Positions 1 to 64,000 of a stretch of DNA of 64,000 bases are shown here, piece after piece; position 1 is the stretch's first letter, and the number at the start of each line of letters is the position of its first letter. A program made the translations under genes and the position numbers. The notes under the pieces were generated by a model. It worked only from the letters and a program-made list of their open reading frames with translations, did not search any database and had not been told where the DNA came from. This stretch comes from Maribacter thermophilus (GTDB taxonomy: Bacteria > Bacteroidota > Bacteroidia > Flavobacteriales > Flavobacteriaceae), in the NCBI RefSeq assembly GCF_001020565.1, contig NZ_LDAS01000001.1:2752520-2816519 (forward strand), read 5' to 3'.

Positions 1-393
1 AACCTGCTGCAACGCTGAACCGGATACTTTTGCCTTAAGCTGACCACGATTTGACTCTGCCGTATCAAATTCTAAAGTAATGTCACTGTTTTCTAGAAAG
101 AATTCACTGTAAAATTCATCACCTATCTTAATGATTACTCGATCAGGATGTTCAACGATTCCTTTAAATGTAAAAGCCCCATTTGTCATTTGGGCACTAT
201 CAATTACCTTAGGTTTGGCACCTCTGTCCGTAAAATTCATTTCAATTAATTTTACTTTGGCCTCATCTAAACCTTTTACTACACCAGATATGGTATAACC
301 TTCAAAAGATGCTTCTTTTTTACAGCTAGTAAGAGGTAATATCATTATTAAACCAAGTATTAATGCTGATTTTATTTTTAAAGACATTTTCAT
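1..393 (-). CDS. Lipoprotein, partial (DUF4369-like N-terminal region)
   Basis: An open frame of 131 codons runs off the left edge of the window, so only the N-terminal part is visible. It begins with a lipoprotein signal peptide (lipobox LTSC, Cys24) followed by a beta-rich segment of the kind found at the N-terminus of Bacteroidota thioredoxin-like lipoproteins (DUF4369-like). A second in-frame ATG two codons later could also be the start. It lies 26 bp downstream of the TlpA-like gene on the same strand and probably belongs to the same operon. A C-terminal thioredoxin domain may lie beyond the edge, but this cannot be seen. Confidence 0.7.
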   Translation of the reverse strand, partial: MKMSLKIKSALILGLIMILPLTSCKKEASFEGYTISGVVKGLDEAKVKLIEMNFTDRGAKPKVIDSAQMTNGAFTFKGIVEHPDRVIIKIGDEFYSEFFLENSDITLEFDTAESNRGQLKAKVSGSALQQV

Positions 394-419
394 AATTTAA
401 TTTTTAGTATGGACGCTTA

Positions 420-1604
420 TTAGTTTAACAGTTCCTCCAATAATTCAAAAGCTTCTTCACCGCCACCAACATATCGTTTCACAATTTTACCTTCTGGATC
501 AATGATGAACTTAGTAGGAAAGCCTTTTACATTAAAACGGGTTACGAAGTTATCGGGGGTATTCTCTCTATCGCTCATTAGTTGTTGCCAATTGTAGCCG
601 TTATCGGCAATGAACTTTTCTATTTTATCTTTTGTGTCCCCTGAGTTAATGCCCAGTACTACTAGCTGGTCCTCATATTGTTCTTGAAAGGCCTTTACCT
701 CGGGCATTTCTTTGACACAAGGGCCGCACCAAATACCCCAAAAATCGATTAACACATATTTTCCTTTGAGAGATGCGATATCGAACTCACTACCGTCCAA
801 GGTTGCATTGGTTTTAACAGCCGGCACTGGCATGCCCTCGGCAGTAGCTTTTATACCCTGAATACGGGTTTCGGCCGTTTTATAAAAACTTAGGTCACTG
901 AGTTCTTTAGAGACGTTATTAAATAGATCGATCGCAACCGTATCTTCTATTTGGCCACGCATAATCATGTCTTCTAAATACCACAGGGCCCCCAATGATT
1001 TTGGATGTTCCCTAAAATGCTCAATTAAAGCCTGCCTTCCTTTTTCATCAATTTGCTCAGCTTTTTTTTGAAGTTGTTCTATAACCACGGAATCTTTCTC
1101 ATAAGTAGCCCTTACCATAAGATTGGCGCTTTCGTTTATGTTCGGAAAGGTGAGTCTGTTTATGGCGGCCAAACTATTGTTATATGCATCACCACTGGGA
1201 TAGGCATCTATAAAATCAATGGCCTCCCCTTGTATTTTAATATGGGCCCCTGGGTATGCAAAAAACATTAAGTACATTGATTTCACAGGGAAATATCCTC
1301 CATCGGCAGCCTTCTTGTAAATTTTGTTATCCTTGTCTTCATAATCGGTATAGGCCCTGATCAGGGAAAGTTTTGATATAGTATCTGAAAATTTGATTTT
1401 CCCATTTACTACATGAATCGTATCCGGAGGGGTTTCCCTTGTATATTCCTTATCGGGATGCCGAAAGAAAAAATGAGATTTTAACCCTTGTATTTCACCT
1501 TCCAGTGTAAATTGATTAGGAGGTGTTTTTTCTGTTTTTTTACATGATGTAACAAAAAAAAGTCCCGTTAAGGCAATAATTGTTACTTTGATATATATTT
1601 TCAT
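420..1604 (-). CDS. TlpA-like thioredoxin-fold lipoprotein
   Basis: 394-residue lipoprotein (lipobox VTSC, Cys21), with a DUF4369-like N-terminal region at about 30-130, a helical middle, and a C-terminal TlpA/AhpC-TSA-type thioredoxin domain from about 255. The redox motif WCGPC is at 292-296 and the cis-Pro loop GFP follows later. It is expected to act as a membrane-anchored periplasmic thiol:disulfide oxidoreductase. Such proteins commonly sit at the end of SusC/SusD loci in Bacteroidota, as here (227 bp downstream of susD). Its client is unknown; repair or maturation of the neighbouring outer-membrane proteins is an inference. Confidence 0.88.
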   Translation of the reverse strand: MKIYIKVTIIALTGLFFVTSCKKTEKTPPNQFTLEGEIQGLKSHFFFRHPDKEYTRETPPDTIHVVNGKIKFSDTISKLSLIRAYTDYEDKDNKIYKKAADGGYFPVKSMYLMFFAYPGAHIKIQGEAIDFIDAYPSGDAYNNSLAAINRLTFPNINESANLMVRATYEKDSVVIEQLQKKAEQIDEKGRQALIEHFREHPKSLGALWYLEDMIMRGQIEDTVAIDLFNNVSKELSDLSFYKTAETRIQGIKATAEGMPVPAVKTNATLDGSEFDIASLKGKYVLIDFWGIWCGPCVKEMPEVKAFQEQYEDQLVVLGINSGDTKDKIEKFIADNGYNWQQLMSDRENTPDNFVTRFNVKGFPTKFIIDPEGKIVKRYVGGGEEAFELLEELLN

Positions 1605-1765
1605 TTTAAGATCTATATTTTAATTGTTTAAAGAATAAGGTCTCCTAAAAGGCCACTTTATAAACTTGCCCAAAATTGAAACCAAGAAGCACTCAAAAGG
1701 GATTATGGCAGATATTAGCCATAAGACCAATATTGATGCCTATTGAGAAACTGAATTTTATTGAA

Positions 1766-1802
1766 GAGGTATGGGAAGGGTCGTTCACCCTTCCATAACC
1801 TC
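1766..1802 (-). terminator. Intergenic hairpin between susD and the TlpA gene
   Basis: The arms GGAAGGG and CCCTTCC flank a 7-base loop, with imperfect extension on both sides (GAGGT / ACCTC). No run of T follows on the minus strand, so it is more likely a partial terminator or an mRNA-stabilising/processing hairpin that lowers expression of the downstream lipoprotein genes than a full stop. Confidence 0.45.
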
Positions 1803-1831
1803 ATCCAACCAATTTATCTAGCAGAAAAATT

Positions 1832-3337
1832 TTATTGATACCCCGGATTTTGAACTAATAAAGAATTAGATTCTATAGATGTTTGGGGAATAGGAAAAAT
1901 AAACTTGTTTGGATCGGTAGCCGTGGATTTTATCTCTGAAACCTGAAAACCGGAACTAAACCCTCCGTCCTCATAGGCATACCGTACCACATCAAACCAG
2001 TTTTCGCCATTTTCGGCATAAAGTTCCACAAGCTTCTCTATTCGAACAGCTTCCAAAAATTCTGAGAACGAAATACTTTCAGGGTAAGTTTCAAAACCGT
2101 CTCCTCCGGTTGTGGTGGCCCCTGCCCTTTTTCTTACCTCATTCAATGAGCTTAACGCCTCTGGGGTTACCATCCCGGAAGCTCTAGTGGCAGCTTCTGC
2201 ATGAATCAGGTATATTTCTGCCATACGCATCACGTAGTGCATTTCATAATCGGTTGTATAATCGGAGTATTTGGTCATTAATGCCGTACCGAAGGCACTA
2301 CCAAAAGGATCGGTAATCGATTCTACCCGACCACCATCATGGGCAATTGTCTGACCTCCAACGGTCAACGTACCCGTATTTACCAAATCAAAATAAGCAG
2401 GTTCTACCCCGGCCGAAAAGCCGTTATAGAAATTGCCCCATCCAACACCAGTGCCTTCAGGAGTTTCCACTCCCGGTATACCAAAGATAATCTCACTCTT
2501 TTCGAACAATGTAGAACTGTCATGAGGGGCAAAAATACTGGCATACTCTGCTTCAAGGGCAAAACCGGGTCCTGGATTGTCAATAACCGCTTTTGCTTCG
2601 AAAGCCGCCTGTTGATAATCACCCATATAAAGCAATACCTTGGCCTTGAACGCCCTGGCAAATGTTTTGTTTGTAAACGTTTTCCCTCTATTATCGGGCG
2701 CATTTGCAATACCATCCTCTATATCTGCTAGAATTGCCGTATAAGTTTCTTGAACAGAACTTCTTGGCAATTCTTCTTCATAACGGGCCGGGTCTGTACG
2801 CAATACCACACCAAATTCAGATGAGGTATCATAGAATTGACCGTAAGCCCTTAGTAAATAAAAAGTAGCCAAAGCACGCATTAACCTAGCCTCTGCTATC
2901 ACCTCTGCCCTTCTCCCCGGGGTATCGAATATATCATCGGACAACAAACCAGTTTGTTCAATTACCCAATTGGCGTTATTGATCAAAGAGTAAAATCTTG
3001 TATATGCCCCATGCTGAATAGAGCCCGTCAATATCGGGTTGTTTGAAGACCACCCCAATTGCTCCTCACTATTAACATAAAATCCGGCATTACTATAACC
3101 CAGAAAAATATCGGGAGCAAAAAATACAGTCGGGAAATCCAGCCCATATTGTGTCATCCCCGAATACACCCCCAAAAGTGCCAGATCCGCTGATTTTTCA
3201 TCATAAATAGCCTCGTCGGCAGGTATTGTATATAATGGTTCTACATCATCGACAGCCGTAGTAAGATCGCATGAACTAAAAATTAAAAGACAGATGAAGA
3301 CACCCATCCCATATGCTTTATATATATATTGTTTCAT
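1832..3337 (-). CDS. SusD/RagB-family nutrient-binding outer-membrane lipoprotein
   Basis: 501 residues starting with a lipoprotein signal peptide (lipobox FSSC, Cys23). The sequence has the SusD pattern: an N-terminal SusD-like region with TPR-type helices (for example RAEVIAEARLMRALATFYLL), a middle substrate-facing part, and a C-terminal RagB/SusD region rich in helices (YLIHAEAATRA, LNEVRKRAGA). It should sit on the cell surface as the lid of the SusC channel encoded 11 bp upstream, with which it is clearly co-transcribed. The ligand is not evident; there are no glycoside hydrolases or peptidases in the locus to hint at it. Confidence 0.93.
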   Translation of the reverse strand: MKQYIYKAYGMGVFICLLIFSSCDLTTAVDDVEPLYTIPADEAIYDEKSADLALLGVYSGMTQYGLDFPTVFFAPDIFLGYSNAGFYVNSEEQLGWSSNNPILTGSIQHGAYTRFYSLINNANWVIEQTGLLSDDIFDTPGRRAEVIAEARLMRALATFYLLRAYGQFYDTSSEFGVVLRTDPARYEEELPRSSVQETYTAILADIEDGIANAPDNRGKTFTNKTFARAFKAKVLLYMGDYQQAAFEAKAVIDNPGPGFALEAEYASIFAPHDSSTLFEKSEIIFGIPGVETPEGTGVGWGNFYNGFSAGVEPAYFDLVNTGTLTVGGQTIAHDGGRVESITDPFGSAFGTALMTKYSDYTTDYEMHYVMRMAEIYLIHAEAATRASGMVTPEALSSLNEVRKRAGATTTGGDGFETYPESISFSEFLEAVRIEKLVELYAENGENWFDVVRYAYEDGGFSSGFQVSEIKSTATDPNKFIFPIPQTSIESNSLLVQNPGYQ

Positions 3338-3348
3338 AATATTCTTTA

Positions 3349-6300
3349 TTAAAAGGTTACGTTTAGTGTAAGAGTAAAACTTCTTGCCTGGGGATATCCA
3401 GTACCATCATCACCGTAGCTAGAAAAATCGCTAATATTCCCACTTCTATAGGCAGATTGATCTTCGGGATCAAGACCTGGATAATTTGTAAATGTCAAGA
3501 GATTGTTTCCACTGACCGATAGTTTGGTTCCGGTTATTCCTAGTTTATCCATCCAGGCCATTTGAGGTAACCGATAGCCCAAACCTACATACCTTAACCT
3601 TATATAACTACCATCTACTATAGATCTAGAATTTGTTCTGCCTCCATCATAGGATGGCGACCATAGACGGGCAAGGGTTCCGTCTGTGTTGGAGGGAGAC
3701 CATACAAGGTCCAAATGATCTTTAACAACATTTTGCGTTACATCTACTTCTGCAAACCTATTATATAAATCAAAGATTTTATCATTTCCCTGGACAAATT
3801 GGAAATTAAAACTGAAATCCAGGTTCTTATACGTAAGCGTATTGGACCAGCCACCATAATAGTCGGGGTTCACATTGCCAATAATTGCCTCCCGATCTTC
3901 CGAATCAATATAACCGTTGCCATCAATATCCTCCATAATGTAATCCCCTGGTGCCTGCAGCAAACTACTGTAAAGTCCACCTGGTGCACCATTGGCCGAC
4001 GCTTGGCCATTAAGAGCATCTATTTCTTCTTGTGTTTGTGCAATACCCAGCACATTATACCCTTGTATTACCCCAAAAGGCTCTCCTTCCACAACCCCTG
4101 GGCTACCATATAAATTGACGCTTCCACCATTTAGGCTTTCTACTTTGTTCTTTATGAAACTAATATTGAACGAGGAATTCCAAGAGAAGTTATCTGTTCT
4201 GATTATATCGCCTCCGATCAAAAATTCCCAACCTTTGTTGGTCACGTCCGCCACGTTTTGGTTTTGCTGCAGCGTACCGGTTTCATTTACAATAGGGACC
4301 ACAAGTATGAGGTCAGAAGTATTTTTTTCATAATAAACGATTTCCGCATTTAATCGTTGATCGAACAATCCCAATTCAAGACCTAAGTCTAGTTGATCTG
4401 TTGTTTCCCATTTTATGTCCGGGTTGGGCACATCGCTCGATATGGTACCTTTGCTAACATTATAGCCACCAGTGGCCGAAAATGTAGGTAAAAAAGTGAA
4501 CGCAGGAAGATTATCACTACCGGTACGTCCCAAACTTGCCCTTAATTTTAGTTGATTCAACCATTTGCTGTCTTTCAGAAAAGACTCATTATGCATGTTC
4601 CATGCCAATGCCCCAGAAGGGAAAACACCTGTTTGGTTACCAGGGCCAAATTTTGTCGACTTGTCTGCCCTTAAGGTAAAAGTGGCAAGATAACGTTCTT
4701 TATATCCATAGTTGACTCGACCGAATACAGAATTCAGTACGGCCTCAAAGTGATCCGATGTATTATTCTCTACAATATTGGCCGACCCAGGATTAATTAA
4801 GATAAAATCATCAGGAAACTCCCTATACCTCACCGACGTTCTATCATCCCTGCTTCTGTTAAACGAAATACCCGCTACTGCATCTATCTTATGTTTCTCT
4901 TTAATTAGATTGGAGTATGAGACAGTATTTTCGAATGCCGTATTATAAGAGTCTATCTCTAAATCGACAAGATTGGCTCCTGGAGCCCCCCTATATAGCC
5001 CTTCAAACAAGGCATCTTGTGTAAATGATGGGGTAAAAACAGTATTGCTTATATCGTTTACCCCGATACTGACCTGTGATTTGAATTTTAAGTTTTTTAA
5101 AAATTCCCATTCTGCATAAAAGGCACCAAATAGATTTTTCGAAACCGTCTTATTCGTTATTCTACCCTCATCACCCAACGGATTGAATACTTCTCCATAT
5201 CTATCACTGTAAGCTTTGGTATAGTTTCCATTCGCATCATAAATAGGAATATCAGGTCGGAAAGCGGTAGCTGAAGAAAAACGTCCTTGACCGATGCCCG
5301 TGATACCGGAAATTTCATCTATCATATGGTTATAGTTGATAGAACCTCCAACCCGTAACTTCTTGGTAACATTCACATCTAAATTAGAAGCCACATTATA
5401 TCTCTTTACGTCATTGTTCACCACGATTCCCTCTTGATCGGCAATAGATGCAGAAAGTGAATATGCAGTCTTTTGGGTACCTCCAGTAACCCCTAGATTA
5501 TATTGCCTCCACAGGGCATTGCTATTGGTAATGGCCTTCGTCCAATCGGTATCTCCATCTCCAAAAAAATCGGGGTTGTTGACCACCTCATATTCCTTTG
5601 GATGCAAATAGGACCATTGTGCCTCTGGATAAGCACTATTGTCCAGAACACTCTGTGATTGTTCAAGGGCAAACTGTTTGTATTCGGCCGCATTCAAAAA
5701 ATCATATGTCTTGATCGGATTGCTTATAGTAGAACTAACGCTAAAGTTGAATTTGGTACGCTCCCCAGCTTTTCCCCTCTTGGTAGTAATCAATATAACC
5801 CCATTGGCTGCTCTTGAACCATATATAGCTGCGGCCGAAGCATCTTTTAATACATCAATTCGTTCAATATTTTCAGGATTAATGGCCGATAGTGGATTTA
5901 CACTTGTCAAACCCGTACTAAAAAGACCACTGGTTCCAGACCCATCGTCGACACTAGGGTTAACAACAAAAGGAACCCCATCGACCACATACAACGGCTG
6001 GTTGTCACCCCTAAGTGAACTGAGTCCCCTGATCTGAACAACACCACCTTGCCCTGGGCGCCCTCCGGCACTCATAACATTTACACCGGTAATCTTGCCC
6101 GCAAGGGCATTATCTACCGTCTGGCTCTTATATTGTACTATTTCTTCGCTCTTAACCGAGCCTACCGAACCCGTAAGGTCTTTCTTTACAGTAGTACCAT
6201 AACCTACGACCACAACCTCATCGAGCCTACTGGCGCTTTCATCAAGCACAATTTCGTAAAAATCCTGTTTGGTCGTAATTTTCTGATATTTAAACTCAAA

Positions 6301-6924
6301 ACCTAATGCAGAAACAGCTAAATAATAATCGAGACTTGCGTCTATTTTAAAATTACCATCGAAATCGGTAACTGTACCTCTTACGATAAAGTCATCGGAT
6401 CGATCTGCATCCCTTGACGGTTCATTGCTGGCAACATATACAGATGCCGCAGGAATCGGCATTCCATTTTTATCCTTCACCGTACCTGAAATAGAAAATG
6501 TATCCTGTAAGGGAACACCTAATATAGGGTGTATCTTTCGTTTAACGATTACGGTGTTATTGGTAAATTCATAAGTACAAAGAATAGGATCCAAGCCTCT
6601 CTTTAATATGGTTCCCACCTTAACACTCCCTTCTTTCAAAAGAATTTTCGGAGCATCTTTCACAAGGTCGTCCGCGTATACGAATTCATAATCTGTTTGG
6701 GCCTTGATAAGTTCAAAAACCTCTTTAAGAGAAACTACTTTTTCTGTATTAATGAATATGTCAGCATTCTGAGAAAACCCGGATTTTGGGCTCAGACCGA
6801 AAACTGAAGTCAAAAACAAAAAAATAAAGGTCCTCATGATTAGTTTAGTTAGCCTTTGTAATCGACATACAAAGACTGGGGTCATTCCGATTTTCATATA
6901 TTTGTATTGGTATTGGTTAAACAA
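3349..6924 (-). CDS. SusC/RagA-family TonB-dependent transporter with STN domain
   Basis: 1191 residues as the longest frame. The signal peptide appears to start at Met30 (MRTFIFLFL, cleavage near 52), so the true start may be one of the internal Met codons (10 or 30). Domain order: STN (secretin/TonB short N-terminal) domain at about 57-130, carboxypeptidase-like beta-sandwich at about 145-230, plug (VVVGYGTTVKKDLTGSV, then VRG-like and LYVVDGVP motifs) at about 235-370, then the 22-strand barrel ending in an aromatic (TLNVTF). An STN domain in a SusC protein is the hallmark of transducers that signal to a FecR anti-sigma factor, and fecR lies 94 bp upstream. Substrate unknown. Confidence 0.95.
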   Translation of the reverse strand: MFNQYQYKYMKIGMTPVFVCRLQRLTKLIMRTFIFLFLTSVFGLSPKSGFSQNADIFINTEKVVSLKEVFELIKAQTDYEFVYADDLVKDAPKILLKEGSVKVGTILKRGLDPILCTYEFTNNTVIVKRKIHPILGVPLQDTFSISGTVKDKNGMPIPAASVYVASNEPSRDADRSDDFIVRGTVTDFDGNFKIDASLDYYLAVSALGFEFKYQKITTKQDFYEIVLDESASRLDEVVVVGYGTTVKKDLTGSVGSVKSEEIVQYKSQTVDNALAGKITGVNVMSAGGRPGQGGVVQIRGLSSLRGDNQPLYVVDGVPFVVNPSVDDGSGTSGLFSTGLTSVNPLSAINPENIERIDVLKDASAAAIYGSRAANGVILITTKRGKAGERTKFNFSVSSTISNPIKTYDFLNAAEYKQFALEQSQSVLDNSAYPEAQWSYLHPKEYEVVNNPDFFGDGDTDWTKAITNSNALWRQYNLGVTGGTQKTAYSLSASIADQEGIVVNNDVKRYNVASNLDVNVTKKLRVGGSINYNHMIDEISGITGIGQGRFSSATAFRPDIPIYDANGNYTKAYSDRYGEVFNPLGDEGRITNKTVSKNLFGAFYAEWEFLKNLKFKSQVSIGVNDISNTVFTPSFTQDALFEGLYRGAPGANLVDLEIDSYNTAFENTVSYSNLIKEKHKIDAVAGISFNRSRDDRTSVRYREFPDDFILINPGSANIVENNTSDHFEAVLNSVFGRVNYGYKERYLATFTLRADKSTKFGPGNQTGVFPSGALAWNMHNESFLKDSKWLNQLKLRASLGRTGSDNLPAFTFLPTFSATGGYNVSKGTISSDVPNPDIKWETTDQLDLGLELGLFDQRLNAEIVYYEKNTSDLILVVPIVNETGTLQQNQNVADVTNKGWEFLIGGDIIRTDNFSWNSSFNISFIKNKVESLNGGSVNLYGSPGVVEGEPFGVIQGYNVLGIAQTQEEIDALNGQASANGAPGGLYSSLLQAPGDYIMEDIDGNGYIDSEDREAIIGNVNPDYYGGWSNTLTYKNLDFSFNFQFVQGNDKIFDLYNRFAEVDVTQNVVKDHLDLVWSPSNTDGTLARLWSPSYDGGRTNSRSIVDGSYIRLRYVGLGYRLPQMAWMDKLGITGTKLSVSGNNLLTFTNYPGLDPEDQSAYRSGNISDFSSYGDDGTGYPQARSFTLTLNVTF

Positions 6925-7018
6925 TTCGTTTAATTGATTACTTAAAGGAATTTAGCTGCTACTTTGGACGGTGATAGCTTTATTCCTTTTTTATTTTATT
7001 TCATCATATCCTATTATT

Positions 7019-8185
7019 TTACTTTATCAATATCTTATTGTCCTGTAAAGAAAATTTTACAAGACCCGTATGTTCTATTTTTTCCAATAATACGTTTATC
7101 TCATTTCCTCTTTTCAATATTCCGGAAAATTCCAAATCCCGTTTTTCCAGGTTTTCGAATTCTACGTCTATATTATACCATCTAGCCAATACTTTCATCA
7201 TTTCCCCCAAAGGTTTTTTATCGAACATGAACAGTCCGTTTTTCCATGCCGCAACGTAATTGACATCAACATTTTTCACTTGAATTTCGGCCTCATCCAT
7301 ATATAAGATGGATTGCATCCCCGGATCAAGTATTTTATCCTCTGCACCATTACTTACCGCAATACTTCCTTCTATCAAGGTTGTGTGAATGCTTTGGTCG
7401 TTTTCGTATGCCGAAATATTGAACTCAGTGCCAAGTACCTCTATATTTTGGTTTCTTGTTTGCACACGAAATGATGCTCCGTTATTTTCTGTACTTGAAG
7501 AAACGTCGAAATAGGCCTCTCCATAAATTAACTCCACACTTCTAGGTGCTCCGGAAACAAAAGATACCGGATATTTTAATTTAGACTCTGAGTTGAGCCA
7601 AACCTTGGTGCCATCCGATAGCTCTACAAAGAATTGCCCCCCTCTTGGGATAGTCAGATAATTATAAACTATTTCTTCACTTTCTTTTTGTCCTTTTTTA
7701 TATCGAATACTTTCTCCATTACTGGTTACCTCATCAATACGGACCTGTTTTCCCTTTTCCAGGGTGATATGCTTACCATTATCAAGTGTGAGTATAGCCT
7801 TATCAGTACCAGGAAGAATAGAAGCTTCGGTATTTGCGATGATTTCTGTAGTTGGGTCTAAATCCTCTTTAGAATAAAATACAGCTAGGGAAACAAGAAT
7901 AGCGATTGCCGCAGCAACCGCATACTTATAAAACCTAAGTTTTCTTATTTTTCCAGGGCTGGCTTCATCTGGCCCTCCTATTTTATCCAACAAAACAAGC
8001 TTTGCCCTTTCCGAATCAAAGTTCGACAGATTATAATCCAAGGCATAATTTACCTGAATGTAATCTTTGAACAATTGTTGATTCTCTTGTTGGTCAAACC
8101 AATCGGACAATTCTTCTAGTTCAGGTTCTGTTATGGCCTTCGAAATAAACTTTACAATCAGTTCTTCGATTCTTTTATCTTTCAT
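7019..8185 (-). CDS. FecR-family anti-sigma factor
   Basis: 388 residues: a cytoplasmic N-terminal region (1-85) that should bind the sigma factor, one transmembrane helix at about 87-105, then a periplasmic FecR domain (about 175-290; GGQFFVELSDGTKVWLNSES is the typical core) and a C-terminal DUF4974-type domain (about 310-388, KKPLGEMMKVLARWY) that contacts the STN domain of the TonB receptor. It heads the susC/susD operon and is divergent from the sigma gene 116 bp away. The arrangement predicts induction of the operon when SusC is loaded with substrate. Confidence 0.93.
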   Translation of the reverse strand: MKDKRIEELIVKFISKAITEPELEELSDWFDQQENQQLFKDYIQVNYALDYNLSNFDSERAKLVLLDKIGGPDEASPGKIRKLRFYKYAVAAAIAILVSLAVFYSKEDLDPTTEIIANTEASILPGTDKAILTLDNGKHITLEKGKQVRIDEVTSNGESIRYKKGQKESEEIVYNYLTIPRGGQFFVELSDGTKVWLNSESKLKYPVSFVSGAPRSVELIYGEAYFDVSSSTENNGASFRVQTRNQNIEVLGTEFNISAYENDQSIHTTLIEGSIAVSNGAEDKILDPGMQSILYMDEAEIQVKNVDVNYVAAWKNGLFMFDKKPLGEMMKVLARWYNIDVEFENLEKRDLEFSGILKRGNEINVLLEKIEHTGLVKFSLQDNKILIK

Positions 8186-8301
8186 TAAGCTAATTAATTA
8201 TATTTCTAATACGATTCTCAAAATACACACCCTATGCGTCCAGCAATTTTTTTCTATTTTATTTCATATTTATACTATTTTTATAGAGCGATGGATTTAG
8301 A

Positions 8302-8898
8302 ATGATGGATTTCAAGGACAATAAAGTTTTGATAAAATGTCTTCAACAGAATAACAAGAAGGCATTTTCTTTTCTGGTAGACTCTTATCACCATAGGTTA
8401 TGCGTTTACGCAAACAGCCTTGTGAACAATAGTATGTTGGCAGATGATATTGTACAGAACGTTTTTATAAACGTATGGGAAAAACGGAACATGCTAAATC
8501 CAGGTCATTCACTAAAGAGTTTCTTATACAAATCTGTCTATAACGAGTTTATAGATCAATACAGAAAATCACAATCTTTATTACGGATTGAAAAAAAGTA
8601 TATTGAACACCTTAACACCATTGTAGCAGGGGAAGACGAGGAAAGTACAAAGAAACTTATCTCCGACGTAAAAAACATGATGGAAGATCTGCCTCCAAAA
8701 TGCAAACAGGTCTTTATGTTAAGTAAAAAAGAAGGACTAACAAATATTGAAATTTCCGAACATCTAGAGATTTCGGTAAAGGCCGTAGAAGCTCAAATTA
8801 CCAGAGGATTTAAGATTCTACGCAAAAAACTTTCAGATAAGGTAAAACCAGTATTGTTCATCTTGTTCAATCGAAGGTATATCGAAAAAAAATATTAA
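8302..8898 (+). CDS. ECF RNA polymerase sigma factor (Bacteroidota FecI-like)
   Basis: 198 residues with sigma region 2 (about 20-90, LADDIVQNVFINVWEKR) and region 4 (about 130-185, helix-turn-helix NIEISEHLEISVKAVEAQ). A short basic/aromatic tail (to 198) follows. Two adjacent in-frame ATGs (8302, 8305) are possible starts; a 4-codon frame starting at 8291 ends in TGA overlapping the start. It is the partner of the divergent FecR. In most such loci sigma, fecR, susC and susD run in one direction, so the split orientation is unusual. A terminator hairpin follows. Confidence 0.93.
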   Translation: MMDFKDNKVLIKCLQQNNKKAFSFLVDSYHHRLCVYANSLVNNSMLADDIVQNVFINVWEKRNMLNPGHSLKSFLYKSVYNEFIDQYRKSQSLLRIEKKYIEHLNTIVAGEDEESTKKLISDVKNMMEDLPPKCKQVFMLSKKEGLTNIEISEHLEISVKAVEAQITRGFKILRKKLSDKVKPVLFILFNRRYIEKKY

Positions 8899-8967
8899 GT
8901 AAAATCAATGCTTAGACTCATGAATACTTTTTAATACCGCCCCTAAGTATTATTGACCTAAAACAAA

Positions 8968-8997
8968 AAATCCAACCTAATAAATTAGATTGGATTT
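8968..8997 (+). terminator. Intrinsic terminator after the sigma gene
   Basis: Thirteen-base arms (AAATCCAACCTAA / TTAGATTGGATTT) with a single mismatch and a TAAA loop are followed by CTTTTTTG on the plus strand and preceded by a run of A, so it can act in both directions: for the sigma gene on plus and for the tRNA on minus. Confidence 0.85.
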
Positions 8998-9005
8998 CTT
9001 TTTTG

Positions 9006-9079
9006 CTCCTCCTCTTGGGCTCGAACCAAGGACCCTCTGATTAACAGTCAGATGCTCTAACCAACTGAGCTAAGGAGGA
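9006..9079 (-). tRNA. tRNA-Asn (anticodon GTT)
   Basis: 74-nt cloverleaf on the minus strand: acceptor stem TCCTCCT pairs with AGGAGGA, D-arm TAGCTCAGTTGGTTAGAGC, anticodon loop CTGTTAA with GTT, T-arm CTTGG-TTCGAGC-CCAAG, discriminator base G. The 3' CCA is not encoded, as is common in this phylum. Confidence 0.97.
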
Positions 9080-9159
9080 AAATACCTTACTTTAATCCTT
9101 TAAAGCGGGTGCAAATATAAATGTTTTTTAAAATCTCCCAAACAAAAAAAGATGTTTTT

Positions 9160-10515
9160 CTACTTAAATAACCATTTATATAAATCATTACCATTTGCGA
9201 ACAGCAACAATGCTATCAACAAGAAGAATCCGATCATTTGAGCATACTCTAAAAACTTGTCGCTCGGCTTTCTTCCGGTAATCATTTCATACAACAGAAA
9301 CATCACGTGCCCACCGTCCAATGCAGGTATGGGCAGTATATTCATAAATGCCAGAATAATAGATATAAACGCGGTTGCATTCCAAAAAGCAGGCCAGTCC
9401 CATCCACTGGGAAACAAACCTCCGATAGCCGCAAAACCTCCTACTCCCTTATAAGCTCCTGTAGACGGGTTGAAGATTTTCTTCATTTGCTTTACATAGC
9501 CGCTTAGGGTACTTACCCCCTTATCTATACCTGCCGGTATAGATTCTACAAACGAATAGGTATTTGTTTTAATTTTTAGTATTCCCCTATCCTCAAGATC
9601 TGCGAAACTTAAGCCACCAAGGCCTACACCTATGGTTGCAGAATCGCTAATAACTACAGGGATCTGTACTTGACCACTACCTTCCCTTTTTACCGACAGG
9701 TCTACTTTTTGTCCTTTGTATTTTTGAAGAATCTCCTTGGCCTCATCAAAATAGGTAAAAGAGTCACCACCAATACTTACGATTTCGTCTTTTACCTTTA
9801 AGCCAGAATCTTTATTTGCGGATTCCTCCGGTATGGATCCAACCACAAATGGATATCGCGGACTTAAAAACCTAATTTTATCCTCGTCTTCCAACAAGGT
9901 TGCAATAAAGTCTACCGGAATTTCTTTTTCTATGACCTCACCGTCTCGCTCTATCGTAAAAGTATTTCCGTTTACCAGTTCTATAAAAATCTTATTAAAG
10001 TCTTCTACGGGCTTACCATCAACGGCCAAAATTTTATCCCCCGTCTTTATACCCACTTTATCGCCTATTTCGGTTTCGTTCACGTAAACACCATCCTTTA
10101 AACTATCGTTGGCTATAAACTGGTCTCCGTACGCATAGGCCAAACCTATATAGATAATCACCGCCAAAATAAAGTTGACCGTAACCCCGCCCAACATTAT
10201 GATCAATCGTTGCCACGCCGGTTTACTTCGAAACTCCCAAGGTTTGGGCTCCTCTTTCATGGCTTCGGTATCCATACTTTCGTCTATCATACCCGAAATT
10301 TTGACATATCCGCCCAAAGGCAACCAACCGATACCGTATACTGTTTCGCCTATTTTCTTTTTGAAAAGAGAGAACTTCACATCAAAAAACAAGTAAAATT
10401 TCTCTACCCGGGTCTTAAACAATTTTGCAGGGATAAAATGCCCGAGCTCATGAAGCACTATTAATAATGAAAGGCTTAAAAAAAATTGAATAGTCTTAAT
10501 TAAAATGGGACTCAT
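9160..10515 (-). CDS. rseP: RIP metalloprotease RseP (site-2 protease)
   Basis: 451-residue inner-membrane zinc protease of the S2P family. HELGH, the zinc motif, lies at 22-26 in the first membrane helix; two PDZ segments (about 130-210 and 215-300) follow; the third zinc ligand is in NILPIPALDGGH near 395-405, and the last helix is at about 430-445. It cuts transmembrane anti-sigma factors and remnant signal peptides within the membrane. The FecR-type anti-sigma factor encoded about 1 kb away is a plausible client, but this is inference, since rseP is usually a housekeeping gene. A TACTTTTG box lies 27 bp before the start. Confidence 0.95.
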   Translation of the reverse strand: MSPILIKTIQFFLSLSLLIVLHELGHFIPAKLFKTRVEKFYLFFDVKFSLFKKKIGETVYGIGWLPLGGYVKISGMIDESMDTEAMKEEPKPWEFRSKPAWQRLIIMLGGVTVNFILAVIIYIGLAYAYGDQFIANDSLKDGVYVNETEIGDKVGIKTGDKILAVDGKPVEDFNKIFIELVNGNTFTIERDGEVIEKEIPVDFIATLLEDEDKIRFLSPRYPFVVGSIPEESANKDSGLKVKDEIVSIGGDSFTYFDEAKEILQKYKGQKVDLSVKREGSGQVQIPVVISDSATIGVGLGGLSFADLEDRGILKIKTNTYSFVESIPAGIDKGVSTLSGYVKQMKKIFNPSTGAYKGVGGFAAIGGLFPSGWDWPAFWNATAFISIILAFMNILPIPALDGGHVMFLLYEMITGRKPSDKFLEYAQMIGFFLLIALLLFANGNDLYKWLFK

Positions 10516-10541
10516 TAGCGTTCTGTAAAATTTAAATCTGA

Positions 10542-10549
10542 CAAAAGTA
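10542..10549 (-). promoter_or_regulatory. Candidate -7 element of rseP (TACTTTTG)
   Basis: On the minus strand TACTTTTG matches the Bacteroidota -7 consensus TAnnTTTG and ends 26 bp before the rseP ATG. No clear TTG is seen at the expected upstream distance, so the call rests on the -7 box and position. Confidence 0.5.
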
Positions 10550-10633
10550 CATTTTTACAAGGTCTTAAAAAAAGAAACTCGTTGCACCCGCACTATTTTA
10601 AGAATATTTTGGCACGTATTAACTCTTATACGC

Positions 10634-10664
10634 TTGAAACCTTCACAAAGCTAATGTACCTTTG
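10634..10664 (+). promoter_or_regulatory. Promoter of the SCO gene (TTG-N20-TAccTTTG)
   Basis: TTG at 10634-10636 and TACCTTTG at 10657-10664 match the Bacteroidota -33/-7 elements with a 20-bp spacer. Transcription would begin near 10671, only a few bases before the ATG at 10678, which rules out translation from the longer upstream frame. Confidence 0.7.
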
Positions 10665-10677
10665 TAAAAAAATAAAT

Positions 10678-11346
10678 ATGCGCTCTTTCTTCAGTGGATA
10701 TAAGATTTTTGGTCTTGTACTATTATTGATCTCATCGGTGGTCGTATATCTTTTTTATAATGCCTTAACGCCTAAAAAAATACTTCCCATATATTCCCCG
10801 GCCATGGTAAATAGCGAGTTGGTGGCAGAAGAGATCCAGCACATACGAAAATACCACACTATCTCAGATTTTGAGCTCACCAACCAAAACGGAAAAACCA
10901 TTACACAGGCCGATTATGACGGTAAAATATATATTGCGGATTTTTTCTTCACTACCTGCCCCACCATTTGCCCTATTATGACCAAGAATATGGCCTCTAT
11001 ACAAGACAAGGTAGGAGATGACGTACTATTACTTTCGCATTCGGTAACCCCGCAGATAGACTCGGTGGCCCAACTAAAAAAATACGCCTTGGAAAAAGGA
11101 GTGGACGACACAAAATGGAACTTGGTGACGGGAGACAAGAAACAAATCTATGAATTGGCCCGAAAATCGTATTTGGCGGTAAAAACCGATGGCGATGGTG
11201 GCCCGTTTGATATGATCCATACAGAAAACTTTATTCTTGTTGATAAGGAAAAGAGAATAAGGGGCTTCTATGATGGCACCAAAGAAGAAGAAATACAAAA
11301 ACTATTAAGTGATCTAGAAATACTGAAAGCCAGTTATGCCGAATAG
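10678..11346 (+). CDS. SCO1/SenC-family copper chaperone
   Basis: 222 residues from the ATG at 10678. The frame is open back to 10582, but that part overlaps the promoter and lacks signal features. One N-terminal membrane anchor (10-28) precedes a thioredoxin-fold SCO domain with the CxxxC copper site Cys94/Cys98 (TTCPTICPI) and the third ligand His181 (DMIHTENF). SCO proteins deliver copper to the CuA centre of cytochrome c oxidase or act as thiol reductants facing the periplasm. No oxidase genes are nearby; the downstream neighbours are ferrous iron transport genes, so the link is metal handling at best. Confidence 0.92.
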   Translation: MRSFFSGYKIFGLVLLLISSVVVYLFYNALTPKKILPIYSPAMVNSELVAEEIQHIRKYHTISDFELTNQNGKTITQADYDGKIYIADFFFTTCPTICPIMTKNMASIQDKVGDDVLLLSHSVTPQIDSVAQLKKYALEKGVDDTKWNLVTGDKKQIYELARKSYLAVKTDGDGGPFDMIHTENFILVDKEKRIRGFYDGTKEEEIQKLLSDLEILKASYAE

Positions 11347-11426
11347 GTGTTTTGTTATATTCGGCAATGCTTTGAACACCCATTTAAATTAACTTTTATT
11401 AATTCTTTTAATTGAAATATTTGAGT

Positions 11427-11434
11427 TATTTTTG
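11427..11434 (+). promoter_or_regulatory. Candidate -7 element of the feo operon (TATTTTTG)
   Basis: TATTTTTG fits TAnnTTTG and lies 27 bp before the TTG start of feoA. A convincing -33 TTG is not at the right distance. Confidence 0.45.
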
Positions 11435-11461
11435 ATTACTTATAATGAATCTAAATAAAGA

Positions 11462-11710
11462 TTGGAAACTACTGTCGCAGATTTAAAACGGGGCCAAAAG
11501 GGCATTATCAAAGAGTTTACCGAAAACCTACTACCTATAAAGTTATTGGAATTGGGCTGCCTTCCGGGCAATGTCATAGAACTGGTACAAGTAGCCCCCT
11601 TAAAAGATCCTATATACATAAATGTTAATGGTTCGCACATTGCCATAAGACGTTCCATGGCCGAACAGATCGCATTGGATATTGTTGAAGAAGAAGATGT
11701 TGTGTTATGA
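11462..11710 (+). CDS. feoA: Ferrous iron transport protein A
   Basis: 82-residue SH3-like FeoA-domain protein (ADLKRGQKGIIKEF, LLELGCLPGNVIELVQ). Translation must start at TTG 11462, because an in-frame stop lies at 11456 and no ATG precedes the conserved N-terminus. FeoA is a small cytosolic partner needed for FeoB activity. Its stop overlaps the feoB start by 4 bp (ATGA), so the two are translationally coupled. Confidence 0.93.
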   Translation: METTVADLKRGQKGIIKEFTENLLPIKLLELGCLPGNVIELVQVAPLKDPIYINVNGSHIAIRRSMAEQIALDIVEEEDVVL

Positions 11711-13932
11711 GCAAACAAATTAATGTGGCCCTAATCGGGAACCCCAATACTGGTAAAACCTCTGTATTTAACCAACTCACCGGACTCAATCAAAAAGTAG
11801 GAAACTACCCGGGTATTACCGTTGAAAAAAAAGAAGGTATCTGCAAATTGCCAAGGGGCGTAAAGGCCCACATTATAGACCTACCGGGAACCTACAGTTT
11901 AAACACAACCTCTCTGGACGAAAGTGTGGCGGTAGAGCTACTTCTCAACAAAAACGATAAAGACCACCCAGATGTAGCCTTGGTTGTGTCCGACGTTGAG
12001 AACCTAAAAAGAAACCTGCTCTTATTTACACAGATAAAAGATTTAAAAATACCCGCCATACTTGTTATAAATATGGCCGATCGAATGTCTCGTAAAGGTA
12101 TTAGTATAGATATTGAACTTTTAGAAAAGAAACTCAACGCCAAAGTTGCCTTGGTAAGTACCCGTAAGGGAACGGGCATTGATAGATTAAAGGAGTTAAT
12201 TGCCGATTACAAAAACATTTCTAAAGTTCCGAATGTGGACACTACGGCCATAGCGCCCGATTATTTTGAACGGTTAAAAAACGCTTTTCCAAAAGAAGAT
12301 GTATACAAGTTATGGTTGGTGATAACGCAGGATGTAAACTTTATGCCAATTCAGAAAAATCTGATTCCGGACACATCCTCTTTTGCAACAAAATCCAAAT
12401 CGGAACTCAAAAGGCTACAGCAAAAAGAAACTATTCTTAGGTATCAGTTTATTAACGGCATACTCAAAGAAACATACAAGGTAGATGTGAATGCCGCTAA
12501 GGGATTCAGGGCTACCTTGGACAAAATATTGACCCATAAAATCTTTGGGTACCTTATTTTCTTTGTAATTCTGCTTACCATCTTCCAAGCTATTTATGGA
12601 TGGAGCGAATACCCAATGGACCTAATAGACGGCTTCTTTGCCTCTGCCACAGAATGGGTAAAAGAAACATTGCCTCCAGGAGTGTTCACCAATTTGATCG
12701 CAGAAGGTATCTTGGCAGGTATTGGGGGTATTGTCATCTTTATTCCCCAAATAGCATTTTTGTTTCTGTTCATTTCCCTATTGGAAGAAAGTGGTTATAT
12801 GAGCCGCGTAGTATTCCTCATGGATAAGATAATGCGACCTTTTGGTCTAAGCGGAAAAAGTGTAGTGCCCTTAATATCGGGTACCGCATGTGCCATACCT
12901 GCCGTGATGGCGACCAGAACCATCGAGAATTGGAAAGAAAGATTAATTACAATTCTTGTAACACCTTTCACTACATGCTCTGCCAGGCTACCGGTATACC
13001 TTATAATAATCGCCCTTGTAATTCCCGAAGGAAACGTACTGGGTTTAAGCTTTAAGGCCCTTACCTTAATGCTACTATACCTACTTGGCTTTGGTGTCGC
13101 CATACTATCGGCCATGGTGCTTAACAAGATATTGAAAATAAAGAGCAGAACCTTCTTCGTTATAGAATTACCGAATTATAAACTACCACTTTTTAAAAAT
13201 GTAGCTTACACCGTACTGGAAAAAACCAAGAGTTTTGTTTTTGGTGCCGGTAAAATCATTTTGGCGATTTCCATTATTCTATGGTTTCTAGGTTCTAATG
13301 GGCATTCCGATGATTTTAAAAATGCGGAAACCATTGTCACAAAAAGAATAGAAGCCGAAGGTTTTAACACCTTCAGTGAGTCTTATATCGAAAATAAAAT
13401 AGCGGAATACAAAGCTACTTTACCTATTATGGGGCTACACGAATCTGACCCAGCGTACCAAGATTCCATAGCCCTTCATACCGTCGTCTTGGAAGAAAGG
13501 GCCCTGAACCAAGAAATCGCCAGTTACAAGCTTAAGCATTCTTATATGGGCATCATGGGCAGAGCTATAGAACCTGTCGTAAGGCCTTTGGGCTATGATT
13601 GGAAAATAGGCATCGCCGTGCTAACGTCCTTTGCCGCCAGAGAAGTGTTCGTGGGTACACTGGCTACCATTTACAGTGTTGGAAACGACGAAGAGGAAAC
13701 CATAAAGCACAGAATGGCGGCCGAAGTAAACCCCATAACAAAAGAACCCTTGTTTAATCTGGCATCAGGTATCTCGCTGTTATTGTTCTATGCTTTCGCC
13801 ATGCAATGTATGAGTACCTTGGCTATTGTAAAGAGAGAGACCAATTCATGGAAATGGCCGGCAGGTCAGCTGGTTTTCATGAGCCTTTTTGCTTATATTG
13901 TAGCTTTAATAGCCTATCAATTATTAAAATAG
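11707..13932 (+). CDS. feoB: Ferrous iron transporter FeoB
   Basis: 741-residue inner-membrane Fe(II) transporter. The N-terminal G-protein domain has G1 GNPNTGKT at 11-18, G3 DLPGT at 58-62 and G4 NMAD at 122-125, followed by the FeoB cytosolic helical region and a membrane part with two Gate repeats (GLSGKSVVPLISGTACAIPA is the typical first-gate sequence; AAREVFVGTLATIYSV the second). Length is normal for the family. It follows feoA with a 4-bp overlap and precedes a Cys-rich mini-protein by 2 bp, forming feoA-feoB-feoC-like order. Confidence 0.97.
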   Translation: MSKQINVALIGNPNTGKTSVFNQLTGLNQKVGNYPGITVEKKEGICKLPRGVKAHIIDLPGTYSLNTTSLDESVAVELLLNKNDKDHPDVALVVSDVENLKRNLLLFTQIKDLKIPAILVINMADRMSRKGISIDIELLEKKLNAKVALVSTRKGTGIDRLKELIADYKNISKVPNVDTTAIAPDYFERLKNAFPKEDVYKLWLVITQDVNFMPIQKNLIPDTSSFATKSKSELKRLQQKETILRYQFINGILKETYKVDVNAAKGFRATLDKILTHKIFGYLIFFVILLTIFQAIYGWSEYPMDLIDGFFASATEWVKETLPPGVFTNLIAEGILAGIGGIVIFIPQIAFLFLFISLLEESGYMSRVVFLMDKIMRPFGLSGKSVVPLISGTACAIPAVMATRTIENWKERLITILVTPFTTCSARLPVYLIIIALVIPEGNVLGLSFKALTLMLLYLLGFGVAILSAMVLNKILKIKSRTFFVIELPNYKLPLFKNVAYTVLEKTKSFVFGAGKIILAISIILWFLGSNGHSDDFKNAETIVTKRIEAEGFNTFSESYIENKIAEYKATLPIMGLHESDPAYQDSIALHTVVLEERALNQEIASYKLKHSYMGIMGRAIEPVVRPLGYDWKIGIAVLTSFAAREVFVGTLATIYSVGNDEEETIKHRMAAEVNPITKEPLFNLASGISLLLFYAFAMQCMSTLAIVKRETNSWKWPAGQLVFMSLFAYIVALIAYQLLK

Positions 13933-13934
13933 AG

Positions 13935-14081
13935 ATGGATTTACTTCAACAAATATTAGTTTATATAACCCTAGCGATCGCCGTAGGTTATATTATTAAA
14001 AAATTCTTTCTCCCTAGTTTTTTGACTACTAAAAAACCAAGCAAAAAAACTTGCGGACAAGATGGTTGCGGGTGTCATTGA
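13935..14081 (+). CDS. FeoB-associated Cys-rich membrane mini-protein
   Basis: 48 residues: a single membrane helix (about 5-25, LVYITLAIAVGYIIKKF) and a basic tail ending in CGQDGCGCH. The start lies 2 bp after the feoB stop. The pattern matches the short FeoB-associated Cys-rich membrane proteins that often follow feoB. The terminal Cys/His cluster could hold or sense iron, but the function is not established. No other frame explains this stretch. Confidence 0.8.
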   Translation: MDLLQQILVYITLAIAVGYIIKKFFLPSFLTTKKPSKKTCGQDGCGCH

Positions 14082-14208
14082 TTTTTACACAGCACATTGA
14101 TTTAGAAGACCTTTCGTTAAAAAAACAATAAAAACATCCCAATAAAATGTAAAAGAGTATGGTTATCTGCCAGGGTATACTTTAGTTTGTAAGTAAGCAA
14201 CCAATTAT

Positions 14209-15729
14209 ATGAAAAGAATTCCTGTAGTACTTGTTCTTTTATGTTACACCTGTTCCTCTTTTTTGCTTTTTTCACAAACCCTGAACTCAAGAATACTTGA
14301 TAGCGTTACCCAAGAGCCTATCCCCTACGCGACCGTATTATTGAACAACAAAGGTGTTATTACCAATGAAGAGGGAAGATTTTCGTTTTTGATAGACGAG
14401 AAAGTCAAAGAAACAGATTCCTTGTTTATCTCCTGCATCGGATATGAGTCCATATCCAAACCCCTGAACCAGTTTAAGGAAAATAGAATTCTGATGAGCC
14501 CAAAGGCCATTGAACTTAATGGAGTTATAGTATCGAACAAGAATTATAGCCCAGAAGAAATCATAGATCTTGTAGAAGAAAATCTTCAAAAAAACTATCG
14601 ATATGGTTTCACGAAAAAAAGACTTTTTTTAAGGGAAACCTATCAGAACAACATTATAAAAACGGATTACCGGATCAAAGAATCTACCATTGACGCCCTT
14701 AATAGGTCTTTTTTAGACAGTGTAGTGCGCTCTATTCCAAAAAGTGACACCTACTACACCGAAGTTTTGGGAGATTTCTATGGAACCAACGATAAGGACG
14801 AACAAAAACTAGGTCTTATAAAAGCTTCTGAACTATATGACAAAAGCAAACGCTTGGATGTAGACAATTTAGAAGAACGTTTTAACCAGATCATTAAAAA
14901 GAACGTAAAGACCGATTCATATTTTAAGGTAAAATCTGGCTTGTTCGGCACCAAGGTAGATGCGGAAGACCTCTTTGAAGCCGAGGTAGACTCTAATGAT
15001 GTAGCCGCCGTAAACAAACGTTTGGAAGAAGAAAAGAACAGAAAAAAGTTCTTTGCCAACTACAAAAAAAGGACCTTGGGAAATTTATATGCCAATCTAC
15101 CCATTTTTGAAGATTCGGATTATAACATCATATGGAAACCCAACCGTTACCATCTATCTCTGGAAGAATTCTCCTTTATTGGTGATAAGGCCCTATATGT
15201 AATCGCGTTCGAGCCCAAACGTTCAGAAGATTTCAAAGGAAAATTATATGTAGATGCCAATGACTTTGCCATTGTAAAAATGGATTTCGAAAACGTAAAA
15301 CCCATTAGAACCTTTAACCTTTTGGGTATCTCATTGAACGAATATTTGGCCAAAGGCAGCATTCTTTTCGGTAAGGGCGATGACGGATTATACAGTTTAC
15401 GTTATTATGAAATCACCAAAGGGAATCGGGTAGGCTTCAAAAGACCTATTAAGATCATCGAAAAAAACAAAAATGTAAAGGGGCGTCGAAAACAGAACGA
15501 ACTGCATCTTAAGATAGATGCCGCTTTTGGTGGCCTCAATAAATACGAAGTGGTAGTTTTTGACGAAGAACCTATAAAAGAAAGTCAATTTTCGGCCTTT
15601 AAAGAAACAAACGATGTGCTTCCACAGTACATGCCCGATTATGATCCCAAATTCTGGGAAGGTTACACTATTATGGCTCCCAATACCGCTATCAAAGAAT
15701 TTAAATCGGAAGTGCAACCAGAATACTAG
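14209..15729 (+). CDS. Carboxypeptidase-like regulatory-domain protein
   Basis: 506 residues with a signal peptide (about 1-23, ending SQT) and a carboxypeptidase-D-like beta-sandwich at about 25-100 (SRILDSVTQEPIPYATVLL; NEEGRFSF). A long middle/C-terminal region follows, common in Flavobacteriaceae but of unknown function, rich in beta strands toward the end (KLYVDANDFAIVKMDFENV) and resembling an outer-membrane or periplasmic beta structure. It is separate from the feo genes by 127 bp. No transporter barrel or plug is present, so it is not a TonB receptor. Confidence 0.75.
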   Translation: MKRIPVVLVLLCYTCSSFLLFSQTLNSRILDSVTQEPIPYATVLLNNKGVITNEEGRFSFLIDEKVKETDSLFISCIGYESISKPLNQFKENRILMSPKAIELNGVIVSNKNYSPEEIIDLVEENLQKNYRYGFTKKRLFLRETYQNNIIKTDYRIKESTIDALNRSFLDSVVRSIPKSDTYYTEVLGDFYGTNDKDEQKLGLIKASELYDKSKRLDVDNLEERFNQIIKKNVKTDSYFKVKSGLFGTKVDAEDLFEAEVDSNDVAAVNKRLEEEKNRKKFFANYKKRTLGNLYANLPIFEDSDYNIIWKPNRYHLSLEEFSFIGDKALYVIAFEPKRSEDFKGKLYVDANDFAIVKMDFENVKPIRTFNLLGISLNEYLAKGSILFGKGDDGLYSLRYYEITKGNRVGFKRPIKIIEKNKNVKGRRKQNELHLKIDAAFGGLNKYEVVVFDEEPIKESQFSAFKETNDVLPQYMPDYDPKFWEGYTIMAPNTAIKEFKSEVQPEY

Positions 15730-15784
15730 TCTCTGTTGTTAAAAAACACCTATCAAAAGAATACCGAGCTGTAGATATGGTGGA

Positions 15785-16171
15785 CTATATAAAGTTCTTA
15801 ATAAACGAATACATTAACAATCCCCAACCTATAACCAAGAGCATTCCTCCAAAAGGAGTTACAGGGCCTAAAAATCTACATTTATTGCCCCTTGCACCGC
15901 TAATGCACAAACCGTAAATACTAAAAGAAAAAAGAAAGGTGCCCATTATAAAGCAATACACCATGTACTTTTCCAATGAAGTCTCTAGATTTAGGTTAAA
16001 ACCGATCATGAGCAATACCAAGGCATGGTACATTTGATATTTTACACCCGTCTCAAAACTAGCTATCTGTTCGGCATTAAAAGACTTTTTTAAGGCATGG
16101 GCCCCAAAAGCGCCAAAAATAATTGCCAACAGACCAAAGAATGCACCTATAAATTGAGTAAGAAGTACCAT
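15785..16171 (-). CDS. DUF423 membrane protein
   Basis: 128 residues, four predicted membrane helices, with the family signature GAFGAHALKK near 21-30 and VTPFGG near 105-110. It is a small inner-membrane protein of the YgdD/DUF423 group, conserved in many bacteria without an assigned function. It stands convergent to the preceding gene and apart from its neighbours. Confidence 0.9.
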   Translation of the reverse strand: MVLLTQFIGAFFGLLAIIFGAFGAHALKKSFNAEQIASFETGVKYQMYHALVLLMIGFNLNLETSLEKYMVYCFIMGTFLFSFSIYGLCISGARGNKCRFLGPVTPFGGMLLVIGWGLLMYSFIKNFI

Positions 16172-16285
16172 TTAACTTTTTATCAAATATATGAATAATG
16201 AAAATCTGAAGGCTACAAAAACGGCACAGGTTTATTAAGCATATTTAACAAAACAAAGAGATACATTTTTTATGGCACGCCCCTT

Positions 16286-16726
16286 CTAATCAGGACTTTC
16301 ATTTTGCTTCAGCCTTTCTTGCAAGGCGTCATACATATTTACCGTCTCTAGAGAGTCCTTAAGATTAAAATATAGTTTTAAAGAGTCTTTATACACCAGT
16401 TTTATCTTGGGCTGTGTAATATTGTCCACAAAAACATGAATGCTCTTATCGGTTAAAGAGTCTTTGAACTCCCTAAAAATTCCTTTTTCCTTCTCCAGTG
16501 CAGAAAAACCGTTTAACCGTATCATAGGCGGAATTTTTTCAACGAACACTACACTATCCAATTCGGCATAAGGTACTTTTTCGCTATAAAATCCAGACAA
16601 GATACCAAGGTGATCAGATGTAGCTTTTACCCAATTTTTATAGTGCATCGTTAAAACGGATACGCATACGATCACTGTAATGATCAATAACAAATTCCAT
16701 ATCCAGTGCCTACCCTTTTTACCCAT
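16286..16726 (-). CDS. Hypothetical membrane-anchored protein
   Basis: 146 residues with a basic N-terminus and one membrane helix (about 9-27), followed by an extracytoplasmic or cytosolic domain with alternating strands that resembles a bacterial PH-like fold (YAELDSVVFVEKIPPMIRLNG). I do not recognise a family. It begins about 140 bp upstream of its nearest neighbour and appears monocistronic. Confidence 0.6.
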   Translation of the reverse strand: MGKKGRHWIWNLLLIITVIVCVSVLTMHYKNWVKATSDHLGILSGFYSEKVPYAELDSVVFVEKIPPMIRLNGFSALEKEKGIFREFKDSLTDKSIHVFVDNITQPKIKLVYKDSLKLYFNLKDSLETVNMYDALQERLKQNESPD

Positions 16727-16868
16727 ACCTATGTTGCTTATGGTTTACCTCCACTAATTTAGAACAAATTATCGGGCATTTGCTTTATCAAATGTCCCGT
16801 GTAGATAGAATAACTCTTTAAATTTTAAAAAATTATTTTTCATGAACAGTTTATAGGATAACCAGCTT

Positions 16869-17690
16869 TTATCCCAAACCAACATCTAGAGTCATCATAA
16901 TAATAAAGCCTCCAATAAAGCCCATCGTAGCAATATCGGTATATTTATCTTGTTGGGTTTCGGGGATGACTTCCTCCACTACAACAAAAATCATGGCCCC
17001 GGCCGCAAAAGACAGGGCATATGGTAATATTGGCTGAAAGGTCAACACCGCCCACGCACCAAGAACGGCCGCAATAGGTTCTACGATAGCCGAAGCCTGG
17101 CCATACATAAAGCTTTTAGTTCTACTAAGCCCTTGCCTCCTTAAAGGCATCGCGACAGCAAAACCCTCTGGAAAATTCTGTAGGCCTATACCCAAGGCCA
17201 AGGCAACCGCGCCACCAATGGAAGCACCTTCAAAACCAGCTGCCACACCACCAAAAAGCACACCTACCGCCAAACCTTCTGGAATGTTGTGCAAGGTTAT
17301 AGCTAGGGTCAACAAAGTGGTTCTATGCCAAGGCGTTTTAACCCCTTCTGCTTCACTTTCTTTAAAATTAATGTGTAAATGAGGTAGAATTTTATCCAGC
17401 CCAAATATAAATCCGGCCCCTAAAAGAAACCCCACTGCCGCAGGCACCACTTTTAGAAAACCCTCTCCCGGGCTCATTTCAATACCCGGTGCCAATAAGC
17501 TCCAGAAACTGGCCGCCACCATTACGCCTCCAGTAAAACCGAGCATACCATCCAGAACCGCCCTGTTCATGGTTTTGAACAGAAAAACCAAGGCCGCACC
17601 TGCCGCTGTAAGCCCCCATGTGAACAACGTGGCATAGAATGCCGCCAAAACAGGGTTGATCGATTCAAAATAATCTATAACTTCTTGCAT
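16869..17690 (-). CDS. ZIP-family divalent metal transporter
   Basis: 273 residues with eight predicted membrane helices. Helix 4 carries HNIPEGLAVG and helix 5 GLQNFPEGFAVAMP, the paired metal-binding motifs of ZIP proteins (ZupT-like group), with E/H ligands. The protein should import Zn, Fe or Mn across the inner membrane. It starts 11 bp after the DtxR/MntR-like repressor stop, so they form an operon and the repressor probably controls it. Which metal is carried cannot be told from sequence. Confidence 0.92.
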   Translation of the reverse strand: MQEVIDYFESINPVLAAFYATLFTWGLTAAGAALVFLFKTMNRAVLDGMLGFTGGVMVAASFWSLLAPGIEMSPGEGFLKVVPAAVGFLLGAGFIFGLDKILPHLHINFKESEAEGVKTPWHRTTLLTLAITLHNIPEGLAVGVLFGGVAAGFEGASIGGAVALALGIGLQNFPEGFAVAMPLRRQGLSRTKSFMYGQASAIVEPIAAVLGAWAVLTFQPILPYALSFAAGAMIFVVVEEVIPETQQDKYTDIATMGFIGGFIIMMTLDVGLG

Positions 17691-17701
17691 ATCTATTTTA
17701 T

Positions 17702-18364
17702 TTAATCCTTTTCAAGCACCTCTAAAAAAAGATTGGAGCCTATTTGTTCAGAAATCCTCATTTCTTTCCCTTTGATCCTAATGCTCAGAGATCCATCAAA
17801 ATCTTCCTTATCCAAAATTTCAAGGGTATCTCCCAATGAAATATTATTCTTGTCCAAAAACTTTAAAAAGGCCACCGAAGAATCGTTCACCCCCACACAT
17901 ATGCCCTGTGATCCAATGGGCAGTTCGGTAACCAACCTCTTTACGGATTTTTTAAACTCCCCGTCTTTAGAAGGAATAGGGTCTCCATGGGGATCTACCT
18001 TGGGGTTTCCTAAATAAGCATCCAGTTTATCAATAAGTTTCTCACTTTTAATATGCTCCAATTGCTCGGCCACCTCGTGCACCTCGTCCCAGGCAAAATC
18101 CAGCTTATCTACCAAAAAAACTTCCCACAACCTATGTTTTCTTATAATGGACAAGGCAGATAACCTTCCTGTTTCCGTAAGAAGAACCCCTTTGTACTTT
18201 TTATAGAACACCAAATCCTTTTCGGACAATTTCTTGAGCATATCGGTCACCGATGATGGCTTGGTATCCATCTGTTCGGCTATAGAATTTGTAGAAACCG
18301 CTTGCTCCATGCCTTTGCCCAAATGATAAATTGCCTTTATATAGTCTTCTTCCGAAAGTGTCAT
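17702..18364 (-). CDS. DtxR/MntR-family metal-dependent repressor
   Basis: 220 residues: winged helix-turn-helix at 1-65 (TNSIAEQMDTKPSSVTDML), metal-binding dimerisation domain at about 65-140 with the usual ligand pattern (WDEVHEVAEQLEH, DPHGDPIP), and a C-terminal FeoA/SH3-like domain at about 145-218. It binds operators when loaded with Fe(II) or Mn(II). It heads the operon with the ZIP transporter and is divergent from a TonB receptor; a palindrome in the shared intergenic region is a likely binding site. Confidence 0.93.
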   Translation of the reverse strand: MTLSEEDYIKAIYHLGKGMEQAVSTNSIAEQMDTKPSSVTDMLKKLSEKDLVFYKKYKGVLLTETGRLSALSIIRKHRLWEVFLVDKLDFAWDEVHEVAEQLEHIKSEKLIDKLDAYLGNPKVDPHGDPIPSKDGEFKKSVKRLVTELPIGSQGICVGVNDSSVAFLKFLDKNNISLGDTLEILDKEDFDGSLSIRIKGKEMRISEQIGSNLFLEVLEKD

Positions 18365-18384
18365 TATTAATTTTTTATTCTACA

Positions 18385-18413
18385 CAAAAATACATTTTTA
18401 TATATAAAAACAA
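18385..18413 (-). promoter_or_regulatory. Promoter of the DtxR-like repressor (TTG-N18-TATTTTTG)
   Basis: On the minus strand TTG (18411-18413) and TATTTTTG (18385-18392) are separated by 18 bp, a good Bacteroidota promoter. The -7 box ends 20 bp before the ATG at 18364. Confidence 0.7.
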
Positions 18414-18416
18414 ATA

Positions 18417-18432
18417 TTTAGTTTTGTCTAAA
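18417..18432. promoter_or_regulatory. Candidate DtxR/MntR operator (TTTAG-N6-CTAAA)
   Basis: A perfect 5+5 inverted repeat with 6-bp spacer, of the length and T/A-rich half-site style seen for DtxR/MntR-family operators. It contains the TAGTTTTG -7 box (18419-18426) of the divergent TonB receptor and abuts the -33 element of the repressor gene, so bound repressor would block both. A further TTTAG half-site lies about 20 bp on. Confidence 0.5.
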
Positions 18433-18460
18433 AATTTATTTAGTTTAATAAAATATCGTT

Positions 18461-20731
18461 TTGACAAATATAGAAATCAAATTATCCATTATACTTTTAG
18501 TGGTTGTCAGCTCTTTTACTTTTGCACAGAACATAACCGTATCGGGTAGGGTTATGTCGGGCAACGAACCTGTACCCTTTGCCAACATCTACCTTAAGGA
18601 CACCGATACAGGAACCTCCTCTAATGAAAGCGGTTTCTATGAACTCACCAATATGACGCCCGGAGCGCATGTTATAATAACTTCTGTTATAGGATACGAA
18701 CCGTCTGCCTTGAGAATAGTTTTGAATCCCGGACAATCCAAGACCATGAACATAAACCTCGTTCCCTCTACCGAAAATCTAGAAGAAATGGTGGTAACCG
18801 GCACTCTCAAAGCGGTAAAACGTTCAGAAAGTCCTGTTCCTGTAGAAGTTTATAGTCCTACTTTCCTTAAAAAAAATCCAACGGCAAGTGTTTTCGAAGC
18901 TCTTCAAAATGTAAACGGAGTAAGACCTCAGATAAATTGCAATGTCTGTAATACCGGAGATATACACATTAACGGACTGGAAGGCCCTTACACCCTTGTG
19001 TTAATAGACGGCATGCCCATTGTAAGTGGGTTGGGAACGGTATACGGCCTATCTGGTATACCTAACTCTTTAATTGAACAAATCGAAATCGTGAAAGGTC
19101 CAGCCTCTAGTCTATATGGAAGCGAGGCCGTAGGCGGACTCATAAACATTATAACCAAAAACACCTTGGACGCCCCTGATTTTGCCGCTGATATTTTTGC
19201 AACGGGCTGGGGAGAATATAACCTGGATGTAGGTGCCAAAATCGACATTGGCAAAAATACCGATTTACTATTGGGCGTTAATTATTTCAACTTTGACCAA
19301 GTAATAGATAACAATGGCGATAATTTTACAGACCTTACCCTACAGGACAGAATATCGGTTTTTCAAAAATGGAGCTTTCAAAGAAAAGAAAACCGCATCT
19401 TTTCCGTGGCCGGTCGTTTCTTCTACGAAGACCGTTGGGGAGGAGAACTGCAATGGACACCTGAATATCGGGGTGGAGATGAAATCTATGGAGAAAGTAT
19501 TTATACAAGACGATGGGAAATACTGGGCAAATATCAATTACCGGTAAAAGAAAAACTATTATTCTCCTTTTCTTACAATGACCATAATCAAAACTCGGTA
19601 TATGGAGATGTTGCCTATTTGGCCGATCAACGTATAGGCTTCGGGCAGCTTACGTGGGACAAAAAGATAAATGCCCACGACCTGCTAATAGGTACGGCTA
19701 TAAGATATAATTATTATAATGATAATACGACGGCGACCGTATCGGCAGATGAAGTAGTAATTCCGAGTGTATTTGTTCAAGACGAGATCAGTATAGCAAA
19801 AAAACACTCGCTACTGGTAGGCTTACGATACGATTATGACCAAAGACATGGTAGCATTTTTACCCCCAGAACGGCCTATAGATGGAAAATGACGGACAAC
19901 GATATCATAAGGTTAAATGCCGGAACGGGATTTAGGGTCGTAAATCTTTTTACCGAAGAACATGCCGCCCTAACGGGAGCAAGGGACGTAGTGGTCACAG
20001 AAGACCTAGATCCGGAACGCTCCTTTAACGTAAACCTTAATTATCTTAAGAAAATATATGGTGGCAACGGTACATTTGCCAGTATAGATGCATCGCTCTT
20101 CTACACTCATTTTAGCAATGCCATCTTACCCGATTATGATACAGACCCCAACAAAATTATCTATGACAACCTAAAGGGCAAATCGGTTTCTAAAGGAATT
20201 AGCGCCAATGTTGATGTTTCTTTTCCAAGTGGTTTTAAATTCTTATTAGGAGCAACCTTGCAAGATGTCAGTCAAACAGAAAACGGTATTACAACACGGC
20301 AAATATTAACAGAAACGTATACCGGAACCTGGAATTTAGGATATACTTTTAAAAATCTACACCTCAGCATAGATTACACAGGAAACCTGTATGGCCCCAT
20401 GCGACTGCCCACATTGGGAGACTTAGATCCTAGAAGTGATTATTCTCCGGCATGGAGTATTCAAAACATACAATTCACCTATAAAGGCTTAGATAAACTC
20501 GAGTTTTATGGCGGCATCAAAAACCTGCTGAACTGGACACCGAACCGAGGAAACCCTTTTATAATCGCAAGGGCGAACGACCCTTTTGATAAAGAGGTGA
20601 CTTTTGATAGCAACGGCAGCCCCGTGGCAACCCCCAACAACCCCTATGCCCTAACTTTTGACCCCTCTTATGTTTATGGGCCCAATCAAGGTATACGCGG
20701 GTTTCTAGGCGTACGCTATCGTATTAATTAA
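18461..20731 (+). CDS. TonB-dependent receptor, probably metal-related
   Basis: 756 residues. The start is TTG at 18461, the only start that keeps the signal peptide (to about 23, SSFTFAQ). A carboxypeptidase-like domain at about 25-105 precedes the plug (about 115-230; LVLIDGMPIVSGLG, then GPASSLYGSEAVGGLINIIT) and a barrel ending in GVRYRIN. The plug holds a CNVC pair, found in a subset of Bacteroidota receptors. It lacks an STN domain and SusD partner. Divergent placement from a DtxR/MntR-type repressor and the operator overlap suggest uptake of iron, manganese or a metal chelate. Confidence 0.92.
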   Translation: MTNIEIKLSIILLVVVSSFTFAQNITVSGRVMSGNEPVPFANIYLKDTDTGTSSNESGFYELTNMTPGAHVIITSVIGYEPSALRIVLNPGQSKTMNINLVPSTENLEEMVVTGTLKAVKRSESPVPVEVYSPTFLKKNPTASVFEALQNVNGVRPQINCNVCNTGDIHINGLEGPYTLVLIDGMPIVSGLGTVYGLSGIPNSLIEQIEIVKGPASSLYGSEAVGGLINIITKNTLDAPDFAADIFATGWGEYNLDVGAKIDIGKNTDLLLGVNYFNFDQVIDNNGDNFTDLTLQDRISVFQKWSFQRKENRIFSVAGRFFYEDRWGGELQWTPEYRGGDEIYGESIYTRRWEILGKYQLPVKEKLLFSFSYNDHNQNSVYGDVAYLADQRIGFGQLTWDKKINAHDLLIGTAIRYNYYNDNTTATVSADEVVIPSVFVQDEISIAKKHSLLVGLRYDYDQRHGSIFTPRTAYRWKMTDNDIIRLNAGTGFRVVNLFTEEHAALTGARDVVVTEDLDPERSFNVNLNYLKKIYGGNGTFASIDASLFYTHFSNAILPDYDTDPNKIIYDNLKGKSVSKGISANVDVSFPSGFKFLLGATLQDVSQTENGITTRQILTETYTGTWNLGYTFKNLHLSIDYTGNLYGPMRLPTLGDLDPRSDYSPAWSIQNIQFTYKGLDKLEFYGGIKNLLNWTPNRGNPFIIARANDPFDKEVTFDSNGSPVATPNNPYALTFDPSYVYGPNQGIRGFLGVRYRIN

Positions 20732-20766
20732 TAATCAAATACGTTAATCTTGCTGGTATTAATTAC

Positions 20767-20774
20767 TATTTTTG
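20767..20774 (+). promoter_or_regulatory. Candidate -7 element of the lycopene cyclase gene (TATTTTTG)
   Basis: TATTTTTG fits TAnnTTTG and ends 4 bp before the ATG at 20779. If used, the transcript would be leaderless or nearly so. Confidence 0.5.
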
Positions 20775-20778
20775 AGAC

Positions 20779-21927
20779 ATGGCCGATACCGATTTCGATT
20801 ATATAATTGTTGGCGCAGGTGCCGCAGGGCTCATGTTGGCGGATGCCATTGGCAAAGATGCCCATTTTAGCAAAAAGTGTATTCTTATATTGGATAAAGA
20901 CCCTAAAACTACCAACGACAGAACCTGGTGTTTTTGGGAAAAAGAAGATGGCCCCTTCGATGAAATAGTTTCTAAAAAATGGAACCACATCCTGTTTTCG
21001 GGACCAGATTTTTCAACACGTTCTGCCATTTCTCCCTATGTATATAAAATGGTACGGGGGATTGATTTTTATACCCACTACATAAATCGGTTAAAGAGAT
21101 ATAAGAATATAACATTTAGACAAGAAACGGTTACCGGCATAAAGGAAAACAACACAGGGGCCACGGTTACGACCCCTGAAAACGATTACACCACAAAACA
21201 GGTTTTTAATAGCATTTTCAATTATGCACACATGACCTACCAGCAAAAATATCCTGTACTACGACAGCATTTTTTAGGTTGGACGATAAAGGCCAAAGAC
21301 ATAACATTCGATACAGACCAAGCTACCTATATGGATTTTTCCATTCCGCAAAAAGGGAATACAAGATTCATGTACGTACTACCTTTTAAAGAGAATACAG
21401 CTTTAATAGAATATACCTTGTTTTCTGAAGAAACATTACCAAAAAGCGAGTACGAAAACGCCATTAAAAATTATGTATCAGAACACCTGCATTGTTACGA
21501 TTACGAAATCTTGGAAACCGAAGAAGGCAATATACCAATGACCTGTTATAACTTTGATGCTCACAACACTTCTAGCGTGCTGAATATAGGTACCGCTGGT
21601 GGTTGGGCAAAACCCAGTACCGGCTATACCTTTATGAGCACCTCCAAAAAAATTCCTCGTTTAATCGCCCATTTAAAAAACCGAAAAACTTTGACCGATT
21701 TTAAGTTTAAAAACAGGTTCTGGTTCTACGACCTATTGTTCCTAGATGTTTTACATAGCAACAATGCCCTCGGATATAGTATTTTTCAAAGCCTGTTCAA
21801 AAAAAGAAGACCTCAACTGATCTTTAAGTTTTTAGATGAAGAGACTTCCCTACCGGAAGATGTGCATTTTATAATGGCTTGCCCTAAGAAACCTTTTCTC
21901 AAAGCTTTTTTTAGCCGCTTGTTCTAA
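20779..21927 (+). CDS. crtY: Lycopene beta-cyclase (CrtY type)
   Basis: 382 residues. The N-terminal dinucleotide-binding motif GAGAAG is at 12-17, followed by the cyclase hallmark RTWCFWE at about 48-54, and GTAGGWAKPSTGYTF near 275-290, conserved in CrtY/CrtL enzymes. It should close the ends of lycopene into beta-ionone rings to give beta-carotene, the precursor of zeaxanthin pigments in flavobacteria. No other crt gene is adjacent, so the pathway is split. It converges on and overlaps by 4 bp a polyprenyl diphosphate synthase gene, which would supply the precursor. Confidence 0.93.
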   Translation: MADTDFDYIIVGAGAAGLMLADAIGKDAHFSKKCILILDKDPKTTNDRTWCFWEKEDGPFDEIVSKKWNHILFSGPDFSTRSAISPYVYKMVRGIDFYTHYINRLKRYKNITFRQETVTGIKENNTGATVTTPENDYTTKQVFNSIFNYAHMTYQQKYPVLRQHFLGWTIKAKDITFDTDQATYMDFSIPQKGNTRFMYVLPFKENTALIEYTLFSEETLPKSEYENAIKNYVSEHLHCYDYEILETEEGNIPMTCYNFDAHNTSSVLNIGTAGGWAKPSTGYTFMSTSKKIPRLIAHLKNRKTLTDFKFKNRFWFYDLLFLDVLHSNNALGYSIFQSLFKKRRPQLIFKFLDEETSLPEDVHFIMACPKKPFLKAFFSRLF

Positions 21928-22898
21928 ACGGTACGCCTCATTAAATTTTCGCCAAATTTTCTCAGAACATCCTTTTTCTCCTGCGCTAACTCTAGACTCT
22001 CTAAAATAACGAAGGCCTTTTCCGTGTAGGCCTTAATAGCCTCCTGAGCTGCTATGGATGCACCACTTTCCTCAAAAATTGTTTTTACCGCCTCAATTTT
22101 CTCCTCCGGTTCTTGAGGCTGAATGGAGTATAGGTCCAAAAGCTCTTTTTTAACCGTTTTAGAACCCGATTCCATCGCCTTAATAAAGAGATACGTCTTT
22201 TTGTTCTCTATAATATCGCCCCCCACCTGTTTTCCAAATGTTTTGGGGTCACCAAAAGCATCTAGATAGTCATCTTGAATTTGAAAGGCTATTCCAAGGT
22301 TGAGCCCAAAATTATACATGTCTTGCTGCGATGTTTCGGAAACCTCTGCCACAATGGCCCCCATTTTCATAGCTGCCGCCACTAAGACAGCTGTTTTATA
22401 CTCAATCATTTTTAAATAATCTGAAAGAGCTACATCATCACGGGTCTCAAAATCTACATCGTACTGTTGTCCTTCACATACTTGTAGGGCCGTGGTACTA
22501 AAAAGTTCGGCAAGCCCTCTAAAAATATGGGTTTTGTAATTCTCGAATAGTTGATATGCCCAAATAAGCATGGCATCACCAGAGAGAATACCGGTATTTA
22601 CATCCCATTTTTCGTGTACCGTGGCCTTTCCACGTCTCACGGGCGCTGCATCCATAATATCATCATGTACCAACGAAAAGTTGTGAAAAACCTCTACCGC
22701 CAACGCCGCGTCCAATGCCTTTTGATAATTGGTCTCAAAAATTTCTGCCGTAAGCAAAACAAGAGTGGGCCTCAGCCTTTTCCCCCCTAATTTGAGAATA
22801 TAGTTTATGGGCTCGTAAAGGTTAACAGGTTCTTTCGCCGTTAATTTGGAGTCTAAATAAGAGATGAATTCTGATCGATAAAATTCAATGGAATGCAT
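21924..22898 (-). CDS. Polyprenyl diphosphate synthase (probably GGPP-forming)
   Basis: 324-residue all-helical trans-prenyltransferase. First Asp-rich motif DDIMD at 79-83 with RRG at 88-90; second DDYLD at 209-213; GGKRLRP near 38-44. The first motif has no two-residue insertion and the fifth residue before it is Phe74, a pattern of type-I geranylgeranyl diphosphate synthases, so a C20 product is inferred; a farnesyl product cannot be excluded. Its position tail-to-tail with lycopene cyclase fits carotenoid precursor supply. Confidence 0.9.
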   Translation of the reverse strand: MHSIEFYRSEFISYLDSKLTAKEPVNLYEPINYILKLGGKRLRPTLVLLTAEIFETNYQKALDAALAVEVFHNFSLVHDDIMDAAPVRRGKATVHEKWDVNTGILSGDAMLIWAYQLFENYKTHIFRGLAELFSTTALQVCEGQQYDVDFETRDDVALSDYLKMIEYKTAVLVAAAMKMGAIVAEVSETSQQDMYNFGLNLGIAFQIQDDYLDAFGDPKTFGKQVGGDIIENKKTYLFIKAMESGSKTVKKELLDLYSIQPQEPEEKIEAVKTIFEESGASIAAQEAIKAYTEKAFVILESLELAQEKKDVLRKFGENLMRRTV

Positions 22899-23038
22899 AG
22901 CACATTTTTTTTCAAAAATACATCCATTGTTACAAAAAGCTTATATATCCGTCAGATGTTATAGAAAAATATTTAAAAAAAATGCAATAGTTTCCAAAAC
23001 CATCGTCTTTAATACTGAAGACCTAAGAAAAGCCTTTA

Positions 23039-23572
23039 ATGGTTTCTAAAAAACAACAAGATAACAGCCTTACCAACTTCTTTGAAGAGGAATACAACTC
23101 GTTAAAGAGCTTTGTGCGTTCAAAAATTAACCACACGGCCGAAAGCGATGCGGAAGATATTATACAAGATGTTGCCCTAAGATTGTTCTCTAGACCAATA
23201 GATGTTTTACCAATACATAATATTGGCGGTTTCGTTTACAACGCAATAAAGAATAGGATCATAGACATAATGCGAACCAAAAAGGAAAGAATTCATAATG
23301 AAGAAACGGTAGAATTGCTATGGACCGACTTTGCCAGCAAATTTTATGAAGACCTCCCAGAGGAATATTCGACACAACTAATACAAAAACTAAAAGTAGC
23401 CATAACAGAGCTAAAGCCTGCTTATAGAGACATTATTATTGCGGTCGATTTTGAAAATTATACCTATAGGGAAATATCTGAACAAACGGGTATATCGCCC
23501 GGCACACTCATGTCTCGAAGGCATAGGGCAATGTCCATTCTAACAAAAAAACTAGAGTCACTTAAAGAATAA
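23039..23572 (+). CDS. ECF sigma-70 family factor
   Basis: 177 residues with region 2 at about 15-85 (ESDAEDIIQDVALRLF) and region 4 at about 115-170 (FENYTYREISEQTGISPGTL). No FecR or other recognisable anti-sigma factor follows; instead two small genes do, starting 4 and then 5 bp later, of which the first is a membrane protein that might act as its regulator. Targets unknown. Confidence 0.88.
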   Translation: MVSKKQQDNSLTNFFEEEYNSLKSFVRSKINHTAESDAEDIIQDVALRLFSRPIDVLPIHNIGGFVYNAIKNRIIDIMRTKKERIHNEETVELLWTDFASKFYEDLPEEYSTQLIQKLKVAITELKPAYRDIIIAVDFENYTYREISEQTGISPGTLMSRRHRAMSILTKKLESLKE

Positions 23573-23576
23573 AACT

Positions 23577-23987
23577 ATGGAAACAAAAGATATCATGGAA
23601 AAACATATGGAAAAAAAAGCAAAGAAATTTATTAAAAAAGTTCTCAAAATAATCATGTATATCATATTGGGAATAGCCATTGCATTCTTGGTAGGATATA
23701 TTGTAATGTTATTATGGAATTGGCTAATGCCCTACCTATTTGGTTTACCCCAAGTAGATTATTGGAAAGCATTGGGCATATTGATTCTCGCCAAAATTAT
23801 ATTCGGATTTGGAGGCAGTGGTGATAAAAGCCACGATAAAAAAGTAAAATCAAAGAAGAAACGTTTTTTTGGCAGCAATTGTAAGGATTGGAAAAATGAC
23901 TTTTCTGACTGGAAACATTATGATGAATTCTGGAAAGAAGAAGGAGAACAAGCGTACAAAAATTACCTAGAACGAAATAAAAAATAA
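23577..23987 (+). CDS. Small membrane protein co-transcribed with ECF sigma
   Basis: 136 residues: basic N-terminus (KHMEKKAKKFIKK), two hydrophobic helices at about 22-48 and 58-80, then a Lys-rich, Trp-rich cytosolic or periplasmic tail (KDWKNDFSDWKHYDEFWKEE). It starts 4 bp after the sigma stop. I do not recognise the family. Its position in the slot normally held by an anti-sigma factor suggests it could tether or control the sigma factor, but there is no direct evidence. Confidence 0.7.
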   Translation: METKDIMEKHMEKKAKKFIKKVLKIIMYIILGIAIAFLVGYIVMLLWNWLMPYLFGLPQVDYWKALGILILAKIIFGFGGSGDKSHDKKVKSKKKRFFGSNCKDWKNDFSDWKHYDEFWKEEGEQAYKNYLERNKK

Positions 23988-23992
23988 ACCTT

Positions 23993-24139
23993 ATGGAAAG
24001 CAAGACAAAAAATACCAAAAGAAAATACAGCATAAAAAACAAAGCCTTCTTCTGGAGCCTAAACAAAAGCTCCACTATTAGACATGGGCATTCATCCGAC
24101 AAACCGGAGAAAGAAAAGCTGCACAAAAAAACACAATAA
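23993..24139 (+). CDS. Small basic protein, third gene of the sigma mini-operon
   Basis: 48 codons from ATG 23993, starting 5 bp after the previous stop. The product is strongly basic (Lys/Arg/His-rich) with one short aromatic stretch AFFWSLNK and no membrane helix. The tight spacing and same direction support translation; the family is not recognised. It could instead be non-coding, as the composition is A-rich. Confidence 0.4.
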   Translation: MESKTKNTKRKYSIKNKAFFWSLNKSSTIRHGHSSDKPEKEKLHKKTQ

Positions 24140-24208
24140 ACCGGCAATACTTATGTTAACAAAATGTAAAACTTAAGAAACTTTTATAGTTTTAAAAGTT
24201 TCCTAACC

Positions 24209-24216
24209 TATCTTTG
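24209..24216 (+). promoter_or_regulatory. Candidate -7 element of the efflux operon (TATCTTTG)
   Basis: TATCTTTG matches TAnnTTTG and ends 9 bp before the ATG at 24226. It overlaps the longer TTG-start version of the frame, so the ATG start is preferred. Confidence 0.6.
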
Positions 24217-24225
24217 CCCCCGATT

Positions 24226-24831
24226 ATGAAAACAAAAATAAAGGAAAAGGCAACGGATATGTTCTTAAACTATGGTTTTAAGAGCGTTACCATGGATGAT
24301 ATAGCCAATGCCATTGGCATTTCTAAAAAAACGATCTATAGTTCGTACACTAACAAGACCGCTCTTATAGAAGATTGTGTAATGAACAAGATCTGCACTA
24401 TAAACAACGGTATAGATTCTTTAATCGCATTGGGCAAAAACCCCATCGAAGAATTGTACGACATTAAAAGATATGTAATGTCTCATCTTAAAGACGAGAA
24501 AACATCCCCTCAATTTCAGCTCATGAAGTATTATCCCAAAATTCATGAGAACATGAAATCAATGCAGTTGAACAAAATGCAGAAATGTCTAGTATCGAAT
24601 GTAGAACGAGGAATAGAGCAAGAAATATATCGTCCTAATTTAAATCCGGAATTTATAGCCAGAATATACTTTTCGGGCATTAACAGTATTAAAGATCAAA
24701 AGCTTTTTCCGATAGAGAGGTTTCCAATTTCAACACTAATGGACGACTTTCTAGAATATCATTTACGTGGAATCGTAACCGAAAAAGGGGAAGACATCTT
24801 AAATAGAATCATCAATTCAATCCAACAATAA
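24226..24831 (+). CDS. TetR/AcrR-family regulator of the efflux operon
   Basis: 201 residues from ATG 24226. The N-terminal TetR helix-turn-helix is at about 5-47 (KSVTMDDIANAIGISKKTIY), with a helical ligand-binding domain after it. The stop is immediately followed by the ATG of the tolC-like gene, so it is the first gene of an RND efflux operon that it probably represses. The inducer is unknown. Confidence 0.92.
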   Translation: MKTKIKEKATDMFLNYGFKSVTMDDIANAIGISKKTIYSSYTNKTALIEDCVMNKICTINNGIDSLIALGKNPIEELYDIKRYVMSHLKDEKTSPQFQLMKYYPKIHENMKSMQLNKMQKCLVSNVERGIEQEIYRPNLNPEFIARIYFSGINSIKDQKLFPIERFPISTLMDDFLEYHLRGIVTEKGEDILNRIINSIQQ

Positions 24832-26172
24832 ATGCGACATCCACTATTTATTTTTCTCTTTATTGTAGTTCTACAGTTCAATTATGGCCAAGAACAGACC
24901 AATAGTTTTACTTTAGACGAAGCCATTGCCTATGCCTTGGCAAACAACTATAGCGCCATTAATGCCGACAGGGATCTTATAGATGCCCAAAAGCAAAAAT
25001 GGGAAACGATTGCCGCAGGTTTACCACAGATAAATGGTGAAATCAGCTATCAAAATCAATTAAAACAGCCTGTAACGGTAATACCTGCCGAAATTTTCGG
25101 TGGAGAGCCCGGAACTTATGTAGACGTTGTTTTTTCGCAACCTCAAAGTGCTACAGCCACGGCTACGTTGACACAGCAAATTTTTGACGGTTCGTATATC
25201 GTTGGCGTACAGGCGACCAAGGCCTTTTTGAGTTATAGTGCAAACAACAAAGAGAAAACGGCCCTTGAAGTACGAAAATCTGTAGTTGAGTCGTACGGCA
25301 ATGTATTGTTGGCAAAAGAAAGCGTTGCAATACTGAACAAAAACAAAGAGACTTTAGAGAAAAATCTTTATGAAACTTCAAAGCTTTTTGAGAATGGTCT
25401 GGCCGACGAAGAAAGTGTAGAGCAGCTCCAGATTACCTTATCTTCTGTTGAAAGTCAATTAAAAAATGCCTTGCGATTAGAGAAAATTACACTACAGATG
25501 TTGAATGTGGTCATGGGACTAGACTTGGACAACCCTACCCAATTAAAGGAAAACCTTGAAGACCTAACAGAGAAAAAAATAGATTTCGCCCTTTTGGAAA
25601 CAGATTTCAAGATAGAAAACAATGTTGACTATAAATTGGCCCTGAACCAGAACGAACAACGGTTTTTTGAATGGAAACTGGCCAAAAGCCGCGCCTTGCC
25701 TACTTTAAACGCCTTTGTAAACTATGGATCCAGTGCCTATTCTGACACTTTCAGCTTTTTAAACGGTGAACAACAATGGTACAACTCTTCCATATTGGGC
25801 TTTAATCTAAACATACCCATATTTAGTTCGCTAAAAAGGAGCGCCAGCACCCAGCGTGCAAAAATTGCATTGGAAAAGGCAAAAACCCAACTTACCGAGG
25901 CCGAACAACAAATCAAATTACAATTAGAAAATGCACGTAGCAATTACGTATTGGCCATAGAGGAATACCAGACCTCTAAAAACAACCTGGCCTTGGCAGA
26001 ACGCATCGAAAGAAAAAATCAGATAAAGTACACCGAAGGTATTGCCACTAGTTTTGAATTGCGCCAAGCACAGATACAATTGTATACGGCCCAGCAAGAA
26101 TATTTACAGGACATGGTAGAGGTAATAAACAAGAAAACGGAATTGGAAACAATTTTAAACGAACAATCCTAA
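24832..26172 (+). CDS. TolC-family outer-membrane efflux channel
   Basis: 446 residues: signal peptide (to about 19, NYGQ), then two OEP/TolC repeats of long helices with short strands (SFTLDEAIAYAL; AEQQIKLQLENARSNYVLAIEEYQTSKNNL). It forms the outer-membrane exit duct of a tripartite pump whose adaptor (26 bp downstream) and RND permease follow. Confidence 0.93.
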   Translation: MRHPLFIFLFIVVLQFNYGQEQTNSFTLDEAIAYALANNYSAINADRDLIDAQKQKWETIAAGLPQINGEISYQNQLKQPVTVIPAEIFGGEPGTYVDVVFSQPQSATATATLTQQIFDGSYIVGVQATKAFLSYSANNKEKTALEVRKSVVESYGNVLLAKESVAILNKNKETLEKNLYETSKLFENGLADEESVEQLQITLSSVESQLKNALRLEKITLQMLNVVMGLDLDNPTQLKENLEDLTEKKIDFALLETDFKIENNVDYKLALNQNEQRFFEWKLAKSRALPTLNAFVNYGSSAYSDTFSFLNGEQQWYNSSILGFNLNIPIFSSLKRSASTQRAKIALEKAKTQLTEAEQQIKLQLENARSNYVLAIEEYQTSKNNLALAERIERKNQIKYTEGIATSFELRQAQIQLYTAQQEYLQDMVEVINKKTELETILNEQS

Positions 26173-26198
26173 AAAAATCAATCACTAAAAGAATCATT

Positions 26199-27365
26199 AT
26201 GAGAAAAGTATTATTCCTATCCATAGCCTTGGCATTTTTATCTTGTGGAGGTGGAAAAGATGAATCTGTTGCAGGAGTCATAGCACAAGGAAACATAGAG
26301 GCCTTAAGGGCCAAAAAGAGTGAAATACTTGACCAACAAAAACTGTTAGATAGTCAAATTAAACAATTGGACTCAGCTATTTCTACCATGGATGTTACCG
26401 AAAAATTGCCATTGGTAAATACCATAACGGTAAAATCACAAAAATTCGACCATTATTTGGAGCTTCAAGGAGACGTGACCACAAAACAAAACGTTCTTGT
26501 GTATCCAGAAATGTCCGGTATTCTGCAAAAAGTATACGTAAAAGAAGGGCAACGTGTTAGTAAGGGACAACCATTGGCGGTTATCGATGATGGAGGTATG
26601 GGCAACCAATTGTCCCAACTGAAAACACAGGCAGATCTTGCCAAGACCACTTACGAAAGAAGAAAGAGATTATGGGAACAACAAATAGGCTCAGAGATCG
26701 AGTTTCTATCGGCCAAGGCAGATTATGAAGCTCGGCAAGAAGCTGTAAGACAAGCTGAAAGCCAGTTGAACAAAGCAACTATTCGTGCTCCTTTCAATGG
26801 CATTATAGATGATGTCATCAAAGATCAAGGTACCGTTGTCTCCCCAGGTCCCGGGTCCGAAGTTTTTAGGATCGTAAACCTAAGCGATATGTATATAGAG
26901 GTAGACGTACCCGAAACCTATATAGGCTCCATTTCAAAAGGCAAAAAGGCTTTGGTCTATTTTCCTGTACTTGGAGACAGTGTGCAGACCAAGGTTAGGG
27001 AAACCGGCAATTTCATAAATCCTTCGAACAGATCCTTTAGTGTAGAAATACCTGTACCCAATAAAAACGGCAAGATCAAGCCCAACCTAACGGCCAAGGT
27101 AAACCTGAACGATTATACAAGTGACAATGCCATTCTTTTGCCATCTAGCATTATATCTGAAAATGCCGATGGAGAGCAATATGTTTTCGTTGCCCAAGAA
27201 CCCAACGATGACAATGAAGCTATGGTGAAAAGAACCATCATTACCACCGGAAAGGTTCAAGGATCGCAAGTGGAAATTCTTTCAGGCCTGGAAAATGGCA
27301 GCCATGTCATCAAAGAAGGGGCCAGAAGTGTAAAGGACGGACAAAAGGTAAAAATTCAAAACTAG
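26199..27365 (+). CDS. RND efflux periplasmic adaptor (MFP) lipoprotein
   Basis: 388 residues with a lipobox (FLSC, Cys16), coiled-coil start (about 35-70, KKSEILDQQKLLDSQIKQL), lipoyl/barrel-sandwich halves (KVYVKEGQRVSKGQPLAVIDD; ATIRAPFNGIIDDV), beta-barrel and membrane-proximal domains. It links the inner-membrane RND pump to the TolC channel. It sits between both partners in the operon. Confidence 0.93.
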   Translation: MRKVLFLSIALAFLSCGGGKDESVAGVIAQGNIEALRAKKSEILDQQKLLDSQIKQLDSAISTMDVTEKLPLVNTITVKSQKFDHYLELQGDVTTKQNVLVYPEMSGILQKVYVKEGQRVSKGQPLAVIDDGGMGNQLSQLKTQADLAKTTYERRKRLWEQQIGSEIEFLSAKADYEARQEAVRQAESQLNKATIRAPFNGIIDDVIKDQGTVVSPGPGSEVFRIVNLSDMYIEVDVPETYIGSISKGKKALVYFPVLGDSVQTKVRETGNFINPSNRSFSVEIPVPNKNGKIKPNLTAKVNLNDYTSDNAILLPSSIISENADGEQYVFVAQEPNDDNEAMVKRTIITTGKVQGSQVEILSGLENGSHVIKEGARSVKDGQKVKIQN

Positions 27366-27371
27366 AATTCG

Positions 27372-30300
27372 ATGAGCAACAAAATAAAGAAAAACGCCGA
27401 TAAGGAATTCAGTTTATCTTCTTGGGCCATTGACAACCCTTCGGTCATTTATGTAATGATCGCTATTTTTCTATGGCTCGGTTTTTCTGCATACATGGCA
27501 ATGCCTAGAGAGGACTTTCCCGAAATTGTAGAAACCAAAATATATATAAGCACCCCTTACCCTGGCAATACTGCAGAGGATATAGAAAAGTTGATAACAG
27601 ACCCTCTAGAAGATCGGCTAAAAAACATTAGTAATGTGGTAGAAATTACCTCTACCTCGCAAGAAGACTATGCTATTTTAACCGTTGAGTTCGATGAAGA
27701 TATTACCGTAGAGCAAGCAAAGCAAAAGGTTAAGGACGAAGTAGACAGTGAAAAAGCAAGTGAAGATTGGCCTACTTTTAACGGGGCAAAGGTAGAACCC
27801 AATGTTTTTGACCTTAATTTTTCGGAAGAAGTTCCTATAATGAACATCAACTTTACAGGAGACTACCCTGTAGAAAAACTAAAGGAATTTGCAGAATATC
27901 TTCAAGATGAAATCGAAGATCTTCCCGAGATAAAACAAGCAGATATTCGCGGAGCACAGGACAAAGAAGTAGAAGTGGCCGTAGACATCTATAAAATGAT
28001 GGCCGCCAAAATAAGCTTTCAGGATGTGATCAACGCCATTAATAATGGAAACATGACCATGTCTGCCGGAAATCTTAAAACTAGCGAACAAAGACGTACC
28101 ATACGTATTCTGGGAGAAATAGAAAACCCTAAAGAACTAGAGAACTTTGTAGTAAAATCGGAGAATGGCGCAGTTTACCTACAAGACATTGCCGAGATTA
28201 ACTTTAGAGCAAAGGACAAAACTACTTATGCCCGTGAATTTGGCGAAAACGTAGTTATGTTGGACGTTAAAAAACGTGCAGGAAGAAACGCCATTTCAGC
28301 GGCCGATAAAATCAAGGAGCTCGTAAAATATGAACAGGAAAACTATTTTCCGAAAGACCTTCACATTTCTATTGCTAACGATTCTTCCTCTAGAACCTTG
28401 AACCAGGTAGATGACTTGGTCAACAATATCATTTTCGGAATTATCTTGGTGGTAACGGTACTAATGTTTTTCTTAGGTTTCAGAAATGCATTGTTCGTAG
28501 GTTTCGCCATACCCATGTCTATGTTCATGTCGTTCGTAATACTATCATGGTTAGGTTATACCCTGAACACCATGATCCTTTTCGGAATGATCATGGGCCT
28601 AGGTATGTTAGTGGATAACGGTATTGTGGTGGTAGAGAACGTATACCGTTTAATGGATGAGGGCATGCCCCGTATAGAAGCCGCAAAAAAAGGTATAGGA
28701 GAAATAGCCTTCCCTATCATTATATCGACGGCGACTACCGTAGCAGCATTTGTTCCGTTAGGGTTATGGCCCGGTATTTTCGGTCAGTTCATGATATACT
28801 TTCCTATTACACTTTCCGTAGTGCTAGGTTCATCTCTTTTTGTGGCCATTTTTATGAATTCCATGTTGGTCTCCAAATTCATGAGTACCGAAGAAAAAGA
28901 GCTCACCTTAAAACAACTTATCAGGCTTAGTGCCATTTTAGGTGGTATTGGCTTGCTGATATTAATATTTGGTGGTGCAATGCGTGGGTTGGGAACTGTT
29001 TTGATCGTAACGGCAATTATGTTCTGGGCCTACAAGTACATTATTAAAGGTACTGCCATACGTTTTCAAAAAAACACGATGTCCCGTTTTGAAAACTGGT
29101 ACGAACGTCGTTTAAAACATGCCCTAAGGGGTAGCAATGTATATTGGTACTTTGGCATCACATTTTTATTGCTGATCGGCGTATTCATGTTATTCGGAAT
29201 GTCGGTAGGCAGTGGCAGAACCAAAATAGAGTTCTTTCCCGACAACAAACCCAACGAAATCTATGTATATATAGAATACCCGGAAGGAACATCGATTGAA
29301 AAAACCAATGAAATCACCAAAAAGATAGAAGACAGGGTGTATGCCATTATGGACGACCCCAAGTATAAGAAGAACGGTGAAAACTTTATGATGTCCTCAG
29401 CTGTTTCAGTAGTTGGCGAAGGAGCCGGAAACCCTCTTACGGACGGCGGTTCATCTGCAGAAATGCCCCATAAAGGTAAGGTTACCGTAAACTTCAGCGA
29501 ATTTAAATACAGAGAAGGCATAAATACAGAAGACATAAGGGCACGGGTACAAGCCGAACTGGAAGGCATATACCCCGGTGTTGCCATCTCTGTTGAAAAA
29601 GACGTTAACGGTCCCCCGGCTGGATATCCTATAAACATAGAACTAGAAGGGAAGGATTATGATGAGCTGATCAATACGGCAGAGGATATTAGAAATTTCA
29701 TCAACACAAAAAATATTGCCGGTATCGAGGAACTAAAAATCGATGTGAACAAGGGAAAACCTTCAATGGAGGTGATAGTGGACCGTAAAAAGGCAGGAGA
29801 ACTTGGTGTGGCCGTAGGGCAAGTAGGCAGCCAGTTAAGGCGCTCCATTTTTGGTGAAAAAGCAGGTGTTTACAAAGAGGATGGCGAAGATTACGATATC
29901 AACGTACGATTTAACGAAGATCTGCGCTATAACAAAAGTGCTCTTTTCAACCAAAAGATTATTTTTAGGGATGCCGCTACAGGCCAAATTAAGGAAATTC
30001 CTGTTTCTGCCGTGGCTACCGAAAAAAACACCTCTGGCTTTAGTTCCATTAAGCATAGGGACGGCAAAAGGGTCGTAACCATTTATTCTGGATTAAAACC
30101 AGGTTTTACCGACGCCGGGGCCATTGTTGGGGAAATCCAAGAAGAAATGGAAAACTTTAAAGGTCTACCAGACACGGTCAAAATAGATTACACAGGACAA
30201 TTAGAAGAACAAATGAAACAACAAATGTTCTTAATTGGTGCCTTTTTCTCAGGTCTAGGACTTATAATGCTGATTCTCATCTTCCAATTTGGCGGTATTT

Positions 30301-30878
30301 CGAAACCGCTGATCATTATGATCGCCATATTCTTGAGCTTTATAGGAGTATTCGGCGGCTTAATGCTAACAGGTTGGTCGTTTGTAATTATGATGACCAT
30401 GATGGGGATAATATCATTGGCAGGTATCGTAGTAAACAATGGGGTAGTATTGTTAGATTACACCCAGATTCTCATAGATCGTAAAAAAGTGAAATTGGAT
30501 ATGGACGATAGCGACCTTCTTACCTTGCCAGACGCAACGGAGACCATGATCATAGGTGGTAAGGCCAGGCTTAGACCCGTAATCTTAACCGCAATTACTA
30601 CGGTTCTGGGACTCATTCCATTGGCTATAGGCTTAAATATCGACTTCTTTTCTCTTTTCTCAGAATTCGACGCCAATATTTACATAGGTGGAGACAATGT
30701 TGTCTTTTGGGGGCCACTTGCCTGGACGGTTATCTTCGGCTTGATCGTAGCAACGTTCTTAACCTTAATTATTGTACCGGTATTATTCAATATTGTGTAC
30801 CGCATAAAAATAAAGCTTAGGAGCATGGGTAAAAAAGAACCGAACAAAGACAACTCTACCGTAGAGAGTGTTGCGTAA
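27372..30878 (+). CDS. RND efflux permease (AcrB/HAE-type)
   Basis: 1168 residues, slightly longer than typical 1030-1050-residue RND pumps because of an insertion between helices after about residue 500 and a C-terminal extension. Twelve membrane helices and two large periplasmic loops are visible; the proton-relay Asp is in GLGMLVDNGIVVVENV (about 410-425), and the second half carries the matching MGIISLAGIVVNNGVVLLDY. It exports small molecules using the proton gradient. Substrates cannot be deduced. It starts 6 bp after the adaptor stop and ends with a strong terminator. Confidence 0.94.
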   Translation: MSNKIKKNADKEFSLSSWAIDNPSVIYVMIAIFLWLGFSAYMAMPREDFPEIVETKIYISTPYPGNTAEDIEKLITDPLEDRLKNISNVVEITSTSQEDYAILTVEFDEDITVEQAKQKVKDEVDSEKASEDWPTFNGAKVEPNVFDLNFSEEVPIMNINFTGDYPVEKLKEFAEYLQDEIEDLPEIKQADIRGAQDKEVEVAVDIYKMMAAKISFQDVINAINNGNMTMSAGNLKTSEQRRTIRILGEIENPKELENFVVKSENGAVYLQDIAEINFRAKDKTTYAREFGENVVMLDVKKRAGRNAISAADKIKELVKYEQENYFPKDLHISIANDSSSRTLNQVDDLVNNIIFGIILVVTVLMFFLGFRNALFVGFAIPMSMFMSFVILSWLGYTLNTMILFGMIMGLGMLVDNGIVVVENVYRLMDEGMPRIEAAKKGIGEIAFPIIISTATTVAAFVPLGLWPGIFGQFMIYFPITLSVVLGSSLFVAIFMNSMLVSKFMSTEEKELTLKQLIRLSAILGGIGLLILIFGGAMRGLGTVLIVTAIMFWAYKYIIKGTAIRFQKNTMSRFENWYERRLKHALRGSNVYWYFGITFLLLIGVFMLFGMSVGSGRTKIEFFPDNKPNEIYVYIEYPEGTSIEKTNEITKKIEDRVYAIMDDPKYKKNGENFMMSSAVSVVGEGAGNPLTDGGSSAEMPHKGKVTVNFSEFKYREGINTEDIRARVQAELEGIYPGVAISVEKDVNGPPAGYPINIELEGKDYDELINTAEDIRNFINTKNIAGIEELKIDVNKGKPSMEVIVDRKKAGELGVAVGQVGSQLRRSIFGEKAGVYKEDGEDYDINVRFNEDLRYNKSALFNQKIIFRDAATGQIKEIPVSAVATEKNTSGFSSIKHRDGKRVVTIYSGLKPGFTDAGAIVGEIQEEMENFKGLPDTVKIDYTGQLEEQMKQQMFLIGAFFSGLGLIMLILIFQFGGISKPLIIMIAIFLSFIGVFGGLMLTGWSFVIMMTMMGIISLAGIVVNNGVVLLDYTQILIDRKKVKLDMDDSDLLTLPDATETMIIGGKARLRPVILTAITTVLGLIPLAIGLNIDFFSLFSEFDANIYIGGDNVVFWGPLAWTVIFGLIVATFLTLIIVPVLFNIVYRIKIKLRSMGKKEPNKDNSTVESVA

Positions 30879-30909
30879 CACCGAATACGGAATAAAACCA
30901 AGTAAACAA

Positions 30910-30940
30910 AAAGGCCCGGTACCAATGGTACCGGGCCTTT
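30910..30940 (+). terminator. Intrinsic terminator of the efflux operon
   Basis: Perfect 14-base arms (AAAGGCCCGGTACC / GGTACCGGGCCTTT) around an AAT loop. T-rich on the plus side and A-rich before it, so it can also terminate the convergent minus-strand gene that ends at 30960. Confidence 0.95.
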
Positions 30941-30959
30941 TATAAATATCACATCATTA

Positions 30960-31307
30960 CTATCTATTTGTAACAACCGATTTTTTTGAATCCATTTGTG
31001 CTACACTGGCAATTTTATTGTTATCAAAACTTACCTCTCTAACGGTGTCTCCTTCCCAAAAAATCCACTTACCGGTCTTTACACCCTTATCATAGTTGCC
31101 AACCGCAATTTTGTCTCCCTCTTCATTAAACATCTTCCATTTACCTTGCAGTTTCTCATTTAAAAAATATCCCTGTTGAGATACTTCCCCATTAGCATGA
31201 AAATAAGTCGCCTTTATCATATTTCCATCTTTTTCGAATTTCGGTTCTATTTGGGCGTATGCACCAAAAGAAAAGGCCAAAACCGCGATTAAAAGTATTT
31301 TTTTCAT
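30960..31307 (-). CDS. Secreted MORN-repeat protein (YwqK-like)
   Basis: 115 residues with a clear signal peptide (about 1-19, FGAYAQ) and two to three MORN-type repeats (ATYFHANGEVSQQGYF, GKWKMFNEEGDKIAVGNY, GKWIFWEGDTVREV). Such proteins are common in Bacteroidota and often annotated as YwqK-family antitoxins, but with an export signal and no toxin gene nearby an antitoxin role is unlikely here. It is probably a periplasmic protein of unknown function. Confidence 0.78.
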   Translation of the reverse strand: MKKILLIAVLAFSFGAYAQIEPKFEKDGNMIKATYFHANGEVSQQGYFLNEKLQGKWKMFNEEGDKIAVGNYDKGVKTGKWIFWEGDTVREVSFDNNKIASVAQMDSKKSVVTNR

Positions 31308-31537
31308 TGTATATATTTTTATAAAAATTAATATTCACTTAATACTATACTAACAAATATACCCTTTTTTTTGTTTTAAACAAACGTTTTAATAACATTG
31401 AGTTAACATTAAATTTACATTAAACTTGTAAACAACTTATTATTAGACATTTAATTAATATGTATTTTCGTATTTGCTAGAATGTAATCCCTATAAAATC
31501 GATTTTTATTAATGGAACTTTAATCGTTAACTCTTCT

Positions 31538-31545
31538 TAAATTTG
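31538..31545 (+). promoter_or_regulatory. Candidate -7 element of aspS (TAAATTTG)
   Basis: TAAATTTG fits TAnnTTTG, 22 bp before the ATG. The rest of the 260-bp gap upstream (31308-31567) is AT-rich and shows no gene. Confidence 0.55.
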
Positions 31546-31567
31546 CCCCTTTATTAATACAATCATT

Positions 31568-33322
31568 ATGTACAGAAGCCATAATTGCGGAGAATTAAGG
31601 GAAACCCATATCGATGAAAATGTAACATTATCCGGATGGGTACATAAAACCAGGGACAAAGGTTTTGTTATCTGGGTAGATATCAGAGATCGATACGGAA
31701 TAACACAATTAGTCTTTGATGAGGACCGCTCTTCTTCCGAACTGTTGGATCGGGCCAGAAATCTTGGAAGGGAATTTGTAATTCAAGTAAAAGGTTCGGT
31801 GATAGAAAGAGCTTCAAAAAACCCCAATATACCTACCGGAAATATAGAGGTACTGGTGTCTGAACTGATTGTTTTAAACGAATCCAAAACCCCTCCTTTC
31901 ACAATAGAGAACGAAACTGACGGTGGAGAAGACCTTAGAATGAAATATAGGTATTTGGACATTCGTAGAAATCCCGTAAAAAACAACCTTATCTTTAGAA
32001 GTAAGGTTGCCATGGAGGTCCGCAAATTTCTATCAGATCAAGAGTTCATAGAAGTAGAAACTCCGTACCTAATAAAATCTACACCGGAAGGCGCACGCGA
32101 TTTTGTAGTGCCAAGCCGTATGAACGAAGGGCAGTTCTACGCACTTCCCCAGTCGCCACAAACCTTTAAACAATTATTAATGGTCGGTGGTATGGACAAG
32201 TATTTTCAGATCGTAAAATGTTTTAGGGACGAAGATTTGCGTGCCGACAGACAACCTGAATTTACACAGATAGATTGTGAGATGGCTTTTGTTGAACAAG
32301 AGGACATTCTGGATGTTTTTGAAGGTCTTACCAAGCATTTGTTAAAAGAGATAAAAGGAGTTGAAATTGATAAGTTTCCAAGAATCACCTTTGACGAGGC
32401 CATGGCCAAATACGGTAACGACAAACCTGACATTCGTTTTGGAATGGAGTTCGGAGAGTTGAACGATGTTGCACAGCATAAAGATTTTAACGTATTCAAC
32501 AGTGCCGAATTAGTAGTTGGTATCGCCATTCCGGGAGGAAACTCTTTTACTCGTAAAGAAATAGACAAACTTACCGATTGGGTCAAAAGACCTCAAGTGG
32601 GCGCCTTGGGCATGGTGTACTGTAGGTGTAATGAGGACGGAAGCTTTAAATCTTCTGTAGACAAATTTTACGATCAAGACGATTTGGCCAAATGGGCGGA
32701 AGCTACAGGGGCAAAACCCGGAGACCTCATATGTGTCTTAAGTGGCGATAAAAACAAAGTAAGAGCACAGTTGAGTGCTCTTCGTATGGAAATGGCAGAA
32801 CGTTTAGGTTTACGTAATCCTGATGAATTCGCCCCTCTTTGGGTGGTAGATTTTCCATTATTGGAACTGGACGAGGAAACTGGCCATTACCATGCCATGC
32901 ACCATCCGTTTACCTCTCCAAAACCCGGTCAGTTAGAACTTTTAGATACCGATCCAGGTGCGGTAAGGGCCAATGCCTATGACTTGGTCTTAAACGGAAA
33001 CGAGATTGGTGGTGGATCTATCCGTATACACGATAAGGAGACCCAATCCATCATGTTCAAACATTTGGGCTTTACGCCCGAAGAGGCAAAAGCGCAGTTC
33101 GGGTTTTTGATGGATGCTTTTCAATACGGTGCTCCACCACATGGTGGTATCGCCTTTGGTCTAGACAGATTAGTCTCTATTTTAGGAGGACAGGAAACCA
33201 TTAGAGATTTCATTGCATTTCCGAAAAACAATAGTGGCCGTGATGTTATGATCGACGCTCCTGCCCCCATCGATGACGAGCAATTAAAAGAATTGAATTT
33301 GAGAATCGATATAAAAGCGTAA
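31568..33322 (+). CDS. aspS: Aspartyl-tRNA synthetase
   Basis: 584-residue class II synthetase of the bacterial type. N-terminal OB-fold anticodon-binding domain at 1-110 ([21 protein letters not shown]), catalytic core with motif 2 ([18 protein letters not shown], about 218-235), bacterial GAD insertion (about 280-420) and motif 3 ([16 protein letters not shown], about 525-540). It charges tRNA-Asp in the cytosol. A TAAATTTG box precedes it. Confidence 0.97.
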
Positions 33323-33359
33323 ATTTAGAACTCTAACTATTTTGGGGTTCTTAAGATAA

Positions 33360-35150
33360 ATGGGAATACGTAAAAAAACTTGGTTTACCAAACTTTTGGT
33401 TTGGCGGGTTAAGCACATCTCTGAACGCCAATTCATTTACTTTCTAAGTATTCTGGTTGGTTTTACCTCAGGTGTTGGTGCCGTTATACTTAAAAATCTA
33501 ACTCACACATTTCAACATTTATTAGAGTTAATCCAATATTACCACCAAGCTTTTTATTTCGTTTTTCCCATTATAGGCTTAATTCTGGTCTATTTGGTCG
33601 CAAAGTATATTGTGCGCCATAAAGTTAGCCACGGTATTCCATCTACCCTTTTTGCAATATCACAGAACAAAGGCCTTATTCGAAAATATCAAATGTTCGG
33701 TTCATTGTTGACCGCCCCTCTTACAGTAGGTTTTGGTGGATCGGTAGGACTAGAAGGACCAACCGTAGCAACAGGTGCGGCAATAAGCTCCAATATTGCC
33801 AGAATGCTACATGTGAACCAATCTCAACGTAACCTATTGATCGGTTGTGCCGCTGCCGGGGCGTTATCATCCATATTCAAAGCACCTATTGCAGCCATAA
33901 TCTTCGCAATCGAAGTATTTAGCCTAGACCTTACCATCGTTTCATTACTACCCTTATTATTGGCTTCTATTTCTGCAATAATAACTTCTTACTTTTTTTT
34001 CGGTGACGACATTTTGCTTCCTTTTAAAATTGAGGACGCCTTTGAGTTAAAAGATATTCCTTTCTATATCGTTCTTGGCACCGTAGCAGGGCTAACCTCT
34101 ATATATTTCACGAAAGTATACGTACAGATCAACAACTACTTTGAGACCATTGACTCTCCAATTAGGCGATTAATTGTAGGAGGCATAGGTCTTGGCATCT
34201 TAATATACTTCATACCTCCCCTCTATGGCGAGGGTTTTGATGTTATTAATAGCCTTGTACAAGGGAATCCAGAAAAAGTATTGAAAAATAACATTTTCCA
34301 AATTGACCTCGCCAATGTTTGGGTCATCATTATATTGTTAGCAGGCTTAGTGCTATTCAAAATAATAGCAAGTGCCCTTACTTTTGGTGCTGGTGGTGTC
34401 GGTGGAATTTTTGCCCCCTCGCTTTTTATGGGCAGTATAATGGGTAATTGTGTTGCCAAGATCATAAACAACCTAGGGCTGTTTCAGTTAAGGGTTTCAG
34501 AAAGTAATTTTACTTTGGTCGGTATGGCAGGTTTAATGGCAGGTGTATTGCACGCTCCATTAACGGCTATTTTCTTAATTGCCGAAGTAACTGGTGGATA
34601 TGAACTATTTATACCATTAATGATCACCGCCGCCATCTCATATTCAATAACCAAGTATGGAAGCCCACATTCCGTCTACAATATGGAGTTGGCAAAACGA
34701 GGCGATTTAATTACCCATGATAAAGACCATGCCGTCTTGACCCTCATGGATATAAACAAGGTAATCGAAAACAATTTTGCCATTGTATACCCTACAATGT
34801 CGTTGGGCGATATCGTAAACAAAGCCGTTGTTACTTCCAATAGAAATATATTCCCAGTAATTGATGCGAAAGAAAAAAAACTACTAGGCATTATTCTACT
34901 GGACGACATTCGGTCCATAATGTTCAACCAAAAATTGTACAATAATGTTTTTGCAAATGATATTATGCAAATGCCTCCGGAGGTTATTGAGATCGACAAG
35001 GATAAAACGACCCAGATAATGCAAAAATTTCAAGATAGTGGCGCTTGGAACCTACCTGTTATAAAAAAGGGGAAATACATCGGTTTTGTTTCTAAATCGA
35101 AATTATTGACCGCATATAGAAGAGAACTGATAAATTTCACCGGTTCATAA
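33360..35150 (+). CDS. ClC-family chloride channel/antiporter with CBS pair
   Basis: 596 residues. The membrane part (about 20-430) has the ClC motifs: GLEGP at 130-134, with the gating Glu132; GAGGVGGIFAPSLF near 345-360; and SHGIP at 90-94, where the usual central Ser of GSGIP is replaced by His. A C-terminal pair of CBS domains (about 450-590) should sense nucleotides and adjust gating. It starts 37 bp after aspS and may be co-transcribed. Whether it is a channel or a proton/chloride exchanger cannot be decided. Confidence 0.93.
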   Translation: MGIRKKTWFTKLLVWRVKHISERQFIYFLSILVGFTSGVGAVILKNLTHTFQHLLELIQYYHQAFYFVFPIIGLILVYLVAKYIVRHKVSHGIPSTLFAISQNKGLIRKYQMFGSLLTAPLTVGFGGSVGLEGPTVATGAAISSNIARMLHVNQSQRNLLIGCAAAGALSSIFKAPIAAIIFAIEVFSLDLTIVSLLPLLLASISAIITSYFFFGDDILLPFKIEDAFELKDIPFYIVLGTVAGLTSIYFTKVYVQINNYFETIDSPIRRLIVGGIGLGILIYFIPPLYGEGFDVINSLVQGNPEKVLKNNIFQIDLANVWVIIILLAGLVLFKIIASALTFGAGGVGGIFAPSLFMGSIMGNCVAKIINNLGLFQLRVSESNFTLVGMAGLMAGVLHAPLTAIFLIAEVTGGYELFIPLMITAAISYSITKYGSPHSVYNMELAKRGDLITHDKDHAVLTLMDINKVIENNFAIVYPTMSLGDIVNKAVVTSNRNIFPVIDAKEKKLLGIILLDDIRSIMFNQKLYNNVFANDIMQMPPEVIEIDKDKTTQIMQKFQDSGAWNLPVIKKGKYIGFVSKSKLLTAYRRELINFTGS

Positions 35151-35192
35151 GCTACCACGAAGTAACTTCCGCATCAAATTGCCCACTTTTAC

Positions 35193-35200
35193 TAAATTTG
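35193..35200 (+). promoter_or_regulatory. Candidate -7 element (TAAATTTG)
   Basis: Matches TAnnTTTG and lies 4 bp before the ATG of the following small membrane protein gene. Confidence 0.5.
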
Positions 35201-35204
35201 TACC

Positions 35205-35477
35205 ATGAAGTACCTTATCACATTAATAGTACTGCTTTCTTTTGGCGCAATCATTTACGGGTTTACACTAGAAGACTCACAAGAAGAGCAAGCCAATAAA
35301 TATATCGGAGGCGGAACCGTTGGTCTGTTCTTAGTTGCCATGCCCCTGTTTTTAATAAAAGAAAGCCGTGGCAAAAAAATGAAAGACTACATGCTTACCG
35401 AAGAAAACATTCGTAAAATGCAGGGGAAGCCACCACTAGAGCCTGACAATCAACATGTTCCAAACAACAAAAATTAA
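35205..35477 (+). CDS. Small two-helix membrane protein
   Basis: 90 residues: helix at 1-20, short acidic loop, second helix at about 36-52, then a basic cytosolic tail. No family recognised. A promoter box directly upstream and normal codon use support a real gene. Confidence 0.7.
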   Translation: MKYLITLIVLLSFGAIIYGFTLEDSQEEQANKYIGGGTVGLFLVAMPLFLIKESRGKKMKDYMLTEENIRKMQGKPPLEPDNQHVPNNKN

Positions 35478-35541
35478 AAATCACTTCTATACTTGGCCTA
35501 AAATTATTAAATTAGGTAACTAATACTTAATTTATATTTTA

Positions 35542-35733
35542 ATGATTGGCACGGTAAAATTTTTTAATGAATCCAAAGGTTATGGCTTCATTACCAACGA
35601 CGACACAGGAAAGGACATTTTTGTCCATGCGACGGCTCTGAACGGAACCGAGATCAGAGAAGGGGACAAAGTAGAATACGTTGAAGAAGAAGGAAGAAAA
35701 GGAATAGTTGCAGGACAAGTAAAAGTCCTATAA
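35542..35733 (+). CDS. Cold-shock domain protein
   Basis: 63-residue single OB-fold protein. RNP1 KGYGFI is at 12-17 and RNP2 DIFVHATAL begins at about 25. It binds single-stranded RNA/DNA as an RNA chaperone. Slightly shorter than E. coli CspA (70). A strong terminator follows. Confidence 0.96.
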   Translation: MIGTVKFFNESKGYGFITNDDTGKDIFVHATALNGTEIREGDKVEYVEEEGRKGIVAGQVKVL

Positions 35734-35763
35734 TTATCAGTATTACATTTTGTAAAACTTATA

Positions 35764-35788
35764 ACCACGCCTTAGCGTGGTTTTTTTA
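35764..35788 (+). terminator. Intrinsic terminator of the cold-shock gene
   Basis: ACCACGC-CTTA-GCGTGGT hairpin with a run of seven T on the plus side. Confidence 0.95.
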
Positions 35789-35797
35789 TTTTAAAAA

Positions 35798-36241
35798 CTA
35801 GTTTCGCTTTTTATCAAAAAAACGCTTTAATAATTCCGATGCCTCAGTTTCCATAATACCACCTAGTACCGTTGTCCTCGGATGTAGTTTTGTTCCCATT
35901 GCATTATAACCCCTGGAAGGATCCGATGCTCCATAAACAATTTTGCCAATTTGGCTCCAGTATAAGGCTCCTGCACACATTTGACAAGGTTCTAAGGTTA
36001 CATATAGTGTACAATCTTTTAGATATTTACCCCCAAGAAAATTTGCCGCCGCGGTTATGGCCTGCATTTCTGCATGTGCGGTAACGTCGTTCAATTGCTC
36101 CGTAAGGTTGTGGGCACGGGCAATAATACGATCTTTAACAACGATCACTGCACCTACGGGAATTTCATCTTTCTCAAAGGCATGCTCTGCCTCTTGCAGG
36201 GCCTTTTTCATAAAATAAGAATCGTCGAACGGTAAAACCAT
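35798..36241 (-). CDS. tadA: tRNA(adenine34) deaminase
   Basis: 147-residue cytidine-deaminase-fold enzyme with the zinc and catalytic motif HAE at 56-58 and PCQMC at 85-89. It converts A34 to inosine in tRNA-Arg(ACG). Length and motifs match TadA; a guanine deaminase is less likely given the flanking residues. Convergent with the csp gene. Confidence 0.92.
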   Translation of the reverse strand: MVLPFDDSYFMKKALQEAEHAFEKDEIPVGAVIVVKDRIIARAHNLTEQLNDVTAHAEMQAITAAANFLGGKYLKDCTLYVTLEPCQMCAGALYWSQIGKIVYGASDPSRGYNAMGTKLHPRTTVLGGIMETEASELLKRFFDKKRN

Positions 36242-36290
36242 ACTTCAAAAATACAATATGCTTCTTATGACAGCTAGTATTTAAAAACAA

Positions 36291-36319
36291 TTGTTTTGTG
36301 TTTAAAAGAAGTATTTTTG
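36291..36319 (+). promoter_or_regulatory. Promoter of dxs (TTG-N18-TATTTTTG)
   Basis: TTG at 36291-36293 and TATTTTTG at 36312-36319 with 18-bp spacer. It overlaps the longer open frame beginning at 36298, which argues that translation starts at the GTG 36337. Confidence 0.72.
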
Positions 36320-36336
36320 TCCCTTACCACTATAAC

Positions 36337-38103
36337 GTGAGCAAACTATTACAACATATAGATACGCCTAGTGACTTAAAAAAGTTGACGTTAGAGCAAT
36401 TGCCCATATTGGCCCAAGAGCTAAGAGACTTTATTATTGATATTGTTTCTACAAAAGAAGGCCATTTGGGAGCTAGCTTGGGGGTGGTAGAATTAACGGT
36501 TGCATTACATTATGTATTTAATGCCCCAATAGATAAATTAATATGGGATGTGGGACACCAGGCCTATGGTCATAAAATTCTGACCGGAAGAAAAGATGTT
36601 TTCGACACCAATAGGCAATTGAATGGTATCAGTGGTTTCCCAAAAATGTCCGAAAGCGACTATGATGCCTTTGGCACCGGCCATAGCTCAACATCCATTT
36701 CCGCTATCTTGGGAATGGCGATTGCCTCGAAACTAAAAGGAGATACCACATCACAACATATTGCAGTCATCGGCGATGCTTCGATCGCAAGCGGAATGGC
36801 ATTTGAAGGTCTTAACCATGCAGGAGTTACCGATACCAACATCCTAATTATCCTTAACGACAACGCTATTGGGATAGACCCCAGTGTCGGAGCCCTAAAA
36901 AAATATTTGACCAATGTAAAAAAAGGCACCGCCAAAGACGAAAACATTTTCGAATGCCTAAACTTTAATTACAGTGGACCTATAGATGGCCATGACATTA
37001 AGGCCTTGGTACAAGAACTAGAAAGACTAAAACTGGTTAACGGCCCCAAACTGCTTCATATAATAACCACAAAGGGGAAAGGACTCAAAAAAGCGGAAGA
37101 GAATCAGGTAACCTACCATGCGCCAGGTAAATTTGATAAAAAAACAGGGGAAATATACCCAAAAAAAGAGACCCACGAACCTCCAAAATTTCAAGATGTC
37201 TTTGGCCATACTATTGTTGAACTGGCCGAAGAAAATGAAAAAATAGTAGGTATTACCCCAGCAATGCCAACGGGCAGTTCTTTAAAATATATGATGGAAA
37301 AGATTCCTGAACGTGCCTTCGATGTTGGTATAGCCGAACAACATGCCGTAACACTCTCTGCCGGAATGGCCGCTGAGGGCCTTATTCCCTTTTGCAATAT
37401 ATATTCCACATTTCTGCAACGGGCTTACGACCAGGTCATACACGATGTGGCACTTCAGAATCTCCCTGTAATTTTTTGTCTGGATCGTTCTGGAATTGTT
37501 GGGCAAGACGGCCCAACCCATCACGGGGTTTTTGATATTGCATATCTGCGATGTATTCCCAACCTTATCGTATTTTCACCTTTGGACGAGATAGAACTAA
37601 GAAATATTATGTATACCGCCCAATTAGGGTTAGACCACCCTATAGCTATAAGATACCCCAGGGGCAGAGGACATATACTTAATTGGAAACAACCTTTCGA
37701 AAAACTAAAGATCGGCACATCTTTTGAGCTCAAAAAAGGACTTAAAATAGCTATTCTTAGTACTGGACCAATAGGTAATATGGCAAAAGAAATTACAAAA
37801 GAACTACGTAACACCGATGCAATAGGGCATTACAATTTTCCTTTTATAAAACCTTTGGACACCGATAGGGTGACCAAAATATTTCAGCACTACGAACATA
37901 TTATAACTTTAGAGGACGGATGTGCTACCGGAGGGTTTGGCAGTAGTATTCTTGAATTGTCAAATTTACTTGGATTAAACAAAAATATTAAGATATTTGG
38001 CGTCAAGGATAAATTTTTACCCCATGGAACCCAAGAAGAACTTTATCAAATAGCTGCTTTGGACAAAAATTCAATAAAATCATACATAGAGAATATTTTA
38101 TGA
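36337..38103 (+). CDS. dxs: 1-deoxy-D-xylulose-5-phosphate synthase
   Basis: 588 residues when started at GTG 36337 (MSKLLQHIDTP, the usual N-terminus). The open frame extends 13 codons further up, into the promoter. The thiamin-diphosphate site is visible as GDASIASGMAFEG with the later NDNAIG; the transketolase central (about 300-450) and C-terminal (about 460-580) domains follow. It condenses pyruvate and glyceraldehyde-3-phosphate, first step of the MEP isoprenoid route that feeds the GGPP synthase and carotenoids encoded earlier in the window. It overlaps the next gene by 4 bp. Confidence 0.95.
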   Translation: MSKLLQHIDTPSDLKKLTLEQLPILAQELRDFIIDIVSTKEGHLGASLGVVELTVALHYVFNAPIDKLIWDVGHQAYGHKILTGRKDVFDTNRQLNGISGFPKMSESDYDAFGTGHSSTSISAILGMAIASKLKGDTTSQHIAVIGDASIASGMAFEGLNHAGVTDTNILIILNDNAIGIDPSVGALKKYLTNVKKGTAKDENIFECLNFNYSGPIDGHDIKALVQELERLKLVNGPKLLHIITTKGKGLKKAEENQVTYHAPGKFDKKTGEIYPKKETHEPPKFQDVFGHTIVELAEENEKIVGITPAMPTGSSLKYMMEKIPERAFDVGIAEQHAVTLSAGMAAEGLIPFCNIYSTFLQRAYDQVIHDVALQNLPVIFCLDRSGIVGQDGPTHHGVFDIAYLRCIPNLIVFSPLDEIELRNIMYTAQLGLDHPIAIRYPRGRGHILNWKQPFEKLKIGTSFELKKGLKIAILSTGPIGNMAKEITKELRNTDAIGHYNFPFIKPLDTDRVTKIFQHYEHIITLEDGCATGGFGSSILELSNLLGLNKNIKIFGVKDKFLPHGTQEELYQIAALDKNSIKSYIENIL

Positions 38104-39224
38104 GCACATTTGAACACTGGGCAAAATCATTGGTTTGTTTTTTCTTTCTTTCAACCTTCATGGTCTTTGCACAAGACTCCATTCCTTCCCCTATCGTTCC
38201 AGATACGATAGTTATTGATACCATGGCCATTGATACCATCGTAATCAGAAAAACCCAAGAAAAAATAAAACATATACCAAGGGGCGTAAATTTGACCAAT
38301 CCTGTAATATCCTTTAAAAGGACAAAACCCCTAAAAGATAGGTATGACAGGTTTAGGGTTCCTTCGTTTTGGACAAAGGAAAATACATTTGGCCTTAATA
38401 TAAGCGAGGCGGCATTTGTTAATTGGAATGCTGGTGGAGACAATGCGGTAAGCGGCCTAGGTTTTCTAAAATTTGTTAGAAATTATAAATTTAGATATGT
38501 CAAATGGGACAACAATATTGAATTACGGTATGGTTTAAACGCCCAAGAAGGCAGAAAGCTACGAAAGTCGGAGGATGTCATTAGGTTGAGTTCAAATTTA
38601 GGTTATAGACGTGATACGATCAGTAATTGGTATTATTCGGTTCAGTTAAATTTCAACACTCAATTTTCCAATGGTTATAAATACCCCGATAGGGAAACAC
38701 CCATCTCTAGGTTTATGGCCCCTGGTTATCTGTTATTTGGTGCGGGTACCTCTTACATAAGTAAAAATCAAAAGTTTAATCTTTACCTGTCTCCATTGAC
38801 CATGAAATCTACCTTTGTATTAGATCAAGACCTCGCCGACAAAGGTTCTTTTGGTGTAGAAAAAGCAGTTTTGGACGATAATGGCAATGTAATAACCCCA
38901 GGGGAAAACCTTCTTATGGAGCTCGGTATACTTATTACCCATAACTGGCAGGTAAACCTTGCCAAGAACGTGGATATGAAAAGTAGACTAAACTTATACA
39001 CCGACTACCTGAACAGTTTTGGCAATGTCGATGTGGATTGGGAACTAAACCTTACGCTCAAAGTAAACAAATACATACAAACGACCATTGGCACCCAGAT
39101 GATCTATGATGACGACATTCTATTTGACGAAGTAAAGAACGACGATGGCACGGTAATAGACCCCGGAGAGCCCAAAATTCAATTTAAACAAGTACTGGCA
39201 GTAGGCATAGCCTATGATTTCTAA
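38100..39224 (+). CDS. DUF3078 outer-membrane/periplasmic protein
   Basis: 374 residues with a signal peptide (to about 25, VFAQD). The core EAAFVNWNAGGDN with the following beta-strand series is the signature of DUF3078, a Bacteroidota family predicted to form an outer-membrane beta structure. The start ATG overlaps the dxs stop (ATGA), so it is translationally coupled to an isoprenoid gene; the functional reason is unclear. Confidence 0.85.
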   Translation: MSTFEHWAKSLVCFFFLSTFMVFAQDSIPSPIVPDTIVIDTMAIDTIVIRKTQEKIKHIPRGVNLTNPVISFKRTKPLKDRYDRFRVPSFWTKENTFGLNISEAAFVNWNAGGDNAVSGLGFLKFVRNYKFRYVKWDNNIELRYGLNAQEGRKLRKSEDVIRLSSNLGYRRDTISNWYYSVQLNFNTQFSNGYKYPDRETPISRFMAPGYLLFGAGTSYISKNQKFNLYLSPLTMKSTFVLDQDLADKGSFGVEKAVLDDNGNVITPGENLLMELGILITHNWQVNLAKNVDMKSRLNLYTDYLNSFGNVDVDWELNLTLKVNKYIQTTIGTQMIYDDDILFDEVKNDDGTVIDPGEPKIQFKQVLAVGIAYDF

Positions 39225-40567
39225 AGTTGCTTACCACTTATCTTGTTGTGTATATGTACTGCCGAACTATCGGACAAACTAGCCACATAACAACAAGTGT
39301 TCAATAGTATTTCGTACAAAGAAATTTCTGTTCGTTGATAAAACTCGGGCAGGGTTTCCAAAATCAAATTATGATAATTTGATGCACTTTGGTTTTTCTT
39401 TTGAACCAAAGCATCTGTATACACCTCTAAAATATCTGCAATTATCTTATAACCGGCTATCTCTTTCTCCACTACTTCTTTTGCCCGGTAAACCTTTTGT
39501 ACACTAAGGCTAATAATATCTTTGACCTGAGCCTCGTATTTGCTTTTATCCAACAACGAAACATCAAATGTACCGTTCAGTATCTTATCTTCGTTTTCCA
39601 TAAAAATGGAAACCGCATCCTGAATCAAGGTATTTATGGCCAATGCCCTTAAGTAACTTAACCTGTCTTCCCTATACTTTAAAGAATTATACTTTTTAGT
39701 ATTTATAGTGTCTTTTACCAAGTTAATAAGATATTCCAATGCATAATCTTCTGAGATCAACCCCAAGTTAATACCATCTTCAAAGTCAATTATCGTGTAA
39801 CAAATATCATCTGCAGCTTCTACAAGATAGGTCAATGGGTGCCTTGCGAATGAAATAGACGACCCCTCACTGGTCTGCAACAAGCCCAAATCTTTTGCTA
39901 CCTCAAAAAATGCCTCCTTCTCGGTTTGAAAAAAGCCAAATTTCTTATCGGCAATATGCCTAGATGGCTTTTTGGGCAATGATTCTTTTGGATATTTCAT
40001 AAAGGCTCCAAGGGTAGCATAACTTAAACGCAAGCCACCGGGCACACCTGCCCTATCTTGGGTCAACAATTTAAATCCGTTGGCATTACCTTCGAAGTCT
40101 ATAATATCTTGATATTCCTTATCCGACAATTCCGACTTAAACTTTTTACCCTTGCCACTCTTAAAATACTCCCCTATGGATTTCTCGCCACTATGCCCAA
40201 AAGGGGGATTGCCAATATCATGTGCCAATGATGCCGCCGCCACAATTGCCCCAAAATCATTGAATTTGTAACCATGTATTTGCTTCAGGTAAGGGTGTCT
40301 TTCAAGAATTCTTTTACCGGCAAGTCGCCCAAGGCTCCTACCTACCACAGACACTTCCAAACTGTGGGTTAACCTTGTATGCACAAAATCTGTTTTAGAA
40401 AGTGGAATTACCTGGGTCTTATCCTGTAAGCTTCTGAACGCCGCAGAGAAAATGATACGATCATAGTCTACATCGAAACCCAATCTCGTCTCGTTTTGCT
40501 CGTTACGAAGTCTTTTATTCGTATCTCCCTTTCTACGTAAAGAAAGTAAATGTTCCCAATCCATCAT
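39221..40567 (-). CDS. dgt: Deoxyguanosinetriphosphate triphosphohydrolase (dGTPase)
   Basis: 448-residue HD-domain enzyme: conserved His68 (RLTHSLEV), His116-Asp117 (AHDIGNPPFGHSGE) and later Asp in EAADDICYTIIDFEDG. It hydrolyses dNTPs to deoxynucleoside and triphosphate, controlling dNTP pools. Two adjacent Met codons at the start. Convergent with the DUF3078 gene, overlapping by 4 bp. Confidence 0.93.
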   Translation of the reverse strand: MMDWEHLLSLRRKGDTNKRLRNEQNETRLGFDVDYDRIIFSAAFRSLQDKTQVIPLSKTDFVHTRLTHSLEVSVVGRSLGRLAGKRILERHPYLKQIHGYKFNDFGAIVAAASLAHDIGNPPFGHSGEKSIGEYFKSGKGKKFKSELSDKEYQDIIDFEGNANGFKLLTQDRAGVPGGLRLSYATLGAFMKYPKESLPKKPSRHIADKKFGFFQTEKEAFFEVAKDLGLLQTSEGSSISFARHPLTYLVEAADDICYTIIDFEDGINLGLISEDYALEYLINLVKDTINTKKYNSLKYREDRLSYLRALAINTLIQDAVSIFMENEDKILNGTFDVSLLDKSKYEAQVKDIISLSVQKVYRAKEVVEKEIAGYKIIADILEVYTDALVQKKNQSASNYHNLILETLPEFYQRTEISLYEILLNTCCYVASLSDSSAVHIHNKISGKQL

Positions 40568-40740
40568 ACTTGTTTAGTTGAATGCAAGATACATTTTTTG
40601 GATGTTAGACAGCATTCAAATCCCATCGGAATTACAAGCTTGATGTCATATCTTAACCTTTTGGAAATACACTAATAATCTGTACCTAACCTTATCTTAA
40701 CCTATGACACCTTTATTTGCAAGCAAATAAACATTTGATA

Positions 40741-41127
40741 ATGAAACAACTGCTAATCGCCATTGTATCCCTTATATCTTCTCTTACCTATGCACAGTCC
40801 ACCGGTAGCATCAACGGTAAAGTTCTAGATGCAGAAATGTACAATGAACCTTTGCTAATGGCCACTGTAAGCCTAAAAAATACCGATTGGTCTACCTACA
40901 CAAATTTTAATGGTAATTTTGAGATTACCGACGTCGCCCCTGGAGAGTATACCCTTCTGGTCCATTTTTTGGGTTATGAAGAAGTGGAATTGCCCGTAAC
41001 CATAAGTTATGACGATACCACATATATACAATGCAGTCTACATGCAAAAACCATGCAGACCATAGATTTGGCCCAGGTCAACCCAAAATCGGAACAGACC
41101 AAATCAATTATTAAAAGCGAACAATAA
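40741..41127 (+). CDS. Stand-alone secreted carboxypeptidase-like domain protein
   Basis: 128 residues from ATG 40741, which gives a proper signal peptide (to about 19, LTYAQ); the frame is open 8 codons further up. A single carboxypeptidase-regulatory-like beta-sandwich (SINGKVLDAEMYNEPLLMATV; FNGNFEITDVAPGEYTLLVHFLGYEE) and a short polar tail. It looks like the N-terminal module of a TonB receptor without the plug and barrel. No barrel remnant follows, so it is likely an independent gene. Confidence 0.75.
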   Translation: MKQLLIAIVSLISSLTYAQSTGSINGKVLDAEMYNEPLLMATVSLKNTDWSTYTNFNGNFEITDVAPGEYTLLVHFLGYEEVELPVTISYDDTTYIQCSLHAKTMQTIDLAQVNPKSEQTKSIIKSEQ

Positions 41128-41435
41128 CCCCTATTGCTCAAAATAAGATTATTGCTACCCCATGCATGGTAGTTGGTCATTGACCTCTGTTCGTCTTTTT
41201 TAAAAAATTCGATTTCAAATACTATTGGTTTTTGTCGACTAGTTTTTTTGGAATCTTAAAGCTACCTTGATCAAGGTAGCTTTTTTAACTTTACATCCCC
41301 CCATACAAAAGATTAAAAGTCCCCTACCCTACATCTCCGTTGAGAATATCAAAGTATTGACGCCAATTAACTTTTAAAGATCATCGAGTTAATGTTTGTT
41401 TTCAGTATTTTGCATCCGACAAAAACCAATAATTG
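41128..41435 (+). other. 308-bp intergenic region with a terminator and the porin upstream region
   Basis: No gene is seen. It contains the terminator at 41258-41288 and, nearer the porin gene, an AT-rich stretch with a near-match TATTTTG box (one base short of TAnnTTTG) about 20 bp before the start. Confidence 0.6.
41258..41288 (+). terminator. Intrinsic terminator
   Basis: Perfect 13-base arms (AAAGCTACCTTGA / TCAAGGTAGCTTT) followed by TTTT on plus. It terminates transcription from the small gene ending at 41127 before the porin gene. Confidence 0.9.
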
Positions 41436-42638
41436 ATGAAAATCAATCTTATCTGCCTCTTGGCACTCCTATGTAATTCTTGTTACATAGTAGGCCAAGA
41501 AACGGGCGCACCTTCTTTTGGCAAAGGCCTTTTGAATTTAGTAGGAAAAGACAGCTCCTGGACAATGAAAGTTGGCGCTAGAATGCAAATACAGGCGGTT
41601 GCCGACTGGAACACAAAAAACACAAGCTTGGTAGACCCACAACAGAACTTCTTGGTCAGAAGGGCCCGATTTAAATTTGACGGATTTGCCTACACCCCAA
41701 AATTGACCTATAAACTAGAACTTGGGGTTTCCAATCGAGACCTTTCGGGGGCATCAGAATTTACAGGGAACGCTCCAAGGTATATTTTTGACGCCGTCGT
41801 AAAATGGAATTTTTACAAGAATTTTGTGTTATGGTTCGGTCAAGCCAAACTGCCCGGAAACATAGAACGTGTAATTTCATCGGGTAACTTACAACAAGTA
41901 GATCGCTCTTTGCTGAACAGCAATTTTAATATAGATCGCGACATAGGCTTTCAATTAAGGCATAAATTCAATATTTCAGAAAATTTTATAGTACGGGAAA
42001 TATTCGCTGTCTCACAAGGGGAAGGAAGAAATATTACCAGTGGCAACCTTGGTGGCCACCAATACACGACTCGTATAGAGTTGTTGCCTTTTGGCAAATT
42101 CTTAAAAAAAGGTGATTATGTAGGTGGTGACCTTCAACGCGAAAAAAAACCGAGATTAATGCTTGCCGCCACCTATGACAACAATAAAAATGCGGTTAAG
42201 ACAAGAAGCAACCAAGGCTCGTACATGTTCAATGATATTGGGTTTTATACCACCGATATCAGCACCATCTTTATTGATGCCATGTTCAAATACAATGGCT
42301 TTTCTTTTATGGGAGAATATTCAAACAGAACGGCAGATGATCCCTTTGCGAAAAACTCGGACGGGTCTCTTACCGGAGATGAAGTACAAATAGGAGAAGG
42401 GCTAAATCTACAAACCGGATATTTGTTTAGAAACAATTGGGAAGTATCGGCTCGCTACACGAACATAGGGTTCGATGAAGAGCTTAACGATTCAAATTCC
42501 CGAACACAATATACTTTAGGGCTTTCTAAATACGTGGCAGGACATAAGTTAAAAGTCCAGACAGACCTAAGTTACCTAACCGTTGAAACTGCCCAGAACA
42601 ATTTAATGTACCGATTACAGCTCGAGGTTCATTTCTAA
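41436..42638 (+). CDS. Phosphate-selective porin O/P family protein
   Basis: 400 residues from ATG 41436 (signal peptide to about 20), then a porin O/P beta-barrel: VRRARFKFDGFAYTPKLTYKLELG is typical of OprO/OprP-like proteins, and the last strand ends with aromatic Phe (LQLEVHF). It should allow anions such as phosphate through the outer membrane. The PiT phosphate transporter gene follows at 73 bp, supporting the role. Confidence 0.88.
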   Translation: MKINLICLLALLCNSCYIVGQETGAPSFGKGLLNLVGKDSSWTMKVGARMQIQAVADWNTKNTSLVDPQQNFLVRRARFKFDGFAYTPKLTYKLELGVSNRDLSGASEFTGNAPRYIFDAVVKWNFYKNFVLWFGQAKLPGNIERVISSGNLQQVDRSLLNSNFNIDRDIGFQLRHKFNISENFIVREIFAVSQGEGRNITSGNLGGHQYTTRIELLPFGKFLKKGDYVGGDLQREKKPRLMLAATYDNNKNAVKTRSNQGSYMFNDIGFYTTDISTIFIDAMFKYNGFSFMGEYSNRTADDPFAKNSDGSLTGDEVQIGEGLNLQTGYLFRNNWEVSARYTNIGFDEELNDSNSRTQYTLGLSKYVAGHKLKVQTDLSYLTVETAQNNLMYRLQLEVHF

Positions 42639-42711
42639 AAAAAATAACCTTATGGTAACATTATAGCGGTCAACGATAATGATATTTGCAAATTGATAGA
42701 ACAATCAAATT

Positions 42712-45018
42712 ATGGATAACATCTATTTTTTAATGCTTATCGCTTTAGCCGTCTTGGCTATAGCAGATCTTGTTGTGGGAGTTAGCAATGACGCGGTAAA
42801 CTTTTTAAACTCCGCCATTGGTTCAAAAGCCATTTCGTTTCGTACCATAATGATTGTTGCCAGTTTTGGAATCGCTGCAGGAGCCATATTTTCCAGTGGA
42901 ATGATGGAAGTGGCTAGAAAGGGCATATTTAACCCCGGTGAGTTTTATTTCAACGAGATCATGTTCATTTTTATGGCGGTAATGATTACCGATATCTTGT
43001 TGCTAGATTTCTTTAATACCGTAGGTATGCCCACCTCAACGACAGTTTCTATCGTATTTGAGCTTCTTGGTGCCGCAGTGGCTATGTCATTGATCAAAAT
43101 CGGGGCTGCCCAAGGTAGCTTTATAGATGTAGTAAAGTATATTAATAACGACAAGGCCATACAGATAATCTTCGGAATATTACTATCGGTACTAGTGGCT
43201 TTTACCATTGGTGCAATTGTCCAATGGGTCTCAAGATTGTTGCTATCCTATGATTTTCAAAAAAAAGCAACTTGGGTAGGAGCTATGTTCGGTGGATTTG
43301 CACTTTCTGCCATTACTTATTTTATCTTGATAAAAGGTATCGGGGGAACTTCGTTTGCCAACGAAAGCTTTGATCTAATCGGCGGTGTTACCATTAAGGA
43401 ATTTTTACAGAAGAATCTAATGTTGGTGGTTATATTGAATTTCTTGATATGGTCTACACTATCGTATATTTTAATGAAATTCGCCAAAACAAACATTTAT
43501 AAATTGATTATTGGCGTGGGTACCTTTGCCCTGGCCTTGGCTTTCGCCGGTAATGACTTGGTGAATTTTATAGGTGTGCCTATTGCCGCATGGCAATCAT
43601 ATGAGGCATGGGTTGCCTCAGGTGTGGATGCCACGCAATTTAGCATGGGCATATTGGCAGAAAAAGTGGCCACACCCACATTGCTTCTGTTCATCGCAGG
43701 TATGGTCATGGTCATCACCTTATTGTTTTCCAGTAAGGCCAAAAAAGTGGTGCAAACCTCGATAGACCTATCTAGCCAAGAAGACACCAAAGAGCGTTTT
43801 CAACCAAATTTCCTCTCAAGAGGATTTGTTAGGTTGGCCATAGCAATGTCAGAAATGACCAGCTACATATTGCCAAAAAGCTGGCAAGATAAAATTGACC
43901 AACAGTTTAAAAAGCCCCCCGTTAACAATATCTCGAAAAAAGACCTAAAGGACCTTCCTGCTTTTGATATGGTTCGTGCCGCCGTAAACTTGATGGTAGC
44001 AGGAATATTGATTTCTATTGCCACCTCTTACAAATTACCTCTGTCTACCACTTATGTAACCTTTATGGTGGCTATGGGCACTTCACTTGCCGATAGGGCC
44101 TGGGGTGCCGAAAGTGCCGTTTATAGGGTAGCCGGTGTATTAAATGTTATCGGAGGATGGTTCGGAACCGCCATCATCGCGTTTATAGCATCCGGTATTA
44201 TACTTACCCTAATCAGTTTTGGTAAAGGTGCCGCTATAGCAATACTCTTGTTCGCCGCAATTTTGTTATTGGTAAGAAGCTACATATCGCACAATAAAAA
44301 GAATAAGGAACTACGTGAAGAAGATTCACTTAACAGAGCCGAAAGCAGTTCTATACAAGGGGTTATCCTAGAAAGTGCCGACAATATTTCAAACGTTCTT
44401 AAAAGAACAAATAAAATATACAAAAACTCTATCAACGGGCTTGCCAAACAAGATGTCAACCTATTAAAGAAAAATAAGAAACAAGGTGAAAAACTATCAA
44501 ACGAGATAGACGACCTACGTGATCATATTTTCTATTTTATAAAAAACCTTGATGAAAACAGTGTAGGTGCAAGTAATTTTTATATCAATGTTCTTGGTTA
44601 TTTGACAGATATTGCCCAATCATTGGAATATATCGGAAAGGTTAGCCACAAGCACGTAAACAACAACCATAAAAAACTTAAATACAACCAGATAAAGGAA
44701 TTAAAGGAAATAGACCTTAAGCTAGAAGATATCTTAAACCAGACACAGGCGGCATTTGCCAATCAGTCTTTTGAAGAAATTGGAAAGGTCTTGGAACAGA
44801 AACAAGAACTGTTCGATATGGTATCCGATAAAATCAAGACCCAAGTAGCCAGGACACGTACAGAGGAGTCCAGCCCTAAGAACACTACCCTATACTTCTC
44901 GTTACTTCTTGAAACAAAAGATTTAATGACCTCTACGATGAACTTGCTACAACAGTATCATGACGAACATGATAGCTCGGTAGAACCGGCGACCATTGCT
45001 GATCAGCTTCAGAACTAA
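42712..45018 (+). CDS. PiT-family inorganic phosphate transporter with C-terminal PhoU-like region
   Basis: 768 residues. The membrane part (about 1-530) has the duplicated PiT signature (GVSNDAVNFLNSAIGS at about 23-38 and AGNDLVNFIGVP near 282-293) and a large central loop. From about 540 a soluble, mostly helical region follows (ESADNISNVLKRTNK; IKELKEIDLKLEDILNQ), resembling the PhoU-like domain that is a separate protein in many bacteria. It imports phosphate with cation. The fusion is recurrent in Bacteroidota. Confidence 0.93.
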   Translation: MDNIYFLMLIALAVLAIADLVVGVSNDAVNFLNSAIGSKAISFRTIMIVASFGIAAGAIFSSGMMEVARKGIFNPGEFYFNEIMFIFMAVMITDILLLDFFNTVGMPTSTTVSIVFELLGAAVAMSLIKIGAAQGSFIDVVKYINNDKAIQIIFGILLSVLVAFTIGAIVQWVSRLLLSYDFQKKATWVGAMFGGFALSAITYFILIKGIGGTSFANESFDLIGGVTIKEFLQKNLMLVVILNFLIWSTLSYILMKFAKTNIYKLIIGVGTFALALAFAGNDLVNFIGVPIAAWQSYEAWVASGVDATQFSMGILAEKVATPTLLLFIAGMVMVITLLFSSKAKKVVQTSIDLSSQEDTKERFQPNFLSRGFVRLAIAMSEMTSYILPKSWQDKIDQQFKKPPVNNISKKDLKDLPAFDMVRAAVNLMVAGILISIATSYKLPLSTTYVTFMVAMGTSLADRAWGAESAVYRVAGVLNVIGGWFGTAIIAFIASGIILTLISFGKGAAIAILLFAAILLLVRSYISHNKKNKELREEDSLNRAESSSIQGVILESADNISNVLKRTNKIYKNSINGLAKQDVNLLKKNKKQGEKLSNEIDDLRDHIFYFIKNLDENSVGASNFYINVLGYLTDIAQSLEYIGKVSHKHVNNNHKKLKYNQIKELKEIDLKLEDILNQTQAAFANQSFEEIGKVLEQKQELFDMVSDKIKTQVARTRTEESSPKNTTLYFSLLLETKDLMTSTMNLLQQYHDEHDSSVEPATIADQLQN

Positions 45019-45043
45019 GAGTTGTACATAACTCCAAAATTAT

Positions 45044-45091
45044 AAGTACCTTGTCAGTATAAAACAACGATATGACAAGGTACTTTTTTTT
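45044..45091 (+). terminator. Terminator-like hairpin containing the start codon of the next gene
   Basis: Arms AAGTACCTTGTCA (45044-45056) and TGACAAGGTACTT (45073-45085) pair perfectly over 13 bases, with a 16-nt loop and then a run of eight T. The right arm starts at the second base of the ATG at 45072, so the first codons of the downstream gene form the stem. Confidence 0.8.
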
Positions 45092-45794
45092 ATCCCTGAC
45101 ACTTATTCTGCATATTGCCGTATTTAGCCAAGATCTTACCGGTGATCAACTTCTAGAAAAAGCCATTTCCTTTCACGACCCCAACAACAATTGGCCTTCT
45201 TTTAAGGGCAAACTATTTATTGAAATGGAAACCCCGAACAGCAGTTTACGAACGACCGAAGTACAGATCAATTTTCCTGTCAATTTCTTTAAATCCATCG
45301 TTACAAAAGACAACAACGTTATAGAATCTGAATTAAACAATGGCGACTGCACTCTAAAACTGAATGGAAGTACCGACATTGACGATGATGATATAAAAAA
45401 ATTGAGAATCACGTGCGAAAGGGCCGAGATGACCAAGAACTACTACACTTACCTTTATGGCTTGCCCATGAAGTTAAAAAATCCGGGTACCATTATAGAC
45501 CAGAAAGTGGTTAAAAAATCATTTAAAGGAAAAGAATACTTCGTACTAAAGGTAAACTATGATGAAAATGTCGGAAAAGACACTTGGTACTTTTATTTTG
45601 ACCCCGACACTTATGCCATGGAAGTGTACCAATTTTACCATGACGAATCTAAAAACGACGGAGAGTATATTCTGTTGAAAGAAGCGACGGAAATTAATGG
45701 TATTAAAATGCCAAAAGTGCGTTCTTGGTATTACAACAACGATGATAAGTATCTTGGCACAGACACCCTTATAAAAGTATCGGAGCTAAATTAG
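45072..45794 (+). CDS. Secreted DUF6503-like protein
   Basis: 240 residues with signal peptide (to about 20, VFSQD) and a beta-rich domain resembling lipoprotein-sorting LolA-like folds (LLEKAISFHDPNN; DTWYFYFDPDTYAMEVYQFYHDE). In Bacteroidota this type is annotated DUF6503. No other start is possible without losing the signal peptide. The start codon lies within the right arm of a terminator-like hairpin (45044-45091), predicting strong control by read-through or translation. Confidence 0.75.
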   Translation: MTRYFFLSLTLILHIAVFSQDLTGDQLLEKAISFHDPNNNWPSFKGKLFIEMETPNSSLRTTEVQINFPVNFFKSIVTKDNNVIESELNNGDCTLKLNGSTDIDDDDIKKLRITCERAEMTKNYYTYLYGLPMKLKNPGTIIDQKVVKKSFKGKEYFVLKVNYDENVGKDTWYFYFDPDTYAMEVYQFYHDESKNDGEYILLKEATEINGIKMPKVRSWYYNNDDKYLGTDTLIKVSELN

Positions 45795-45795
45795 A

Positions 45796-46380
45796 TTACC
45801 GGTAGAAATTCATTTCGTCCATATATTTCCATACGGCAAATGGCAATAAGGGTCTAACATTTTTTCCATTTTTATGCTCCCTTCGAATAAAAGTGGAGGA
45901 TATTTCCATAATGGGGGCATTTACCCGATGAACAGATGGATGTTCTTTAAATTGATGGTCTATTTCCCCTTTTGAGATCCTAGGATACACATATATTTCA
46001 TAATCCTCCAAAATGGCCTTATAATTTTTCCATTTATGAAAGCCCTTTAGGTTGTCTTCGCCCATGATAAGACAAAACTGATGTCCCGTGGGATATTTCT
46101 CTGCCAAATGAACCAAGGTATTTATGGTGTAGTTGGGCTGTGGTAAATTAAACTCTATATTGGACGGTTTCAATTTTGGATAATCTTCGGTAGCTTCCAG
46201 CACCATTTGATAGCGATGATGGTTGTCCAAAAGCGTTTTCTTGGTCTTAAAAGGACTTTGTGGGGTTACTACGAACCAAACCTCATCCAGTTCCGAAAAC
46301 TCCACCATATGGTTCGAAATCACCAAATGACCAATGTGAATAGGATTAAAAGTACCAAAGTAAAGTCCTACCTTTTTCAT
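45796..46380 (-). CDS. nadD: Nicotinate-nucleotide adenylyltransferase
   Basis: 194 residues with the nucleotidyltransferase motif GTFNPIHIGH at 9-18 and the C-terminal ISSTFIRR motif near 160-167. It makes deamido-NAD from nicotinate mononucleotide and ATP. It lies 47 bp after gmk, third in a yicC-gmk-nadD operon. Confidence 0.95.
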   Translation of the reverse strand: MKKVGLYFGTFNPIHIGHLVISNHMVEFSELDEVWFVVTPQSPFKTKKTLLDNHHRYQMVLEATEDYPKLKPSNIEFNLPQPNYTINTLVHLAEKYPTGHQFCLIMGEDNLKGFHKWKNYKAILEDYEIYVYPRISKGEIDHQFKEHPSVHRVNAPIMEISSTFIRREHKNGKNVRPLLPFAVWKYMDEMNFYR

Positions 46381-46427
46381 CTATCTATTCTCAATTATAC
46401 TTCTAATATCAAAAAAGAACATAAAAG

Positions 46428-47015
46428 CTAGTCTTCCTTAATGTCGGCCCCTACAAAATCGGCCACCAATTTTTCCGCTTCCTTTAAGGCCACATCCAGA
46501 TCATAATTTTTTATGACCTTATCAAATTGGGGCGCGGTAGCCAATTCTACCGATGCTTTTGCAATACGCATATTAATTTTATCGTCACTTTCGGTACTTC
46601 TCTTTTTAAGCCTGATCTTTAGCTCGTCTACACTTGGGGGCTTTACAAATACCGCTAGTGTCCGTTCCGGGAATTTTCTTTTTATTCGTAAACCTCCAGC
46701 TACATCAATATCGAATATCACATTCTTTCCTTGGGCCCATAAACGTTCTACCTCACTCTTCAAAGTTCCATAAAAATTATCGCGATACACTTCTTCCCAC
46801 TCTAAAAAGTCATCGTTCTTTATGTGATTCTTAAACTCTGAAACCGACATGAAGTAATAATGTTCCTTGTTCTTTTCCTTTCCTCTTCTAGGTCTAGAGG
46901 TTGCGGAAACCGAAAACGCCAAGTTCAATTCCGGACGCTGTAGCAAATGCCTGACTATTGTAGTTTTACCACTCCCTGAAGGAGCCGAAAAAATGATGAG
47001 TTTTCCTCCTTCCAT
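46428..47015 (-). CDS. gmk: Guanylate kinase
   Basis: 195 residues with P-loop APSGSGKTT (11-19) and the GMP-binding SRPRRGKEKNKEHYYF (about 41-56). It phosphorylates GMP to GDP. It overlaps yicC by one base (end of yicC at 47015) and precedes nadD. Confidence 0.96.
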   Translation of the reverse strand: MEGGKLIIFSAPSGSGKTTIVRHLLQRPELNLAFSVSATSRPRRGKEKNKEHYYFMSVSEFKNHIKNDDFLEWEEVYRDNFYGTLKSEVERLWAQGKNVIFDIDVAGGLRIKRKFPERTLAVFVKPPSVDELKIRLKKRSTESDDKINMRIAKASVELATAPQFDKVIKNYDLDVALKEAEKLVADFVGADIKED

Positions 47016-47872
47016 TACAACACGTTTAACATTTGTTCCTTTATTTTTTCAAGTTCGTCCTTCATCTGGACCACTAACTGCTGCATTGGCGCATAATTGG
47101 CCTTGGATCCAATGGTGTTGATCTCCCTACCTATTTCCTGTGAAATAAAACCTAGTTTTTTACCATTACTATCGTTGGATTTCAGTGTTTTTTCAAAATA
47201 GTCCAAATGATTGGCCAAACGTACTTTTTCTTCGGTAATGTCGTATTTCTCCAAATAATAGATAAGTTCTTGTTCAAACCTATTGGCATCGACCTCTACT
47301 TTTAGGTCTTGTACGGCCCTTTCTAAACGTTCCCTGATACTAGCTTGCCTTTCTGGGTCCATTGCCAAGACTTGCTGTAATAAATCTTTTAAAACCTGTA
47401 TTCGTTCTAAAAAATCCTTTTCTAGAACATTGCCTTCTTCAGTTCTAAATTTATTTATTTCCTCCAACGCACCGTTCAAGGCCTCCAATATTGCCTTATA
47501 CTCTTGCTCATCTATATCTTCCTTGTCGGTCCGCATGGCATCGGGCAAACGCAAGGCCATTTCCATTAGCTGAATATCGGTGCCCTCGGCAATAGATTTT
47601 AACTGCTCCATATATTGCCTTACTACAGTTTCATTGACTTGTGCCGAGGTATCGTCACCGGTAATCTCAATGTACAGGTTAAAATCAACTTTGCCCCTTT
47701 GTAGCGAATTGGCAATACGTTTTCTTATTTCAAGTTCTTTTTCACGGTAAGCTGAAGGCATGCGGGCGTTCAAATCTATACTCTTACTGTTGAGCGATTT
47801 TATTTCTACCGTAATTTTTTTAGTTGGAAGCTGAACTACGTACTTCCCGAATCCAGTCATGGATTGAATCAT
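47015..47872 (-). CDS. yicC: YicC-family endoribonuclease-like protein
   Basis: 285 residues: N-terminal YicC region (MIQSMTGFGKYVV, then KSLNSKSIDLNARMP) and C-terminal DUF1732 (about 200-285, EQELIYYLEKYDITEEKVRL). E. coli YicC acts as a ribonuclease on small RNAs; the same is inferred here. A TACCTTTG -7 box (47894-47901, minus) lies 21 bp upstream. Confidence 0.94.
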   Translation of the reverse strand: MIQSMTGFGKYVVQLPTKKITVEIKSLNSKSIDLNARMPSAYREKELEIRKRIANSLQRGKVDFNLYIEITGDDTSAQVNETVVRQYMEQLKSIAEGTDIQLMEMALRLPDAMRTDKEDIDEQEYKAILEALNGALEEINKFRTEEGNVLEKDFLERIQVLKDLLQQVLAMDPERQASIRERLERAVQDLKVEVDANRFEQELIYYLEKYDITEEKVRLANHLDYFEKTLKSNDSNGKKLGFISQEIGREINTIGSKANYAPMQQLVVQMKDELEKIKEQMLNVL

Positions 47873-47893
47873 AGAATGAATTTAGATTTCTGG

Positions 47894-47901
47894 CAAAGGT
47901 A
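47894..47901 (-). promoter_or_regulatory. Candidate -7 element of yicC-gmk-nadD (TACCTTTG)
   Basis: On the minus strand TACCTTTG matches TAnnTTTG, 21 bp before the yicC ATG; it separates this operon from the DUF1080 operon that runs in the same direction upstream. Confidence 0.5.
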
Positions 47902-47928
47902 ATTGTTTTGCCCATTACCGGGCATGTC

Positions 47929-48750
47929 TTATAACTCTCTTACCCAAATATTTCGATAACTTACACGACTATCGTCTCTATGATCTTGTAGACGCAGCGG
48001 TCCTTTACCATGCGCAGGGTTCTTGGGCCATCCTATATAAGGGGTGGTACCTTTTATCTCTACATGATCCTGAACCAGAACACCATTATGTATCACCGTT
48101 ATGGTTCCCGACTTTATCTTTTCTCCTTGATCATTAAATTCAGGGGCATGGTATATAATATCGTAGGTATTCCATTCACCTGTTGGTACCGATGCCATGG
48201 CCAAAGGCACATGCTGCTTATAAATAGAAGCTACTTGCCCATTTACATAGGTAGGATTATCATTTTGATCCAACACCTGAACCTCGTATATTCCATTTAA
48301 AAAGACACCACTATTGGCCCTATGCTGTCCTTCCTCTTGAACCGGCAATGGTGACTTCCACTCTATATGTAATTGAATATCGCCAAAATTCTGTTTGGTC
48401 TGAATATCGCCGGTTTTATCCTTTACCGTCATACTACCATCATCGTTCAAATGCCATTTGGCCGCTGTACTATCTATGCTAGAAATCCATTGATCCAAAT
48501 TGGAGCCATCGAACAATACTATGGCATCGCTAGGCACTCCGTTTTGCGAAGTAGGATGAACTATAGGCACCTTTGGCTCATAAAACTCGGTTTCTTCAGG
48601 TTTTGTAGGTTCTGTGCCATTATACTCTTCATGCACAATGACCTTACTACCTACTTCTTTTTTTTCTTCCTTGATTTCCTCTTTTACCTTTTCTTGACAA
48701 GAGGCAAGTAATAATGCTATCAATGAGATAGCCATGTAATTATTTTTCAT
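47929..48750 (-). CDS. DUF1080 (3-keto-disaccharide hydrolase family) lipoprotein A
   Basis: 273 residues: lipobox LASC (Cys18), a Lys/Glu-rich linker (about 20-65), then a jelly-roll DUF1080/PF06439 domain (about 75-273; DAIVLFDGSNLDQWISS; HRANSGVFLNG; PAHGKGPLRLQDH). Family members act on 3-keto-glycosides or bind carbohydrate. It is the last of a three-gene operon with a second DUF1080 and a TIM-barrel gene. The acidic residues after the lipid Cys suggest surface or outer-membrane location, which is inference. Confidence 0.9.
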   Translation of the reverse strand: MKNNYMAISLIALLLASCQEKVKEEIKEEKKEVGSKVIVHEEYNGTEPTKPEETEFYEPKVPIVHPTSQNGVPSDAIVLFDGSNLDQWISSIDSTAAKWHLNDDGSMTVKDKTGDIQTKQNFGDIQLHIEWKSPLPVQEEGQHRANSGVFLNGIYEVQVLDQNDNPTYVNGQVASIYKQHVPLAMASVPTGEWNTYDIIYHAPEFNDQGEKIKSGTITVIHNGVLVQDHVEIKGTTPYIGWPKNPAHGKGPLRLQDHRDDSRVSYRNIWVREL

Positions 48751-48779
48751 GTTCGGTTGGCTTGGTTCAATACAGATGT

Positions 48780-49535
48780 CTACAGTTCTTTTACTTTTAT
48801 ATTCTTAAAGGCAACTTCATTACCATGGTCTTGCAAGGCGAATTTTCCTGTAGTGTATTTAGCAAAATGTTCCCAATCGGCAAATTTCGATTTTGAAACC
48901 ATTTCTCCCCATTCAGGATCGTTCACAGAAAATTTAACTATTTCAACTCCGTTCAATACTACGTTGCCCTCATTTGTTTTATGATTTACGCTAAAGACCA
49001 TCGTATTCCATTCTCCAACAGGCTTTGTAACATCTTTTGATGGCGACACCATATCGTACAGGGCGCCCGCCTGGTGGCTGGTTCCATTCTTTCCATCTGG
49101 ATGTTTATCGTTGTCCAACACCTGAATTTCGGGTCCTGTTAAATAAGGTTGAGACAAATCGGGAGATTCTTTAACGCCCCACATGACACCACTGTTACCT
49201 GCTTCTGAAATGCGCCAATCCAACGAAAGCACAAAATCTGTATATTCAGTATCTGAAACCAGATTAAATTGCTCTCCATCTTTTCGCTCCTTTGGCGGAT
49301 AAAAAACCATGGCGCCATCCTCTATCTTCCAGTTTTCAGAAACACCCTCTTTAAGATACTCATGCCAACCATTAAAAGATTTGCCATCAAAAAGCATGGT
49401 CCATTCATCTTCGGCGGACGGCATTTTTTGTTCAGAAACCGTTTCTGGCGCTTTCTCGGCGCCCGCCTCTTTTTGTTTTTCTTTACAACCAATTACCAAG
49501 AGGGCTAGCATGGCTGCCGTTACTACGTTTTTCAT
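48780..49535 (-). CDS. DUF1080 (3-keto-disaccharide hydrolase family) lipoprotein B
   Basis: 251 residues, lipobox VIGC (Cys17), short linker, then a DUF1080 domain (about 45-251; WTMLFDGKSFNGWHEY; GNSGVMWGVKE; KFALQDHGNEVAFKNIKV). It differs clearly from the neighbour A, so the two may split tasks, for example different glycosides. It lies 15 bp after the TIM-barrel gene and 29 bp before A. Confidence 0.9.
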   Translation of the reverse strand: MKNVVTAAMLALLVIGCKEKQKEAGAEKAPETVSEQKMPSAEDEWTMLFDGKSFNGWHEYLKEGVSENWKIEDGAMVFYPPKERKDGEQFNLVSDTEYTDFVLSLDWRISEAGNSGVMWGVKESPDLSQPYLTGPEIQVLDNDKHPDGKNGTSHQAGALYDMVSPSKDVTKPVGEWNTMVFSVNHKTNEGNVVLNGVEIVKFSVNDPEWGEMVSKSKFADWEHFAKYTTGKFALQDHGNEVAFKNIKVKEL

Positions 49536-49550
49536 GTATCTGTGATTTGA

Positions 49551-50603
49551 TTAAATTCCCAACATTTTCTTAAGCATCTCTTTGTCTATTTCCGCACCGG
49601 CAAAATCATCAAAGGTCTTTTCGGTAGCCTCTATGATGTGATCTTTAATAAAGACAGCTCCTTCCCTAGCACCTTGTTCCGGGCTTTTTATACAACATTC
49701 CCATTCCATTACCGCCCAAACATCACAACCATATTGGGTTAATTTGGAAAAGATGGTTTTAAAATCTATTTGCCCATCCCCCAAAGAACGGTATCGGCCG
49801 GCACGGTTGCCCCAATCGTTGTATCCTCCAAAAGCGCCCTTTTTTCCCGTAGGGTTGAATTCGGAATCCTTGACATGGAAAGACTTTATAAACTCGTGGT
49901 AGAAATCTATATACTCTATATAATCTAATTGTTGCAGAACAAAATGACTTGGATCATAGAGTATATTTACTCTTTTATGGTTATTTGTAGCCTCTAAAAA
50001 GCGTTCAAAAGTATCACCATCGTGCAAATCCTCTCCTGGGTGAATTTCATAACAAACATCAACACCTTCCTTATCAAAGTGGTTTAATATCGGCATCCAT
50101 CTTTTGGCAAGTTCCTCAAAGCCCATCTCCACCAATCCGGCAGGTCTTTGAGGCCATGGGTGCATGGTATGCCATAACAATGAACCAGAAAAAGTAGCAT
50201 GTGACGACAGTCCAAGTCTTCTACTTGCCGTTGCTGCCTTCTTGACGGTTTCTACCGCCCATTCTGTTCTTGCCTTAGGGTTGTTGTGAACACTTTTTGG
50301 AGCAAAGGAATCGAACATTAAATCATATGCTGGGTGTACCGCTACCAATTGCCCTTGCAAATGCGTGGACAATTCGGTTATCTCAAGCCCATAAGAGTTG
50401 ATCTTACCTTTTAGCTCATCGCAATATACTTGGCTCTCGGCTGCCTTGTCCAAATCGATCAAAAAACTTTCCCATGTAGGAATTTGAATTCCTTTATACC
50501 CTAAATCCGATGCCCATTTACATAATCCGTCCAAGCTATTGAATGGTGGTTTACTATCAACAAATTGCGCTAAAAATACTCCCGGTCCCTTAATTGTTTT
50601 CAT
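49551..50603 (-). CDS. Cytosolic sugar isomerase/epimerase (AP-endonuclease-2-like TIM barrel)
   Basis: 350 residues without signal peptide, TIM barrel of the xylose-isomerase-like/AP_endonuc_2 family; likely metal ligands in CYEIHPGED, ILYDPSHF, KSFHVKDSEF and AVMEWECC. It heads the operon with two DUF1080 genes and is divergent from GMC oxidoreductase 1. A role in rearranging keto-sugars is inferred from context and family. Confidence 0.88.
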   Translation of the reverse strand: MKTIKGPGVFLAQFVDSKPPFNSLDGLCKWASDLGYKGIQIPTWESFLIDLDKAAESQVYCDELKGKINSYGLEITELSTHLQGQLVAVHPAYDLMFDSFAPKSVHNNPKARTEWAVETVKKAATASRRLGLSSHATFSGSLLWHTMHPWPQRPAGLVEMGFEELAKRWMPILNHFDKEGVDVCYEIHPGEDLHDGDTFERFLEATNNHKRVNILYDPSHFVLQQLDYIEYIDFYHEFIKSFHVKDSEFNPTGKKGAFGGYNDWGNRAGRYRSLGDGQIDFKTIFSKLTQYGCDVWAVMEWECCIKSPEQGAREGAVFIKDHIIEATEKTFDDFAGAEIDKEMLKKMLGI

Positions 50604-50640
50604 GCTTAAATTACTATCTATTATTATATGTTGTTGTTAA

Positions 50641-50733
50641 TCTGCCAATTATAAATATGTGAATAAACACTATATTTAGAGAAATATTTACGTATTTCTT
50701 TATTTGTCTGCCGACAATTTATAAATATAGGAA
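50641..50733. promoter_or_regulatory. Imperfect direct repeats and palindromes between the divergent TIM-barrel and GMC genes
   Basis: TCTGCC followed by AATT(T)ATAAATAT and then GTGAA/AGGAA occurs at 50641-50662 and again at 50707-50732, 66 bp apart. Between them lies an inverted repeat AGAAATA-N6-TATTTCT (50680-50699), and TTGTC-N4-GACAA overlaps the second copy (50704-50717). These look like regulator sites controlling the divergent pair; the regulator is not in the window. Confidence 0.4.
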
Positions 50734-50763
50734 ATACCATCAGAAAAAGATAAAATTTTAAGG

Positions 50764-52467
50764 ATGAATCAGAATGAAACATACGATGCCATTGTAGTGG
50801 GTACAGGAATTAGTGGAGGCTGGGCGGCCAAAGAACTTACCGAAAACGGACTAAAGACCCTCGTATTGGAACGTGGACCTATGGTTACCCACATCAAAGA
50901 TTACCCCACTATGAACGATGACCCTTGGGATTACCCTAATAAAGGAGAACTATCTAAAGAAGATAAAAAGAAATACCATGTACAAAGCCGCGTTATATGG
51001 GCGCCAAAAGATGACAACAAGCATTTTTTTGTTAACGACCTAGAGCATCCCTATGTGGAGACCAAGCGTTTTGATTGGATCCGCGGTTACCAAGTCGGTG
51101 GACGATCCCTTACATGGGGCCGTCAAAGTTACCGTTGGAGCGATATTGATTTTGAAGCGAACAAAAAAGAATCCATAGGTGTAGATTGGCCCGTTAGGTA
51201 CAAAGATATTTCGCCCTGGTACGACAAAGTAGAGGAATATATCGGTGTTAGTGGCGAAAACCTTGGCCTTAAACAACTACCAGACGGCAAGTACCAACCT
51301 GCAATGAAACTTAATTGTGTAGAGGAAGATTTTAAAAAAATTACCGCCGAAAAATTTGATGATGGCCGATTGGTTACTATTGGCAGAACGGCCCATATTA
51401 CAGATCCAAACGCAAATATAGAAGGTCGGGGAACCTGTCAAAACCGCGACCGATGTTCTAGAGGTTGCCCTTTCGGAGGATATTTTAGCAGTAACTCATC
51501 TACGCTACCCGCAGCGGAACGCACCGGAAACATGACCTTAAGACCTAACTCTATTGTTTATGAAGTTATTTATGACGACACAACAAAAAAAGCTACAGGA
51601 GTAAAGATAATAGACGCAGAAACACATGAAAAACTTGAGTTTAAGGCAAAAGTGATATTTCTATGTGCATCTGCCATGGCCTCGGTCGGTATTCTATTAC
51701 AATCAAAATCAGAACGTTTTCCAAACGGCCTCGGCAATGATTCCGATGCCTTGGGAAGAGGCATTATGGACCATCATTATAAATTAGGGGCCACGGCAAA
51801 AGTAGATGGCTATTTAGAAAAATACTATAAGGGCCGAAGAGCCAATGGGTTCTATATTCCTAGATTTGTAAACCTCGACGAGAAGACAAAAAGAGAAGAA
51901 TACCTTAGGGGCTTTGGCTACCAAGGTACGGCAAGTCGCCAAGATTGGTCCGAATCGGTGGCAGAACTTGGTTATGGCAAAGGCCTGAAAGAAGAAATTT
52001 TAAGACCCGGAAAATGGCAAATTGGCGTCACCGGTTTTGGAGAGTTCTTACCGTATGATGATAACAGGGTTACTTTGAGCAAGACCGAAAAAGACAAATG
52101 GGGTCTTCCCCAGTTAGATTTTGACGTAGAGTTCAAAGAGAACGAATACAACATGCGAAAAGACATTAAAAAAGAAATCGTAAAAATGTTCAAAGCAGCC
52201 GGGTTTAAGGATGTTCAACCATATGAAGAATCTAATGGACCAGGGTTGGGAATTCATGAAATGGGTGGTGCCCGCATGGGCCATAGCCCAAAAACCTCTA
52301 TCGTAAACAAACATAACCAAATACATACCGTACCCAATGTGTATGTTACCGATGGTGCCTTTATGTCTTCTTCTAGCTGTGTAAACCCATCATTGACCTA
52401 TATGGCGTTTACAGCCAGAGCTGCAAACCATGCCGCAAATGAGTTAAAAGCAGGCAAGTTCTCTTAA
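50764..52467 (+). CDS. GMC-family oxidoreductase 1 (FAD-dependent sugar dehydrogenase-like)
   Basis: 567 residues. FAD-binding GTGISG at 13-18; a Cys cluster at C225, C231 and C235 (TCQNRDRCSRGCPFGG), as in FAD-dependent glucose/gluconate dehydrogenases where such Cys bind a 3Fe-4S cluster; catalytic-region HEMGGARMG and SSSCVNPSLTYM near the end. It is a close paralogue of the enzyme at 57150. It has no signal peptide, and no subunit 3 gene follows. In this family the catalytic subunit is exported by riding on a Tat-signal small subunit, so it may use that of the second module. Substrate likely a sugar or glycoside, oxidised at C3 or C1. Confidence 0.9.
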   Translation: MNQNETYDAIVVGTGISGGWAAKELTENGLKTLVLERGPMVTHIKDYPTMNDDPWDYPNKGELSKEDKKKYHVQSRVIWAPKDDNKHFFVNDLEHPYVETKRFDWIRGYQVGGRSLTWGRQSYRWSDIDFEANKKESIGVDWPVRYKDISPWYDKVEEYIGVSGENLGLKQLPDGKYQPAMKLNCVEEDFKKITAEKFDDGRLVTIGRTAHITDPNANIEGRGTCQNRDRCSRGCPFGGYFSSNSSTLPAAERTGNMTLRPNSIVYEVIYDDTTKKATGVKIIDAETHEKLEFKAKVIFLCASAMASVGILLQSKSERFPNGLGNDSDALGRGIMDHHYKLGATAKVDGYLEKYYKGRRANGFYIPRFVNLDEKTKREEYLRGFGYQGTASRQDWSESVAELGYGKGLKEEILRPGKWQIGVTGFGEFLPYDDNRVTLSKTEKDKWGLPQLDFDVEFKENEYNMRKDIKKEIVKMFKAAGFKDVQPYEESNGPGLGIHEMGGARMGHSPKTSIVNKHNQIHTVPNVYVTDGAFMSSSSCVNPSLTYMAFTARAANHAANELKAGKFS

Positions 52468-52476
52468 CAAGAGAAC
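52458..52476 (+). terminator. Hairpin over the GMC 1 stop codon
   Basis: GTTCTCTT-AAC-AAGAGAAC, perfect 8-base arms with the TAA stop at the loop. No T-run follows, so it may only stabilise the mRNA 3' end. Confidence 0.35.
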
Positions 52477-52580
52477 GATAAAACGTTATTAGATTAAAAA
52501 ATATCGATTTAATTATAATGGAAGTTTTGAATTTTCTTTTTTTTGAAAGTAAATTACACGCGTTGTAAACACTAACTTTT

Positions 52581-53039
52581 ATGGAAAATACTTCGGCAAG
52601 AAACATGTGGGGAGATTATTTGGACAAACATCTGGAAGATGCATTCCACGAAGCCCCCAAGACCATGCATTTTTATGATAACGAACAAGATGCCAACAAT
52701 TGTGCCGATTTAACGAAGAAAGGTATTAAAGGGGCCTTTTCCAGTTCTTTATTGGGCATACAGCACAGAAAAGAGAAATTGCCCAAAATAGGAGACTTTA
52801 TAGTAATTACAAATTGGGAGGGAGAAGCACAATGTATCATTCAATTAACATCGGTAACATTACGCCCTTACTTTAATATTGACGAGTTATATGCCGAAAA
52901 GGAAGGTGAAGGGGACAAAAGTCTTGCCTATTGGAAAAAAGCCCACTGGGCCTACTTTACTAGAGAACTGGCTTCTTTTGGGCGTGAACCAAGGGACAGT
53001 ATGATCGTCGTTTGCCAAGAATTTAAAAAGGTATTTTAA
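52581..53039 (+). CDS. ASCH-domain protein
   Basis: 152 residues with an ASCH domain over most of the length (FSSSLLGIQHRKEKLPKIGDFIVITNWEGEAQCIIQL; YWKKAHWAYFTRELASFG). ASCH proteins are small RNA-binding-like beta-barrel proteins; some are nucleoside amidohydrolases. It is separated from the GMC gene by 113 bp and ends at a bidirectional terminator, so it is probably not part of the sugar pathway. Confidence 0.88.
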   Translation: MENTSARNMWGDYLDKHLEDAFHEAPKTMHFYDNEQDANNCADLTKKGIKGAFSSSLLGIQHRKEKLPKIGDFIVITNWEGEAQCIIQLTSVTLRPYFNIDELYAEKEGEGDKSLAYWKKAHWAYFTRELASFGREPRDSMIVVCQEFKKVF

Positions 53040-53043
53040 AATA

Positions 53044-53074
53044 AAAAAAGGGGCGTTTAAAACGCCCCTTTTTT
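53044..53074. terminator. Bidirectional terminator between ASCH and Gfo/Idh/MocA genes
   Basis: GGGGCGTTT / AAACGCCCC stem flanked by A-run and T-run; serves both convergent genes. Confidence 0.93.
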
Positions 53075-53093
53075 ATTCTTGTGTTGTGTGACC

Positions 53094-54233
53094 TTAGTCT
53101 TCCAAGGAGACCCATGTATTACCGTTCTTATTGGATTCTACGGTAGATACAATAAAGTCCATACCCCTTACACCATCAACAATGGTCGGAAACTCGCCAT
53201 CATTGTATTTTTCTCCCCTTATAGCACGTGCCGCGCCTAAGTAAATATTGGCCATGGAATCAAAAATACCTTCTGGGTGTCCTGCAGGTAACTTAGTACC
53301 GTCCAATGACAGTTCAGAGTTATAGGCATGGCCCGGTTTGTATATTTGTACCGGCTCGGTATCACTTAATTTATATAGAAAATTCGGATTTTCTTGCTCC
53401 CATCTAAAAGCCCCTTTTTCACCATAAATAGCAATTGCAAGGCCATTTTCCTCCCCTGTTGCTACTTGGCTACCACGAATAACCCCTTTGACGTGATCTC
53501 CCATTCTAATAAGCACGGTACCATCCACATCCATTTGGTTGTCATCATATAGGTAATTAAAATCGCAAAGAACAGATTTTACTTTTAATCCAGTGGTGTA
53601 TTCTACCATATTAAAGGCATGCACCCCTATATCTCCCATACAAGAACTAATACCTGCTTTTTTGGGATCTAGACGCCATACAGAACTGCGTTTATCCTTA
53701 TCATGGATTATTTCGTTTATCCAACCTTGATAGTAGCGCGCATCTACTTTATGGATCTTACCGATTTCACCTGCCTTTATCATTTCTCTCATCTGCCGTA
53801 CCATAGGATACCCGGTATAAGTATGCGTCAGAGCAAAAACGGCCCCTGATTTTTGTTGTGCCTCCAACAATATCTTTGCCTCTTCCAAAGTCGTGGTCAT
53901 AGGTTTTTCACATATCACGTGAAACCCATTGTCCAACAGTTTTTTGGCCATTGGAAAATGTAAAAAATTGGGAGTAAGAATAGAACATACTTGTATACGT
54001 TCGTCTTCCGGTAATTTTAGTTCTTCTTCTACAAGGGTATCAAAATCCTTATATATTCTATCTAAAGGAACATCTATCTCTTTGGCAAAAGCCAAATTCT
54101 TTTCATAATCAGGATTAAATACCGCTCCCGTTATCTGGTAATTATCGTTGATTTGTGAAGCTACCCTGTGCAAAACCCCGATAAGGGAATCTCCGCCCCC
54201 TCCTAATATTCCTAATCTAATCTTCTTTGGCAT
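53094..54233 (-). CDS. Gfo/Idh/MocA-family oxidoreductase
   Basis: 379 residues. N-terminal Rossmann fold GILGGGGDS (8-16), CEKPMTTT with catalytic-region Glu-Lys-Pro at 109-111, then the alpha/beta domain with GDIGVHAFNMVEY near 215-227. No signal peptide: cytosolic. Such enzymes use NAD(P) to oxidise or reduce sugars, including 3-keto-sugars. It is the last gene of a four-gene minus operon with a permease, a DinB protein and a TIM-barrel lipoprotein. Confidence 0.93.
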   Translation of the reverse strand: MPKKIRLGILGGGGDSLIGVLHRVASQINDNYQITGAVFNPDYEKNLAFAKEIDVPLDRIYKDFDTLVEEELKLPEDERIQVCSILTPNFLHFPMAKKLLDNGFHVICEKPMTTTLEEAKILLEAQQKSGAVFALTHTYTGYPMVRQMREMIKAGEIGKIHKVDARYYQGWINEIIHDKDKRSSVWRLDPKKAGISSCMGDIGVHAFNMVEYTTGLKVKSVLCDFNYLYDDNQMDVDGTVLIRMGDHVKGVIRGSQVATGEENGLAIAIYGEKGAFRWEQENPNFLYKLSDTEPVQIYKPGHAYNSELSLDGTKLPAGHPEGIFDSMANIYLGAARAIRGEKYNDGEFPTIVDGVRGMDFIVSTVESNKNGNTWVSLED

Positions 54234-54282
54234 GTTGTAATCTTATTTTTAAGTTTTATGAAGTTTTCAATTTATAAAAATT

Positions 54283-55512
54283 CTAAGACTTATAGTCTAT
54301 TTTTTCTTTTTTGAACAATAGCAAAAAGAAAATCAAAACTATAAATGCGAAACCGGCCGGATACAACCAAATAACGTCCCAAACGTGTGTACCATCACTC
54401 AACAAATAGCTATTTGAAATGTTACCGGCAATCCAAAACCCAATTAACATCCCCACGCCATAGGTCGCCAAGGTAATAAGCCCCTGCGCCGAACTTTTAA
54501 ATTTCTCCCCCGCCTTACTATCTGTGTATATCTGACCGGAAACAAAGAAAAAATCATAACAGATGCCATGCAGGGCAATACCCAGCAACAACATAAAACT
54601 AAGCTCTCCGACATTACCGTAGGCAAACAAAATATACCGGACTACCCAGGCCAGCATAGCGACCATTATGGTTTTTTTAAATCCGAATTTGGTAAAAAAG
54701 TAAGGCAGTAAAAGCATGAATAGAATTTCGGAAATCTGCCCTAACGTCATTTTTCCGGTCGGGTTCTGCATTCCTATCTCCACTAAGAAAGGGTTGGCAT
54801 TCTGGTAATAGAAGGCCAGCGGTATACATATTAATACCGATGAAATAAAGAACACAAGAAAATTCTTGTCCTTAAACAGTTTTAAGGCATCCAACCCCAA
54901 AATTTCCTGCAGGTTCAATTTCTCCGAACTTGTTGCCCTAGGAGGTGTTTTAGGCAATGTAAAGCTAAACACGCCCAATACCAAAGAAGCAATGGCCGTC
55001 ATTAAAAAGGTGTTCTTTAAAAGCCCGTTGGAGATACCGACATCCGAATCCCATTTAAACAAATAACTGATCAGCAAGCCCGCAATTATCCATCCCAAGG
55101 TACCAAAGACCCGTATAACAGAAAACTCTTTGGCCGGATTGTTCATTTGGTTAAATGAAACCGAATTCACCAATGCAAGGGTCGGCATATATAAAATCAT
55201 ATAACCCAACACATAAGGGTAAAAAACACTAAAAGATTCTGTGCCGTACATAAGGTATAATAACACGCCACCCAACAGGTGTAAAACACCCAAAATTCTT
55301 TCCGCATTAAAATACCTATCGGCTATTAGACCTATAATAAAAGGAGCTATAATAGCTCCCCATGATTGTGTAGAAAATGCCAAGGCGATTTCACCGTCCG
55401 ATGCCTGTATATTATTACCTAAAAAGGTACCGAGGGTTACGAACCAACCTCCCCATATAAAAAATTCCAAGAACATCATAACACATAGTTGTGCTCTTAC
55501 ACCAATACTCAT
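54283..55512 (-). CDS. MFS nucleoside permease-like transporter
   Basis: 409 residues, twelve predicted helices, with similarity to the nucleoside:H+ symporter (NupG/XapB) group (FFIWGGWFVTLGTFLG; GLIADRYFNAERIL). In this context it may import a sugar, glycoside or nucleoside-like product rather than a nucleoside. It lies 49 bp before the Gfo gene in the operon. Confidence 0.9.
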   Translation of the reverse strand: MSIGVRAQLCVMMFLEFFIWGGWFVTLGTFLGNNIQASDGEIALAFSTQSWGAIIAPFIIGLIADRYFNAERILGVLHLLGGVLLYLMYGTESFSVFYPYVLGYMILYMPTLALVNSVSFNQMNNPAKEFSVIRVFGTLGWIIAGLLISYLFKWDSDVGISNGLLKNTFLMTAIASLVLGVFSFTLPKTPPRATSSEKLNLQEILGLDALKLFKDKNFLVFFISSVLICIPLAFYYQNANPFLVEIGMQNPTGKMTLGQISEILFMLLLPYFFTKFGFKKTIMVAMLAWVVRYILFAYGNVGELSFMLLLGIALHGICYDFFFVSGQIYTDSKAGEKFKSSAQGLITLATYGVGMLIGFWIAGNISNSYLLSDGTHVWDVIWLYPAGFAFIVLIFFLLLFKKEKIDYKS

Positions 55513-55519
55513 AATCTAT

Positions 55520-55963
55520 TTATCTTTTGTAAAAAATATAATCCATAACAATGGGGTCAATCCCATTATCCCTAAAATCAGTTAAAATTTGCCCTCTATG
55601 GGCGGTAGAGTGATTTATAATATGAAAGAGCATATCCTGTAAGGTATTGGTAAACAACCTACCTTTAGAATTCTCATAGTCGATACGTTTGTCAAATTCA
55701 TCTGCATTTGTAGTTATTTCAAATGAATTTCTTTGGTTTTCATAATGTATATCGGACCAATCTTTAATGTCATGTTTTTGCCATACATCATACTCCGAGG
55801 GTTTTCCCAAAATTCTTGAGTTCCATATATGATGTGCGTTAAGAATGTGACTAAAAAGCTCCTGACTTTTTTCAGGAGCTTTACCTAGTTTAACACACTC
55901 GTCTATAATTTTCTTGTTACAATAAAAATTGTAGTCGAACAATTCATTAAAGAATACTTTCAT
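55520..55963 (-). CDS. DinB-family protein
   Basis: 147 residues, four-helix bundle with metal-binding His (FSHILNAHHIWNSRI; MLFHIINHSTAHRGQIL), the DinB/YfiT pattern. It may be a thiol transferase or hydrolase; no function is known here. Its spacing (7 bp before the permease, 17 bp after the TIM-barrel gene) ties it to the operon although it is an unexpected partner. Confidence 0.87.
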   Translation of the reverse strand: MKVFFNELFDYNFYCNKKIIDECVKLGKAPEKSQELFSHILNAHHIWNSRILGKPSEYDVWQKHDIKDWSDIHYENQRNSFEITTNADEFDKRIDYENSKGRLFTNTLQDMLFHIINHSTAHRGQILTDFRDNGIDPIVMDYIFYKR

Positions 55964-55980
55964 AACAAATCAAAGCTTTA

Positions 55981-56973
55981 CTAAACAACTGCTTTGGCCG
56001 CTTTTAATAATAAATCACGTGTAGCCTTTATACCTTCTTCTTCGCTAAGTTCTTTTCCTTCATATTCTACACCAATAAAACCGGTATACCCCGCATCTTT
56101 CACCATTTGCAACATCTTAACATAATCTATCTCCACCTCATTGCCTTCCGCATCAAAAACGTTGGATTTGGCACTTACAGCCTTTGCATACGGCATCAGC
56201 TCTTTAACACCTTTGTATTTGTCGTACATTACCTCGCAGTCCCAACTATCGGGTTTTCTGGTGATACAGAAATTACCAAAATCGGGCAATGTACCACAGT
56301 TATCCATATCTACCATGGCCATTACCTCGGCATGTAATGCCCCATTAGAAGAAAGACCTCCATGATTTTCAACCAAAATATTAATGTTCTTTTCTTTGGC
56401 ATAGGTAGCTAGTTTTGTGAGTCCATCAACAGAATTCTTCTTCCATTCCTCGGGATCGTTACTACCATTTAGGTTTACACGTATGGCATGGCAACCCATA
56501 GCGGCTGCGGCATCTACCCATTTTTTATGCTTTTCTACCGTTTCGTTTCTTTCCGCCTCATCACTGACAGCCAAATTTCCCTGACCATCGATCATGATCA
56601 AAACATTTTTCATTCCGTGTTTTTTAGCTTCGGCATTTGATTTTTCTACAAATGCGGCCATAGCTTCATCAGAATAATTGGCATCTGATAACTCTGGGTT
56701 GTATAACTGGCTAACATATTCTAACCCCGTAAACCCCCATTTTTTGGCTTTTTCAGCGAAGGTATATGGATCTACGCCTTCTTCCCTGATCATTCTATGC
56801 ATAGACCATTGGGCCAATGACAATTCAAAAAACGGTTCGGCTATTTCTGTAGCTTCTACCGTTTCTGCTTCATTTTTATTTTCCTTTTTTGCCTCTTTAC
56901 ATGCATAGGCACCCAAAAATGACACACCTACACCGGCAACGGCCGTCTTTCTAATAAAATTTCTTCTTTTCAT
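55981..56973 (-). CDS. Exported TIM-barrel sugar isomerase/epimerase lipoprotein
   Basis: 330 residues. MKRRNFIRK is a Tat-like double Arg start, and GAYAC (Cys25) a lipobox; then a Glu-rich linker (about 30-45) and an AP-endonuclease-2/xylose-isomerase-like TIM barrel (LVENHGGLSSNG; FIGVEYEG). This is a periplasmic or outer-membrane-attached version of the enzyme class, divergent from GMC oxidoreductase 2. Possible role: epimerise or cleave 3-keto-glycosides outside the cytosol. Confidence 0.88.
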   Translation of the reverse strand: MKRRNFIRKTAVAGVGVSFLGAYACKEAKKENKNEAETVEATEIAEPFFELSLAQWSMHRMIREEGVDPYTFAEKAKKWGFTGLEYVSQLYNPELSDANYSDEAMAAFVEKSNAEAKKHGMKNVLIMIDGQGNLAVSDEAERNETVEKHKKWVDAAAAMGCHAIRVNLNGSNDPEEWKKNSVDGLTKLATYAKEKNINILVENHGGLSSNGALHAEVMAMVDMDNCGTLPDFGNFCITRKPDSWDCEVMYDKYKGVKELMPYAKAVSAKSNVFDAEGNEVEIDYVKMLQMVKDAGYTGFIGVEYEGKELSEEEGIKATRDLLLKAAKAVV

Positions 56974-57149
56974 TTAATCGCTGGTTATTCTATTTGTTAA
57001 CTAATTGATTTAATTTTATTTATCCCCCTTTTCTAATGAATCTTAGATATAACAAACACCCCTTATGATGCCATATTCGCAAGAAGAATAAGGAATAAAT
57101 GTATAGAATTAATTTAATATTTAATAAATTTAGGGAATAAACAGTTTCT

Positions 57150-58862
57150 ATGAGCAAATTTTATTATAACGAAGAACAGGAATCGTATGATGCGATTGTT
57201 GTCGGAACAGGTATTAGCGGAGGATGGGCCGCTAAGGAATTATGTGAAAACGGATTAAAGACCCTTGTTCTCGAAAGGGGAAGGATGGTGAAGCATATCG
57301 ATGATTATGTCACGGCCAACAAAGACCCTTGGGATTTTCCTAATGGTGGGGTTGCCACTAAAGAAATCATAGAGAAACAGCCCAAACAACACAGAACGGG
57401 CTACACCACCAGCCAAGCCAGCCATATGTGGTTCGTAAACGATTTGGAACATCCTTATAATGAAATAAGACGTTTCGATTGGATGCGCGGTTACCACGTC
57501 GGGGGACGATCGTTACAATGGGGTCGCCAAAGTTATCGTTGGAGCGATATCGACTTCACCGCAAACCAAAGAGAGGGTATTGCCGTAGACTGGCCGGTTA
57601 GATATAAAGATATTGCCCCATGGTACTCCAAGGTAGAAAATTTTATCGGAGTTAGTGGAGAAGCACTTAATCTTCCTCAATTACCGGACAGTGATTTTCT
57701 TCCACCGATGGATCTGAACTGTGTAGAAGACCACTTTAAGAACAAGGTAATGGAATCTTTTGATGACCGGGCCGTTACCGTGGGCCGAGTAGCCCATATT
57801 ACAGGAGATAAAACTTTTGACGGAAGAACAAAATGCCAATTTAGAAACAGATGTATTAGAGGTTGTCCTTTTGGAGGTTATTTCAGTAGTCTTTCCTCTA
57901 CACTTCCGGCTGCAGAAGCTACCGGAAACATGACCCTTAGACCAGATTCTATAGTACACGAAGTAATATACGATCCCGATACCAAAAAGGCAACAGGTGT
58001 AAAAGTCATAGATAGGGTAACCAAAGAAAAATACGAGTTCAAGGCCAAGGTAATTTTCCTTTGTGCTTCTGCGATTGCCTCTACATCTATCTTAATGCAA
58101 TCAAGATCCGACCGTTTCCCTAATGGTATGGGCAACGATTCCGATCAATTGGGCCGTAACATCATGGATCACCACTTAGGGGTAGGTGCCAGCGGTATAT
58201 TTGAAGGCTATGACGACAAATATTACAAAGGTAGAAGACCTAATGGCGTCTATATTCCAAGGTTTAGAAACCTTGGTGGTTCTTCGAACAGAAAAGACTA
58301 TAAACGTGGATTCGGTTATCAAGGAGGTGCCAGTAGAGGCAACTGGGAAGAAACTGTTGCTGAACTTGCCTATGGAAAAGACTTGAAAGAAAGTATTTTG
58401 AAGCCCGGAGGATGGCGAATGGGTATTGGCGGATTTGGCGAGGTACTCCCATATCAGGACAACAGATTCACCCTTGATTATGACAAATTAGATCAATGGG
58501 GATTACCAACCGTTACTTTTGATGCAGACCTTCAGGAAAACGAATTCAACATGCGTAAAGACATGCAGGAATCTGCTGTTGAAATGTTGGAAAAAGCCGG
58601 ATTCAAAGATGTAAAAGGACATGATGGACCAACCGGTCTTGGTCTTGGAATACATGAAATGGGAACTGCAAGAATGGGTAGGGACAGAAAAACATCTGTA
58701 CTAAACGGACATAATCAATTACACGATGTACCTAATGTATATGTTACCGATGGATCGTTTATGACCTCTTCTAGCTGCGTAAACCCATCTTTGACCTATA
58801 TGGCCTTTACGGCTAGAGCGGCAAACCACGCAGTTCAAGAACTTAAAAAAGGAAATATATAA
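57150..58862 (+). CDS. GMC-family oxidoreductase 2 (FAD-dependent sugar dehydrogenase-like)
   Basis: 570 residues, close paralogue of GMC 1: GTGISG at 19-24, Cys cluster C229, C235, C239 (KCQFRNRCIRGCPFGG), and conserved C-terminal HEMGTARMG and SSSCVNPSLTYM. No signal peptide. Its stop shares a base with the start of the subunit 3 gene (TAATG), so catalytic and small subunits are made together. By similarity to glucoside 3-dehydrogenases and gluconate 2-dehydrogenases it should oxidise a sugar in the periplasm, passing electrons on. Confidence 0.92.
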   Translation: MSKFYYNEEQESYDAIVVGTGISGGWAAKELCENGLKTLVLERGRMVKHIDDYVTANKDPWDFPNGGVATKEIIEKQPKQHRTGYTTSQASHMWFVNDLEHPYNEIRRFDWMRGYHVGGRSLQWGRQSYRWSDIDFTANQREGIAVDWPVRYKDIAPWYSKVENFIGVSGEALNLPQLPDSDFLPPMDLNCVEDHFKNKVMESFDDRAVTVGRVAHITGDKTFDGRTKCQFRNRCIRGCPFGGYFSSLSSTLPAAEATGNMTLRPDSIVHEVIYDPDTKKATGVKVIDRVTKEKYEFKAKVIFLCASAIASTSILMQSRSDRFPNGMGNDSDQLGRNIMDHHLGVGASGIFEGYDDKYYKGRRPNGVYIPRFRNLGGSSNRKDYKRGFGYQGGASRGNWEETVAELAYGKDLKESILKPGGWRMGIGGFGEVLPYQDNRFTLDYDKLDQWGLPTVTFDADLQENEFNMRKDMQESAVEMLEKAGFKDVKGHDGPTGLGLGIHEMGTARMGRDRKTSVLNGHNQLHDVPNVYVTDGSFMTSSSCVNPSLTYMAFTARAANHAVQELKKGNI

Positions 58863-59509
58863 TGGATAGAAGAAAAGCACTCAAAAATATGGGACTTGCC
58901 ATGGGATATACCGTGGCGACTCCTACCCTTATAAGTATCATGCAAAGTTGTAAGGGGGAAACCGTTGCCCAATGGACGCCTGAATTTTTTACGCAGGCCG
59001 AAGGCAGCGTTATTACCAAACTGGTGGATATCATCATCCCCAAGACCGATACACTTTCAGCATCAGAGGTACAGGTAGATCTTTTTATCGACAAATTTTC
59101 CCAAGATGTTATGGAAAAAGAAAATCAGGATTTCTTTAAAATGACCATGGGTAAATTTATAGACAAGGCGTTAAAAGATTCTGGAAAAGAAAATGCACAG
59201 GATCTTACTCCCGAAGACCTAGAACCTGTCTTGGCAAGTGCCCTTAAACATTCTAAAGAGGACCAAGCCAAGATGTCAGAATCCATAACCACCTATAATG
59301 AAGCTGTAGCAGAAGGAAAATCCGCCACATTGGATGAAGGAACTTCTCTTTTTGCTTTTGCAAATAACCTGCGTGGACTAACAATTTGGGGCTATAAAAC
59401 CTCTGAATATGTTGGCGAAGAGGTTTTGGCCTATCTTCCCGTTCCTGGGGAATATATAGGTTGTGGGGATGCCCAAGAACTTTCTCAAGGAAAAGCTTGG
59501 TCTTTGTAA
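58862..59509 (+). CDS. Gluconate 2-dehydrogenase subunit 3-family small subunit
   Basis: 215 residues. N-terminus MDRRKALKNMGLAMGYTVA has the double Arg and hydrophobic core of a Tat signal; the rest is the helical gluconate-2-DH subunit 3 domain (FTQAEGSVITKLVDIIIPKTDT). It should carry the signal-less GMC catalytic subunit through the Tat system and help hold it. The start overlaps the GMC 2 stop by one base. Confidence 0.92.
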   Translation: MDRRKALKNMGLAMGYTVATPTLISIMQSCKGETVAQWTPEFFTQAEGSVITKLVDIIIPKTDTLSASEVQVDLFIDKFSQDVMEKENQDFFKMTMGKFIDKALKDSGKENAQDLTPEDLEPVLASALKHSKEDQAKMSESITTYNEAVAEGKSATLDEGTSLFAFANNLRGLTIWGYKTSEYVGEEVLAYLPVPGEYIGCGDAQELSQGKAWSL

Positions 59510-59534
59510 ATAACAATAATAACACATGTACAAT

Positions 59535-59579
59535 AAAGAGTTAAAGGACGGTAATCACCTCCTTTAACTCTTTTCTTTT
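59535..59579 (+). terminator. Intrinsic terminator of the GMC 2/subunit 3 operon
   Basis: Arms AAAGAGTTAAAGGA and TCCTTTAACTCTTT pair over 14 bases across an 11-nt loop, with a T-rich tail (TTTTCTTTT). Confidence 0.92.
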
Positions 59580-59621
59580 GCATAAGTAAATACAACCAAT
59601 AATACCTTATTCAACAACCAT

Positions 59622-60539
59622 ATGAAAAGAAGAAGTTTTATTCAAAAATCGGCACTTACAGGAGGAGCCTTATCATTCGGAGGGGCATTGAGCTTTGCCC
59701 ATGAAACCAGAAAAAAATCGGAACCCCATAAATTCAATTTAAAATATGCCCCTCATTTGGGCATGTTCAAAGAATTGGCCGGAAATGACCCCATTGATCA
59801 GATCAATTTTATGGCCGATCAAGGTTTTACCGCCTTTGAAGATAATGGAATGATGAAAAGAGATGTTGCCATGCAGAACAAAATTGGCGAAACCCTCGTA
59901 AAAAGGGGAATGACCATGGGCGTTTTTGTAATTGACAAGGGAGGTAACATGGCGAATACCTTGGCCGCCGGAAAAAAAGAAAACGTTGATATATTCTTAG
60001 ATGGATGCAAACGTGCCGTTGAAGTCGCCAAAAGGGTCAATGCAAAATGGATGACCGTTGTGCCCGGCGCATATGAAAGAAGTTTGCCTATTGGCATACA
60101 AGATGGTAATGTTATCGAGACCTTAAAAAGAGGTGCAGAAATCTTGGAACCCCATGGCCTTACCATGGTATTGGAACCCCTTTCCGATTCTCCAGATCTG
60201 TACTTACAAAATTCAGATCAGACATATATGATATGCAAGGGAGTCGATAGCCCCGCATGTAAAATCTTGTTCGATATTTACCATATGCAAAAGACCGAAG
60301 GCCACCTGATCCATAACATGGATCTTACTTGGGACGAAATTGGATACATCCAGATAGGTGACAACCCTGGGCGTAAAGAGCCAACAACAGGAGAAATCAA
60401 CTATTTAAACGTACTCAAATGGATTTATGATAAAGGATTTGATGGAGTTCTGGGTATGGAGCACGGTAATTCCAAAACAGGTAAAGAAGGGGAACAAGCC
60501 GTTATAGATGCCTACATGAAGGTAGATAGCTTCCTATAA
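59622..60539 (+). CDS. Exported hydroxypyruvate-isomerase-like TIM-barrel protein
   Basis: 305 residues with a Tat-like start (MKRRSFIQKSALTGGALSFGG, cleavage after about 30) and an AP-endonuclease-2 TIM barrel similar to hydroxypyruvate isomerases (GLTMVLEPLSD; ILFDIYHMQKTEGH; IQIGDNPGRKEP; GVLGMEHGNSK). It follows the subunit 3 gene after a terminator, so it may have its own promoter. It is the third TIM-barrel enzyme of the island and is probably periplasmic. Confidence 0.9.
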   Translation: MKRRSFIQKSALTGGALSFGGALSFAHETRKKSEPHKFNLKYAPHLGMFKELAGNDPIDQINFMADQGFTAFEDNGMMKRDVAMQNKIGETLVKRGMTMGVFVIDKGGNMANTLAAGKKENVDIFLDGCKRAVEVAKRVNAKWMTVVPGAYERSLPIGIQDGNVIETLKRGAEILEPHGLTMVLEPLSDSPDLYLQNSDQTYMICKGVDSPACKILFDIYHMQKTEGHLIHNMDLTWDEIGYIQIGDNPGRKEPTTGEINYLNVLKWIYDKGFDGVLGMEHGNSKTGKEGEQAVIDAYMKVDSFL

Positions 60540-60579
60540 ATTTATTGTAAAACCAATAAAGACCTGGTATTTTATAAAA

Positions 60580-60623
60580 CCTAGCCTTGTTGTACATTAC
60601 TTATTACGGGCTTCAAGGCTAGG
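60580..60623 (-). repeat. Inverted repeat after the third TIM-barrel gene
   Basis: CCTAGCCTTG (60580-60589) and CAAGGCTAGG (60614-60623) pair perfectly over 10 bases around a 24-nt loop. On minus, TTTTATAAAA follows, so it could be a weak terminator for minus-strand transcription; on plus, no T-run follows. Confidence 0.5.
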
Positions 60624-60716
60624 CAAAAAGTGTATTTCGTCGAAAAAATAGTTTTTTTATACACAAAAAGCTACTTATAATGTAAGAATTATACTACTTT
60701 TTCGTTTCTTTGGTAT

Positions 60717-60911
60717 ATGTACTCATATCTATACCTACTTATCGCATACGTGGCACTGTTTTGTACTTCCAAAATATGTTATCACTATTATAAAAAGAAG
60801 CTAAACTACACTAGTAGACCGAAAAAGACGAATTCTGTCGTTAACAGGTTAAATCCCATAAAAACATTTTTATGGAACCTAACCCATATTAACGACCTTA
60901 TTAAACACTAA
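60717..60911 (+). CDS. Hypothetical small membrane peptide
   Basis: 64 residues: hydrophobic N-terminal stretch (about 3-21, Tyr/Leu/Ala) followed by a basic tail. No known family, no clear Shine-Dalgarno or promoter box. It may be a real small gene or chance. Confidence 0.35.
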   Translation: MYSYLYLLIAYVALFCTSKICYHYYKKKLNYTSRPKKTNSVVNRLNPIKTFLWNLTHINDLIKH

Positions 60912-60987
60912 CAAACAACTCCATCATTTAATGGACCATTGCTCAGCATCGTATAATGTAGTGCGACTACAAAAATGCCCTGCAATG

Positions 60988-61344
60988 TTAATCACAACCT
61001 TCTCTGTCCACTTCTTCTTTTGCTTCCTTAATGGCCTGATCATATTCGGCCCTATTGGTACCAGGTACACAATCGGCCATACCTCTTAAAGAGTCAAGAT
61101 AATCTTTGGCGGCCTCCTTATATCTATTACAATTTTCATCGGTAGGGTTATCGGAATACGCCTGAGCTGCAGCCTCCCATTCTGTCAACTCATCTAAAAT
61201 ATTATCTGTCCACACGGCACCCCCAAAACACCCTCCTAATGGGTTTATGGCGTCTTCTTTGTCACATCCCATTAGCATCAATGCCGATGCGCCACAAACC
61301 ACTAACGCTTTTTTTACTCGATTTTTTCTTAACGTTTTCATCAT
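60988..61344 (-). CDS. Small lipoprotein of unknown function
   Basis: 118 residues; basic start, hydrophobic core and lipobox MGC (Cys27), then a mostly helical acidic domain with several Cys (GGCFGG, ENCNRYKEA, ADCVPGT, REGCD), likely disulfide-bonded. No family recognised. Two consecutive ATGs at the start. A tiny membrane peptide gene lies 63 bp upstream on the same strand. Confidence 0.7.
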   Translation of the reverse strand: MMKTLRKNRVKKALVVCGASALMLMGCDKEDAINPLGGCFGGAVWTDNILDELTEWEAAAQAYSDNPTDENCNRYKEAAKDYLDSLRGMADCVPGTNRAEYDQAIKEAKEEVDREGCD

Positions 61345-61406
61345 TCTAAATTTTAATATTGGTTAAAACAAAACTTTATCTTTTTTACACGTAACTGCAC
61401 TCCTCA

Positions 61407-61523
61407 TTATAGGCCATAAAACCCGTTCTTGGCCAAGCCTGCTATTATCATCATCAAAGCCATAATCATCATCACTAAAAAAACCAATGACATACTGTCT
61501 ACCTTTTTTTGCACCATTTTCAT
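61407..61523 (-). CDS. Candidate 38-residue Met-rich membrane peptide
   Basis: ATG at 61523 to stop at 61407. Sequence starts MKMVQKKVDSM, then a very hydrophobic helix with seven Met in about 20 residues (LVMMIMALMMIIAGLA), then KNGFYGL. An AAAGA ribosome-site-like stretch precedes the ATG. Too short for a family call; the ideal positive-N-terminus/helix layout suggests a real membrane peptide, but chance is possible. Confidence 0.4.
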   Translation of the reverse strand: MKMVQKKVDSMSLVFLVMMIMALMMIIAGLAKNGFYGL

Positions 61524-62205
61524 ATTCTTTAATTGTTCAATTTATTTTTCTCTCTTGATTGTAAATCGAAACTATGAAACCACGCACTAAACAGATACAA
61601 CGTATGTAACCAACTATACCACAGATGCGCCAAAAACAATAAAAATCTGTTTATCAGTAAATTACAGCGATAAAAGTACCGTTACTGGATATTGAATAGG
61701 GCTACTATTGGTGAACCTCTAACGAAAGTCCTCATATACGACACTTTCCACATGTTATTAAATCCACTACTTTAATAGTCTCTTAAAAACACTAATACAC
61801 ATCGCTGATTTGCCTTCTTCTCAAAAGAAGAGACGTTAACATGCTCCTATGTACCGCCGTAGTCCATGACACATATTCTTGGCTTACCTAAACCACATAC
61901 TAAAACCAATCAGAAAATTCTTCTAGGACCACGTAGCGAAAACCAAAACATATACCGGTCTTTAACCATTGTATACCCATAAAAAAAGGCCAAGGCGATA
62001 TATCACCTTGACCTTATAATACAGAAGTAATTGTAAAAAATACGGCCCCCAATGCTTCATAAATGAAAATGCCCACCAAGTGCTAACTAAGGTAGTTCCC
62101 CCGAAACCTTTTATTAGACTTGCAACTTAACAGTATACTGTCAATGCTACTTTTATGGCGCTCAAAACATTGGCCAGAATATGCATATATTCTATGGGCC
62201 GTATA
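61524..62205. other. 682-bp gap without convincing gene
   Basis: No open frame above about 26 codons makes sense. It holds a minus-strand terminator at 61981-62015, a 12-bp palindrome ACAGTATACTGT (62130-62141) and a hairpin AGAATAT-GCAT-ATATTCT with outer GGCC/GGCC (62172-62200) just after the stop of the 62206 gene. Confidence 0.6.
61981..62015 (-). terminator. Minus-strand intrinsic terminator
   Basis: A 15-base stem (on minus AAGGTCAAGGTGATA / TATCGCCTTGGCCTT, two T-G wobbles) with a run of seven T after it on minus. It would end transcripts of the 62206-62919 genes after a 190-nt 3' tail. Confidence 0.8.
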
Positions 62206-62748
62206 TTATTTATAGGTATCAAAATTATCCGTAATCCTGATAGTCGTTCCTATTTCATTTACCAGTGTTACGTCCATATATCCACTAACACCTTGTAAAT
62301 TCAACTCATTAATTTGTATAAAACCTTTTTTGGCAAAGAATGGTTTCTCTCCCAGTCTATTTACATTGGCGACTCCGAAAACACCATCGAAATTATTTAT
62401 AAACCCTTCTATTTCACTTATTGGATAAATGCCCTTGGACAGTTTTTTGGATGCACCTTTTTCAGATATTAAAAATTCCATAGTCGCATGTGAGCCATCC
62501 TTTTCTTCTCCAAAGCTAAGCACTAGCGTATTGTAAAATCCGCCTTGGTCCAATTTCTCGTGATTGGTGTGATACTCAATTTTAGATGGATAAGCAACAT
62601 ACTCTTTTAAAGCCGTTTCCGCCAAATAGGTTTTGGCGTATTCCAAATCTACCAGCCCGATTTCCTTTCCCGAATTTGAAATAAGCAGAAAGGGCAATAA
62701 TCCCAGCACAACGAACTTTGTAGTTTTAATAAAAAATTGGTACATCAC
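62206..62748 (-). CDS. Hypothetical exported protein
   Basis: 180 residues; hydrophobic N-terminal segment (about 10-24) acting as a signal or anchor, then a beta-rich domain (FYNTLVLSFGEEKDGSHATMEFLISEKG; GYMDVTLVNEIGTTIRITDNF). Not recognised. Two starts (62748 or 62745). Probably co-transcribed with the small gene 15 bp upstream. Confidence 0.6.
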   Translation of the reverse strand: MMYQFFIKTTKFVVLGLLPFLLISNSGKEIGLVDLEYAKTYLAETALKEYVAYPSKIEYHTNHEKLDQGGFYNTLVLSFGEEKDGSHATMEFLISEKGASKKLSKGIYPISEIEGFINNFDGVFGVANVNRLGEKPFFAKKGFIQINELNLQGVSGYMDVTLVNEIGTTIRITDNFDTYK

Positions 62749-62763
62749 TTTATCGAGATTATC

Positions 62764-62919
62764 TTATTTTTTACTGTCAATGGTCATTAACCCCTTCACA
62801 TTTGTAGTTTCCATTACAATTTCTGCTTTATAGGGCTCTTTATTGGTTCTACTTTCCAGTTTGGACGCTATAATTATCAAAAACAAAAAAACCATGAACA
62901 TTATTAAACATTTTTTCAT
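62764..62919 (-). CDS. Candidate 51-residue membrane-anchored peptide
   Basis: ATG at 62919. A hydrophobic start (MKKCLIMFMVFLFLIIIAS, about 4-19) is followed by a polar tail ending DSKK. It stops 15 bp before the next gene on the same strand, so it is likely the first gene of a pair. Short and family unknown. Confidence 0.5.
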   Translation of the reverse strand: MKKCLIMFMVFLFLIIIASKLESRTNKEPYKAEIVMETTNVKGLMTIDSKK

Positions 62920-63256
62920 AATCTTAATTAATTACAGGTTTAACACATCTACGCCTTGTTTATTGAAAATTATTACATCACTAAATTAGGGCAAGAATCA
63001 AATCGTAAACGCCAACATGTATAATCTGCTGTTTTTTTTGTGTAAACGGAGAAATGAAAAATTAAACAGACGGAAAAACTTATCTTCTTGTGCTACTTTT
63101 CTTATAAGAATCTGATTTTATTATATTTATACAACATTCTATATATTTAATACCAATTATACTCGATTAGCTTCCATTGATACAAAAATTATAATTAGCT
63201 AATAGGTAAACTTTAATTTTGTTTAACTTCCCTTATTGTACAATATTCATATATCT
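62920..63256 (+). promoter_or_regulatory. 337-bp divergent intergenic region with the response-regulator promoter
   Basis: No gene seen. TAATTTTG (63214-63221) is a good -7 box 35 bp before the ATG at 63257. Palindromes TTCTTATAAGAA (63099-63110) and ATTAGCTAAT (63194-63203, near the expected -33 position) may be operator sites. Confidence 0.5.
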
Positions 63257-63991
63257 ATGTTAGAAGCAGTTATAGTTGACGATGAAATAAAGGCTTTACA
63301 GAGTCTTTCATGGGAACTCACAAATTTTAGTGAAGAAATAAATGTGACAGCTTCCTTCACGAATCCGTTCGAAGCATTGGAGTACCTAGAAATCAACACC
63401 CCAGACTGCCTATTTTTAGACATTGAGATGCCTACAATGGACGGGTTTCAATTTATACAAAAACTGACCAACAAAAATTTTCCCGTGGTTATCACTACGG
63501 CCTACAACCAATATGCCATAAAGGCATTGAAGAACGAGGCGATAGATTATTTACTTAAACCTATAGACACCGACGATCTTAAGGACACTATCGTAAAGAT
63601 CAAAAAATTCAATGCCAAAAATTTTACTGCAGAAAAATTGGAGCAGATCCTTATCAATTTCAATTCTCGCTCGGTGAACAAAAGAATTACCCTTAATACC
63701 GATGGAAAACTTCTTTTTCTTGAAAGTGATGAAATACTTTATGCGGAGTCGGACGGTAATTATAGCACTATATTTCTAGCGGACGGACAAAAGATTGTCT
63801 TGACAAAAAAACTAAAAGAAGTAAATGCAATACTCCCAGATGATTCATTTTTTAGAATCCATAATTCTTACATCATTAACCTCAACAAAATCAAAGAATT
63901 TATTAAGACAGATGGTTATGTTGTCTTAAAATCTAACCATAAAATTCCTGTTTCAAGACAAAAGAAATCAGATTTTTTAGATTTATTATGA
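63257..63991 (+). CDS. LytTR-family response regulator
   Basis: 244 residues from ATG 63257 (MLEAVIVDDE, the normal receiver start; the frame is open 7 codons further). Receiver domain at 1-115 with acidic pocket D8/D9, phospho-acceptor D55 (LFLDIEMPTMDG) and K101 (YLLKP); LytTR DNA-binding domain at about 138-240 (ILYAESDGNYSTIFL; FFRIHNSYIINLNKIKEF). It should be phosphorylated by a partner kinase; its stop overlaps the following ATG by 4 bp. Confidence 0.93.
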   Translation: MLEAVIVDDEIKALQSLSWELTNFSEEINVTASFTNPFEALEYLEINTPDCLFLDIEMPTMDGFQFIQKLTNKNFPVVITTAYNQYAIKALKNEAIDYLLKPIDTDDLKDTIVKIKKFNAKNFTAEKLEQILINFNSRSVNKRITLNTDGKLLFLESDEILYAESDGNYSTIFLADGQKIVLTKKLKEVNAILPDDSFFRIHNSYIINLNKIKEFIKTDGYVVLKSNHKIPVSRQKKSDFLDLL

Positions 63992-64000
63992 GAAATTTAT
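63988..64000 (+). CDS. Start of a further gene, partial (possibly a LytS-like histidine kinase)
   Basis: ATG at 63988 overlaps the response-regulator stop (ATGA) and reads M-R-N-L before the window ends. LytTR regulators are often followed by a 5TM/LytS-type kinase, so that is the guess; only four codons are visible. Confidence 0.35.

Follow-up and report, generated by a model that had tools for sequence, protein, structure and literature searches.

We put at about three in four the probability that an island of Maribacter thermophilus, at positions 47929–60539 of the window, encodes a non-hydrolytic glycoside-cleavage pathway distributed over two compartments. The window is the whole 64,000-nt stretch that was analyzed (assembly GCF_001020565.1, contig NZ_LDAS01000001.1, positions 2,752,520–2,816,519, forward strand), and feature coordinates below refer to it. 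In the periplasm, the dehydrogenase GMC2 (and possibly GMC1, with a second specificity) would oxidize a glycoside at C3, with the Tat-type SUB3 exporting and holding the dehydrogenase. A DUF1080 lipoprotein lyase would then remove the aglycone by β-elimination to give 2-hydroxy-3-keto-glucal, TIM2 probably being the lipoprotein lyase for some substrates, and some DUF1080 proteins may also hydrate this product in the periplasm. An MFS permease would bring in the unsaturated keto-sugar or a 3-keto-sugar; in the cytosol, HYD would perform the hydration to 3-keto-glucose, which the Gfo/Idh protein GFO would reduce to glucose with NAD(P)H. The observations behind this reading are gene content, matches to families and solved structures, N-terminal signals, co-conservation and active-site conservation. 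The chemistry is already published for Agrobacterium, Bacteroides and Caulobacter; what is new lies in the details of this version, namely the apparent two-compartment split and an uncharacterized enzyme.

The inventory was drawn from open reading frames and Pfam/NCBIfam scans, which recovered in place every gene named in an earlier note on this DNA. As that note had stated, each GMC gene faces a TIM-barrel gene and no classical glycoside hydrolase is present: none of the island proteins reached a Pfam glycoside-hydrolase cut-off, and the matches of the GH114 and GH97 models to TIM2 both stayed below cut-off. The note had also described two divergent modules. The facing pairs exist, but most likely the duplicated GMC1 and an ASCH-domain gene (52581–53039, plus strand; PF04266; a probable inserted passenger) were later insertions into one older, conserved divergent island, so that the two-module look is secondary. 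A DinB-like gene (55520–55963, minus strand; PF05163) is possibly a passenger.

GMC2 (57150–58862, plus strand), an FAD dehydrogenase catalytic subunit and apparently the ancestral copy, gave phmmer alignments along almost all of its length, at E 5.8e-40 with the large subunit of fructose dehydrogenase and at E 3.6e-36 with FAD glucose dehydrogenase. It contains C229, C235, C239, H502 and N545, which we assign as the Cys cluster and the catalytic His/Asn. GMC1 (50764–52467, plus strand; PF00732/PF05199) is 67% identical to GMC2, and a C-x5-C-x3-C cluster occurs in each; its equivalent residues (C225, C231, C235, H498 and N541) were kept in 23/23 rows of the single clade (100/100) formed by its relatives. 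SUB3 (58862–59509, plus strand; Gluconate_2-dh3, PF13618, E 5.6e-27) lies directly 3′ of GMC2 and is its linked subunit 3, whereas no subunit 3 adjoins GMC1. The Arg-Arg N-terminus of SUB3 is a Tat-type signal, with RR within the first 15 residues in 131/132 relatives, and its C30 is conserved at ≥97% across 113 sequences. None of the 15 proteins tested, 12 from the island and 3 from its flanks, contained the cytochrome c motif CxxCH, and no electron acceptor was recognized in the island; the acceptor needed by a LacABC-type enzyme must therefore lie elsewhere. The gene set lends good support to the earlier proposal that glycosides are oxidized and then cleaved with no glycoside hydrolase involved, and the C3 position is suggested by the partner genes.

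HYD (49551–50603, minus strand; PF01261) matched 8ro4, a solved structure that its depositors named 2-hydroxy-3-keto-glucal hydratase, with 349/350 residues aligned (540.7 bits, E 1.7e-161). E186, H188, D217, H220, H243, K245, E300 and E302 were invariant in 157/157 sequences, and their pattern suggests a metal site of the TIM-barrel type. By this whole-length match the gene encodes a hydratase homologue rather than the isomerase assumed previously, so that the idea of a rearranged product is unsupported for this gene, and the route is therefore best written as oxidation, β-elimination, hydration and reduction. HYD has no signal peptide pattern and looks cytosolic.

DUFa (47929–48750) and DUFb (48780–49535), both on the minus strand, belong to PF06439 (E 2.6e-39 and 2.2e-49; 135.7 and 168.5 bits against a curated cut-off of 26.8) and have lipobox-like N-termini, LLASC in DUFa, although only 47/81 relatives of DUFa and 56/115 of DUFb showed the lipobox pattern. 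The best phmmer matches of DUFb in the PDB were the uncharacterized 4jqt (8.2e-44) and 3h3l (1.3e-37). These were followed, at 2e-33 to 5e-32, by 8rr2 and 9fbe, titled 3-keto-glycoside eliminase/hydratase, and by 8tda and 8v31, titled 3-keto-2-hydroxy-glucal hydratase; DUFb is accordingly treated here as a candidate periplasmic 3-keto-glycoside eliminase/hydratase. DUFa represents an uncharacterized branch of the 3keto-disac_hyd family, with the uncharacterized 4qhz closest to it both by sequence and by fold (53–54% identity) and only a marginal 4hxc as a further sequence match in the PDB. The cleavage of keto-glycosides without a glycoside hydrolase, as suggested earlier, is upheld, but elimination plus hydration fits better than hydrolysis.

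TIM2 (55981–56973, minus strand; PF01261) has an exported-lipoprotein-like N-terminus and is a candidate for an uncharacterized lyase akin to the alpha subunits of C-glycoside deglycosidases (CGDs). Its profile matches included DgpC/CGD chains. In hhalign it scored 97.2% against a Croceicoccus TIM barrel adjoining DUF6379, but only 2.3%, with no relation detectable, against the presumably AtOGE-like gene that precedes HYD in the Rhizobium locus L236. The PDB matches listed for TIM2 (profile matches and the best 50 of Foldseek) did not include 8BVK. The AlphaFold model (pLDDT 91.4) gave Foldseek E-values to the epimerases 3cqj and 3vni that were close to those for DgpC. TIM2 keeps the Glu-x-His pair of HYD and PuCGE and the Asp, its H204 aligns with the catalytic His143 of PuCGE, and the active-site residues were conserved in 122/122 sequences. 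Ser267, equally invariant (122/122), occupies the place of PuCGE His263, a probable metal-binding position, and Pfam/NCBIfam scans found no DUF6379 beta partner among the island proteins. Because of these two differences TIM2 was not classed as a C-glycoside deglycosidase. A bolder and quite tentative idea is that TIM2 founds a novel family of 3-keto-glycoside lyases, anchored by lipid in the periplasm, free of a beta subunit and with a Ser-altered metal site, and that the adjoining MFS permease is dedicated to the import of 2-hydroxy-3-keto-glucal. If this is true, flavobacteria eliminate outside the cell and hydrate inside it.

A different division of labor, which we consider possible but rather unlikely, would make the DUF1080 proteins alone full periplasmic eliminase/hydratases; 3-keto-glucose would be imported, HYD would only salvage leaked 2-hydroxy-3-keto-glucal, and TIM2 would be an epimerase or keto-sugar isomerase. 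The titles of the solved DUF1080 structures and the similar Foldseek E-values of TIM2 to epimerases and DgpC agree with such a scheme, as does the presence of DUF1080 in 101/101 sampled genomes with the hydratase. The degree of HYD conservation (150 positions at ≥97% across 157 sequences) would be odd for a salvage enzyme, as would its linkage to GFO in 79 of the 80 family loci, and TIM2 carries the E-x-H pair of HYD and PuCGE, unlike TIM3, in which E-P is kept in 48/48 sequences.

GFO (53094–54233, minus strand; PF01408, PF22725 and PF02894) is a candidate cytosolic 3-keto-sugar reductase, for which we infer the reductive direction. Its best PDB relatives are uncharacterized (top, 3v5n), and its best NCBIfam match, levoglucosan dehydrogenase, scored 94.1 bits, below the cut-off of 650. 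A BT2158/BT2159-type glycoside 3-dehydrogenase was rejected, as both equivalog cut-offs were missed (39.4 bits against 750 for BT_2158_fam; 24.2 against 650 for BT_2159_fam). Since the cleaving enzymes look exported whereas HYD and GFO look cytosolic, the MFS permease (54283–55512, minus strand; Nuc_H_symport family, PF03825, E 4.6e-113) probably imports the keto-sugar, and only part of the route that had been proposed as periplasmic would be so. TIM3 (59622–60539, plus strand; PF01261), with an Arg-Arg signal, is a TIM barrel of the hydroxypyruvate-isomerase/epimerase type and presumably accessory; it scored 107.7 bits against TIGR03234, below the cut-off of 353, and matched 3ngf, 1k77 and D-tagatose 3-epimerases in the PDB.

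It is improbable that the GMC proteins and subunit 3 make up ordinary dehydrogenases for gluconate or polyols, with the remaining proteins serving inositol-like metabolism (IolE, IolG and IolI-like). PF13618 is named after gluconate 2-dehydrogenase, 1i60 (IolI) is a weak match of TIM2, and TIGR04379 (IolE) and TIGR04380 (IolG) match HYD and GFO, but at 58.1 and 54.5 bits these scores fall well short of the respective cut-offs of 290 and 355, in contrast to the strong match of HYD to the glucal hydratase. In addition, we know of no place for DUF1080 in inositol catabolism.

Relatives conserve the gene set together, as the earlier proposal needed. The sample comprised 199 genomes of one family, which the named relatives indicate to be Flavobacteriaceae, and 80 family loci, defined as neighborhoods around the hydratase, in which the same gene order recurs. 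Besides GFO, whose matches were only ~40% identical in some loci, matches were found for the MFS permease in 59, DUFa in 48, TIM3 in 35, the DinB-like gene in 28 and the ASCH gene in 26 of the 80 loci, and a five-gene core was present in 63. Seven of the 80 named loci (L220, L221, L223, L225, L228, L232 and L233), several of them short contigs, had the hydratase as the sole match among 15 queried genes. Across the 199 genomes, HYD and GMC occurred together in 97, HYD alone in 4, GMC alone in 10 and neither in 88; HYD and TIM2 occurred together in 96, each alone in 5 and neither in 93. DUF1080 accompanied HYD in all 101 genomes that have it and was found in 20 of the 98 that lack HYD. The association of HYD with a control gene, xylose isomerase, was far weaker (68, 33, 20 and 78 genomes in the order used for GMC). 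A Pseudoalteromonas plasmid carries a compact block, Gfo-HYD-MFS-DUF1080-GMC-subunit 3-TIM, with a permease that gave no BLAST match to that of the island, and a Croceicoccus locus also carries a GH3 glycoside hydrolase. A chance or operonic neighborhood of unrelated sugar genes, which the ASCH and DinB-like passengers and the variable TIM3, DUFa and MFS genes might suggest, is very improbable given the five-gene core, co-occurrence far exceeding the control and the same gene classes grouped on a gammaproteobacterial plasmid. The island, present in about half of the sampled genomes (hydratase in 101), is tied to an oxidative, non-hydrolytic breakage of glycosides that glycoside-hydrolase searches would miss. 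Two concrete questions can be tested: how TIM2 acts and which keto-sugar the permease carries.

Among known systems, the glycoside dehydrogenase GlycDH of A. tumefaciens is reportedly of the GMC type. A published account describes an operon in which this flavoenzyme is accompanied by a Gfo oxidoreductase and by two genes resembling isomerases: AtOGE, an eliminase, and AtHYD, with preliminary evidence for hydration; it also describes a Rhizobium GIN611 enzyme co-expressed with a TAT-pathway protein (PMC10628242). The operon and the island share a flavoenzyme glycoside dehydrogenase, a Gfo reductase, the sequence of oxidation, elimination, hydration and reduction, and probably the hydratase family, whereas elimination falls to the TIM barrel AtOGE in the operon and, as candidates, to DUF1080 lipoproteins and TIM2 in the island. 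Where the island has an MFS permease, ABC transporter genes stand in the Rhizobium locus. BT2156–BT2160 of Bacteroides thetaiotaomicron likewise combine DUF1080 (BT2157) with Gfo/Idh enzymes acting on 3-keto-glycosides; there, according to NCBIfam names, BT2158/BT2159 of the Gfo type oxidize first, whereas the island candidate is GMC. BT2158 and BT2159 are said to be NAD dependent. In published work, deletion of BT2157 or BT2158 did not impair growth on raffinose-family oligosaccharides (PMC11501099). The C-glycoside deglycosidases (DgpB/C, DfgA/B and PuCGE) are distant relatives of TIM2 with the same Glu-x-His and Asp, but differ from it in their DUF6379 subunit, in His263 (PuCGE) for Ser267 and in the lipoprotein-like N-terminus of TIM2. 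The Caulobacter LacABC system resembles the island in its periplasmic dehydrogenase with a DUF1080 partner; LacB, presumably the c-type cytochrome partner, has no counterpart in the island, which does contain a hydratase homologue as well as a candidate reductase for keto-sugars. The published work places LacABC with DUF1080 in lactose users (Caulobacter, also Pedobacter and Indibacter), calls the fate of 3-ketogalactose unknown and reports a lactose phenotype for 0/10 DUF1080 genes of Pedobacter, with redundancy as a suggested possible cause (PMC9007349). The linked hydration and reduction genes of the island offer a candidate answer to what becomes of the 3-keto-sugar, a question that the Caulobacter work did not settle.

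Pfam and NCBIfam scans of the window placed the island at 47929-60539. Its leftmost genes encode two DUF1080 lipoproteins (PF06439), DUFa (47929-48750, minus strand) and DUFb (48780-49535, minus strand), followed by a PF01261 TIM barrel, HYD (49551-50603, minus strand), and then, divergently, by the GMC dehydrogenase GMC1 (50764-52467) and an ASCH protein. To the right of these lie, on the minus strand, a Gfo/Idh/MocA gene (GFO, 53094-54233), an MFS permease gene (54283-55512), a DinB-like gene and the TIM barrel TIM2 (PF01261, 55981-56973). The right end, divergent from TIM2, consists of the dehydrogenase GMC2 (57150-58862), its subunit 3 (SUB3, PF13618, 58862-59509) and a third barrel, TIM3 (PF01261, 59622-60539). 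No role is evident for the ASCH (52581-53039) and DinB-like (55520-55963) genes. The left flank carries yicC-, gmk- and nadD-like genes, named from their sequences, and a 118-aa putative lipoprotein is encoded immediately to the right (60988-61344, minus strand). None of the island proteins reached a glycoside-hydrolase family cut-off in these scans, in agreement with the absence of such enzymes stated in the earlier note. Rfam gave nothing above gathering scores within 44000-64000, and a paper on this island was not found among the literature matches listed. Most minus-strand proteins were used as search queries without their start Met.

The barrel at 49551 had been taken for an isomerase. 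Instead, HYD matched PDB entry 8ro4, deposited as a 2-hydroxy-3-keto-glucal hydratase, over 349 of 350 residues (E 1.7e-161). Such an enzyme adds water to the unsaturated sugar that remains once a 3-keto-glucoside has beta-eliminated its aglycone. This match is a better guide to the logic of the island than the DUF1080 name. We take 8ro4 to be AtHYD of A. tumefaciens. According to an extract of the source, AtHYD was proposed for the hydration step on preliminary evidence, alongside a Gfo enzyme that reduces 3-keto-glucose to glucose (PMC10628242). The nearest HYD relatives among named records were mostly from Maribacter (93-95% identity), with one from Cellulophaga (93%).

To describe co-occurrence, gene sets were compiled manually from tables for 199 family genomes with cut-offs of our choosing (HYD, E < 1e-160; GMC, E <= 1e-170; TIM2, E < 1e-70; DUF1080, E <= 1e-20), which left out weak matches in 1 of 102, 16 of 123, 1 of 102 and 11 of 132 genomes, respectively (G072 for HYD and G193 for TIM2). 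HYD was present in 101 genomes and GMC in 107, with both in 97 and neither in 88 (odds ratio 213); because the genomes are related, Fisher values overstate their independence. HYD and TIM2 occurred together in 96 genomes, each alone in 5 and neither in 93, and DUF1080 was found in all 101 HYD genomes versus 20 of the 98 without HYD. When xylose isomerase (TIGR02630) was used as a control, both genes were present in 68 genomes, HYD alone in 33, the control alone in 20 and neither in 78. The odds ratio was 8, indicating that genomes rich in sugar genes explain only part of the co-occurrence. In a sample of 247 genomes across the phylum, HYD of at least 63% identity was found in 49, only a 31-35% relative in 25, traces only in 6 and nothing in 167 (manual count).

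Gene order was analyzed in 80 family loci extracted around HYD; they come from 80 of the 101 genomes with a strong HYD match, for the most part genomes whose contigs are long. Besides HYD (80, by construction), the loci contained GFO in 79, TIM2 in 74, GMC2 in 72, SUB3 in 69, MFS in 59, DUFb in 56, DUFa in 48, yicC, gmk and nadD in 46 each, TIM3 in 35, DinB in 28 and ASCH in 26. The earlier note had named a lack of co-conservation in relatives as one refuting outcome, but such conservation was found, both in the odds ratio for HYD and GMC and in a core of HYD, GFO, TIM2, GMC2 and SUB3 that by ORF extraction was complete in 63 of the 80 loci, 59 of these 63 with DUF1080 and 52 with MFS. Among 80 named loci from GTDB genomes, the best 80 of at least 594 matches, the counts were GFO 73, GMC2 58, SUB3 56, TIM2 54, DUFb 54, MFS 45, DUFa 33 and TIM3 20; seven of the more distant ones (six Saprospiraceae and one Chitinophagales) had HYD alone at E 1e-6. 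In the record of Maribacter litopenaei, many island genes were split into several neighbouring BLAST pieces, which suggests frameshifts or poor sequence quality.

GMC1 and GMC2 were labelled by best score; 13 of 16 GMC1-labelled family loci and 10 of 12 named ones had the gene beside HYD, and in the others it stood in the SUB3 position. ASCH was present in all 13 family loci with HYD-adjacent GMC1 and in 13 more without GMC1, and where neither gene was present, HYD mostly adjoined GFO. GMC1 and ASCH are therefore most likely later insertions, and the two divergent modules previously described are better regarded as one island.

GMC2 aligned nearly end to end with the large subunits of fructose dehydrogenase (E 5.8e-40) and FAD glucose dehydrogenase (E 3.6e-36), and three of its Cys fit the 3Fe-4S cluster of this family. 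GMC1 is 67% identical to GMC2, lacks an adjacent subunit 3 and may share SUB3 with GMC2. In a tree of 74 of 158 GMC proteins, in which every row without a SUB3 link and about one in three SUB3-linked rows were retained, 23 HYD-adjacent genes including GMC1 formed a single clade (support 100/100) on a long stem (0.34), sister to a set of SUB3-linked genes (96/90). Both GMC genes of the window grouped with Maribacter genes, and the His/Asn and Cys residues of GMC1 were kept in 23/23. Three other GMC genes near the hydratase clustered with GMC3, a distant GMC of the same 4.05 Mb genome. The sequence TAAATATAGG, at 50722-50731 about 40 bases upstream of GMC1, also occurred in 19 of 23 HYD-GMC1 gaps of relatives and is possibly a GMC1 promoter element. 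Its core AATATAGG was missing on both strands from all 86 TIM2-GMC2 gaps, and no motif common to the two divergent gaps was found. The GMC3 gene belongs to a second cluster of the genome (L150 4468-13214, contig C1 about 357500-366200) with a subunit-3 gene, a Tat-type Gfo/Idh and a TIM barrel, adjoining xylulokinase, xylose isomerase and a LacI-type regulator, with SusC/SusD-like genes near. Apart from GMC, subunit 3 and xylose isomerase, which were identified by match, these functions were read off translations; a pentoside version of the pathway is possible.

N-terminal signals were scored with a simple strict lipobox pattern and as RR within the first 15 residues. The N-termini of DUFa and DUFb are lipobox-like, and the pattern occurred in 47 of 81 DUFa and 56 of 115 DUFb relatives. 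TIM2 relatives carried the lipobox pattern in 54 and RR in 46 of 125, and Cys25 was conserved in 90% or more of 42 relatives; RR was found in 131/132 SUB3 and 48/49 TIM3 proteins. Both signals were absent from HYD (160/160) and GMC2 (135/135), and GFO had RR in 0 of 151 and the lipobox pattern in 10, presumably by chance. From these patterns we infer that cleavage would take place outside the cell, that hydration and reduction would be cytosolic, and that the MFS permease would stand between the two. The periplasmic route envisaged earlier would hold in part, with the last two steps moved into the cytosol.

An alternative is that elimination and hydration are both carried out by DUFb outside the cell, so that 3-keto-glucose would be the sugar taken up. 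This could be so because BT2157-type proteins are deposited as 3-keto-glycoside eliminase/hydratase (8rr2, 9fbe) or 3-keto-2-hydroxy-glucal hydratase (8tda), and we consider it less likely. DUFb is closer to two uncharacterised PDB entries than to these three. DUFa falls in an uncharacterised branch (4qhz), and its fold matches weaker than about E 3e-4, lectin- or jelly-roll-like domains from numerous proteins, including a neurotoxin's binding domain, were treated as shared fold and set aside. DUF1080 genetics in print is mixed: going by extracts of the two papers, a Caulobacter DUF1080 gene has a clear lactose phenotype and none of those in one Pedobacter does (PMC9007349), and deletions of BT2157 or BT2158 show no raffinose-family phenotype (PMC11501099). 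An IolE/IolG reading was dropped, with NCBIfam scores far under the cut-offs. We give a non-hydrolytic pathway in two compartments a probability of roughly three in four, held down because the best structural matches of DUFb are uncharacterised and roughly every second DUF1080 relative lacks the lipobox pattern.

The earlier observation is right and its mechanism refined, with TIM2 and the permease the points in question. A PDB profile search with TIM2 gave 13 matches, the first uncharacterised (4ovx) and eight, by entry codes and titles, C-glycoside deglycosidases of the DgpC/DfgA/CGD/AgCar kind; the others were Art22, two D-tagatose 3-epimerases and IolI. Foldseek with the AlphaFold model (pLDDT 91.4) gave a similar order, and because the epimerases followed at similar E-values, fold alone is indecisive. 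By hhalign, TIM2 matched the DUF6379-linked barrel of Croceicoccus at 97.2% and TIM3 weakly at 51%. Homology to AtOGE (2.3% to the Rhizobium gene that is presumed to occupy the position of AtOGE) and a close relationship to HYD (2.8%) were unsupported. A link to BT2156-type loci was likewise rejected, since no TIM2 match at E 1e-4 was found in five stretches around BT_2158-family matches, the ORFs of two of which were read. A 42% identical paralogue in the same genome (C1:2419021-2419935) contains one in-frame TAG and is possibly a pseudogene. E202, H204, D231, K269, E303 and E305 of TIM2 were invariant in 122/122 sequences. H204 aligns with His143 of the C-glycoside deglycosidase PuCGE, the proposed general acid-base in an extract of PMC13273386, whereas Ser267 (122/122) stands in place of His263, which would bind metal in PuCGE. 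TIM2 is therefore a candidate lyase.

Outside the phylum, HYD matches occurred in 345 plasmid records, and three of the 20 listed were inspected. The Pseudoalteromonas plasmid has the order Gfo-HYD-MFS-DUF1080-GMC-subunit 3-TIM, with identities to the island of 68% for HYD, 40% for GFO, 35% for DUFb and 30% for GMC2; for its MFS, subunit 3 and TIM, no BLAST match to those of the island was found at E 1e-5. The Croceicoccus plasmid carries a TIM barrel and DUF6379 pair, GH3, Gfo, HYD, subunit 3, GMC and MFS. On the Rhizobium plasmid, two TIM barrels (one of them HYD) and two Gfo genes accompany ABC transporter genes, with no GMC in the stretch examined. These three loci, as illustration and not as a count, suggest a core that oxidises, hydrates and reduces, combined with an exchangeable lyase. 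The island itself is a well-conserved variant of a pathway described only recently.
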